Below, one piece after another: positions 1 to 40,345 of a DNA stretch of 40,345 nucleotides. Each line of letters begins with the position of its first letter. The first letter of the stretch is position 1. The notes beneath the pieces are model-generated. The model was not told the origin of the DNA and ran no database searches. It saw only the letters and a list, made by a program, of their open reading frames with translations. This DNA comes from an uncultured Paraprevotella sp. (GTDB lineage Bacteria; Bacteroidota; Bacteroidia; Bacteroidales; Bacteroidaceae). Position numbers and translations under genes: made by a program. The stretch covers positions 1 through 40,345 of the forward strand of contig CAMWUI010000026.1 of assembly GCA_947177395.1 (NCBI GenBank). Reading direction: 5' to 3'.

Positions 1-55
1 TACGAATTTTACAAAAAAAAAGAAGACTGCCTAACTTTGATTGTTAGACAGCCTC
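1..55. repeat. Terminal repeat, left copy, with terminator-like hairpin
   Basis: Bases 2-55 are the reverse complement of 40292-40345 with 53 of 54 matches (one A/C difference in the A-run). On the minus strand the repeat holds an imperfect hairpin (GGCTGTCTAAC, a 7-base loop, GTTAGGCAGTC) followed by a T-rich run, so it could end transcription of the minus-strand gene just before it. The right copy interrupts a coding sequence, which makes the end of an insertion element the likelier origin. The element itself lies outside the window. Confidence 0.7.
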
Positions 56-66
56 GCCTTATTATC

Positions 67-639
67 CTATTCCGTCACTTCCTCGGCTTTCGCAAACGTA
101 AGACGTTCCGCCCGTTTCAGCCAACGATGCAGGCGTACCCCGTTGACAAACTCTGAAATACCGTAGCAGATGCTACAAATGCCCAAAACGATGAAGGGCA
201 GGGAGGCCGACTCGAACGGACGGGCAATGATGAACACTCCCGCCAGCAACACCAGCGACGGAACGACGAATACCGGCCAAGACAGGGGCATCACCTTACG
301 GTAACTGATAAGAGCCGCCATCTGGTTGATTCCGGCAATGACGAACAATCCTCCCAGCATCCACATCAGATAGAGAATAAAGTACCCCGGGAAAAAGAAC
401 AGGAACATACCGAACAGGAAGCTCCCCAGTCCGACGATGGGAAAGAAAGGTTTCATCTTCTCCTTCGAGCGCCAACGCACCCAGACGTAACTCGCCAACG
501 AGACCAGTCCGGAAAGAAAGAACAGAACCCCGATAATCTGCACAAGCAACGGAGAAGTCATCTCCGGATTAGACACCAGCAATATACCTATCAATATCGT
601 ACACACGGAACGAAACACATAGCTGTTAATCACTCTCAT
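67..639 (-). CDS. DUF308/HdeD-family membrane protein
   Basis: This is a 190-residue integral membrane protein with about six hydrophobic segments in three pairs (roughly residues 8-27, 33-53, 66-85, 88-108, 121-139 and 144-164) and a short basic, then acidic cytoplasmic tail. That layout and length fit the HdeD/DUF308 family. E. coli HdeD is linked to acid resistance, but the Bacteroidales homologues have no proven role, so no specific function is claimed. It stands alone, with a TATCTTTG promoter element upstream and a hairpin plus T-run just after the stop. The start is the ATG at 637-639, which gives a first transmembrane segment immediately after the N-terminus. Confidence 0.75.
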   Translation of the reverse strand: MRVINSYVFRSVCTILIGILLVSNPEMTSPLLVQIIGVLFFLSGLVSLASYVWVRWRSKEKMKPFFPIVGLGSFLFGMFLFFFPGYFILYLMWMLGGLFVIAGINQMAALISYRKVMPLSWPVFVVPSLVLLAGVFIIARPFESASLPFIVLGICSICYGISEFVNGVRLHRWLKRAERLTFAKAEEVTE

Positions 640-695
640 ATCCTTTCACTTTTTAAATTAAACATTCAAGAAGCCTTCCTGCGAAAGCTCACGGG

Positions 696-703
696 CAAAG
701 ATA
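696..703 (-). promoter_or_regulatory. Candidate Bacteroides -7 box for the DUF308 gene
   Basis: The minus strand reads TATCTTTG, a full match to the Bacteroidetes -7 consensus TAnnTTTG, 57 bases before the ATG. No good -33 TTTG was found at the right spacing, so support is partial. Confidence 0.4.
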
Positions 704-936
704 AAAAGAAAACATGAAAACCGGAATGTGTCTTTTTATACTTTGACATTCCATTAGATTTTTATACGAATGCAGGCTTCCCGGGGATTGAAAATTACAA
801 AACTTTGCATTTGGGGGACAGCGACGGTTCGTTTACCCGAGTGGACAACTGACGGCTCATCGAGTGAAACGCAATTCACTTGGGGTAGTGGAGTGCATAC
901 GGGACGACATTAGAACCGCAGTTCTAATCCTTTCAC

Positions 937-1061
937 GAATACTATTGTAAGGGTGCAAGGAATACTATCGTGAGGTGGTAACGAATACTATCGTGGGGAG
1001 GTAACGAATACTATCGTGGGGAGGTAACGAATACTATCGTGAGGTCGCAAGGAATACTATC
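937..1061. repeat. 23-bp tandem repeat, about 5.4 copies
   Basis: Units begin at 937, 960, 983, 1006 and 1029, with a partial unit at 1052-1061. Each starts GAATACTAT[CT]GT and ends in a variable GGTAAC or GCAAG. The units starting at 983 and 1006 are identical and the outer ones diverge. It is too short and unspaced for a CRISPR array. Confidence 0.9.
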
Positions 1062-1102
1062 CACTCACTCTCCACTCTACAAGGAGTTTCATTCAAAATA
1101 CC

Positions 1103-1384
1103 CTTCAAAGGTTCAGACCTCCTGAATATCAATGAGAAAAGATTCAGTTATCCTTCAGTTTTCCTTCAGCCATCCCTCATTCTTCATCCGAATGGCGGGG
1201 TAATGTGGGCGAAATGTAGGAAAGCTGAACCTTTTCTCGTTGATTACCAAAGAGTAACCGTTCATCCGTTGCATAATCAACTTTCCGGCGGTTCCGTCGT
1301 CGGAAAGACACCGTCCGCTGAAGGATTCCTGAAGGATGGCTGAACCTTTTCTCGCTGATATTCAAGAGGTCTGAACCTTTGAAG
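1103..1384. repeat. Imperfect 67-bp inverted repeat with a third partial copy
   Basis: Arms at 1103-1169 and 1318-1384 match at about 58 of 67 positions when one is reverse-complemented. A further partial copy in the orientation of the right arm starts near 1224 (GCTGAACCTTTTCTCG, also at 1339). The 148-bp spacer carries no gene. It could be a decayed miniature element or a family of local repeats. Confidence 0.8.
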
Positions 1385-1464
1385 ACTTTTCCGACAAAAA
1401 CTCCCTGTATAGGGGAAAAGAAATTTATTTCCCCCGCCGGCATAAAAGTCTCGTGCTTTTTAGC

Positions 1465-1472
1465 TACATTTG
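1465..1472 (+). promoter_or_regulatory. Candidate -7 box for the acyltransferase operon
   Basis: TACATTTG matches TAnnTTTG and lies 22 bases before the ATG at 1495. No clear -33 element is visible at the expected distance. Confidence 0.4.
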
Positions 1473-1494
1473 CTATCGGAAATAACAATCACCC

Positions 1495-2943
1495 ATGTCG
1501 TTCATTTCTTTCGACTTTCTGATTTTCCTGCCACTGGTCTTTCTGGGTTACTGGTTCCTGTTCGGACGCAACCTGAAAGTCCAGAACCTGTTTGTCGTGA
1601 CGGTCAGCTATGTGTTCTACGGCTGGTGGAGCCCCACGTTCCTACTGCTCATTTTCATCACGTCCGCATGCAGCTACGCCAGCGGTCTCCTCATCGAACG
1701 AGTCCGGCGCACCGCGACGGAGAGCAACCGTACTGCCTGGTGGATATCCGCGGCCAACGTGGCCGTCAACATCGGCATCCTGGGCGTGTACAAATACTAT
1801 GACTTCTTTGCCGCCAGTCTGGCCGACCTGTTCGCACTGGCAGGCATCCGGCTGAGCATCCGTTCGCTGAACCTGATACTGCCCGTCGGCATCAGTTTCT
1901 ATACTTTCCAGGCACTGAGCTACACCATCGACGTATACAGAAAAAAGTTGCAGGCCTGCAAGGATCCCGTGGTCTTCTTCGCCTTCATCAGCTTCTTTCC
2001 CCAGCTGGTGGCCGGCCCCATCGAACGGGCCACCAGTCTTCTTCCGCAGTTCCGGCAGAAACGCACATTCGACTATACGGCTGCGGCCGACGGATGCAGG
2101 CAAATCCTGTGGGGATTCTTTAAGAAAATGGTCATCGCGGACAACTGCGGCAAGCTGGTCGACGAGATCTATGCCGGCTACGACACCATGAACTCTTCCA
2201 CCCTGGCACTGGGCATGATATATTTCACCTTCCAGAGCTATTGCGACTTCTCCGGTTACTCGGACATCGCCATCGGCACGGCGCGGCTGTTCGGTATCCG
2301 GCTGATGCGCAACTTCAATTTTCCCAATTTCAGCCGGGACATCGCCGAATTCTGGCGCCGGTGGCACATCTCACTCAACACATGGTGGCGCGACTACATC
2401 TATTTCCCGCTGGGAGGAAGCCGGTGCAGCACGATAAAACGAGTACGCAACACGGCGGCCATCTTCCTAATCAGCGCCTTGTGGCACGGCGGCAACTGGA
2501 CATTCATCGCCTGGGGCGTGTACCACATCCTGCTGTTCCTCCCCCTGCTGCTCCTCCATCGCAACCGGCGCTTCACCGGCCCCGTGGCCGAAGGACGCAG
2601 CCTGCCCACCTGGGTCGAAACGGGACAGATGCTGCGCACGTTCCTGCTGGTGGCCTTCGGCCGCATATTCTTCCGTTCGGAAACCATCGGGCAGGCGTTT
2701 TCCTACATCGGCCGCATGTTCTCCCCTTCCCTGCTGGAGGCACCGAGCCGCCTGAGCCTCATCCTCCTCGCCGCCATCGGACTGATGACCGCCCTGGAAT
2801 GGTACAACCGGGACGAGCAGCACGGACTGAGCCGGACCACCCGATGGCCGACAGCCCTCCGCATCGGCACCTACTGGGGACTGTTGCTGTTCATCTATTT
2901 CTTTGCCGGACAGACAGAGAATTTCATTTACTTCCAATTCTGA
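1495..2943 (+). CDS. MBOAT family O-acyltransferase (AlgI/DltB-like)
   Basis: The 482-residue polytopic membrane protein belongs to the membrane-bound O-acyltransferase family, whose members move acyl groups across the membrane onto polysaccharides or other envelope polymers. Hydrophobic segments run through the length. The family core is visible at about residues 240-350: a YCDFSGYSDIAIG segment, FWRRWHISL, and an ALWHGGNWTFIAWG segment that carries the conserved catalytic histidine. Length and order fit AlgI-like proteins (about 470-520 residues). The next gene, seven bases on, encodes an SGNH/AlgJ-like partner, the usual pairing for export-linked O-acetylation. The polymer substrate is unknown. 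The ATG at 1495 gives a typical short hydrophobic N-terminus. Confidence 0.9.
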   Translation: MSFISFDFLIFLPLVFLGYWFLFGRNLKVQNLFVVTVSYVFYGWWSPTFLLLIFITSACSYASGLLIERVRRTATESNRTAWWISAANVAVNIGILGVYKYYDFFAASLADLFALAGIRLSIRSLNLILPVGISFYTFQALSYTIDVYRKKLQACKDPVVFFAFISFFPQLVAGPIERATSLLPQFRQKRTFDYTAAADGCRQILWGFFKKMVIADNCGKLVDEIYAGYDTMNSSTLALGMIYFTFQSYCDFSGYSDIAIGTARLFGIRLMRNFNFPNFSRDIAEFWRRWHISLNTWWRDYIYFPLGGSRCSTIKRVRNTAAIFLISALWHGGNWTFIAWGVYHILLFLPLLLLHRNRRFTGPVAEGRSLPTWVETGQMLRTFLLVAFGRIFFRSETIGQAFSYIGRMFSPSLLEAPSRLSLILLAAIGLMTALEWYNRDEQHGLSRTTRWPTALRIGTYWGLLLFIYFFAGQTENFIYFQF

Positions 2944-2950
2944 CACTCCT

Positions 2951-3874
2951 ATGAACTTCCGCCTGTTCTTACATAAAACCCTGCTGATACTGGTGGTGCC
3001 CCTGACGGCATTCCTCACCGTCTACGAATATGCCTACCGGCACATCGAGAATTCCTATTCACTGAAGGACAAGGCCATGGAAGCGCGCAAAGACAGCATC
3101 GAGGTGCTGATACTCGGCAACTCGCACACGTTCTTCGGCCTGAATCCCACCTGCTTCTCGCGGCCTGCTTTCAACGCGGCCAACGTGTCGCAGGACTTCC
3201 GCCACAATCATTTCATCTTCTTCCGCTATGCGACCCGCATGCCTCGCCTGCGACAGGTCATCATCCCGCTTTCGTTCAGCGCCCTGTGGGGATTCCTCGA
3301 ACGAGAGGACGACAGCTGGCGCATGAGGAAGTACGTCCTTTACATGGGAGACACGTCTGTCCCCTGGACAAAGCCCGAATGGCATTTCGAATTCATGAGC
3401 GTGGGCAACCGCAGCCTGTGGGACGCCCTCAAAGGGAAAGACCTGCTGCAATGTACGCCGGAGGGAACGCATACGGGCAACAGACTGAGCGAGCGGGACG
3501 CAGACTGGCAGGAAAAATGGCAGGGGCCCGTGGGGCGGCACTCCCATTTCCTGAAAAACGACTGCCGGACACTGGCCGAGGCACAGAGCGTCAACGCCCA
3601 CTACCTGGAGGATATACTGGCCTGCTGCAACGAGAAGGGCATCAAAGTCCTGCTGCTCACAGCTCCCGCCTGGCATACTTATTACGAACACCTGAACGCC
3701 CCCCAGTACGAGGCCATGCAGGCGTATGCCCGGCAGGTGAGCCGCACGTACGGCATCACTTATCTGAACCTGCTCAGGGACGGGCGCTTCACGGCAGACG
3801 ACTTCTACGATGTGGACCATCTAAACGAGCAAGGGGCCGAAAAACTGTCACGAATCATCGACGCATACCGATAA
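2951..3874 (+). CDS. SGNH/AlgJ-like acyltransferase partner protein
   Basis: This 307-residue protein has one N-terminal transmembrane segment (about residues 8-25) and a periplasmic domain. A GNSHTFFGLNP segment (near residue 53) matches the nucleophile block of SGNH-type proteins, and a DVDHLNEQGAEKL segment near the C-terminus supplies the Asp-x-x-His pair. In AlgJ/AlgX and similar proteins these residues place the acetyl group on the polysaccharide after an MBOAT protein brings it across the membrane. I chose the ATG at 2951, after the stop of the upstream gene; an earlier ATG at 2903 would overlap that gene and spoil the membrane anchor. The acceptor polymer is unknown. Confidence 0.8.
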   Translation: MNFRLFLHKTLLILVVPLTAFLTVYEYAYRHIENSYSLKDKAMEARKDSIEVLILGNSHTFFGLNPTCFSRPAFNAANVSQDFRHNHFIFFRYATRMPRLRQVIIPLSFSALWGFLEREDDSWRMRKYVLYMGDTSVPWTKPEWHFEFMSVGNRSLWDALKGKDLLQCTPEGTHTGNRLSERDADWQEKWQGPVGRHSHFLKNDCRTLAEAQSVNAHYLEDILACCNEKGIKVLLLTAPAWHTYYEHLNAPQYEAMQAYARQVSRTYGITYLNLLRDGRFTADDFYDVDHLNEQGAEKLSRIIDAYR

Positions 3875-3896
3875 CCTTATTAAAATAAACGAAACC

Positions 3897-5696
3897 ATGA
3901 ACATCAGACAACTATCCGCCGGCCTGTTCTGCCTTTGCCTTACAACGGCCGTCCATGCCCAGCAACCACAGGGCGTGACACAATGCGGAACGCCCACCGG
4001 CCAACCGTCCTACCCGCTGACAACCTATACGGAACTGCCGCCGCTCGCAGAGCCGCGTGCCGAGGACTGGAAGGGCATCAGCCGGCCGCAAGCGGCCTGG
4101 GGCAACACGGACACACGCTACGAGTTCGCACTTCCTCCGGAAACAACCGGCAAAAGTCTTCGCCTCAATGCTTGGAAAGGCGAACGGGTGACGGCGCAAG
4201 CCGTCGTTTGGAGCGGATGCGACACTGAAGGCATCAGCTATGAACTGACTCCCGCCACCGACGGGAAAGGCCATACCCTGCCCGGCAACGCTTTCGAATC
4301 CGGCTTCGTACGCTTCGTAATGGCCGACGGGATCAATCCGGACGGTACCGGATGCGGCCACCGGGACCACCGGCAATGGGACTCGCTCCGGCTGGCCGAC
4401 TGCATCGACCCGTATCTGAAGATTCTCCCGCTGAAAGCACGACAGACCCAAGGACTGTGGATAAGCTGTCAGGTTCCCGGCGACGCTCATCCCGGCATCT
4501 ACCGCTGCCGACTGCTCGTCCGCAACGGACAACAGGAGATAGCCTCCCTCCCGCTGAGCATACGGGTCACGGACCGTCAGCTTCCGCCTCCGCACGAATG
4601 GAGCTACCATCTGGACCTGTGGCAGAATCCCTTCGCCGTGGCACGTTATTATCAGGTCCCCCTGTGGAGCGACGCGCATTTCGAAGCCATGCGCCCCATC
4701 ATGCGGCGGCTGGCCGCGGCTGGACAGAAGGTGATAACGGCCAGCATCATGCACCACCCCTGGAACGGACAGACGGAGGACGCGTTCGAAACGATGGTCA
4801 CATGGATCCGCCGAGCCGACGGTACGTGGATGTTCGACTTCACGGTATTCGACCGCTGGGTGGAATTTATGACCGGCCTCGGCATAGACAGGCAGATCAA
4901 CTGCTATTCGATGGTGCCGTGGAAACTGTCGTTCCAGTATTACGATCAGGCTACCAACAGTCTCCGTTTCCTGCAAACGGCGCCGGGCGAACCGGCCTAC
5001 GAGGAAATGTGGACAGCCCTGCTACAGGCCTTCTCCAGTCATCTGAAGGCTAAAGGATGGTTCGACCGCTGTACCATCGCCATGGACGAACGGCCGATGG
5101 ACGTGATGCAACGCACCATCCGCGTCATACGCAAGGCCGACCCGGATTTCAAGATCTCACTGGCCGGTAACTATCATGCTGAAATAGAAAAGGACCTCTA
5201 CGACTACAGCATCGCACTGGCCGGACGTTTCCCGAAGGATGTCGTCGAACGGCGCCGCGCCGCCGGACAGTTCAGCACGCTCTACAACTGCTGTGCCGAA
5301 GGTTATCCCAATTCCTTCACCGTATCTCCTCCGGCCGAGGCGGCCTGGATAGGCTATTACATGGCCGCGCAGGACGTGGACGGCTATCTGCGGTGGGCCT
5401 ATAACAGCTGGACCAAAGAACCGCTGCTGGACAGCCGGTTCCGCACATGGGTGGCCGGCGACACGTATATGGTCTACCCGGGCAACCGCTCTTCCATCCG
5501 CATGGAACGGCTGGTAGAGGGCATACAGGCTTTCGAGAAGATACGCATTCTGCGCGAGGAAGCCCGGAAACGGAACGACCGGAGCGCGCTCCGCAGGATA
5601 GATGACATGCTACAGACCTTCCGGCTCCAGGACTTCCCGCAGAAAGAGGCAGCCACGACAGTGCGTAAGGCGCGACAGATACTGGAAAAGATGTAA
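3897..5696 (+). CDS. Secreted DUF4091 glycoside-hydrolase-like protein
   Basis: The 599-residue protein starts with a signal peptide ending near AVHAQ (residues 1-22). A beta-rich N-terminal domain (about 60-225) leads into a TIM-barrel-like region (about 230-520) with acidic segments such as MDERPMDVM. The C-terminal part, with YLRWAYNSW, a GDTYMVYPG motif and ERLVEGIQAFEKIRILRE, is the signature of DUF4091. The family is widespread in Bacteroidota and is treated as glycoside-hydrolase-like; the substrate is not known. It lies 22 bases after the SGNH-like gene and probably shares its transcript, which fits work on an envelope or dietary glycan. A strong terminator follows. Confidence 0.8.
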   Translation: MNIRQLSAGLFCLCLTTAVHAQQPQGVTQCGTPTGQPSYPLTTYTELPPLAEPRAEDWKGISRPQAAWGNTDTRYEFALPPETTGKSLRLNAWKGERVTAQAVVWSGCDTEGISYELTPATDGKGHTLPGNAFESGFVRFVMADGINPDGTGCGHRDHRQWDSLRLADCIDPYLKILPLKARQTQGLWISCQVPGDAHPGIYRCRLLVRNGQQEIASLPLSIRVTDRQLPPPHEWSYHLDLWQNPFAVARYYQVPLWSDAHFEAMRPIMRRLAAAGQKVITASIMHHPWNGQTEDAFETMVTWIRRADGTWMFDFTVFDRWVEFMTGLGIDRQINCYSMVPWKLSFQYYDQATNSLRFLQTAPGEPAYEEMWTALLQAFSSHLKAKGWFDRCTIAMDERPMDVMQRTIRVIRKADPDFKISLAGNYHAEIEKDLYDYSIALAGRFPKDVVERRRAAGQFSTLYNCCAEGYPNSFTVSPPAEAAWIGYYMAAQDVDGYLRWAYNSWTKEPLLDSRFRTWVAGDTYMVYPGNRSSIRMERLVEGIQAFEKIRILREEARKRNDRSALRRIDDMLQTFRLQDFPQKEAATTVRKARQILEKM

Positions 5697-5732
5697 CGGC
5701 AGATTCTTTTTTCACGGTCCGTCCGGAACGGC

Positions 5733-5783
5733 ATTCCCCCAGCCCTTCGTCAAAAGCGGAAGGCAGGGGGAATCAGTTTTTTT
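5733..5783 (+). terminator. Rho-independent terminator after the DUF4091 gene
   Basis: The arm ATTCCCCC (5733-5740) pairs with GGGGGAAT (5766-5773), extended by partly pairing AGCCCTTC/GAAGGC, and is followed by a seven-T run at 5777-5783. It separates the plus-strand operon from the convergent aroC gene. Confidence 0.8.
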
Positions 5784-5819
5784 ATACGTCAATAAAAGTG
5801 TCTCCTTTCGGGTAAAGGA

Positions 5820-6896
5820 CTACAGCCGAACCGTCTTGTTCAGCAGATAACAATCGAGCAGTGTCATCGCGGCCATAGCCTCCACCACCGGTACCGCACG
5901 GGGCAGTACGCAGGGGTCGTGACGCCCGCGGGCTTTCAGCACCGTGTCCTCACCGATCCGGTTGACCGTCGGCTGCTCCGTCAGCAACGTGGCCACCGGC
6001 TTAAAGGCCACCCGGAAATAGATATCCTGTCCGTTGCTGATACCGCCCTGTATGCCGCCGCTGTGATTCGTATGCGTATCGATGCGTCCGTCGCGGTTGT
6101 AGAAGCGGTCATTCTGTTCGCTGCCCCGCTGAGTCACTCCGTCGAAGCCTTCGCCGTATTCAAACCCTTTCACGGCATTGATGCTCAGCATGGCGCCGCC
6201 CAAAGCCGCATGCAGTTTGCCGAAGACCGGTTCCCCCAGTCCGACAGGGCAACCGGTGATGATGCATGTGATGACACCGCCGATGGTGTCTCCCTGTCCC
6301 TTCACTTCGGCAATCAGTTCCTCCATCCTCCGGGCTGTCTCCGCATCGGGACAGCGCACGGCATTGCTCTCTACGGCCGAGAGGTCGTATTTCCTGTAAT
6401 CCCGGTCCAGAGCGATGGTTCCGACCTGCGACGTATAGGCCGTCACCGTAATACCCAGTTGCCGCAGGGCGAGTTTGGCCAGCGCCCCGGCCACACACCG
6501 GGCGATGGTCTCGCGTGCTGAGGAACGTCCGCCTCCGGCATGGTCGCGCAGACCGTATTTCTGTGTATAAGTATAATCGGCATGCGAAGGACGGTACACA
6601 TCTCGCATATTGTCATAGTCCGCGGAATGCTGGTTCTCGTTCCGTACCAGGAAGCCGATGGGGCATCCCGTGGAACGTCCTTCAAAGATGCCGGACAGGA
6701 ACTCCACCCGGTCTGCCTCCTTACGGGATGTCGTGATGCGGCTCTGCCCGGGACGGCGGCGGTTCAACTCCGCCTGCACGAACTCCGTATCTATCTCTAT
6801 CCCGGCCGGAAACCCGTCTATCACCCCGCCGATGCCCGGTCCGTGACTTTCGCCGTAACCGGTCAGACGGAACACTGTGCCAAAGGTGTTGCTCAT
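5820..6896 (-). CDS. aroC: Chorismate synthase
   Basis: The enzyme converts 5-enolpyruvylshikimate-3-phosphate to chorismate, the last common step of aromatic amino acid synthesis, using reduced FMN. At 358 residues it is the usual bacterial length. Family signatures are present: GYGESHG near residue 14, [17 protein letters not shown] (about 47-63), RPSHADYTY (about 102), [14 protein letters not shown] (about 117-130) and [16 protein letters not shown] near the C-terminus. It starts 27 bases after the slyD stop, so the two probably share a transcript. Base composition is GC-rich like the other core genes. Confidence 0.97.
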
Positions 6897-6923
6897 GACT
6901 CCTATACCTTATTTATATATACA

Positions 6924-7526
6924 TCAATGGCAGTGTCCGCAACCGCAGCCACCGTCATCGTGGCCTCCGCAACCGCACTCATCGTCGCAGTCGCCGCCAC
7001 ATCCGCCACAGCCACAGCTGCAACCGCCCTCGCCGCTCAGCATGTTCAGCATGCCCTGTATCTCATCCTTCGTCGCCTCGCGGTTCTCCGTCACTTCGCC
7101 TACGAAATTCAGAGCCTTTCCTGCCAGCGGATGGTTCAGGTCCACAGTCACCGTTGTCTCCGTCACTTCGGCGATTGTTCCGTTGAAACGCGCACCGTCG
7201 GCATTCATCAGGGGCACCACGGCACCGGGATAGATGCGTTCCTTGTCGAAGTGTCCGTTCACCTTGAACGTATCTTTGGAAAGTTCTATCACGCGTTCCT
7301 GTTCATAAGGTCCGTATGCCTCGTCCACCGACAAGGTAAAATCAAACTTGTCTCCTCTTGCCAAGGGGATTATCTGTGCTTCAAAGGCATCGAGCGTCGT
7401 GCCCAGCCCCGAAATAAACTGAAAGGGATGTTCTGCCGGAGCCTTCTCGACCAGTTCCCTTTTGCCGTCGAAGTCCGTGTACAGTTCGTATGCAACAGTA
7501 ATGTACTTATTAGGTGTCGTCTCCAT
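6924..7526 (-). CDS. slyD: SlyD-type FKBP peptidyl-prolyl isomerase with metal-binding tail
   Basis: This 200-residue cytoplasmic protein has the SlyD layout: an FKBP half (from YITVAYEL at about residue 8), an inserted IF chaperone domain (about 70-125, around AYGPYEQERVIEL), and a return to FKBP with NHPLAGKALNFVGEV. Residues from about 167 form a Cys/His/Gly-rich tail with many CGC and CGH units, as in SlyD proteins that bind nickel and zinc. The ATG at 7524-7526 was chosen; the reading frame is open for 44 more codons upstream, but that stretch contains the promoter and codes no family sequence. aroC follows 27 bases downstream. Confidence 0.93.
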   Translation of the reverse strand: METTPNKYITVAYELYTDFDGKRELVEKAPAEHPFQFISGLGTTLDAFEAQIIPLARGDKFDFTLSVDEAYGPYEQERVIELSKDTFKVNGHFDKERIYPGAVVPLMNADGARFNGTIAEVTETTVTVDLNHPLAGKALNFVGEVTENREATKDEIQGMLNMLSGEGGCSCGCGGCGGDCDDECGCGGHDDGGCGCGHCH

Positions 7527-7556
7527 AATCTTGCATTTAATTAATAATTGAAAGCG

Positions 7557-7588
7557 CAAAGATATGGAAAATATTTGAGAAAAAGAAA
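7557..7588 (-). promoter_or_regulatory. Promoter of slyD-aroC
   Basis: On the minus strand, TTTC (7585-7588), 20 bases, then TATCTTTG (7557-7564) fits the Bacteroides promoter pattern, 30 bases upstream of the slyD ATG. Confidence 0.6.
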
Positions 7589-7663
7589 GATACGGAGAAA
7601 GCAAAAAATGAATGGCTTTGAAATGATAAAGAAAATACCTACTAAAACAAGATTTCATATAAA

Positions 7664-7702
7664 AGCGACAGAGAATTCAATTTATTTACTATCACTGTCG
7701 CT
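7664..7702 (-). terminator. Likely terminator of the DGR operon
   Basis: Arms AGCGACAG (7664-7671) and CTGTCGCT (7695-7702) form an 8-bp perfect stem with a 23-base loop. Read on the minus strand the stem runs into TTTTATAT. It lies about 80 bases beyond the template repeat, so the template RNA would end here. Confidence 0.5.
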
Positions 7703-7757
7703 CGTGGAGACCCCGTCCCTCGTTTTTACCTTATATACTAAGGTCAGATAATGGTCT

Positions 7758-7786
7758 GTTTAATTCGGAAATCCATCCGTCCTAAG
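7758..7786. repeat. Template-side flank, inverted relative to the variable-repeat flank
   Basis: The 29 bases next to the template repeat, when reverse-complemented, align with 9435-9461 at about 25 positions, with two mismatches and two one-base gaps. The core CTTAGGnCGGATG is present in both. The same flank therefore exists on both sides of the DGR but in opposite orientation relative to the repeats. Confidence 0.7.
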
Positions 7787-7920
7787 CTAAGGAAGAACAA
7801 CCACCCGGAAGCCGTTATTGTTGTTCCGGTTGCCTGGGCTATTGTTGTTCCGATTCGAGACGCGGCAATTGCGCGCATTGTTGTTCCAGCTACCACCACG
7901 CAGCACACGATACGAACCTG
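7787..7920 (-). repeat. DGR template repeat (TR)
   Basis: This 134-bp copy of the end of the target gene aligns without gaps to 9461-9594. Eleven positions differ. At ten of them the coding strand of TR has A: 7816, 7818, 7821, 7831, 7846, 7849, 7854, 7855, 7884 and 7911. The variable repeat has six T, one C and three G there. The eleventh, at 7889, is a synonymous C/T difference. TR is rich in AAC/AAT: in the target frame it encodes 13 asparagines, including the run GNRNNNNGF. Adenine-directed change is the hallmark of a diversity-generating retroelement, where TR RNA is copied with errors at adenines and the cDNA replaces the variable repeat. TR begins nine bases after the reverse transcriptase stop. 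Confidence 0.97.
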
Positions 7921-7929
7921 TAACGACCA

Positions 7930-8934
7930 TCAACTGTTTCTTTTACATAACTCTGTACGTAACCCTTTGGTATATGCTTTTTGAGCAAAAGCCAACAATG
8001 GGATTATATGTTCTTTATATTCCATATCCGTCCATTCACCAATCGCATACATTCTTTCATATTCGGACATTTTCTTCTTTAAACGAATTTTACTTCTTCT
8101 GTTCAACAAAATCTTATGAGGAAACAAAGAGTAGCCAAGAAATGAAACACCAGAATACGTTGAACAGAACACAGGCTGTTTTAACTTCAGACGCAATTCA
8201 TTTTCAACAAACAGATTAATTCTAAATACATATTCCCGTACCTGTGATGAAGTCGATCCAAAAAGCAAGATATCATCCATATATCGAATATAACAAGGAA
8301 TCCTCACGACTTCTTTCGAATAATGATCCAAATACGAAAGATAAAAATTAGCGAAATATTGACTGGTTAGATTACCTATCGGAATTCCAAAACCGGAGGT
8401 TGTTTCATATGAATCTATAATACGGTCAAATAGAGCGAGTAACTTCATATCCTTAAATATCCTCCGCAGTTTTTGCTTCAAAATATCGTGCGATATAGAG
8501 TCAAAATAAGCTTTCATATCTAATTTCGCCACAAATCCATATTGACGCATCGCAATTTTGGCCCGGTCTATCGCTGCATATATACCTTTACCCAAACGGG
8601 TTGCGTATGTATCGTAAATCAAATGACGCTCAAAATAAGGGTGACATATATTTATAATCGCATGATGCATGATCCGCTCTTCAAATACAGCTGCACATAT
8701 TTTACGGAATTTAGGATCATAAATATTGAAATAACGATAACGGCCAATCTTAATATTCATGGATTGCAATTGCGCACGAAGTCTAACGATATTCTCAAAT
8801 AAATTCATAGAGTATTCAACAACATACGGTAATTGTTGTTTTCCTCTTTTCGCTTTATAATATGCCAGCAATAGATTGTCGATAGCGCAGATTCTATCCA
8901 TCAGATTCCCCACTCGTTTCATTATATCGCTCAC
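7930..8934 (-). CDS. DGR reverse transcriptase
   Basis: The 334-residue protein is a group-II-intron-like reverse transcriptase of the DGR clade. Visible blocks are [12 protein letters not shown] (catalytic Asp near 139), [13 protein letters not shown] (IGNLTSQ at 186-192, the DGR form [LIV]GxxxSQ in place of the retroviral QG motif) and [11 protein letters not shown] (catalytic YMDD at 218-221), followed by a thumb region. There is no endonuclease or maturase domain, as expected for DGRs. Its start overlaps the end of the HRDC gene by about 40 bases; an ATG at 8920-8922 would also serve. TR lies directly after its stop. It should copy TR RNA with misincorporation at adenines. Confidence 0.95.
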
Positions 8935-9358
8935 ATATAAGATTTCCGTATTTGGCCATCCGTTTTTCCCCTATTCCCGTAATCCGAGCAAGTAACGTAG
9001 CATCAATACTCGACAACTGTGCAATCTGAGCCAACTCTGCATCTGTAAATACAGCATACGCTGGAACAGCGTCATCATCAGCCAGTTGTTTACGAATTAC
9101 TCTTAATTTAGTAAATTTTGCAAATGCGGTTTCATCCAATACTGTTTTATAATCCACTTTTTCACGTCGTTCCTGAATGCTAAACGAAGATTGTATCGGC
9201 AAATATGTTACAAGCAACGACCAATGCCCCATATTACCAGAAGACAAATAAAACTGCCGGTCAACATCAAGAACTTTATGTCCCCGCAGAAATTTATTCA
9301 CCTGCTCAATGGCTTCCTCTGAACAGATTGCAGGAATATCAAATATTTTTATATTCAT
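8894..9358 (-). CDS. HRDC-domain DGR accessory protein
   Basis: The 154-residue protein has an N-terminal region unlike anything I recognise (FYLSSGNMGHWSLLVTYL, about residues 37-54) and a C-terminal HRDC-like domain (about 80-150: VIRKQLADDDAVPAYAVFTD, then SIDATLLARITGIGEKRMAKYG). HRDC domains are small helical nucleic-acid-binding modules known from RecQ and RNase D. HRDC proteins are a described class of DGR accessory proteins, found where the usual Avd protein is missing, and no Avd-like gene is seen here. It lies between the target and the reverse transcriptase, overlapping the latter. It probably binds TR RNA or assists priming or homing; that is inference from position and fold. Confidence 0.85.
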   Translation of the reverse strand: MNIKIFDIPAICSEEAIEQVNKFLRGHKVLDVDRQFYLSSGNMGHWSLLVTYLPIQSSFSIQERREKVDYKTVLDETAFAKFTKLRVIRKQLADDDAVPAYAVFTDAELAQIAQLSSIDATLLARITGIGEKRMAKYGNLICERYNETSGESDG

Positions 9359-9388
9359 TATACTTACGTTTTGAATTTACTCATTATC

Positions 9389-9411
9389 GCAGGTCTTTTT
9401 CATTGACCTGC
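9389..9411. other. Hairpin downstream of the variable repeat
   Basis: GCAGGTC (9389-9395) and GACCTGC (9405-9411) form a perfect 7-bp stem with a 9-base loop, about 50 bases past the 3' end of VR on the coding strand. Hairpins close to the 3' end of VR help target recognition in the Bordetella phage DGR, so the same role is possible. No T-run follows on the minus strand, which argues against a terminator. Confidence 0.5.
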
Positions 9412-9434
9412 TCACATTCGCAAATTCAGGTTAG

Positions 9435-9460
9435 CTTAGGCCGGATGATTCCCGAATAAA
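9435..9460. repeat. Variable-repeat flank, inverted copy of the template flank
   Basis: This is the partner of 7758-7786, directly next to VR and reversed relative to it. It is bounded by short CTTAG and CTAAG inverted sequences (9435-9439 and 9461-9465). Confidence 0.65.
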
Positions 9461-9594
9461 CTAAGGAAGAACAACCACCCGGAAGCCGTAAGTGCTGTTC
9501 CGGTAGCCTGGGCTATTGTAGTACCGAAACGAGACGCGGCAATTGCGCGCATTGTTGCTCCAACTACCACCACGCAGCACACGACACGAACCTG
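9461..9594 (-). repeat. DGR variable repeat (VR)
   Basis: VR covers the last 134 bp of the target gene including its stop. Against TR, nine codons change the protein: eight of 13 template asparagines become Ser, Phe, Tyr, Tyr, Tyr, Ser, Thr and Tyr, and one Tyr becomes Cys. Both adenines of one AAT codon changed to give TTT. Codons without adenine are unchanged, and the final 27 bases (GGCTTC to the stop) are identical, as expected for the 3' initiation region of homing. Confidence 0.97.
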
Positions 9595-10729
9595 ACGAAG
9601 GCCCCGCCGGATTATTCGTATCGTTCACATTATAATCCCCATACCAATCCGAACACCATTCCCATACATTTCCGGACATATCATACGTCCCCAACCCGTT
9701 TGCCCTTTTATTTTTAACCGGATGTGTTTCCCCACCGCTGTTACCATCATACCAGGCAACCGCATCGATAGACCAGCTACCACTATATTTGGTCCCGTCA
9801 CCTTTCTTCCCGCCACGTGCCGCATATTCCCATTGTGCTTCGGTCGGCAAACAATAGGTTCGGCCAGTCATACGGGTCAACTCCTGACAAAAAGCCTGTG
9901 CCTCTTCCCAACTGACGTAATACATCGGATAATCAGGACCAATTCCTCGGAGCGTTGAAGCCCCAGCTTTGCTTGCCTGTTGCTGAACCGAAGTTCCCAT
10001 TATTCTCGCCCACTGAGCCTGTGTAACCTCACACTCTCCGATATAATAGGAATCAAGTTTAACACGACGAATTACCTGTTCATCACTCTCCCCATCAGAT
10101 CCTTGTTCGGAGGTTGCCCCCATCAGAAAATCCCCCCCTTCGACATAAACCATCTTCATACCAAGGTCGGCTGTTGTTTCTACAAAATCCTGACCGGAAG
10201 AAAATTGACCGGTGTAATTGTTCGACAGAGTGATGGTTTTGCCACGCACCCTACCCAATAAACGAGCTGCTAACTCCCGGCATGCATTCTCTACCGCATC
10301 AATATCTGTCGCAGTCTGGATATCGGATGTTTTCTCCAATTTAGCAGACTCAACATTCAGAATTTTGCTCACAATGATTACATGACTATTATCAAATTTC
10401 GCTACCTCGGCGACAAGAATATAATCCGCACCGGTCATCTCGCCCAATTTTTTGATTTGAGCATCACTGACCAAACCGGTCCGCTGAAATTCCTGTTCGC
10501 CTATAATCGATGACAAATCCACGCGGTCATAACCCTCATATCCGGGTGTATTGGTAATGGCATACGCCAACTTGCTGCGCACCATCAGTTTTACAGCGTA
10601 CGGGATTACATTTTCCTTATCCACAGTTTCAAGGATAGCAACTTTTTTAGTTTGCCTCTCTTGTCCGGACATCGGACTAATAAAGGCCAATGCAACAAAT
10701 ATTAGATACAGCCTCATTTTCATAAGCAT
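9461..10729 (-). CDS. DGR target: secreted CsgG-like/FGE-sulfatase (C-type lectin fold) protein
   Basis: The 422-residue protein has a signal peptide (about 1-22, ending MSGQ). Residues about 27-165 resemble the CsgG/LpoB fold: VAILETVDKE at the start and GADYILVAEVAKF in the middle. Residues about 185-422 are a formylglycine-generating-enzyme/SUMF1 domain with GGDFLMG, LPTEAQWEYAARGG and GTYDMSGNVWEWCSDWYG. FGE domains of DGR targets use the C-type lectin fold to display a variable ligand-binding surface. VR encodes residues from about 379 to the end. I infer a binding protein, not an enzyme. It is the last structural gene of a minus-strand operon of envelope-type proteins, 53 bases after the CsgG-like gene. 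The N-terminus has three close ATGs; the first is given. Confidence 0.9.
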   Translation of the reverse strand: MLMKMRLYLIFVALAFISPMSGQERQTKKVAILETVDKENVIPYAVKLMVRSKLAYAITNTPGYEGYDRVDLSSIIGEQEFQRTGLVSDAQIKKLGEMTGADYILVAEVAKFDNSHVIIVSKILNVESAKLEKTSDIQTATDIDAVENACRELAARLLGRVRGKTITLSNNYTGQFSSGQDFVETTADLGMKMVYVEGGDFLMGATSEQGSDGESDEQVIRRVKLDSYYIGECEVTQAQWARIMGTSVQQQASKAGASTLRGIGPDYPMYYVSWEEAQAFCQELTRMTGRTYCLPTEAQWEYAARGGKKGDGTKYSGSWSIDAVAWYDGNSGGETHPVKNKRANGLGTYDMSGNVWEWCSDWYGDYNVNDTNNPAGPSSGSCRVLRGGSWSNNARNCRVSFRYYNSPGYRNSTYGFRVVVLP

Positions 10730-10782
10730 ATTTTTAAATTCGATTCTTAATAAACTGATTCACGATTGTAACTGTCATTCTC

Positions 10783-11628
10783 TTATTTAATCATTTTTTG
10801 TTCTTTGAGACTAACTCCATACATAGCCGCGCCCAAGTAGTTCCAACGATAAATTTGTAATTCAAAAAAGTTATATTTGTTCAGATCCACTTTTATAGCA
10901 AACTGTCCGCCTATTACTAATTTGTGCACCCCATTTCCAGGATTAGGTATCCGAATGGTAAAACCAGTACTCAATGTGCCTGAACCGACCATTTCCCTGT
11001 CAAATTTAACAATTAAAGGCAAATCCTTCTGTTTGTCTTTTTTCGGTTGATATCCGGGCGGCAAATAAAAAACGACCTCATTATTTTGGGGCACCGGTTT
11101 AACATCTGCATCTTCCCTTGTGCCCGCAGAAGCTGCTATTACGACTGATTCTTCATTGCTATTTGCCGATGCGTCAACAAGGGACAGGGTAAGAGGTTCA
11201 ATGACATCAAGCAATTCTCCCGACGCGACCACCTTGACCTTTTGCCGTTCAACACTTGCCGTTTTGACATCTATCATTTTCACACTAAGCATATTGCGCC
11301 CGCCAGTTAATGTCACGACTGAAAGCACAACCTTGTTTGCACCGGCAAGCTTACCGATTTCTGTCGCGTCATTATCATCAACTGCACCAGAATGAGAAAA
11401 AGATTGTTCCTGCATTACTTTTTCAAGCAGAGAACGCTCAACAATATCATAATTACCCGCATTAACAATAGTTGAACTAATAATCTCACGAATAGCCACT
11501 TTCGTACCTTCATCAATAGAAGTCCCGCTTGAAGTAGGGTCAAAAACTGCAACACGCAATTTGGTGTTGTCAGCCAATGCAGGAAAGCATATCCATGCAA
11601 CCAATATCATAATACAAAATCGTCTCAT
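10783..11628 (-). CDS. CsgG/FlgO-like secreted protein
   Basis: The 281-residue protein has a signal peptide ending at PALAD (about residue 20). Residues about 23-145 match the CsgG/FlgO/LpoB-type domain: LRVAVFDPTSS, YDIVERSLLEKVMQEQSFSHSG and IGKLAGANKVVLSVV. The C-terminal part (about 180-281) is a beta-rich domain unknown to me that begins after a proline- and lysine-rich linker. There is no lipobox, so it is not a classical CsgG lipoprotein. Its ATG overlaps the stop of the upstream gene in an ATGA junction, which indicates translational coupling. It shares the CsgG-like fold with the N-terminus of the DGR target, so the two may assemble together; this is inference. Confidence 0.75.
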   Translation of the reverse strand: MRRFCIMILVAWICFPALADNTKLRVAVFDPTSSGTSIDEGTKVAIREIISSTIVNAGNYDIVERSLLEKVMQEQSFSHSGAVDDNDATEIGKLAGANKVVLSVVTLTGGRNMLSVKMIDVKTASVERQKVKVVASGELLDVIEPLTLSLVDASANSNEESVVIAASAGTREDADVKPVPQNNEVVFYLPPGYQPKKDKQKDLPLIVKFDREMVGSGTLSTGFTIRIPNPGNGVHKLVIGGQFAIKVDLNKYNFFELQIYRWNYLGAAMYGVSLKEQKMIK

Positions 11629-12656
11629 TGCTTAATATTGTTTTTTATGATTTCACCTATCTTCTGTTTTATTTCTTTATAACCAGCCTTGGCGGCTTCC
11701 GAATAACCGAACGTATGCCCGCCTTTAACCGAGATCTCATCTTCATAAATCCGCTGCGAAGTAATTACCTTGTTAATTACGATCTGTGCATCGACATACG
11801 AAAAATAAGAGCTTGTTTTTCCAATATTTACATTCGAATGTTCCCTAGCTTCGCATGTAATTGTAATTACCCAGTCTGCATCTGCCGGATTCTCGGTAAA
11901 GCTACATCCACCTGTAGCCAGAATGCCTTTCAGTTCATTTTGTAATGTCGGATATGGCTTCCCGAAAATATCCGCAGTACACGACAGGCAAATAACCGTT
12001 GCGTGTTTCAGGTCGGCAAGCATTCTTTTAATGCCTTGTTCCGCCATATTGAAACGTTCCTGCCATTCGGCCAGTTCCGATTGCGAAGCCCCGAAGATAT
12101 TCATCCAAAACAGCGGTTTGTCTATCAAAGCAAAATGTTTCAACGATGCTTTCAGTTCGGTTTGAGCCTTCGTCTTGAAACCCGCAGACACAAAATTTTC
12201 GGCCAATGCAATCGAATTATTAATCTTGTTATAAACCAGTGTCAACTCATTCTTGTAATAGTTACGCGCCACCTCCTTGTCAATATAGGCTATGACATAG
12301 CCCATTTTGGATATTGAATTGTAGGTAGCCCTTGTTTCAACCAGTTTCAGATTCACATCCGTAGAAAAATTGGTGCTGGACGAATAAGTTACAGAAGTCC
12401 GACCGTTTATTGACTGCTTGTTCAATTCAGCCACATCCTGCACACGGACTTGAATCTGTTTGGCAAGATTCGTACGCGCAATGTTCAATAGATAATTTTT
12501 AAAATCTGTCTCCGACAAATTTCTATCATTGCTGTCACTTTGAATATCATACAGGTATCCGCTATAAGTGTACTTAACCCACTCCGACGGATATTGTTGT
12601 GCCTTAACTCCCCAAGAGCCCCAAAGCAAAAAGAAGAAAAAACAGATTTGTTTCAT
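11625..12656 (-). CDS. Secreted LPP20-like protein of the DGR operon
   Basis: The 343-residue protein has a signal peptide ending at GVKAQ (about residue 19). Residues about 25-130 look like an LPP20-type domain (YLLNIARTNLAKQIQVRVQ, then GYVIAYIDKEVARNYYKNEL). A helical middle (about 130-215) follows, then a C-terminal domain from about 225 with TVICLSCTADIFGKPYPTL and WVITITCEARE that recalls the FlgT/LpoB-like folds of envelope proteins. I do not know a named family for the whole protein. It sits 22 bases after the lipoprotein gene and overlaps the CsgG-like gene by four bases, so it belongs to the same operon. Confidence 0.6.
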   Translation of the reverse strand: MKQICFFFFLLWGSWGVKAQQYPSEWVKYTYSGYLYDIQSDSNDRNLSETDFKNYLLNIARTNLAKQIQVRVQDVAELNKQSINGRTSVTYSSSTNFSTDVNLKLVETRATYNSISKMGYVIAYIDKEVARNYYKNELTLVYNKINNSIALAENFVSAGFKTKAQTELKASLKHFALIDKPLFWMNIFGASQSELAEWQERFNMAEQGIKRMLADLKHATVICLSCTADIFGKPYPTLQNELKGILATGGCSFTENPADADWVITITCEAREHSNVNIGKTSSYFSYVDAQIVINKVITSQRIYEDEISVKGGHTFGYSEAAKAGYKEIKQKIGEIIKNNIKQ

Positions 12657-12678
12657 CTTTGCAGTGTTTTACAATGAA

Positions 12679-13314
12679 TTAGTTTCCCCTGGCAGCCTCC
12701 ATAATAGACTTGTTTGTCTGAATAAACTGATTCAAATCTTCACCTGTCAAATCGGAAGGTTTAAAATTTCCAGCCGTGTTGAGCAATTGATTGAAACGGT
12801 CTCCCCGAACACCTATCTTGGATGTAACCTCATACATCCTTGTATTCGGATTATAATTGATTGTAGTATTACCAAACGGTTCGCATGCTTTCTCCACACT
12901 TGCGCTTACCTGTTTCCAATGAGAAGTAAGAGCCTGTTGCACCCGACCGTTGTTGGCTACATTTCCGCGTTCCGCCTGATCCAGCACGGCATTGTTTAAC
13001 ACACGGGATAATGTAGCATAGGCTTCTCGCTGTGCCAGTTCAATAGCAACCTGTTTATTGTCTGCCTTGCCTATGCCGGCAAACCACTTATAAGGACGCT
13101 TAATCATATCCGTTCCGTCATCGTTAAGCGCCTCCGCCATTTCGATGCCTGTAAGTTTAACGGTTTCAGATGTAACTTTTTCTCCTTCAAGACTGGTTAT
13201 CACTGCTCTTGAAGTTTCAACTGCTGGAACCATAGCAACCTTTTTAGATGTTCCACACGATGCCATCATTATGGCAAGCAAACTTGTAAACCCAACGTTT
13301 AAATTCATCTTCAT
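12679..13314 (-). CDS. LPP20-like lipoprotein, first gene of the DGR operon
   Basis: Read from the ATG at 13312-13314 the product has 211 residues and a clear lipoprotein signal: a hydrophobic stretch ending LLAIMMASCG with the acylated cysteine at residue 20. The middle (about 75-150: WFAGIGKADNKQVAIELAQ, AYATLSRVLNN) matches LPP20-type domains, in which alternating alanines mark long helices packed on a sheet. The frame is open 26 codons further upstream, but that stretch runs through the left inverted repeat and would destroy the signal peptide, so it is not used. As the first gene after the invertible segment, its expression should depend on the orientation of that segment. Confidence 0.75.
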   Translation of the reverse strand: MKMNLNVGFTSLLAIMMASCGTSKKVAMVPAVETSRAVITSLEGEKVTSETVKLTGIEMAEALNDDGTDMIKRPYKWFAGIGKADNKQVAIELAQREAYATLSRVLNNAVLDQAERGNVANNGRVQQALTSHWKQVSASVEKACEPFGNTTINYNPNTRMYEVTSKIGVRGDRFNQLLNTAGNFKPSDLTGEDLNQFIQTNKSIMEAARGN

Positions 13315-13389
13315 TTTATACAATTTTATTTCTCTGTTTATACACTCTCTCCATAAGAGAGAATCACAGTATTCTATCTTATTATAATT

Positions 13390-13397
13390 CAAACATA
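13390..13397 (-). promoter_or_regulatory. Candidate -7 box facing the DGR operon
   Basis: The minus strand reads TATGTTTG, a full TAnnTTTG match, inside the invertible segment and pointing at the lipoprotein gene 76 bases away. The nearest -33-like ATTG is only 17 bases upstream, so the match is incomplete. Confidence 0.4.
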
Positions 13398-13512
13398 TAA
13401 CAGTTATTTACAAGCAATTTTACTAAACAAAAATAGGTTATTTGAAACATTATAATGCCACATCTTTATAAAATTATATCCTGATTTTACGTATCAATAG
13501 CAATATTTTGTT

Positions 13513-13520
13513 TAAATTTG
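13513..13520 (+). promoter_or_regulatory. Candidate -7 box facing away from the DGR operon
   Basis: The plus strand reads TAAATTTG inside the invertible segment. It now points at the 3' end of the recombinase gene; after inversion it would point into the operon. No good -33 box is visible at 19-21 bases. Confidence 0.35.
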
Positions 13521-13578
13521 CAAATGATTTATTCTCTCTTATGGAGAGGCACTTCAATTTGCTAAACACATCCGCTCG

Positions 13579-14811
13579 TCATAAACCTTTTAGAATTAAT
13601 CTGTTTGCACGATCGACAATTGTAGTGTCAAGCGAAGCAAGATAGATTTGAGTCGTAGTTTCCGAATCATGTCCTAAACCATCTGAAATAATTGAAATTG
13701 GAATATTTTTAGACTTAGCCACACTTGCCCATGAGTGCCGTGCGACATACATCGTAAGCGGAACATCAAGTTTAGCAAGTTTTGCTATCGTCTTCAATGC
13801 CTTGTTAATTTGCTGCAATACGCATCGATACATACTTTTTCTATTATTATCGAATGGCGGTTTGAGTATCGGCAACAAAAAAGGATTGCCATTAGGTATA
13901 TGACGATAGGTATTCTCATTTTCATACTTGGCAATTATCTCCTGCATGCATCTTTCCCATTTGATTGACAATAGTTGTCCCGTCTTGCGTCGACGATATG
14001 TTATGACCCCATTTTTCAAATCTGTCTTTTTCAGATAAGCCATATCAACAAACGACATTCCGCGTGTATAAAATGAAAACAGAAACATATCCCTGGAAAA
14101 ATCAAGTGCAGGAGATAATAACAAATCGAGTTCTTTGATTCGCTTGATTGCCGCAAATGATATTGCCCGTTTCACAGTCTTGTCTACTCCTGTATATACA
14201 TGTTTGAATGGATTGCGCCGTTCAGTCAGTTCCTGTTCAACAGCCCGATTGTAAACTGCCCGCAAAATGCGCATATAAAAAGAAATGGTGTTTTTTGCAA
14301 CACACCGCCCAACCAAATAAGCTTCGTATCGCATCATCAAATCTGAATCAAGTTCACTCAACAGCAAATCTTCATTATCCCGAAACCGGATAAAACTGTT
14401 CAATGCCGTGATATAATTTTCGGCTGTGCGATATCTGTTCAAGACTTTCAGTTGAATGATAACACCCTGCATGAAATTAAAAAAAGACAGATCCTGCGAC
14501 TGATTTGTAAAAGCCGATATGATATCATCAGCAGTATATGATCGAACAGTCTTATCAAATCGCTCTATAATTAAATTCAGCCGCTTCACATCCCAATCAA
14601 TTCGTTCCTGAATTGAACGCAAGAGAAGCATTCGCCTGTTTCCTGTATTTGTCGTTACAATCATTCTCAGAACATCATTCCGCTCCTCATCGAATATTTT
14701 ATAATCCGTTTTCAATTGACGAACAACACGGTTATGAATAATCTGATAGTAAATCGTTCCGGCTTTGCCATCAATGGCCGAAGGCCTCCATTTTATTTTT
14801 ACCGTTGCCAT
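13579..14811 (-). CDS. Tyrosine recombinase (phage integrase family)
   Basis: The 410-residue protein has an N-terminal arm/SAM-like DNA-binding part (about 1-215) and a catalytic domain. Catalytic residues can be placed: Arg in FYTRGMSFVDMAYL, Lys in YRRRKTGQLLSIKW, Arg-His in MYVARHSWASVAK, and the Tyr nucleophile in TTTQIYLASLD. The first histidine of the usual HxxR is Tyr here (YVAR), a variation I believe is common in Bacteroidales integrases. It lies beside the 18-bp inverted repeats, which suggests a local inversion role. An alternative is that it is the integrase of an element carrying the whole DGR cassette; no flanking direct repeats were found by eye. Confidence 0.9.
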   Translation of the reverse strand: MATVKIKWRPSAIDGKAGTIYYQIIHNRVVRQLKTDYKIFDEERNDVLRMIVTTNTGNRRMLLLRSIQERIDWDVKRLNLIIERFDKTVRSYTADDIISAFTNQSQDLSFFNFMQGVIIQLKVLNRYRTAENYITALNSFIRFRDNEDLLLSELDSDLMMRYEAYLVGRCVAKNTISFYMRILRAVYNRAVEQELTERRNPFKHVYTGVDKTVKRAISFAAIKRIKELDLLLSPALDFSRDMFLFSFYTRGMSFVDMAYLKKTDLKNGVITYRRRKTGQLLSIKWERCMQEIIAKYENENTYRHIPNGNPFLLPILKPPFDNNRKSMYRCVLQQINKALKTIAKLAKLDVPLTMYVARHSWASVAKSKNIPISIISDGLGHDSETTTQIYLASLDTTIVDRANRLILKGL

Positions 14812-15159
14812 AAAAACCTTTCATTTAAATTATTCTTTATATATTATATGTAACCATCAAATGAACATTATCGGATCATTCTCCGGTCAAATGTATCATG
14901 CGCTCTCCTGAGGAAGTAATGGATATAACGAAAAATTCTGGGATTCCAATAGAAACAGCATTCAAGACGCGAGCGGTCATACTTAACAAATCGCACTTTT
15001 AGGCTTTTGTTAGATGTAAATTTTAAAAGGATGTGCGCAATTTAGATTGGATTTATCACCTCGGCCGCAGTTTTTATCTTTTAATATTTTGTCTGATATG
15101 AAAAAAGAGACTACCTTTGTAGCCTTATTAACAGAAAGACTAAAAAACATACAATAAAG
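14812..15159. other. Intergenic region between the recombinase and ilvD
   Basis: These 348 bases hold the divergent starts of the recombinase (minus) and ilvD (plus). Only the ilvD promoter at 15088-15119 is clear. A near match to a -7 box for the recombinase (TTCATTTG on the minus strand, 14859-14866) is weak. No gene or tRNA is seen. Confidence 0.5.
15088..15119 (+). promoter_or_regulatory. Promoter of the ilv operon
   Basis: TTTG (15088-15091), 20 bases, then TACCTTTG (15112-15119) is a full match to the Bacteroides promoter consensus, 41 bases before the ilvD ATG. The leader is too short for a T-box or an attenuation peptide system. Confidence 0.8.
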
Positions 15160-16965
15160 ATGAAAAACAAGTTGCGCAGCGCTTTCAGCACGGAGGGACG
15201 CAGAATGGCGGGAGCCAGAGCCCTCTGGGTGGCCAACGGCATGAAGAAAGAACAATTCGGCAAACCTATCATCGCCATCGTCAACTCATTCACGCAGTTC
15301 GTACCGGGACATACCCACCTGCACGAAGTGGGCCAGATGGTGAAAGCGGAAATTGAGAAACTGGGGTGCTATGCGGCTGAATTCAATACCATAGCCATCG
15401 ACGACGGCATCGCCATGGGGCACGACGGCATGCTCTATTCGCTGCCCTCGCGCGACATCATCGCCGACAGCGTGGAATACATGGTGAACGCCCATAAGGC
15501 GGATGCCATGATATGCATCTCCAACTGCGACAAAATAACGCCGGGCATGCTGATGGCCAGCATGCGGCTGAACATCCCCACCGTCTTCGTGTCGGGCGGA
15601 CCGATGGAAGCCGGCCGGTGGAAAGGCGAAAACATCGACTTGATTACGGCCATGGTGAAAGGAGCGGACGACAGCGTGGGACAGGAGGAACTGGATCAGA
15701 TAGAACAGCATGCCTGCCCCGGCTGCGGCAGTTGCTCGGGCATGTTCACGGCCAATTCAATGAACTCGCTCACCGAAGCGCTGGGACTGTCGTTGCCCGG
15801 AAACGGCACGATATTAGCCACACACACCAACCGCCTGCAACTGTTCCGTGATGCCGCCGCACTCATCGTGCGGAACGCCTACAAATATTATGAAGAAGGC
15901 GACGAAAGCGTATTGCCCAAAAGCATCGCGACACGGGCAGCTTTCCTCAACGCCATGACACTGGACATCGCCATGGGAGGCTCAACGAACACGGTGCTCC
16001 ACCTGCTGGCTGTGGCCAACGAAGCGGGCGTGGACTTCAAGATGGCGGACATCGACGCTCTGAGCCGCAAGGTGCCCTGCCTGTGCAAACTGGCTCCCAA
16101 TACGACGAAATATTCCATCCAGGAATGCAACCGCGCCGGAGGAATCCTGAACATTCTGGCCGAATTGGCCAAAGGGAACCTGCTGGACATGTCCTGCAAA
16201 CGGGTGAACGGCACGATGCTGGGAGAAGACATCGAGAAATACACTATCACCGGAGACGCATTGGACGCCGAAGCGGAGCGCATCTACAAAAGCGCACCGA
16301 GCGGAACGTTCAGTACCCGAATGGGGTCGCAAGGTATGATCTACCCGACACTTGACACGGACAGAACCGGAGGATGTATCCGTGACATAGAACACGCCTA
16401 CAGCCGAGACGGCGGACTGGCTGTCCTGTTCGGTAACATCGCGCAGGACGGTTGCGTGGTGAAGACGGCCGGTGTGGACGAGAGTATCTGGCATTTCAGC
16501 GGGCCGGCCAAGGTGTTCGACTCGCAGGAAGATGCCTGCGAGGGTATTCTCGGAGGCAAGGTCGTAAGCGGCGACGTGGTAGTCATCACGCACGAAGGGC
16601 CGAAAGGAGGACCGGGCATGCAGGAGATGCTCTACCCTACTTCTTATATAAAGAGCCGCCACCTGGGCAAGGAATGCGCCCTCATCACGGACGGGAGATT
16701 CTCGGGCGGAACATCCGGACTGAGCATCGGGCATATTTCTCCGGAAGCGGCTGCCGGCGGAAACATCGGTAAAATCGTGGACGGCGATATCATCGAAATC
16801 GACATTCCCTCGCGCAGTATCCGCGTAAACCTGAGCGAAGAGGAACTGGCTGCCCGCCCGCAACGACCGATGACACGCCACCGCATCGTACCTAAATCCC
16901 TGAAGGCATACGCCTCCATGGTGAGTTCGGCCGACAAAGGCGGCGTACGGATTATTAACGAATAA
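15160..16965 (+). CDS. ilvD: Dihydroxy-acid dehydratase
   Basis: The enzyme dehydrates 2,3-dihydroxy-isovalerate and 2,3-dihydroxy-3-methylvalerate to the keto acids of valine and isoleucine synthesis, using an iron-sulfur cluster and Mg2+. The 601-residue length is typical. Signatures include [12 protein letters not shown] (about 117) and [17 protein letters not shown] (about 186), which carry cluster cysteines, and [24 protein letters not shown] near the C-terminus (about 505-530). It is the first gene of an operon followed 22 bases later by ilvB. The flanking DGR cassette is AT-rich while this gene is GC-rich, marking the return to core chromosome. Confidence 0.97.
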
Positions 16966-16987
16966 CCACAACGGAAAACATTTTTAT

Positions 16988-18688
16988 ATGACGACAGAAC
17001 GGATTACAGGCGCGGAAGCCTTGATGCGCTCACTGATAAACGAAGGGGTAACCACACTGTTCGGCTATCCTGGCGGAGCTATCATGCCGGTATTCGACGC
17101 CCTCTACGATCATCCGACAGAATTAAACCACATACTGGTGCGCCACGAACAGGCCGCGGCGCATGCCGCCCAAGGATATGCACGCGTGTCGGGGCAAGTA
17201 GGCGTGACCCTGGTAACCAGCGGACCGGGAGCTACCAACACGATTACGGGCATAGCCGATGCCATGATGGACAGCACGCCCATCGTTGTCATCTGCGGCC
17301 AGGTGGGAACGGCAATGCTGGGAACCGATGCTTTTCAGGAATGCGACCTGGTGGGAGTGACGCAACCTATTTCGAAATGGGCCTATCAGATACGTCGGGC
17401 CGAAGACGTGGCATGGGCTGTCAGCCGGGCTTTCTATATCGCCCGCAGCGGCCGCCCCGGACCTGTGGTACTGGACTTTACCAAAAATGCCCAAACAAGC
17501 TATGTGGACTATACGCCGCAGAAAATTGAATTCATCCGCAGCTACGTGCCGGCGCCTGCCACGGACGAGGTTTCTGTGCGCCAAGCGGCCAAACTTATCG
17601 ATGCATCCCGCCGGCCGCTGGTGCTGGTCGGCCAGGGAGTGGAACTCGGCGACGCACAGGCCGAACTGCGCGCGTTCATAGAAAAAGCGGATATGCCGGC
17701 CGGATGTACCTTGCTGGGACTCTCGGCCTTACCCTCCGACCATCCGCTGAACATGGGCATGCTGGGCATGCACGGCAGCCTGGCGACAAACGTGAAGACA
17801 CAGCAATGCGACGTACTGATAGCAGTCGGCATGCGGTTTGACGACCGTATCACCGGCAGACTGGAAACGTATGCCCGGCAGGCGAAAATCATCCACTTCG
17901 ATATCGACCCCAGCGAGATCAACAAGAATGTCCGTGTGGATGTTGCCGTAACGGGAAACTGCAAGGACACGCTTGCCGCCGTAACGGCCTTGCTGAACGA
18001 CAACGAGCATACGGAGTGGAAAGAAAGTTTCCGGGAACATGCGGAGAAAGAAGACCGCATCGTCATCCAGCCGGAAATCCATCCCTCGGAAGGCCCTGTC
18101 AAAATGGGAGAAGCCGTAAGGAAGGTGACGGAACTGACCGACAACAAGGCCGTCCTTGTGACAGACGTGGGACAGAACCAGATGATGGCGGCACGCTATT
18201 TCAAGTTTACAGAAAAACGCAGCATAGTGACTTCCGGCGGCATGGGTACAATGGGATTCGGACTGCCGGCCGCCATCGGCGCCACATTCGGCGCCCCCGA
18301 ACGCACCGTGTGCCTGTTTCTCGGCGACGGCGGACTACAGATGAGCATTCAGGAACTGGGCACTATCATGGAACAGCGGTGTCCGGTGAAAATCATCCTG
18401 CTGAACAACAACTATCTGGGCAACGTGCGCCAATGGCAAGCCATGTTCTTCAACCACCGTTATTCCTTCACCCCGATGATGAATCCCGACTACAACATGA
18501 TAGCGTCGGCCTATGCGATTCCGAACGAGACGGTCACTGAACGGGAACAGCTGGAGGATGCCATCCGGCGCATGATAACCACGGAAGGACCCTATCTGTT
18601 GCAGATTGCCGTCATCGAGGAAGGCGAAGTATTGCCCATGTGCTGCCCTGGCAACGATGTGGACGACATGCTACTGGAAATTAAATAA
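16988..18688 (+). CDS. ilvB: Acetolactate synthase, large subunit
   Basis: This 566-residue thiamine-diphosphate enzyme condenses two pyruvates, or pyruvate with 2-oxobutyrate, to acetohydroxy acids, the first shared step of branched-chain amino acid synthesis. Visible blocks are TLFGYPGGAIMPVFDAL (about 19-35), VRHEQAAAHAAQGYAR with the catalytic Glu (about 50-65), a central FAD-binding-type domain, and the ThDP motif GDGGLQMSIQEL continuing to LNNNYLGNVRQWQ (about 446-485). The regulatory subunit gene follows after eight bases. Confidence 0.97.
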   Translation: MTTERITGAEALMRSLINEGVTTLFGYPGGAIMPVFDALYDHPTELNHILVRHEQAAAHAAQGYARVSGQVGVTLVTSGPGATNTITGIADAMMDSTPIVVICGQVGTAMLGTDAFQECDLVGVTQPISKWAYQIRRAEDVAWAVSRAFYIARSGRPGPVVLDFTKNAQTSYVDYTPQKIEFIRSYVPAPATDEVSVRQAAKLIDASRRPLVLVGQGVELGDAQAELRAFIEKADMPAGCTLLGLSALPSDHPLNMGMLGMHGSLATNVKTQQCDVLIAVGMRFDDRITGRLETYARQAKIIHFDIDPSEINKNVRVDVAVTGNCKDTLAAVTALLNDNEHTEWKESFREHAEKEDRIVIQPEIHPSEGPVKMGEAVRKVTELTDNKAVLVTDVGQNQMMAARYFKFTEKRSIVTSGGMGTMGFGLPAAIGATFGAPERTVCLFLGDGGLQMSIQELGTIMEQRCPVKIILLNNNYLGNVRQWQAMFFNHRYSFTPMMNPDYNMIASAYAIPNETVTEREQLEDAIRRMITTEGPYLLQIAVIEEGEVLPMCCPGNDVDDMLLEIK

Positions 18689-18696
18689 GAATAGAC

Positions 18697-19260
18697 ATGG
18701 AACAGGACAAGAAACTATATACACTGCTCGTTTTTTCGGAAAACTTCGCCGGACTGCTGAATCAGGTGACAGCCGTATTCACACGCCGCCAGGTGAACAT
18801 CGAGAGTCTGAACGTGTCCGCCTCCAGCACACAGGGCGTACATAAATACACCATCACCTGCTGGAGCACGGAGGAACAGATTGACAAGATCACGAAACAG
18901 ATAGAAAAGAAAATAGATGTCCTCAAGGCTGATTATTTCACGGATGACGAACTGTTTATCCAGGAAGTGGGACTTTACAAACTCTCCACACAGATCGTTC
19001 TGGAGCAGCCGGACATTTCGCGCCACATCCGCAAACACGGAGGACGTATCGTGGAAGTCAATCCCACTTACACAATTGTCAGCAAAAAAGGTATGACGGA
19101 CGAAATCGTATCTCTCTACGAAACGTTGCAGGAATATAATTGTGTGCTCCAATATGCACGCTCTGGACGCATTGCCGTCACCAAGAGTCCGGTGGAATAC
19201 CTCGACCGTTATCTTGAAGAACGGAGGAAAGTGTACGAGGCACAACAGGAAAAAGCATAG
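18697..19260 (+). CDS. ilvN: Acetolactate synthase, small (regulatory) subunit
   Basis: The 187-residue protein begins with an ACT domain (YTLLVFSENFAGLLNQV, then RRQVNIESLNVSAS, about 6-45), the site of valine feedback binding in this family. A second ACT-like/C-terminal domain follows (about 85-165, with GGRIVEVNPTYTIVSKKG). It binds and regulates the large subunit encoded just upstream. The length is slightly greater than the 160-175 residues of most bacterial IlvN/IlvH proteins. Confidence 0.93.
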   Translation: MEQDKKLYTLLVFSENFAGLLNQVTAVFTRRQVNIESLNVSASSTQGVHKYTITCWSTEEQIDKITKQIEKKIDVLKADYFTDDELFIQEVGLYKLSTQIVLEQPDISRHIRKHGGRIVEVNPTYTIVSKKGMTDEIVSLYETLQEYNCVLQYARSGRIAVTKSPVEYLDRYLEERRKVYEAQQEKA

Positions 19261-19274
19261 ATATAGAACGCGAC

Positions 19275-20045
19275 ATGAAAGACAAGACCGGACATTATGA
19301 ATTTGTAGCCGAACCTTTCCATGTAGATTTCACCGGCAGGCTGTTTATGGGAGTGTTGGGCAACCATTTGCTCAACTGCGCCGGATTCCATGCCAGCGAA
19401 AGAGGATTCGGGATAGCCAACCTGAACGAAAGCAACTATACATGGGTGCTCTCACGGCTGGCCGTGGAACTGACGGAAATGCCGGAAGCATACGGAAAGT
19501 TTGCCATAGACACATGGATAGAAAATGTATACCGTCTGTTCACCGACCGTAATTTCGCTATTACCGGGCCGGAAGGCAAAGTGTACGGATATGCGCGCTC
19601 CGTATGGGCGATGATCGACATGGACACGCGCAAACCGGCCGACCTGCTGACACTGCACGGCGGACGAATCACCGACTATACGCTGGCCAGCAGGATGTGC
19701 CCTATCGAGAAGCCCGGACGCATCAAAGTATCCTCACAGACCGCATGCCGCGACATCGACATCCGGTACAGCGACATCGACATCAACGGGCATGTAAACA
19801 GTATCAAATACATGGAACACGTCATGGACCTTTTCCCGAAAGAATGGTATACCGACCGACATTTATACCGTTTTGAGATGGCATACGTGGCCGAAAGCTA
19901 TTACGGGGACACGCTGAGTTTTTTCCGCGAGTCTCGAAGAAACGGAAACGAATTTGACATAGAGGTGAGAAAGAACGTGGGACGCAAAGAGGCGCCTTTT
20001 GGGGAAACCGTATGTCGTAGCAGGCTTATCTTTCGTAACAAATAG
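19275..20045 (+). CDS. Acyl-ACP thioesterase
   Basis: The 256-residue cytoplasmic protein has two hot-dog domains, as in bacterial FatA-like acyl-ACP thioesterases. The first half carries GNHLLNCAGFHASERGFG and NYTWVLSRLAVELTEMP; the second holds the catalytic-type block RYSDIDINGHVNSIKYMEHVMDLF (Asp/Asn/His near 170-180). It releases fatty acids from acyl carrier protein. It sits in the middle of the ilv operon, 14 bases after ilvN and before ilvC, an arrangement I recall from other Bacteroides. Branched-chain fatty acids are made from the same keto acids, which may explain the linkage; that is inference. Confidence 0.85.
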   Translation: MKDKTGHYEFVAEPFHVDFTGRLFMGVLGNHLLNCAGFHASERGFGIANLNESNYTWVLSRLAVELTEMPEAYGKFAIDTWIENVYRLFTDRNFAITGPEGKVYGYARSVWAMIDMDTRKPADLLTLHGGRITDYTLASRMCPIEKPGRIKVSSQTACRDIDIRYSDIDINGHVNSIKYMEHVMDLFPKEWYTDRHLYRFEMAYVAESYYGDTLSFFRESRRNGNEFDIEVRKNVGRKEAPFGETVCRSRLIFRNK

Positions 20046-20078
20046 CTATTTCCCGTAGGTTATACAGAATAATTGTGT

Positions 20079-20086
20079 AACTTTGC
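20079..20086 (+). promoter_or_regulatory. Candidate -7 box upstream of ilvC
   Basis: TAACTTTG fully matches the Bacteroidetes -7 consensus, 74 bases before the ilvC ATG, so ilvC may have its own promoter as well as read-through from ilvD. No -33 TTTG is seen at 19-21 bases. Confidence 0.5.
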
Positions 20087-20125
20087 ATACATATATAAGA
20101 AAGAATTGAAATTAGAATAATAACC

Positions 20126-20145
20126 ATGCGGCAACAATGCCGCAT
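20126..20145 (+). promoter_or_regulatory. Perfect hairpin in the ilvC leader
   Basis: ATGCGGCA (20126-20133) pairs with TGCCGCAT (20138-20145) around an ACAA loop, ending 15 bases before the ilvC ATG. An ATG in the first arm opens a 15-codon reading frame ending at 20171-20173, which overlaps the ilvC start. The position suggests control of translation, but there is no T-run and no run of Ile, Leu or Val codons. Confidence 0.4.
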
Positions 20146-20160
20146 AAAAACGACAAAGAA

Positions 20161-21204
20161 ATGGCAGAAATGAATTTTGGAGGTGTCATTGAAAATGTGA
20201 TGACACGCGAAGAATTTCCTTTGGAAAAGGCTCGTGAGATATTGAAAGACGAGACAATCGCAGTTTTAGGATACGGCGTACAAGGCCCCGGACAGGCCTG
20301 CAACCTGCGCGACAACGGATTCAATGTCATCGTCGGCCAACGCCTAGGCAAAACATACGAAAAAGCCGTCGCCGATGGATGGGTTCCGGGAGAAACATTG
20401 TTCTCTCTGGAAGAAGCCGCTGAAAAAGGAACCATCATCTGCATGCTTCTCTCCGATGCCGCACAAATGCAGCTCTGGCCTACAATCAAACCGTATCTCA
20501 CGGCCGGCAAGACGTTATATTTCTCCCATGGTTTCGCCATCAACTGGAGCGACCGCACAGGAGTTGTTCCGCCGGCGGATATCGATGTAATCATGGTTGC
20601 TCCCAAGGGTTCCGGTACGTCTCTCCGTACCATGTTTCTCGAAGGCCGCGGTCTGAACTCTTCCTATGCCGTATATCAGAACGCTTCCGGCAAGGCCTTT
20701 GAAAAGGTTGTAGCTTTCGGTATCGGCATCGGTTCCGGTTACCTGTTTGAAACGACATTCAAACGCGAGGCCACATCCGACCTGACCGGAGAACGCGGTT
20801 CTCTTATGGGTGCTATCCAGGGACTGCTGCTGGCTCAATATGAAGTATTGCGTGAAAACGGACACACCCCTTCCGAAGCTTTCAATGAAACGGTCGAGGA
20901 ACTGACCCAAAGCCTCATGCCGCTGTTCGCAGCCAAAGGTATGGACTGGATGTATGCAAACTGTTCGACAACGGCACAACGTGGCGCCCTCGACTGGATG
21001 GGTCCGTTCCACGATGCAATTAAACCGGTGGTAGAGAAACTCTACCACAGCGTGGTCACCGGCAACGAAGCCCAGATTTCCATTGACAGCAACAGTCAGC
21101 CGGACTATCGTGTGAAGCTGGAAGCCGAACTGAAAGCACTGCGTGAAAGCGAAATGTGGCGCACGGCCGAGACTGTCCGCAAGCTACGCCCCGAAAACAG
21201 TTAA
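20161..21204 (+). CDS. ilvC: Ketol-acid reductoisomerase
   Basis: The enzyme rearranges and reduces 2-acetolactate and 2-aceto-2-hydroxybutyrate with NADPH and Mg2+, the second step of valine and isoleucine synthesis. The 347-residue product has the Rossmann motif GYGVQGPGQ (about 36-44), and the acidic metal-binding region in the second half (DLTGERGSLMGAIQGLLLAQYE). The ATG at 20161, giving MAEMNFGG, is chosen because it matches the usual Bacteroides N-terminus; an in-frame ATG at 20137 lies inside the leader hairpin. It is the last gene of the ilv cluster and is followed by a strong terminator. Confidence 0.95.
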   Translation: MAEMNFGGVIENVMTREEFPLEKAREILKDETIAVLGYGVQGPGQACNLRDNGFNVIVGQRLGKTYEKAVADGWVPGETLFSLEEAAEKGTIICMLLSDAAQMQLWPTIKPYLTAGKTLYFSHGFAINWSDRTGVVPPADIDVIMVAPKGSGTSLRTMFLEGRGLNSSYAVYQNASGKAFEKVVAFGIGIGSGYLFETTFKREATSDLTGERGSLMGAIQGLLLAQYEVLRENGHTPSEAFNETVEELTQSLMPLFAAKGMDWMYANCSTTAQRGALDWMGPFHDAIKPVVEKLYHSVVTGNEAQISIDSNSQPDYRVKLEAELKALRESEMWRTAETVRKLRPENS

Positions 21205-21227
21205 GCAAAGGGCGCCACATCCCCATC

Positions 21228-21275
21228 TCCCCCTTGTTTTCCCTGTCTCAAGGATAAACAAGGGGGATTTTATTT
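21228..21275 (+). terminator. Rho-independent terminator of the ilv operon
   Basis: The 12-base arm TCCCCCTTGTTT (21228-21239) pairs perfectly with AAACAAGGGGGA (21256-21267), followed by TTTTATTT. Confidence 0.9.
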
Positions 21276-21348
21276 ATCCTCATTTTTTCCACAGCACCCG
21301 TCCGTAAACACACGGAAAAAAAAGAATCGTTTTATTTCGCAAAAACTC

Positions 21349-21379
21349 TTTGCCATATCTTCCAAATGTTTTATTTTTG
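21349..21379 (+). promoter_or_regulatory. Promoter of the CotH/cohesin-like gene pair
   Basis: TTTG (21349-21352), 19 bases, then TATTTTTG (21372-21379) is a full consensus match 74 bases before the ATG at 21454. Confidence 0.75.
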
Positions 21380-21453
21380 CTAACTAATAACCTGTTAACA
21401 AAGAATCTGTTCCTTTCGGGAATGATATTGCATAACATTAGACACCATATATT

Positions 21454-24400
21454 ATGAAAAAAGTTATAAGCCTCGGACTTCTGGTGGCATCCATGTCTCT
21501 CCCGGGCACACTCCAAGCCACCCCCATTGACGGAGATACCCTGTGCGTACGCCTCAAAACAGGCATGACAGACGTATTCGGACCGGACATCCTGACGGAT
21601 TATGAACAGACATCGGACAGTCTACGACTGAAGCTTTCCACCGATACCATCATACGGTATGAACTGAAAAGCATTGAGTCCATAGACACCCGTCCCGGGA
21701 CATTACCGACTTTCACATCATACAAATTCAATAATAAATATAATGACCAGTTGCCGACCGATGTGATTGCCGAGATTACGCCCGATGCCGTCACGGCCAG
21801 TGTAGGCGCCATAGGTAAGTGGCTCACGGCTTCATTCAATCTCAGCGACCCTCAAGCCAAAGCATACGTAAACGGCAAGGAACAGACCAGCAAGGTTTCA
21901 CGCCTGCATTTCAACGAGCCACAAATTTACACCCTCGCCTTGCCGAACATGCGCACCCTCGCCTACCACAAGGTAAAAGACGAAGTGTGGAGCAACCCTG
22001 ATGAGAATATCACCCTGAACGAGATATCCCTGAGTAGCGATATGCTCTCCACGAATGCACCGTCCAACCTTGAAGAAGACCTGGACAATATGCTGGATGG
22101 CGATCTCACCACTTTCTTTCATTCAACTTGGGGCAGCGGTGAATACACGCCTCTCCCCTTGGACGAGCACCCTTATATCCAGATTAATCTGAAAAAAGGA
22201 ATCCAGAAGCTGGTATTCGAATACACGACCCGTCATGACACTCCCGAACGTTGTCCGACCAGTTTTCTGTTGCAGGCAAGCAACGACGGAACGACCTGGA
22301 CAGACATCCGCACCCTTACCCAGGAAGACGGTATTCCGACCTACGGTATTTCTTTGGTCTACACATCCCCGGCCATCGATATGGGGAAAAGATACAACTA
22401 TTTGCGCCTGACCATGCTGAGTGCGTCTTATAAAAACTACCTCTGTCTGGCAGAATTCAAGTTGTCAGAAGTCACGTGGGAAGGCGAAAGCAACGAACCG
22501 GTATTGCTGTCACCTGCCGTTTACGAATATCAGTGGGAACCATACGGCCGCAGCGTAACGGTAACGACAGAATGGCTTACTGACAAGGCTACAAATGTCC
22601 CCCGCATCGACATCAATATCGAAAATAATGCAATGCCTGCCGACAAAGTCACCTATCTAAACGCTCATATCACCATCGATGGCGGAGGTGTCTTCGCTGA
22701 CTTCGAGGATGACGTGCAAATCAAAGGACGCGGTAACACAAGTTGGGCCGGTGCGACCGGAAAGAGCCCGTACAGGCTGAAGTTCGCCTCGTCCGTGAAA
22801 CCTTTCGGACTTACGAAAGGAAAAAACTGGGTGTTGCTGGCAAACAGACAGGACAATTCCATGATGACCAATGCCTTGGCCATGAAGATAGCTCGGCTTG
22901 CCGGTACAGCCGGAGCCAACGACATCATCCCTGTGGAACTATATATGAACGGAGCATACCGCGGCAGTTACAACTTTACACAGCATGTAGGCCTGAGCAA
23001 CAACAGCATTGACCTTGACGACGAGACCAACGCCGCCTTTATCGAACTGGATTCCTATTATGACGAGGACTACAAGTTCCGGGACGCCTCTTACAATCTC
23101 TATGTCAACATCAAAGATCCTGATATAGCGGAGCTCCCCAACGGACAGGAACGCTTCTATCAGATTCAGGCAGACTTCAACCGCTTCACGGGCGCCGTCA
23201 AAGCCGGTTCGGAATATACGGATCTTATCGACGTAGACATGCTGGCCCGTTTCCTGTTTGTGAACGAACTGGTACTTAACCTCGAACTTAGCCACCCCAA
23301 AAGCGTATTCCTATACAAAGAAGATCTGCTGGCGCTTCACAGCCGTTATGTGTTCGGCCCCGTATGGGATTTCGACTGGGCATACGGATATGAAGGGAAC
23401 TACAACTACTGTACGGCTTCTCCCGAAATTGATTATTACAACAAATTGTCTGGATACGGCAAGAGTTTCTTCAATGCCTTGCGCTACAACAGCGAAGAAG
23501 TACGCCGCGCCAGTTACAGCGTATGGAAGGACTTCATGGACAAATACACGGAAGAGCTGGCCGACTTTGTCGATGAATATTACCAATATGCCCGCCCGTC
23601 TTTCGAGAACAATGCCACACGGTGGAATGACGGAAAAGAATATGCAACCATAGCCGACAACATGCGTACATGGATTATCAAACGCGCCCACTACATATAT
23701 GACAATATGGAAACGTTCGATTTGTCTTCTCCGCTTCCCGTCAAGCATGGTGACGTGAACCTCGACGGCGCTATCACCATGGCCGATGTCGTATGTGTGA
23801 TAAACTACATACTGGGACGTGAGAACGAAACATTCGATTTCAGTCAGGCTGATATAGACAGCAACAAGGAAATCACCATCAATGATGCCGTGCATATCAT
23901 CGCACTCGCCATGAATCAGCCGACCAATCAGGTCCGCCATCTGAGGCTCCCGCAAGCAAACGTGTCTGTCCGGCCTGAAACATTCGATGCTGCTCCCGGT
24001 ATCGGAACTGTCATGCCTTTGACTCTCACCATTGCCGAAGGCAACTACAGTGCCTTGCAGATGGACATCACATTGCCCGACGGCATGATACTGGACGACG
24101 TCACTCTGCCGGAACTGCCCGGTATACAGATTCGCACATCGGAACTGGCCGAAAATAATTATCGTATCGCCTTGTATGCACCGGACGGAGACGTTCTGCC
24201 AGTAGGAAATACCCACCTGCAACTCAATGTAACCGCCACCCGGATGATTCCTCTGACAGAGCGTATCATCAGCATCGGCAATGCCCAGATCGCAGACACC
24301 AAGGGTGAGGACAGCCGCATCGCTCCCCGCTCCGCCACATTCAACCTGAACACGGCGACCGGCATCGATGCGACATCCGGCACGCACAGCATACGCGGCG

Positions 24401-24561
24401 GCGAAGCTCTCTTCATCGAAAGCCTGACTTCCGGAGAGATTCGCATCTACATGACCGACGGACGCCTGTTCCGCACATGTTCTGTCGCTCCTGGCCGTAC
24501 GCGCATAGATTTGCCACGCGGCATCTACATCGTAAACAATGAAAAAGTAATCATCAAATAA
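21454..24561 (+). CDS. Secreted CotH-kinase protein with discoidin-like and dockerin domains
   Basis: The 1035-residue protein has a signal peptide (about 1-22). An F5/8C (discoidin)-like domain lies at about 200-345 (PYIQINLKKGIQKLVFEY, FLLQASNDGTTW). The CotH kinase-like domain follows (about 400-750) with VQIKGRGNTSW near 422-431, KNWVLLANRQDNSMM, and FGPVWDFDWAYG. At about 766-825 a dockerin-like pair of calcium loops is seen (GDVNLDGAITMADVVCVIN and ADIDSNKEITINDAVHIIAL). A cohesin-like beta domain follows (about 840-965, NYSALQMDITLPDG), then a C-terminal sorting-type tail. CotH proteins can be atypical kinases; the target here is unknown. It is probably co-transcribed with the next gene, 10 bases on. 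Confidence 0.85.
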   Translation: MKKVISLGLLVASMSLPGTLQATPIDGDTLCVRLKTGMTDVFGPDILTDYEQTSDSLRLKLSTDTIIRYELKSIESIDTRPGTLPTFTSYKFNNKYNDQLPTDVIAEITPDAVTASVGAIGKWLTASFNLSDPQAKAYVNGKEQTSKVSRLHFNEPQIYTLALPNMRTLAYHKVKDEVWSNPDENITLNEISLSSDMLSTNAPSNLEEDLDNMLDGDLTTFFHSTWGSGEYTPLPLDEHPYIQINLKKGIQKLVFEYTTRHDTPERCPTSFLLQASNDGTTWTDIRTLTQEDGIPTYGISLVYTSPAIDMGKRYNYLRLTMLSASYKNYLCLAEFKLSEVTWEGESNEPVLLSPAVYEYQWEPYGRSVTVTTEWLTDKATNVPRIDINIENNAMPADKVTYLNAHITIDGGGVFADFEDDVQIKGRGNTSWAGATGKSPYRLKFASSVKPFGLTKGKNWVLLANRQDNSMMTNALAMKIARLAGTAGANDIIPVELYMNGAYRGSYNFTQHVGLSNNSIDLDDETNAAFIELDSYYDEDYKFRDASYNLYVNIKDPDIAELPNGQERFYQIQADFNRFTGAVKAGSEYTDLIDVDMLARFLFVNELVLNLELSHPKSVFLYKEDLLALHSRYVFGPVWDFDWAYGYEGNYNYCTASPEIDYYNKLSGYGKSFFNALRYNSEEVRRASYSVWKDFMDKYTEELADFVDEYYQYARPSFENNATRWNDGKEYATIADNMRTWIIKRAHYIYDNMETFDLSSPLPVKHGDVNLDGAITMADVVCVINYILGRENETFDFSQADIDSNKEITINDAVHIIALAMNQPTNQVRHLRLPQANVSVRPETFDAAPGIGTVMPLTLTIAEGNYSALQMDITLPDGMILDDVTLPELPGIQIRTSELAENNYRIALYAPDGDVLPVGNTHLQLNVTATRMIPLTERIISIGNAQIADTKGEDSRIAPRSATFNLNTATGIDATSGTHSIRGGEALFIESLTSGEIRIYMTDGRLFRTCSVAPGRTRIDLPRGIYIVNNEKVIIK

Positions 24562-24571
24562 TGTTGAAACC

Positions 24572-25582
24572 ATGAAACAACTGATATATTCCCTATTGGC
24601 CCTCCTGTATTTTCTGCCGCAAAACATAGAAGCGAAAGAAAGCATCTCCGCAAGTGTAACCGAAACCGAACCGCGCAGTTCATGGCTGGTAACAGTGACC
24701 TTGTCCAACTCTGCCGAATCCAACTATACGGCTTTTCAGATGGACGTCTACCTGCCCGACGGTTTCCGGTATACGGACGGAAGCATTGCCCCCGGACAAT
24801 CCATTCCGACACACATGGTTGCCGCCGCCCAACATCCGGGCGGGTTCCTGCGCATAACAGCCTATTCGGCAACCAACCATGCCATCGCTACCGGTGAAAA
24901 GACGCTGGTAAGCTTTCAACTGACGGCCGATCCCGCTACAGTCGCAAGCGGGAGCCACAACCTTGTCTTCAGCCACATTCTCTTTTCCCAGCGCAACGGT
25001 ATAGAGGCACAGCTGGAAGATATCTCCACCCTGATTACTTGTTCAGTCCCCCAGACATACCGTATCACATATATAGTGGACGGCAAGGTCTATCATACCA
25101 TGGAAGTGGAACAAGGCTCCTCCATCACTCCGCCGGCCGCTCCCACGAAAGAGGGACACACATTCGAGGGATGGGAGGGTTTGCCCGAAGTCATGCCGGC
25201 CAAAGACATTACCGTTACGGCCCGTTTCGCGGTAAACAGTTACACGGCTTCTTACTATCTCGACAATGAACTGTATACGACACAGGAGATTGCATACGGA
25301 AGTACGCTTACCCCTCCAGAAGTGACGCCTCCTGCCGGTTACACCTTCGAGGGATGGAACGATGTCCCCGCCACCATGCCTGCCCATGACATTAATATCT
25401 ACGGCACACTGAAAGCGGTTCCCCCCACTCATATCGAGTCCCTCCTGTCATACGACCGCCCCGTAGACGTTTACAATCTGCAGGGAATGCTCATCAGGCG
25501 CAACATCCTGCCGAAGCAACTGTCCAAGGAACTTCCCGCCGGCATGTATATCGTCTCCGGACGTCTGACAATAATCAGATAA
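24572..25582 (+). CDS. Secreted cohesin-like/InlB-repeat protein
   Basis: The 336-residue protein has a signal peptide ending near NIEAK (about residue 22). Residues about 24-155 form a cohesin-like domain whose NYTAFQMDVYLPDGFRY segment closely resembles the NYSALQMDITLPDGMIL segment of the upstream protein. Two Listeria-Bacteroides (InlB B-type, Flg_new) repeats follow at about 168-225 and 226-285, each ending in a FEGW motif and MPA(K/H)DI. The end (PVDVYNLQGMLIRRN, then PAGMYIVSGRLTIIR) is a C-terminal sorting-type domain. The role is likely adhesion or scaffolding at the surface; the partner is unknown. Confidence 0.8.
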   Translation: MKQLIYSLLALLYFLPQNIEAKESISASVTETEPRSSWLVTVTLSNSAESNYTAFQMDVYLPDGFRYTDGSIAPGQSIPTHMVAAAQHPGGFLRITAYSATNHAIATGEKTLVSFQLTADPATVASGSHNLVFSHILFSQRNGIEAQLEDISTLITCSVPQTYRITYIVDGKVYHTMEVEQGSSITPPAAPTKEGHTFEGWEGLPEVMPAKDITVTARFAVNSYTASYYLDNELYTTQEIAYGSTLTPPEVTPPAGYTFEGWNDVPATMPAHDINIYGTLKAVPPTHIESLLSYDRPVDVYNLQGMLIRRNILPKQLSKELPAGMYIVSGRLTIIR

Positions 25583-25679
25583 GCTACAGAAGAATCCAAG
25601 AAGCACTTTTCTATAACTATCCGATTGTTGTTCCAAAAGTGGCTTCGCACATAAGTTTACGAATAATAAAGTTGTAGCA

Positions 25680-25755
25680 ATTTCCCCCAATCGGTCATTA
25701 GAAAGTTTTCAAGTATAGTTTCTAATGACCGATTGGGGGAAATGTTTATTTTTTT
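25680..25755 (+). terminator. Very strong hairpin terminator (25-bp perfect stem)
   Basis: Arms at 25680-25704 and 25719-25743 are perfectly complementary over 25 bases (containing TTTCCCCCAATCGGTC) around a 14-base loop, followed by a T-rich run to 25755. It ends the CotH/cohesin-like operon. The stem is longer than a normal terminator, so a mobile hairpin element is an alternative. Confidence 0.75.
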
Positions 25756-25900
25756 AATCCTTTCCGGAAATCAGAAAAAAATCATTTCAATCCACCTGCG
25801 ATTTATTATTGCCACAATCTGGGGAACATAAATCTTGACAGGAACCAAACGAAAAGAACGGGTTAGTAACAAAAGCCGAAAAAAGGGCTAAAAAAGGGGT

Positions 25901-25980
25901 GCCTGGAAAAATAAAACTTTCCAGTTGGAAAAATGAAATTACCCAGTTGGAAACATAAAAATACCCAATTGGAGACTTTT
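25901..25980. repeat. Degenerate 20-22-bp tandem repeat, four units
   Basis: Units share the core CCAGTTGGAAAnATnAAA: one begins near 25902 (CCTGGAAAAATAAA), one at 25921, one at 25943 and one at 25965 (CCAATTGGAGAC). Confidence 0.7.
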
Positions 25981-26314
25981 AGGGAGGTTTTATGAAGTAT
26001 TCATTTTCCTTGTTTTAAAAATCTATACACAACGTGTTTTGCATAGAAACACAGAGAAAAAATGAATATATTATTTCAGGTAATAATACCACCTGCATAA
26101 TACATTTTGATTGTCATGGATATTCAACAAAACAAATATATTTTCCGAACAGAAGAACCGTATAATACTATTCCCTAAATGCCCTCACTGATTTTCTACC
26201 GCCTCCATTAAAAGAGGGAACTGTCGTTTCCGATTTTGCAAGATACGACACGGCAAAAGCGTCACGTGTCGAAAAGCGTCGAAGAATGTCGATGTTTTCC
26301 ACTGCACTTTTTCA

Positions 26315-26450
26315 GCCCTTCAATCAGTGCTTTGTTACACCTTAACGGAGCACTGTTTGAGGGTGCAATGAAGCACTGATTGAACCACTAACGAAGCACT
26401 GTTTTAACCCCTGAAACAGTGCTTCGTTAACACATGAAAAAGCACTTTCT
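26315..26450. repeat. Cluster of inverted AGCACTG repeats
   Basis: At least five copies of a roughly 15-base unit alternate in orientation: CAATCAGTGCTTTG (26321), AACGGAGCACTGTTT (26344), AATGAAGCACTGATT (26368), AACGAAGCACTGTTT (26390) and AAACAGTGCTTCGTTA (26414). The last two form a perfect 16-bp stem (26389-26404 with 26414-26429). Confidence 0.75.
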
Positions 26451-26820
26451 TAAAATCCGCTTCCAAACAGGCTTTCGCTATGAAATCCCGTGAAATGAAT
26501 AAAGACACATCGGTATCTGAAACACTGAATAGCCACGTATGTCGTCAACACAACAAAATATATATAAAAGCACGATTCTTTTCAGCGATTTCTACACAAT
26601 TCTAAAAATAAAATCGTTATTTTGCAATTACGTATTAATATGCCTAAAAAGGAACCAATGAAGTTAAATAAGAAAGAATACAAGGCATAATGGCATGCAG
26701 GACTTTTTAGACAGAGATAGAGAAATACTGAACCGTCCGTCTACCGCAACCAGCCAGGAATTGCTGACAAAACAAGTTATTTCTTAACGAATTAGGAATA
26801 TTATAAGTTTTAGGTTAATA

Positions 26821-29800
26821 ATGTCTTTTTGGAATAAAATCATAGAATCAATCAGCGGTGAGGAGAATCGATTTTCATTGCAGAAACAGAAGGAAACATC
26901 TCGCGATACCTCCCGCTATGCAATTGTGGATATCGAAGTTAGCATAAAAGATAAAAAGATTCATGATATTGGTGCTTGGAGAAGAGATGGAGCTACGTTT
27001 CATTCCGCAAACAAACAGGCATTAATAGAGTTCCTGAAAGATGTGGATTATATCTGTGGACACAATATTATACACCATGATGCAAAGTATCTGTTCGGTG
27101 AAGTATCACATCGATGGATTTTGATTGATACGTTGTATGTCTCGCCATTGCTTTTCCCGGATAAACCTTACCATCGTTTGCTTAAAGATGACAAACTTTT
27201 GAGTGAACAGATGAATAACCCTGTCAATGACTGTAGAAAGGCTTGTGAGTTGCTGATGGATGAGGTCGCTCGTTGGGAGACATTATCAGATGCAAAGAAA
27301 AAAATTTATGCTACATTATTATATGATGTGCCTGAGTTTGCAGGATTTCTAGACTTCGTCAAGGCTAAAACCTGTAATAAGATACAGTTCATAGAATTAA
27401 TTCGCACTGAATATATCGGAAAAATCTGCGAGCATACTGATGTTACAGATATCATGACTCAGCAACCTGTCGAACTTGCATACGCTCTTGCCTTAATAGA
27501 CACAACAGATTATCGCTCCATAACGCCTGCCTGGGTGTTACACAACTACCCGAACGTAGAGAACGTGGTAAGACTTCTGCGTCATACAAGATGTGAAGAA
27601 GGTTGCGAATATTGCAACAAAAAACTGGATCTTCATTACAATCTCAAGCAAACCTTTGGCTATAACCACTTCCGAACCTATGAAGGTGAGCCCTTGCAAG
27701 AGAATGCTGTAAGGGCAGCTATAGAAGGAAAGTCTTTGTTGGCTATCTTCCCAACTGGTGGAGGAAAATCCTTAACCTTCCAGTTACCAGCTTTGATGGA
27801 AGGACGTTCAGTGCATGGTCTCACAGTGATTATCTCGCCTCTGCAATCATTAATGAAGGATCAGGTGGATAATCTTGCCGAGAGAGGTATTACAGATGCC
27901 GTCACCATCAACGGATTGCTTGACCCTATCAGTCGTGCGTCAGCCATTCAGCGTGTGCAGGATGGTGATGCGTCTCTGTTGTATATCGCTCCAGAAATGC
28001 TTCGTTCAAAAACGACAGAAAAGATTCTTCTGGCACGTCATGTGGTTCGTTTTGTGATTGACGAAGCACATTGTTTCTCTTCCTGGGGACAAGATTTCCG
28101 TGTAGATTACCTCTACATTGGTAAGTTCATCAGCGAATATCAAAAAAAGAAACGATGTAAAAAAACAATACCCGTTTCTTGTTTTACTGCTACAGCCAAG
28201 CAGAAAGTAGTGCAAGATATTTGTGATTACTTCAAGCAGTCGCTCAATCTCGATCTTCAACTTTTCGCTTCTACTGCCTCACGTACCAACCTACGTTACT
28301 CTGTCATCCATGCCGATACTGATGAGGAAAAGTACATAAAACTACGCTCGCTGATAGCAGAATCTTCTTGTCCCACAATCGTATACGTCTCAAGAACCAA
28401 ACGTACGAATCTATTGGCAGAAAAACTATCGCGCGATGGATACAAAGCCCTGCCATTCAACGGGCAGATGGATGCAGAACAGAAAATAACCAATCAGAAT
28501 GACTTCATGACGGATCGGGTTAACATCATAGTCGCAACTTCAGCCTTCGGCATGGGTGTGGATAAAAAGGACGTGGGGTTGGTTGTACACTATGACATTT
28601 CCGATTCGTTAGAGAACTATGTGCAGGAGGCTGGACGGGCAGGGCGTGATCCACATCTTGAGGCACGCTGCTTTGTATTGTACAGTGATGCTGACCTCGA
28701 CAAACATTTCATTCTGCTCAATCAGACAAAATTGAGCATCAGTGAGATTCAACAGGTGTGGAAGGCTGTGAAGGAAATGACCAGACAGCGTATGCACACA
28801 TGTTGCTCGGCATTGGAAATAGCGCGAAAGGCCGGTTGGGACGATTCGGTATCGGATATTGAAACAAGAGTGAGGACTGCGTTGGCAGCACTTGAACAAG
28901 CAGGCTATCTTGAGCGTGGAAATAACGTTCCTCATGTCTATGCTACAGGTATTACTGTAAAGGATATGGATGAAGCCAAAAAGCGAATCACAGAGTCGCT
29001 ACTTTTTGAAAACGAGGAAACAGAAAAGGCTGTCCGCATCATCAAATCCCTGATATCACAAAAGCATATTGCCAAGGCACAGGATGCAGAAGCTGAGTCG
29101 CGCGTGGATTATCTGGCAGACATTCTCGGTTTGAATAAGAGAGAGGTGGTGTCGGCTGTTGAACGAATGCGTCAAGAAGGTATATTGGCAGATACGAAAG
29201 ATATTTCGGCCTATCTAAATGATGAGGGAGAATCGGAAAACAAGTCAAATCGACTATTGGATCGATTTGCAAAACTAGAACGTTACATTCTAAATATAAT
29301 TCCAGATGACGCACTTAGAATATCTTACAAGCAACTGAATGATAATGCTCAGAATAGAGGTATTACAACTGCCACGGAAAAAGACATTCGTACTCTACTC
29401 TATTTCCTTACGATAAAAGGATATACCCGCAAAAAGGAAGATGCTGCACATAATCTGGAGATGGTACGCCAGGCTGATATGCAAACAACACTAAAACGTT
29501 TTGAGAAACGTCTGGAAATCTGCCGCTTTTCCGTAGAATGGCTATACAAACTAACATCTCAAACACCAACTGAAGAATCACAGAAAAGAAGTGTACAGTT
29601 CTCGGTAGTAGAATTGTTGAATGACATAAAATCCCAATGCCAGGACCTTTTCAGTACACCTCAAGAAATTCTGTTGGAGGATGTAGAAGAGGCTTTGCTT
29701 TATCTCTCAAAAATTGGCGCTTTAAAACTCGAAGGAGGTTTCCTTGTACTGTATAATGCCATGAATATTCGTCGCATCAAAGATAACAGGTTGCGCTACA

Positions 29801-31701
29801 AACAGGATGACTACCGCATGCTGAACGAATTCTACAAACAAAAGATTCAGCAGGTGCATATCGTAGGCGAATATGCAAACCTAATGGTAAGGGACTACGA
29901 TTCGGCATTGCAGTATGTGCAGGATTATTTCCAAATGGATTACAAACATTTCGTATCAAAGTATTTCAAAGGGAATCGCATACGAGAAATTGAACGTAAC
30001 GTAACGCCCCAAAAATACGAGCAACTGTTTGGTGCACTTTCGAACAAACAGATGGAAATTATCTCTGATAAAGAATCTCGTTGCATAGTTGTGGCAGCAG
30101 GCCCGGGTAGCGGAAAGACACGTGTGTTGGTACATAAACTTGCATCGTTGCTGTTGTTAGAAGATGTAAAACATGAGCAATTGCTAATGCTCACTTTCTC
30201 ACGTGCTGCTGCCATTGAATTCAAACAACGACTGATGGAACTTATCGGAAATGCCGCTCATTTCGTTGAGATAAAGACATTTCATTCCTATTGTTTTGAC
30301 CTATTGGGAAGAATTGGAAATCTTGACGATGCCAAAGACGTAGTGGCTTGTGCTGCAAAAATGATTAATAATGGCGAGGTGGAGCCCAACCGTATAGCTA
30401 AGACTGTTCTGGTAATAGACGAAGCACAGGACATGAGTACAGAGGAATACGAATTGGTACATGCTCTAATGAGAGCCAATGAAGAGATGCGTGTGATAGC
30501 AGTGGGCGATGATGACCAAAACATTTTTGAGTTCCGTGGTTCTACTTCCAAGTACATGACTCAGTTACTAAATGACTCAGGTGGGCGATTCATTGAGATG
30601 ACAGAGAACTATCGTAGCTCTCGGCATGTGGTAAATTTCGCCAATGCTTTTGTACAAAAGATCCGTCACAGAATGAAAAGCACACCAATAGTATCAATGA
30701 GTAACGAAAAGGGATTCGTTGGCATAACGCAACATTCGTCTATTTACATGTATGCCCCCCTTGTTCGTGAACTTATCGCCCATCATACTCAAAACTCCAC
30801 ATGTGTGCTTACCCAAACGAACGCGGAGGCTATCATTATAGTGGCTCTATTAAGAAAGTATGGTTTGCAAAGCAAACTGATTCAAAGTATGGACGGTTTC
30901 CGATTCTGGAATATGGCAGAAGTTCGTATGTTTTTAAAATATATAGATGCCAAGACTCACACTCCCATCATTACAGATGAAGTATGGAAAGAAGCAAAGC
31001 ATAAGACATTTGCTAAATACTCAACTTCAGAAAGCCTCCATTATCTCCAGCGGTGCATACAGTTGTTTGAACAGACCAACAAAACGAAATACCTCACAGA
31101 CTTCAAGGAATTTGTTTTCGAATCGTCCGTAGAAGATTTCTGCAATCTTTCGGGAACTGATATTGTGGTATCAACCATACATAAATCCAAAGGTAGAGAG
31201 TTTGACGATGTCTACATGCTACTTACAGAACCACAACATTTTTCAGACGATGTATTTCGTCGATATTTTGTAGGTATTACTCGTGCCAAACAACGGTTAT
31301 TTATACATACCAACAGTTCTATATACGACAAATTACCAACAGACAAGAAAACCATCGACCAAAATCTATACGAAATGCCCGACGAGGTTGTTCTTCAACT
31401 CTCTCACAAAGACGTTAATCTCGGTTTTTTCAAAACTCAAAAGAAGGAGATTCTTGCACTAAGGGCAGGCGAACACCTTCGTTTTGACACCAACTATCTA
31501 TATTCCGAAAAAACAAATATCCCGGTATGCCAATTCTCTCATAAGATGCAAACAGAACTTTGTTCATGGAAAAAACAGAATTACCATGTCACTAACGCAA
31601 CCATACGATTCATCGTTGCATGGCGCCCCAAAAATACTTCTAAAGAAGAAAAAGAATATGCTGTATTACTTGCTGATTTAAAATTAAACAAGAACAAATA
31701 G
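26821..31701 (+). CDS. Exonuclease-RecQ-UvrD triple fusion helicase
   Basis: The 1626-residue protein joins three DNA-processing modules. Residues about 30-190 resemble a DnaQ-type 3'-5' exonuclease (YAIVDIEVS with Asp/Glu near 36-39, and CGHNIIHHDAKYL). Residues about 285-760 are a RecQ-like superfamily 2 helicase: Walker A PTGGGKS at 311-317, VIDEAHCFSSWGQDFR near 412, and QEAGRAGRD near 602. Residues about 1070-1530 are a UvrD/Rep-like superfamily 1 helicase: AAGPGSGKTR near 1094, VIDEAQDM near 1198, VGDDDQNIFEFRG near 1229 and STIHKSKGREFDDV near 1452. The middle (about 780-1050) is helical and may hold winged-helix folds. All motifs look intact. It leads a cluster of nuclease-type genes, so a defence role is likely; DNA repair is the alternative. 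Confidence 0.85.
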   Translation: MSFWNKIIESISGEENRFSLQKQKETSRDTSRYAIVDIEVSIKDKKIHDIGAWRRDGATFHSANKQALIEFLKDVDYICGHNIIHHDAKYLFGEVSHRWILIDTLYVSPLLFPDKPYHRLLKDDKLLSEQMNNPVNDCRKACELLMDEVARWETLSDAKKKIYATLLYDVPEFAGFLDFVKAKTCNKIQFIELIRTEYIGKICEHTDVTDIMTQQPVELAYALALIDTTDYRSITPAWVLHNYPNVENVVRLLRHTRCEEGCEYCNKKLDLHYNLKQTFGYNHFRTYEGEPLQENAVRAAIEGKSLLAIFPTGGGKSLTFQLPALMEGRSVHGLTVIISPLQSLMKDQVDNLAERGITDAVTINGLLDPISRASAIQRVQDGDASLLYIAPEMLRSKTTEKILLARHVVRFVIDEAHCFSSWGQDFRVDYLYIGKFISEYQKKKRCKKTIPVSCFTATAKQKVVQDICDYFKQSLNLDLQLFASTASRTNLRYSVIHADTDEEKYIKLRSLIAESSCPTIVYVSRTKRTNLLAEKLSRDGYKALPFNGQMDAEQKITNQNDFMTDRVNIIVATSAFGMGVDKKDVGLVVHYDISDSLENYVQEAGRAGRDPHLEARCFVLYSDADLDKHFILLNQTKLSISEIQQVWKAVKEMTRQRMHTCCSALEIARKAGWDDSVSDIETRVRTALAALEQAGYLERGNNVPHVYATGITVKDMDEAKKRITESLLFENEETEKAVRIIKSLISQKHIAKAQDAEAESRVDYLADILGLNKREVVSAVERMRQEGILADTKDISAYLNDEGESENKSNRLLDRFAKLERYILNIIPDDALRISYKQLNDNAQNRGITTATEKDIRTLLYFLTIKGYTRKKEDAAHNLEMVRQADMQTTLKRFEKRLEICRFSVEWLYKLTSQTPTEESQKRSVQFSVVELLNDIKSQCQDLFSTPQEILLEDVEEALLYLSKIGALKLEGGFLVLYNAMNIRRIKDNRLRYKQDDYRMLNEFYKQKIQQVHIVGEYANLMVRDYDSALQYVQDYFQMDYKHFVSKYFKGNRIREIERNVTPQKYEQLFGALSNKQMEIISDKESRCIVVAAGPGSGKTRVLVHKLASLLLLEDVKHEQLLMLTFSRAAAIEFKQRLMELIGNAAHFVEIKTFHSYCFDLLGRIGNLDDAKDVVACAAKMINNGEVEPNRIAKTVLVIDEAQDMSTEEYELVHALMRANEEMRVIAVGDDDQNIFEFRGSTSKYMTQLLNDSGGRFIEMTENYRSSRHVVNFANAFVQKIRHRMKSTPIVSMSNEKGFVGITQHSSIYMYAPLVRELIAHHTQNSTCVLTQTNAEAIIIVALLRKYGLQSKLIQSMDGFRFWNMAEVRMFLKYIDAKTHTPIITDEVWKEAKHKTFAKYSTSESLHYLQRCIQLFEQTNKTKYLTDFKEFVFESSVEDFCNLSGTDIVVSTIHKSKGREFDDVYMLLTEPQHFSDDVFRRYFVGITRAKQRLFIHTNSSIYDKLPTDKKTIDQNLYEMPDEVVLQLSHKDVNLGFFKTQKKEILALRAGEHLRFDTNYLYSEKTNIPVCQFSHKMQTELCSWKKQNYHVTNATIRFIVAWRPKNTSKEEKEYAVLLADLKLNKNK

Positions 31702-31933
31702 GAGAACTCATAAATCTCTGAACTTAATTTCGAAACAATAAACAACGACATATCCGACATAATAAATTTATAACCTAAAACAAATTCTATGATAGGAAGA
31801 AAGCAAGAAACAAAACGATTCTCCACAAAAACACAGAATGTAATAGCGCAAGAACACCGAACCACACAACACAAGAACAAGGGTTAAAACACCACAAAAA
31901 CACCGAATGCCCTGGTAAGTTCAAGAAAAACAC

Positions 31934-31941
31934 TACCTTTG
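31934..31941 (+). promoter_or_regulatory. Candidate -7 box for the EVE-GmrSD genes
   Basis: TACCTTTG fully matches TAnnTTTG, 22 bases before the ATG at 31964. No good -33 box is visible. The 262-bp gap before it also holds short repeated ACAAAAACAC[AC]GAATG segments (about 31827 and 31895). Confidence 0.5.
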
Positions 31942-31963
31942 CACTCGCAAATATTAAAAAGAT

Positions 31964-32353
31964 ATGACACAAAATCGTACATGGCTTGCCTTTGCCAATA
32001 GAAAAAGGTGTAGACATGCTGATGCAATTCATAATATAGGATTTGTCAGTTGGAGAATGGGAAGAGCACGTTTCGCCATTGGTGATGTTGTGTACCTATT
32101 TATGTCCGATGAACGATGTGTGCGTTTCAAGATGGTGGTAACTGCAGAAAACTGCAAACGTGAAGATCAGGCATATTGGGTGGAAACGCCTCCAAATGAT
32201 ATTACTTACAAGCTTGAACTACTCGAAGAATATGATGGTGCAAAACTTTCTGAGCAAGAGTTGTGCAAACATGGTTTCAAAGGAGGTAGATCGCTTGAGG
32301 TTCCTAATTGCAATAATACAGAACTTATTGCTTACATTAAAACTATATTCTAA
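31964..32353 (+). CDS. EVE/PUA-like domain protein
   Basis: The 129-residue protein looks like a stand-alone EVE-type domain of the PUA superfamily: RTWLAFANRKR at the N-terminus, then MGRARFAIGDVVYLFMSDERCVRFKMVVTAEN with the GD-hYLFhS-like strand, then aromatic residues YWVET. EVE/PUA-like modules bind modified bases in DNA or RNA and are common next to type IV restriction enzymes. The next gene, two bases after its stop, is a GmrSD-type nuclease that in known cases cuts modified DNA, so this protein is likely the reader. The family call rests on pattern and context. Confidence 0.6.
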   Translation: MTQNRTWLAFANRKRCRHADAIHNIGFVSWRMGRARFAIGDVVYLFMSDERCVRFKMVVTAENCKREDQAYWVETPPNDITYKLELLEEYDGAKLSEQELCKHGFKGGRSLEVPNCNNTELIAYIKTIF

Positions 32354-32355
32354 CG

Positions 32356-34437
32356 ATGAAAGGTGACGCTCAACCACTTATAAAGTTCTTTGATGGATCT
32401 GATAAGCGATTCATCATTCCTCTTTACCAGCGTAACTACGACTGGAAGGAAGAGAACTGTGAACAGTTGTTTCAGGACTTGATGAAACTGCATAACAGCG
32501 ACCGCAGAAGTCACTTCTTTGGTAGTATTGTGTCCAGCATCCAGTCAGGAACAGAAGACAGATTCATTATTGATGGACAGCAGCGAATTACTACAGTTTC
32601 GTTGCTATTAATTGCGATGGTAAATGCCAAGAAAGAAGGATTGATAGAAGCAACTGACGCTAAACTTGTAGAGAAAATCTTTAAGCGTTATCTGGTGGAT
32701 GAATACCAAGAAGACGAACGAAAAGTGAAACTGAAACCTATCAAGAAAGATATGCAGGCTTTTGATGCTTTGCTGTATAAGCCTAAAGAGCAGTACATCA
32801 AGGAGTCGAATGTTACTCGCAACTACGACTTCTTCTATGATAAGATTATTCATTGCAGATTGACCATTGATGAACTCTTTGAGACCATCAAGAAATTGGA
32901 AGTCATCAATATCCGTCTTGACGAAGATGATGACCCGCAGCTAATTTTTGAGAGCCTGAACTCTACTGGCCTTGATTTGAGTGAGGCTGACAAGATACGT
33001 AACTATCTGTTGATGTCGTTAGCACCTGCAGAGCAGGATGACCTATATACTCGATTCTGGAATCCTATAGAGGAGTTTACAAAGTATGATCCATCTTCTT
33101 TCGTACGCGATTACCTGACCATGAAGCAAGGAAAGATAGGTCGTATCGATAAAATTTACTTTATCTTTAAAGAGTATGCCGAAAATATAAGTGTGGATAG
33201 GGCAACGCTATTGGAAGACATGCATCACTATGCCAAGATATATAGCCAAGTGGACAGGGCAACGGTAGGTACCGACAAGCTGAACAGGAAGCTGAACCAA
33301 CTGCGTACTTTGGATTTCACCATTGCTTACCCATTCTTTATGGCTTTCTTCGACTATGCATCGAAAGTTGGATTAGCGGAAAACGAGATTTATCATGTAC
33401 TTGACGTGATAGAAGCTTACTGGGCACGCAGAATCATCTGCAATCTTCCTTCTAATGCCCTGAATAAGGTATTTGCAACGCTCCATAGAGATGTATTGAA
33501 TCACGTCAACAAAGCTGCCGATGATGTAACACCTTCATACATTGATGTACTGACTTACGTCTTATTGAAGAAGGGACGTTCTTCTGTCTTCCCATCTGAT
33601 GAAGAGGTAAGGGGTGATTTTAAAACTCGTCAGGTTTACAAGATGCCATCCAATGCCCGTATGTTTATCTTGGAACGCATGGAGAACCAAGATAATAATG
33701 AACGGCATGATGTGGTGAAGGAACTGACAGAAAAGAATATCACCATAGAACATATTATGCCACAAACTCTGTCGGATAAGTGGAAAGCTGTTTTAGGCGA
33801 AGATTGGGAAAGAATTCATGAACAATATCTGCACACTATGGCAAATATTACACTCACAGGCTACAATTCTCAATATAGCAATCTTACGTTTATTGAGAAG
33901 AGAGACATGGAGAAGGGCTTTAAGGATAGTGCATTCCGTCTGAATAACTCTGTGAAATCATGTAACCAATGGACAGAAACAGAGTTGAAAACACGGCAGA
34001 AAGAATTGCAGAATGTGTTTATGCGGCTCTGGCCTATGCCAACTACAACTTTTGAACCGCTGAGACGTGAAGCAGAATCTGCATCGCTTGATGATGAAGA
34101 CTATGAGTTCATAGGCAAGAAGCTGCAAGCATATATGCTTCATGGGGTTAGATATTCTGTTAACACTTGGAAGGAAATGCTCATTCAGGTTTGTGGACAC
34201 ATCCTGCTGGAGAAGCGTTCTACCATAGAATGGCTTTGTGCAAACGAAAAGTGCTGTTTCTCAACCACTCCAGAAGAATGGAAACGTGAACTTGCACCAG
34301 GGATGTATGTATGGACAAACAATAGTACTGCCACCAAGATTAATATTCTTCATGGAATGTTTAAGGAATGCAATATTCCCGCCTCCGAACTCGTTTTTGA
34401 ATTCCGTTCTGATCAAGAGGGAGAAGATGAGGAGTAA
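32356..34437 (+). CDS. GmrSD-type DUF262/DUF1524 nuclease
   Basis: The 693-residue protein has an N-terminal DUF262 (ParB/Srx-like) domain with FIIPLYQRNYDW near residue 17 and FIIDGQQRITTVSLLL near 70-85; DGQQR is its nucleotide-binding signature. A helical middle leads to a DUF1524 His-Me-finger nuclease: NITIEHIMPQTLSDKW (His near 465), then MANITLTGYNSQYSNL with the Asn residues. Residues about 580-690 are an extra C-terminal domain unknown to me. GmrSD enzymes are type IV restriction systems against glucosylated hydroxymethylcytosine DNA. It is coupled to the upstream EVE-like gene and followed 15 bases later by a TOPRIM-like gene. Key residues are intact. Confidence 0.88.
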   Translation: MKGDAQPLIKFFDGSDKRFIIPLYQRNYDWKEENCEQLFQDLMKLHNSDRRSHFFGSIVSSIQSGTEDRFIIDGQQRITTVSLLLIAMVNAKKEGLIEATDAKLVEKIFKRYLVDEYQEDERKVKLKPIKKDMQAFDALLYKPKEQYIKESNVTRNYDFFYDKIIHCRLTIDELFETIKKLEVINIRLDEDDDPQLIFESLNSTGLDLSEADKIRNYLLMSLAPAEQDDLYTRFWNPIEEFTKYDPSSFVRDYLTMKQGKIGRIDKIYFIFKEYAENISVDRATLLEDMHHYAKIYSQVDRATVGTDKLNRKLNQLRTLDFTIAYPFFMAFFDYASKVGLAENEIYHVLDVIEAYWARRIICNLPSNALNKVFATLHRDVLNHVNKAADDVTPSYIDVLTYVLLKKGRSSVFPSDEEVRGDFKTRQVYKMPSNARMFILERMENQDNNERHDVVKELTEKNITIEHIMPQTLSDKWKAVLGEDWERIHEQYLHTMANITLTGYNSQYSNLTFIEKRDMEKGFKDSAFRLNNSVKSCNQWTETELKTRQKELQNVFMRLWPMPTTTFEPLRREAESASLDDEDYEFIGKKLQAYMLHGVRYSVNTWKEMLIQVCGHILLEKRSTIEWLCANEKCCFSTTPEEWKRELAPGMYVWTNNSTATKINILHGMFKECNIPASELVFEFRSDQEGEDEE

Positions 34438-34452
34438 TCAATTTACAAGAGT

Positions 34453-35268
34453 ATGGTTAATATTCAAGATATAAACAACATTCCAGAACTCCAATCTCCT
34501 TTCGAGCAGTTGAAAGAGGTTGATGCCGACGGTAGGGAATGGGGAACTCGCGCCATCTTTGCCCCTCAGCCAAAAGAATTGGTACAAGTCTTATCTGCAA
34601 TTGACGAAAGATTGTCTGATTTGGATTTGATGCGAGATATACTACTCACTAACGAGACTTCCCGTTCTGCGCAAGCATCAGCTACGGGTAATTCAAAACT
34701 CATAGCCGTCCGATCATGTCCAGGCTTCCCCGTCAATACATACGAACCGATTAGTTGCATACTGAATGGGCGTGAGCTAACGGTAAAGCCAGAAGAAGGG
34801 AGTTTCTTGTTCATAACGGACTGGCAGTCCTTTTCTATTCCCAAGGATGTCATTGTCGTTGGAATCGAAAATATGGAGAATTTCCGTAAGATCCGCCAAC
34901 AACGGGCATTGTTTGATCAAACGATAGGCATCGACCGCTTGCTGTTTGTTTCCCGTTACCCGCAATCCTCCGACCTCCGTTTCTGGTTGCAGTCTATCCC
35001 CAATCACTATATTCATTTCGGTGATTTCGATTTGGCAGGAATACATATTTTCCTTACGGAATTCCACGCATGTTTGGGAGTGCGCAGTTCATTCTTTATT
35101 CCGACAGATATAGAACGGAGGCTGGAAGCCGGTTCCATGGAAAAGTATAATGCACAATATCATAAGTTTAAGAATTTATCAACTACCATTCCTGATATTC
35201 AACATCTCATTGACACAATAAACAATCATCATAGATGTTATGATCAAGAAGGATATATAGACATTTAA
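34453..35268 (+). CDS. TOPRIM-like protein (JetD/DUF2220-type C-terminus)
   Basis: The 271-residue protein has an unassigned N-terminal half and a C-terminal half with a TOPRIM-like pattern: VVGIENMENFRKI with Glu at 139, and HFGDFDLAGIHIF with Asp at 191 and 193. This Glu plus Asp-x-Asp arrangement is that of TOPRIM nucleases and is close to the JetD (DUF2220) subunit of Wadjet systems, which cleaves plasmid DNA. Other Wadjet parts (JetABC) are absent, so the protein probably serves the local cluster. The family call is inference from the motif; the Pfam name could differ. Confidence 0.55.
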   Translation: MVNIQDINNIPELQSPFEQLKEVDADGREWGTRAIFAPQPKELVQVLSAIDERLSDLDLMRDILLTNETSRSAQASATGNSKLIAVRSCPGFPVNTYEPISCILNGRELTVKPEEGSFLFITDWQSFSIPKDVIVVGIENMENFRKIRQQRALFDQTIGIDRLLFVSRYPQSSDLRFWLQSIPNHYIHFGDFDLAGIHIFLTEFHACLGVRSSFFIPTDIERRLEAGSMEKYNAQYHKFKNLSTTIPDIQHLIDTINNHHRCYDQEGYIDI

Positions 35269-35285
35269 TATATAATAGTAATAGC

Positions 35286-35813
35286 ATGTCAAAAGCAACA
35301 GTAAAGAAGATACTCATGTCTATGCCAAAGGAAGAAATCATTGGCATGGTTTTGAAAATGTATGATGCTCGCAAAGAAGCGAAAGAGTATCTGGAATTCT
35401 ATGCTAATCCAGACGAGGATGGAAAGCTGGAAGAGTATAAGAAGATTATCACAGAAGAGTTTTATCCTTCCAGAAGACGACAGGAACCAAAGACCCGATT
35501 CTCGGTTTGCCGGAAGGCTGTCTCAGATTACAAGAGATTGAAGCCTTCGGCTGACAAACTGGCGGACTTAATGCTTTGCTATGTTGAGAACGCATGTCAG
35601 TTTACATACGACTATGGAGATATGTGGGAGCAATATTACACATCTGTGGAGAATAACTTCGACAAGACAATGGCATTCATTGCCAAGAACAATTTATTAG
35701 AACACTTCAAGCCGCGTCTGAAGCAGTGTATGAAGTGGTCTTCCCCATGCGGATGGGGATTTGCTGATACTATAAGTAATATTTATTATGAGTATTTCCC
35801 TGAAGATGATTGA
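35286..35813 (+). CDS. DUF6155 family protein
   Basis: The 175-residue, mostly helical cytoplasmic protein begins MSKATVKKILMSMPKEEII and carries KEYLEFYANPDEDGKLEEYKKII, a pattern I associate with DUF6155. The family has no known function. It is the last gene in the same direction in the cluster, 17 bases after the TOPRIM-like gene, so it is probably co-transcribed. Confidence 0.6.
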   Translation: MSKATVKKILMSMPKEEIIGMVLKMYDARKEAKEYLEFYANPDEDGKLEEYKKIITEEFYPSRRRQEPKTRFSVCRKAVSDYKRLKPSADKLADLMLCYVENACQFTYDYGDMWEQYYTSVENNFDKTMAFIAKNNLLEHFKPRLKQCMKWSSPCGWGFADTISNIYYEYFPEDD

Positions 35814-35945
35814 TCGGTAAAATAAATGAGTGGCAATTTCCCTTCCTCGAATATAACCATATCTGATAATCAAATATTTAATATAATATGGTACAAATAT
35901 GAGATTTCAAATAACTAAGAATGATATCGTTTACTTCATCGTTTC

Positions 35946-36542
35946 TTATTTTGGGAGGATGATTTTAGCCCAGTCCGGCACATCGTCAGTGTAAGATTTC
36001 ACCACCTCGCCATTGCTCATACGAAATAGCGAGCATCGACATCTTCCACCGAGTTGTCGTAAACATACAGGCGATCGACTATTGGAGCTAAAAGCTTACA
36101 GTTGGCGATAGACTTGTCGTAACGAGAGATGATCTTGGGTATAGGAACATCGTGACCGCCATTCAGGACGCGGTTAGCAACACGCTCAGCATTGATGGTA
36201 GGAGATGCGGTTGATACAAAAAACAACCTTATAAAGAATCCTGCCATCTTTGCCCGCATTATATAATCTACCTTATCGCCTGCCGACATTACGGTCTTGA
36301 AAATATGGCTTCTTCGCTCGGCAAGGCATCTCTCGCGCCAATCGTTACAATTGTTTGCTGCCTTGAGTACTTGCCTCTCGGTCATTCCAATCTCCGAAAA
36401 TACGAGCTACATTGTCGGGATTGATATACTCCGAATCCTCCAGCCACTCATGATTAAGAATTTTTGAGGCCACAGAGGTTTTGCCAGACCCATTGGGCCC
36501 TGCAATTACAATCAACACGGGACGATATTCAAAAGTTGCCAT
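35946..36542 (-). pseudogene. Zeta-toxin family kinase, broken by two frameshifts
   Basis: The N-terminal frame starts at 36542 (VLIVIAGPNGSGKTSVASKI, an intact Walker A; INPDNVARIFGDWND) and leaves the family reading near 36375. Family sequence resumes in another frame (LKAANNCNDWRERCLAERRS, then SRYDKSIANCKLLAPIVDR), then stops at 36017. A third frame continues the expected end (LFRMSNGEVVKSYTDDV, then DWAKIILPK) to a TAA at 35946-35948. Joined, the parts make a normal zeta-type protein of about 200 residues. Zeta toxins phosphorylate UDP-N-acetylglucosamine. Two frameshifts point to loss of function rather than one sequencing error. Confidence 0.85.
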
Positions 36543-36744
36543 TCTTAATTCTATTTATGGCATCGCCCCATTTCTCTTGTGCCGCTTGCGAGGCAGCCTC
36601 GATACCGGCAGCCACACGCTCGGCAGCGCGGCGGGTGCTTTCGCGGGCATCCTCGGCCACCTCGCGCATGATCTGAGCCATGCGCTCGTCGCCCGGCTCT
36701 TCCATCGACGTCAGCCGATAACTGTTCATCTGTTCTTCTGACAT
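36529..36744 (-). CDS. Small helical protein, possible antitoxin partner of the zeta toxin
   Basis: From the ATG at 36742-36744 this encodes 71 residues, with SYRLTSMEEPGDERMAQIM then an alanine- and glutamate-rich helix (EVAEDARESTRRAAERVAAG). Its end overlaps the zeta-like gene start by 14 bases, the usual toxin-antitoxin layout. It is not a classical epsilon antitoxin. It looks intact although its partner is broken. An in-frame ATG ten codons earlier lies on the -7 box and is not used. Confidence 0.6.
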   Translation of the reverse strand: MSEEQMNSYRLTSMEEPGDERMAQIMREVAEDARESTRRAAERVAAGIEAASQAAQEKWGDAINRIKNGNF

Positions 36745-36771
36745 AATCAATAATCTTTTCTTATTCAACGT

Positions 36772-36779
36772 CAAAGTTA
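36772..36779 (-). promoter_or_regulatory. Candidate -7 box for the antitoxin-toxin pair
   Basis: The minus strand reads TAACTTTG, 27 bases before the chosen ATG. No convincing -33 element is seen. Confidence 0.45.
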
Positions 36780-37004
36780 CTAAAAAAGTCTGAACCGAAG
36801 TCGATTTTTATGTAGCTTAATGACATCCGTATCATTTAACGCCTCTTTCCAGAATATATCATAATGAGTTGCCAAATCGATCTTCCTTCTTGAACAAAGA
36901 ACAGATTATCTATTCGCTCGATGAAGATGTCATGACTCTTACATAAAAATAGTGCTTGCCTAAAAAAATTCTATATCCTGCATCGCACCTTGATTTTCAT
37001 GGTG

Positions 37005-37037
37005 TTTCGAAAATAGGACACCACATTATTAACTTTG
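37005..37037 (+). promoter_or_regulatory. Promoter of the TAG-containing reading frame
   Basis: TTTC (37005-37008), 21 bases, then TAACTTTG (37030-37037) fits the consensus. The ATG at 37048 is only 10 bases past the -7 box, so the transcript would be almost leaderless. Confidence 0.6.
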
Positions 37038-37047
37038 CATTGTGATT

Positions 37048-37749
37048 ATGGAAGAACAATACAGAAAAGAAATAACCTAGTGGTTTGCCGAGCTTGGAAT
37101 AGAAAGCGAGGTGGACAACTATCTCGCATTGTTTCCTGAACTTAATAGCCGACTGTCAAAATTTGCTATTGGCATTTTAAAATGGAATCTTGCGGAGCTT
37201 ATTGAGATCAACAATCTCGATGATGTAAGTCGTGTGCGACTTATTCTAAAAGTCATAGACCAAACACCCGCGTTTGATTCTTTCAACAACACATTCAATG
37301 AGGCTACCCTTGAGACGGTTTGTGAAATCATAGGAATAGTTCCTATGACTCCGATTGAAGAGCCAAAGATTGATTTTGACTATATAGTTGATTTTATTAG
37401 AAGTTATGCGGAGGCTCGACAATATCTTGATATGACGTCTTGGTGTATCGTCATTTCAGAAGAGTCGTTCAAAGCATATACTACCAATGGCAACCGTTTC
37501 TACTTCTGTGGAAACAGCGAGTAGTGGGACACGCCTTGTATTCCGGGCTTAGGTTTTCCACGCGACCACTTTGGATATTCTCTCATCGCCGTGGAGATCA
37601 GTCCTGAAAACAAAATCATTTCAATCACTTCACGATGGAACACTTGCGCTGGCGACACGGGCGACTTCATCAATGAGGATAAACTGAATTCAATCCTCGG
37701 TATGGAGAATTACAACAAGTTACTTTGTAAACCCACTGAAAATCACTAA
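37048..37749 (+). pseudogene. Reading frame of unknown family with two in-frame TAG codons
   Basis: From ATG 37048 to TAA 37747-37749 the frame is open for 233 codons except for TAG at 37078-37080 (codon 11) and 37522-37524 (codon 159). Both are followed by TGG. Between and after them the protein is coherent (DNYLALFPELNSRLSKFAI, then SWCIVISEESFKAYTTNGNR, then WDTPCIPGLGFPRDHFGYSL and SRWNTCAGDTGDF), and no frameshift is needed. I recognise similar sequences only as uncharacterised phage- or plasmid-type proteins. The simplest reading is a gene with two nonsense mutations; amber read-through or origin from a genome that reads TAG as an amino acid is the alternative. The middle part alone (37111-37524) could start at a GTG. 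Confidence 0.65.
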
Positions 37750-37754
37750 CTTTG
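37724..37754 (+). promoter_or_regulatory. Promoter of the nuclease-like gene
   Basis: TTTG (37724-37727), 19 bases, then TAACTTTG (37747-37754) is a full consensus match. The -7 box overlaps the stop codon of the preceding reading frame. The ATG at 37777 is 22 bases further. Confidence 0.75.
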
Positions 37755-37776
37755 CAATACTAATACAAGCAAATTT

Positions 37777-38607
37777 ATGGCAAGAAAACTAACTCAAAAA
37801 TTCTTTGCATGGCTTCAAATGCCAGTTGGAAGTCAAATACTTTCAACAGTTGTACAATATAGATGCCTTTCATTAGCGATGGATAGCACCTCATTGAGAG
37901 TATATTTTCAAGGCTGCAAAGTCCTGTCAATTAAGCATTACGAAAACTCTGGCCTTTTTGTCTTGATACCTCTGTCTAAACAATATATAAAAACATCAGA
38001 GCCAGTATTGGAATCAATCATCAATTCTGGAATTACTCAAGATAACTTACAAAACTATCTTGATTTAGCAATAGGTTTGATTAGCAGACGAGATAACAAG
38101 CGTCAGGAAGAGCGAATCCGTCAGGAAATTGCCACTGTCAACAACTGTAGTCGGGAAGCAAATGACACCGATTTTTTCGTAGTTGACCAAGAGTATGGTG
38201 TAACAGTTGAAGGTAAAACCTCAAAATTTGATTTGGTAACCGTCAAATGGCTTTCAGAACCTGAACAACGGAAAAACTTTAAGAAATCAAATATTGAGAC
38301 TATTATCTTTGAATTAAAATTGGGTAAAGAAGCTGTCGGAGGTACGATAAATGAGACGAGTGAGTCAGCTGATCTTAAAAATCACATAAGAGATTTCGTC
38401 AATTTCCAAAACGACTCTGTTCAACTGTCGAAATTTAAGGAAGACATAATCACTATGTTTGTAAACAGGCCTGTCTGAATGGATTTTTCAACTCCAAGAT
38501 TAACGGATTAAAGCATGTTAAAGAATTGATTAAAGACGATAAAACCATAAAAAAACTGGCAGAAAATGTCACAGTTAAATTCGGATTTATAATAGCCGAT
38601 TACTACT
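37777..38607 (+). pseudogene. PD-(D/E)XK nuclease-like gene, frameshifted and hit by an IS at its stop
   Basis: The first frame gives 233 residues ending at 38478 (MFVNRPV). A one-base loss in the AAACAGG around 38464 explains the stop, since the next frame continues sensibly (QACLNGFFNSKINGLKHV to FGFIIADYY, about 45 residues). The core has FDLVTVKW and TIIFELKLGKEAVGG, which fits the Asp and Glu-x-Lys of PD-(D/E)XK nucleases; the family call is tentative. The IS4-type element begins at 38608 inside the last codon. Removing it with one copy of the ACTACT duplication restores GAT TAC TAC TAA, so the insertion hit the original stop codon. Confidence 0.6.
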
Positions 38608-39928
38608 GGTGCGATAAAATCGCGTTAGTTTAAATATCATCAAATAAAGAGAGTTCTTTGACATTTTGGTTTGAATTGATCAATGAGTCCTGTTTGGATA
38701 TGAGTTGTCGTAATTCTACACGCTCCAAAGCAGAGATTCTTATCAGGGTTGCCACTTCAGTAATGGAATAGCAGCTTCCGTAATCAGCCTTAATCCTTGC
38801 TATTGTCAGATAGGATATGATAGCGGTCCAAAGGTGAATTTTAACAGCATTTTCTGAAAAGCCCCACAGGGTTTTAACAACAATGTTCTGTTTTATCCAC
38901 TTGAAGAAAACTTCTATATCCCAACGGTGACGGTAAAGATTGGAAATCTCCAATGCGCTGACCTCAAGATTATTGGATATAAAATCAACTATCGTGTCAT
39001 TTTCCGGATCATAAACTCGCACAAATCTCATATTCTCTGGATAAAGTTTACGCGACTTATAGCCTGTAACCAGGATTAGCGAGTCTTCTATAATACCGGA
39101 TTTTGCATCGGGTATTTCAAGTTGCCTTACGGTTGTGAATTTCATGTTCTCCTTAGGTCTGGATACCCAGAATGCTTGCGACTGATGGAATCTGAACAGA
39201 GCCTTGAAGTCAACATAAGCCTTGTCCATTACATAGAATGCGAATGGTTCGGGTGTGAGATTGTCAAGTTCGTTACTGTCATGCCATTTTCCATCAGTAA
39301 TGTGGATATTGGCTGGTATGCTTCCCCGTAAATCAAGCAATGTGTGCATTTTGACAGCGCCTTTACTGTACTTGCCCAATGCCCATGCTGCAAGTTTTAT
39401 GCTGGTGGATATGGTTGTGGAATCCAATGCATAAATCACATTGTCTATGTTTATCTCAGACAGTTTTGCCTTTGAATACATTGGACGGACCAATCCGATG
39501 AGGTACATTCCAAGACCTTCAAAAATACGATAATCCCGGCTTTCGTTAGCTCGTGACAACGATGTGTGGTTCACAGTATTGCGAAAGCCGAGATGATATA
39601 GAATTTTTGAGTGAGCTTCCAAACATAAACAGATATCTCGTAGAGAATCACAGCCTGTCAACTGCCCAAAAAGCAGATGAAGAAGGTGGTTGTAACTGTT
39701 GAGATTCTTTGCATGCCAGTCTCCTTTATATTGCTTTACAAGTTTATTGAACTGGTAACGCGGTATAAACTCGACAACTTGGGAGAACACAAATTTACCC
39801 TGATTCATAATCTTGATGCGTCTAAACAACAAGACTAATAAACCAATTTCAAATCAAAAAATCAATGTACTCTTGTATTTGGCTAAATACTAATGTTTTA
39901 ACAACAGTGGTTAGATTTTTATCGCACC
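38608..39928. mobile_element. IS4-family insertion sequence, complete
   Basis: The element is 1321 bp with terminal inverted repeats GGTGCGATAAAA at 38608-38619 and, reversed, at 39917-39928 (12 of 12). It is flanked by a perfect 6-bp direct repeat ACTACT (38602-38607 and 39929-39934), taken as the target duplication. It contains one intact transposase gene on the minus strand. The clean ends suggest recent insertion. Confidence 0.85.
38630..39808 (-). CDS. IS4-family transposase (DUF4372 N-terminus)
   Basis: Read from the ATG at 39806-39808 the protein has 392 residues. The N-terminus NQGKFVFSQVVEFIPRYQFN and HLLFGQLTGCDSLRDI is the DUF4372 type found in Bacteroidota IS4 transposases. The DDE catalytic core is visible: VIYALDSTTIS (first Asp), FYVMDKAYVDFKALFRF (second Asp), and the YREK-like LYRHRWDIEVFFKWIKQN with the catalytic Glu. 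It moves the element by cut-and-paste. No frameshift or missing motif is seen, so it may be active. Confidence 0.92.
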   Translation of the reverse strand: MNQGKFVFSQVVEFIPRYQFNKLVKQYKGDWHAKNLNSYNHLLHLLFGQLTGCDSLRDICLCLEAHSKILYHLGFRNTVNHTSLSRANESRDYRIFEGLGMYLIGLVRPMYSKAKLSEINIDNVIYALDSTTISTSIKLAAWALGKYSKGAVKMHTLLDLRGSIPANIHITDGKWHDSNELDNLTPEPFAFYVMDKAYVDFKALFRFHQSQAFWVSRPKENMKFTTVRQLEIPDAKSGIIEDSLILVTGYKSRKLYPENMRFVRVYDPENDTIVDFISNNLEVSALEISNLYRHRWDIEVFFKWIKQNIVVKTLWGFSENAVKIHLWTAIISYLTIARIKADYGSCYSITEVATLIRISALERVELRQLISKQDSLINSNQNVKELSLFDDI

Positions 39929-39971
39929 ACTACTAATCTACCCAATAAAATCATAATTACTAATTTTTCGC

Positions 39972-40002
39972 ATTGTTATTCGAATAAAATCATTTAATTT
40001 TG
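39972..40002 (+). promoter_or_regulatory. Promoter of the truncated DUF262 gene
   Basis: ATTG (39972-39975), 19 bases, then TAATTTTG (39995-40002) fits the Bacteroides pattern, 17 bases before the ATG at 40020. Confidence 0.55.
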
Positions 40003-40019
40003 TAAACTAAAAATTCTGT

Positions 40020-40316
40020 ATGAGCCAGCAATTGACACTGAATATTGAATCCGAAACATCTCCTGAAGAAATACAGGACATGATATTGCGTACAAACGAA
40101 GAGGAACAGGACGCTTCCCCTTCAGTTATGCCTCCTCCTGATATTATAGCGTTTAATGAACAACGTTCTTGTGCTGATATTTTTAGGATGTATCAAAAAG
40201 GACAAATAGAAATAAGTCCTGATTTTCAGAGAGGTGAAGTTTGGCGAAATTCAGATCAAACACTTTTTATTGATAGTTTGATGAAACAATTGAGGCTGTC
40301 TAACAATCAAAGTTAG
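40020..40316 (+). pseudogene. Second GmrSD-like DUF262 gene, truncated
   Basis: The first 90 residues (acidic N-terminus, then IIAFNEQRSCADIFRMYQKG, EISPDFQRGEVWRNSDQT and FIDSLMKQ) are the start of a DUF262 domain, where FQRxxVW is the ParB/Srx-like signature. A complete protein of this type is several hundred residues long. From 40292 the reading frame enters the terminal repeat and ends after eight unrelated residues, so an inserted element has cut the gene. It differs from the intact GmrSD gene at 32356. Confidence 0.8.
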
Positions 40317-40345
40317 GCAGTCTTCTTTTTTTGTGTAAAATTCGT
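40292..40345. repeat. Terminal repeat, right copy, interrupting the DUF262 gene
   Basis: The 54 bases are the inverted copy of 2-55 (53 of 54 identical). They begin GAGGCTGTCTAAC, a start that resembles insertion-sequence ends, and include a hairpin with a T-run (about 40294-40331). Confidence 0.7.

Follow-up and report, generated by a model that had tools for sequence, protein, structure and literature searches.

The window, a 40,345-nucleotide stretch of DNA from an uncultured Paraprevotella sp., carries between its FKBP and IlvD genes a cassette containing a DGR, a surface operon that ends in the DGR target, a short inverted repeat, and a tyrosine recombinase gene:

7591..15082, no strand: entire cassette; the corresponding site of the related genome G016 does not have it; edges approximate
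7783..7920, minus strand: TR, template repeat, placed by TR/VR comparison
7930..8934, minus strand: reverse transcriptase (RT) of the DGR (Pfam RVT_1)
8894..9358, minus strand: HRDC-domain protein in the DGR accessory position (Pfam HRDC, E 4.8e-12)
9457..9594, minus strand: VR, variable repeat closing the target gene on its 3' side, with 12 mismatches to TR
9461..10729, minus strand: operon gene 4, the DGR target, with a CsgG-like N-terminus and an FGE-sulfatase domain (Pfam)
10783..11628, minus strand: operon gene 3, CsgG-like (Pfam CsgG, E 5e-8)
11625..12656, minus strand: operon gene 2, apparently secreted protein, family unknown, no Pfam match
12679..13314 (start 13314 or 13308), minus strand: operon gene 1, probable lipoprotein (lipobox by eye), no Pfam match
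13347..13364, no strand: left arm of the inverted repeat, operon side, 18 bp, perfect match to the right arm
13365..13530, no strand: 166-bp segment, predicted to invert; architecture also found in 58/89 recombinase relatives
13513..13520, plus strand: TAAATTTG box at a conserved position, putative promoter -7 element, oriented opposite to the operon (OFF)
13531..13548, no strand: right arm of the inverted repeat, recombinase side, 18 bp, perfect match to the left arm
13579..14811, minus strand: tyrosine recombinase, 410 aa (Pfam Phage_int_SAM_5 and Phage_integrase), ORF complete

Judged by its sequence, the block on the left is a genuine DGR. An RT is accompanied by a TR/VR pair that differs at 12 sites, 10 of them at template adenines (minus strand) and the other two C to T, and the VR lies at the 3' end of a target gene with an FGE-sulfatase match (E 3.4e-49) and thus a predicted lectin-like fold; the CsgG match of the same protein is weak (E 3.6e-4, just under Pfam's cut-off). 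This DGR resembles others with FGE- or C-type-lectin-like targets in its RT, accessory gene, TR, VR, and template-adenine mismatches, but differs from them in that its accessory protein has an HRDC domain and in that the whole block is preceded by a repeat that contains a promoter box and is linked to a recombinase.

The layout described by the sequence-only reading on this side of the repeat, a four-gene operon ending in the target and then the DGR, was recovered, the DGR parts being, in order, the HRDC-domain gene, RT, and TR. Between the left arm and gene 1 the distance is 32 bp for a start at 13314 and 38 bp for one at 13308. Operon and DGR share a strand, no gap in the block exceeds 102 bp, and a minus-strand TAnnTTTG occurs just once from 13346 to 7600, at 11008 within the CsgG-like gene. 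Together these features favor, without proving, a single transcript for the target, RT, and TR.

Gene 1 was found in only two of 251 family genomes, the window's own and G089, whose ortholog is 72% identical. The G089 operon has two target-like genes and a 17-bp upstream repeat, and was rejected as support: the enclosed segment is without a TAnnTTTG box, the repeat matches 28 sites of that genome at up to two mismatches (10 of them exactly), and no RT was found in G089 at E 1e-10. The two target-like genes of this operon relative (L120, G089:C67; 810-4878, 133-326, 5001-5709) differ at many 3' sites.

The 18-bp perfect inverted repeat enclosing 166 bp, which the sequence-only reading had reported, was re-found at 13347-13364 and 13531-13548. 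In 40 Markov-shuffled windows, no exact inverted repeat with a gap of 20-1200 exceeded 15 bp, and those of 15 bp averaged 0.05 per window; the window itself has two longer than that, at 13347-13548 and 1103-1384. The former is beyond chance and surrounds a short segment, as in an inverton. The latter (1103-1121 and 1366-1384; 19 bp, gap 244) precedes an AlgI-like gene at 1495 and encloses no TAnnTTTG box.

The recombinase ORF ends beside the right arm, as had been claimed, although the spacing is 30 bp rather than 31. Residues R250, K276, R358, H381, and Y390, which we take to be catalytic, are present in 99 of 99 aligned recombinase sequences, and the repeat thus has a tyrosine recombinase with conserved residues close by. 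We compared 98 relatives of this recombinase, the best 80 of 461 contig-scan matches and 18 further loci, scoring exact inverted repeats of at least 11 bp with a CTC..GAG core no more than 600 bp from the end of the match and requiring at least 300 bp of 3' DNA. Such a repeat occurs on the 3' side in 58 of 89 eligible loci, in 52 of these starting within 60 bp of the stop, and on the 5' side, used as a control, in one of 95; by these criteria the other 31 eligible loci have none. The typical arm of the family reads TCTCTnnnnAAGAGA. On these comparisons, the window repeat is a member of a widespread switch family.

Scanning the genus for the repeat pattern with a gap of 140-170, which misses the window switch, gave 38 segments in 10 of 18 genomes, and a gap of 168-198, which includes it, gave 32 matches (one site twice) in 12 of 18; the control gave 0 in each case. 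A second switch of the class is present in the window's own genome (C24:42565-42765; L297 4564-4766, G000:C24), with a box at 29 bp from the outer end. To its left lie genes that by eye look DUF3575-like and fimbrillin-like, and to its right the contig ends.

Across the family the genes behind the switch vary. From 56 segments, 53 had a downstream ORF and 51 were scanned (L043 and L064 were left out); the first downstream proteins include 14 that match ResIII, eight that match DUF3575, and some that match DNA methylases. The PADLOC HKD+Snf2 model matches 11 of these 51 proteins, many PADLOC matches being generic helicase matches. Relatives of the recombinase and repeat stand before phage-defense-like restriction or helicase genes at L047, L053, L058, L062, L071, and other loci. 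The window thus has relatives in the phase-variable restriction and defense operons of Bacteroidales, but its own cargo is a secreted, DGR-diversified protein and not a restriction system. No match to the DGR or operon proteins was detected at the 98 recombinase loci at E 1e-4.

Compared with G016, the nearest relative examined, the window carries the cassette as an insertion: the FKBP and IlvD matches are ~260 bp apart in G016 and ~7.5 kb apart in the window. DNA similarity between the two stops near 7590 and resumes near 15083; IlvD of G016 is 93% identical overall and 97.6% identical over 211 residues in the compared stretch. Among 15 ilvD-side stretches of the genus, 10 contain AroC, FKBP, and IlvD, with an FKBP-IlvD spacing below 400 bp in six, 1.9 kb in G012, ~4 kb in G003, and more than 11 kb, with other content, in G006 and G008. 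The remaining five (G010, G002, G017, G014, and G015) contain IlvD alone, and four of these are at most 6.6 kb long. Because the cassette proteins have no match at E 1e-6 in any of the 15 stretches, DGR, operon, switch, and recombinase come or go here as one block. Elsewhere in the window, 26821-40316 holds a large helicase-like ORF along with DUF262-like and transposase-like ORFs, recognized by eye, and is possibly a defense island with an insertion sequence.

The insertion, together with the membership of the recombinase in the phage integrase family, could mean that the enzyme is the integrase of a 7.5-kb island and that the repeat has another role. However, the att-like direct repeats that a mobile island would have at both edges were not found, the edge stretches 7541-7790 and 14813-15110 having no direct repeat of at least 8 bp in common (edges approximate). 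Moreover, in relatives of the recombinase the repeat occupies the same position and precedes unrelated genes, and a second DGR locus of the genus, L121 (described below), has the repeat without an adjacent recombinase. We regard an integrase role as very improbable.

The segment between the arms contains three TAnnTTTG boxes (plus 13513-13520, minus 13435-13428, and minus 13397-13390), and not one per strand as the sequence-only reading had counted. The Bacteroides-type -7 consensus is TANNTTTGY, according to the portion of PMC12632263 covered here, and the base following the plus-strand box is C, in agreement with it. This box, at 28 bp from the arm's outer end, is the only one in the window segment at the position typical of the family. 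After four of 58 segments had been dropped as near-duplicates, 43 of the 54 non-redundant ones, among which are the window and L121, have TAnnTTTG at 26-33 bp from an arm's outer end; 200 shuffles averaged 0.91 such segments and never gave more than 4. The other 11 segments have no box there. From this conserved place at one end of the segment, facing outward as the promoter of an inverton does, we infer promoter activity for the box. No clear -33 element was recognized upstream of it, and a scan for another promoter consensus type gave 25 sites versus 24.0 in shuffles.

Since its only box at the conserved position faces the 3' end of the recombinase gene, away from the operon, the window segment was probably assembled as OFF. 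Both boxes on the minus strand face the operon even as assembled, though neither is at the conserved position; OFF may therefore be leaky. Among the 43 segments with a conserved box, 36 point it away from the operon and seven toward it; a slightly wider range, applied to 60 segments, gave 42 away from the operon and toward the recombinase 3' end, eight toward the operon, and 10 with none. The excess of away-facing boxes (42 versus eight of 60) suggests either that OFF prevails in assemblies or that the two orientations are unequally stable.

Comparison of orthologous switches in related genomes, which the sequence-only reading had proposed, reveals opposite orientations. The clearest case is that of L047 and L058, which share the same downstream gene; their flanks align directly at 87.6% and 90.2% identity and the segment aligns in reverse at 75.3%, so that this switch is cleanly inverted between them. 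L088 and L105 repeat the pattern at lower identity (flanks 75.4% and 82.1%, reversed segment 68.6%). In L054/L055 and L055/L071 the segment also aligns in reverse, but mainly the recombinase-side flank is common to both members. L053/L062 is a weaker case because a direct alignment at 73.0% spans the segment as well as the reverse match at 74.3%; in another comparison the reverse score exceeds the direct one. L042 and L044 have their segments in the same orientation. The inversions were thus observed in relatives and not at the window locus, where inversion is likely.

Alternatively, the switch might be a fossil or be locked, the repeat persisting after inversion has ceased. The one-sidedness of the family, with 42 of 60 segments in the away orientation and only eight in the other, would fit this idea, which we nevertheless consider quite unlikely given that the arms in the window are perfectly matched, the recombinase ORF is complete with its conserved residues, and orthologous switches are found inverted.

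A second case of a switch before a DGR occurs in the same genus, in G013 (locus L121), where a related DGR (RT 56% identical) lies between other genes. Its 21-bp repeat, TCTCATATTAAGAGAGCAACC, has a gap of 150 and ends 48 bp before the first gene; behind it follow, in order, a CsgG-like gene, a CsgG-FGE target, HRDC, RT, and TR. Both boxes of the segment face away from the operon. Neither a recombinase nor a recombinase remnant was found in the 13.6 kb around this locus, and two relatives of the recombinase are encoded elsewhere in the G013 genome.

RT matches occur in four of 18 genomes of the genus, and at two of these four loci a switch lies upstream. The wider search gave 62 RT matches including the window, of which 58 were examined (G160, G055, and two in G513 were left out); a core-bearing repeat lies within 6 kb upstream of the RT at two of these 58, the window and L121, with at least 3 kb of upstream sequence available at 40 of them. 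A search for TR/VR pairs covered 49 of these loci and yielded one in 40 of them (that of L169 is doubtful). The 56 loci without a switch of the class include nearer DGR relatives such as L289 (RT 51% identical). As only two of 58 RT loci combine them, the coupling of switch and DGR is rare and so far limited to one genus.

Other candidates were rejected. The G012 switch (C65:66045-66222) is on the same contig as an RT but on its downstream side, before an OmpA/vWA-like operon; this RT (L245 11416-19732, G012:C65) adjoins a 2293-aa phage-tail-fiber-like protein, and stands close to a switch of the class without lying behind it. In L294 and L296 a short repeat sits downstream of the RT, and the repeats upstream of the RT in L166, L174, and L194 have neither core nor box. 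Viral contigs yielded three exact arm matches and no relative of the RT.

That so many RT loci are without a switch implies that these DGRs do not need one, and the switch could govern the surface operon alone, with the RT and template RNA transcribed from their own promoter and mutagenesis not phase-variable. The 102-bp gap between the target and the HRDC-domain gene could indeed hold a promoter of another type. We consider such an arrangement unlikely, however, as all parts lie on one strand with small gaps, no minus-strand TAnnTTTG occurs between 9461 and 7600, and L121 has the same order directly behind its own repeat.

We therefore favor the reading, to which we assign a probability of roughly three in four, that the element at 13347-13548 acts as an invertible promoter under the adjacent recombinase, assembled OFF, and that in the inverted state it would drive the operon and probably the HRDC-domain gene, RT, and TR. 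The recombinase encoded beside the element would carry out the inversion. The promoter would be the plus-strand TAAATTTG box, which as assembled would fire into the recombinase gene from its 3' side and leave the operon OFF; after inversion it would aim leftward into gene 1, gene 2, the CsgG-like gene, and the DGR target. Transcription would probably run on through the closely spaced HRDC-domain gene, RT, and TR on the same strand, a co-transcription that we infer from the layout, and display and mutagenic homing would then switch together. Control of the operon by the switch is likely at the window locus, and control of mutagenesis is plausible. The earlier suggestion that the DGR and its target are phase-variable is partly supported, by the switch family, the recombinase, the box at its fixed place, the genuine DGR, the inversions in relatives, and the repeat before a second DGR of the genus; its box count had to be revised, and it did not mention that the assembled orientation is probably OFF.

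The locus resembles known Bacteroidales invertons with an adjacent tyrosine recombinase in its perfect inverted repeat, in the Bacteroides-type box inside it, and in the recombinase beside the repeat, oriented so that the promoter cannot drive it. It differs from them in that the genes behind the switch include a DGR and its target. Related work includes that of Weinacht (2004) on B. fragilis surface proteins, cited in PMC12632263. Promoter and recombinase arrangements of this kind are described for a tyrosine-type DNA invertase in the part of PMC11892184 covered, in which the word retroelement does not occur. In the portion of PMC6642488 covered, inversion occurs once, about cassette orientation, and the terms inversion, invertible, and phase variation are all absent from PMC8144416. 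Judged by titles and the openings of abstracts, the literature searched, which also includes parts of PMC12135933, PMC8987985, and PMC8042965, has no description of a DGR behind an invertible promoter. Switch and DGR are each of a known kind; their combination, in which a promoter switch linked to a recombinase stands before a mutagenic cassette, is a variant that is new as far as searched.

More tentatively, one invertible promoter may gate the whole set of target, accessory gene, RT, and template RNA. Hypermutation would then occur only in cells that display the target, and OFF cells would serve as an unchanged, silent archive; the OFF promoter, running antisense to the recombinase gene, could slow flipping back and stabilize this archive. 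We think this extension possible, though somewhat less probable than its opposite.

If the switch does precede a DGR in this way, a population could keep silent, unmutated copies while a minority explores variants, and the limits that a host sets on the cost of self-mutagenesis would become directly testable at such a switch. The comparisons also show that one portable class of Bacteroidales switch stands ahead of genes as different as those for restriction, those for surface proteins, and a DGR.
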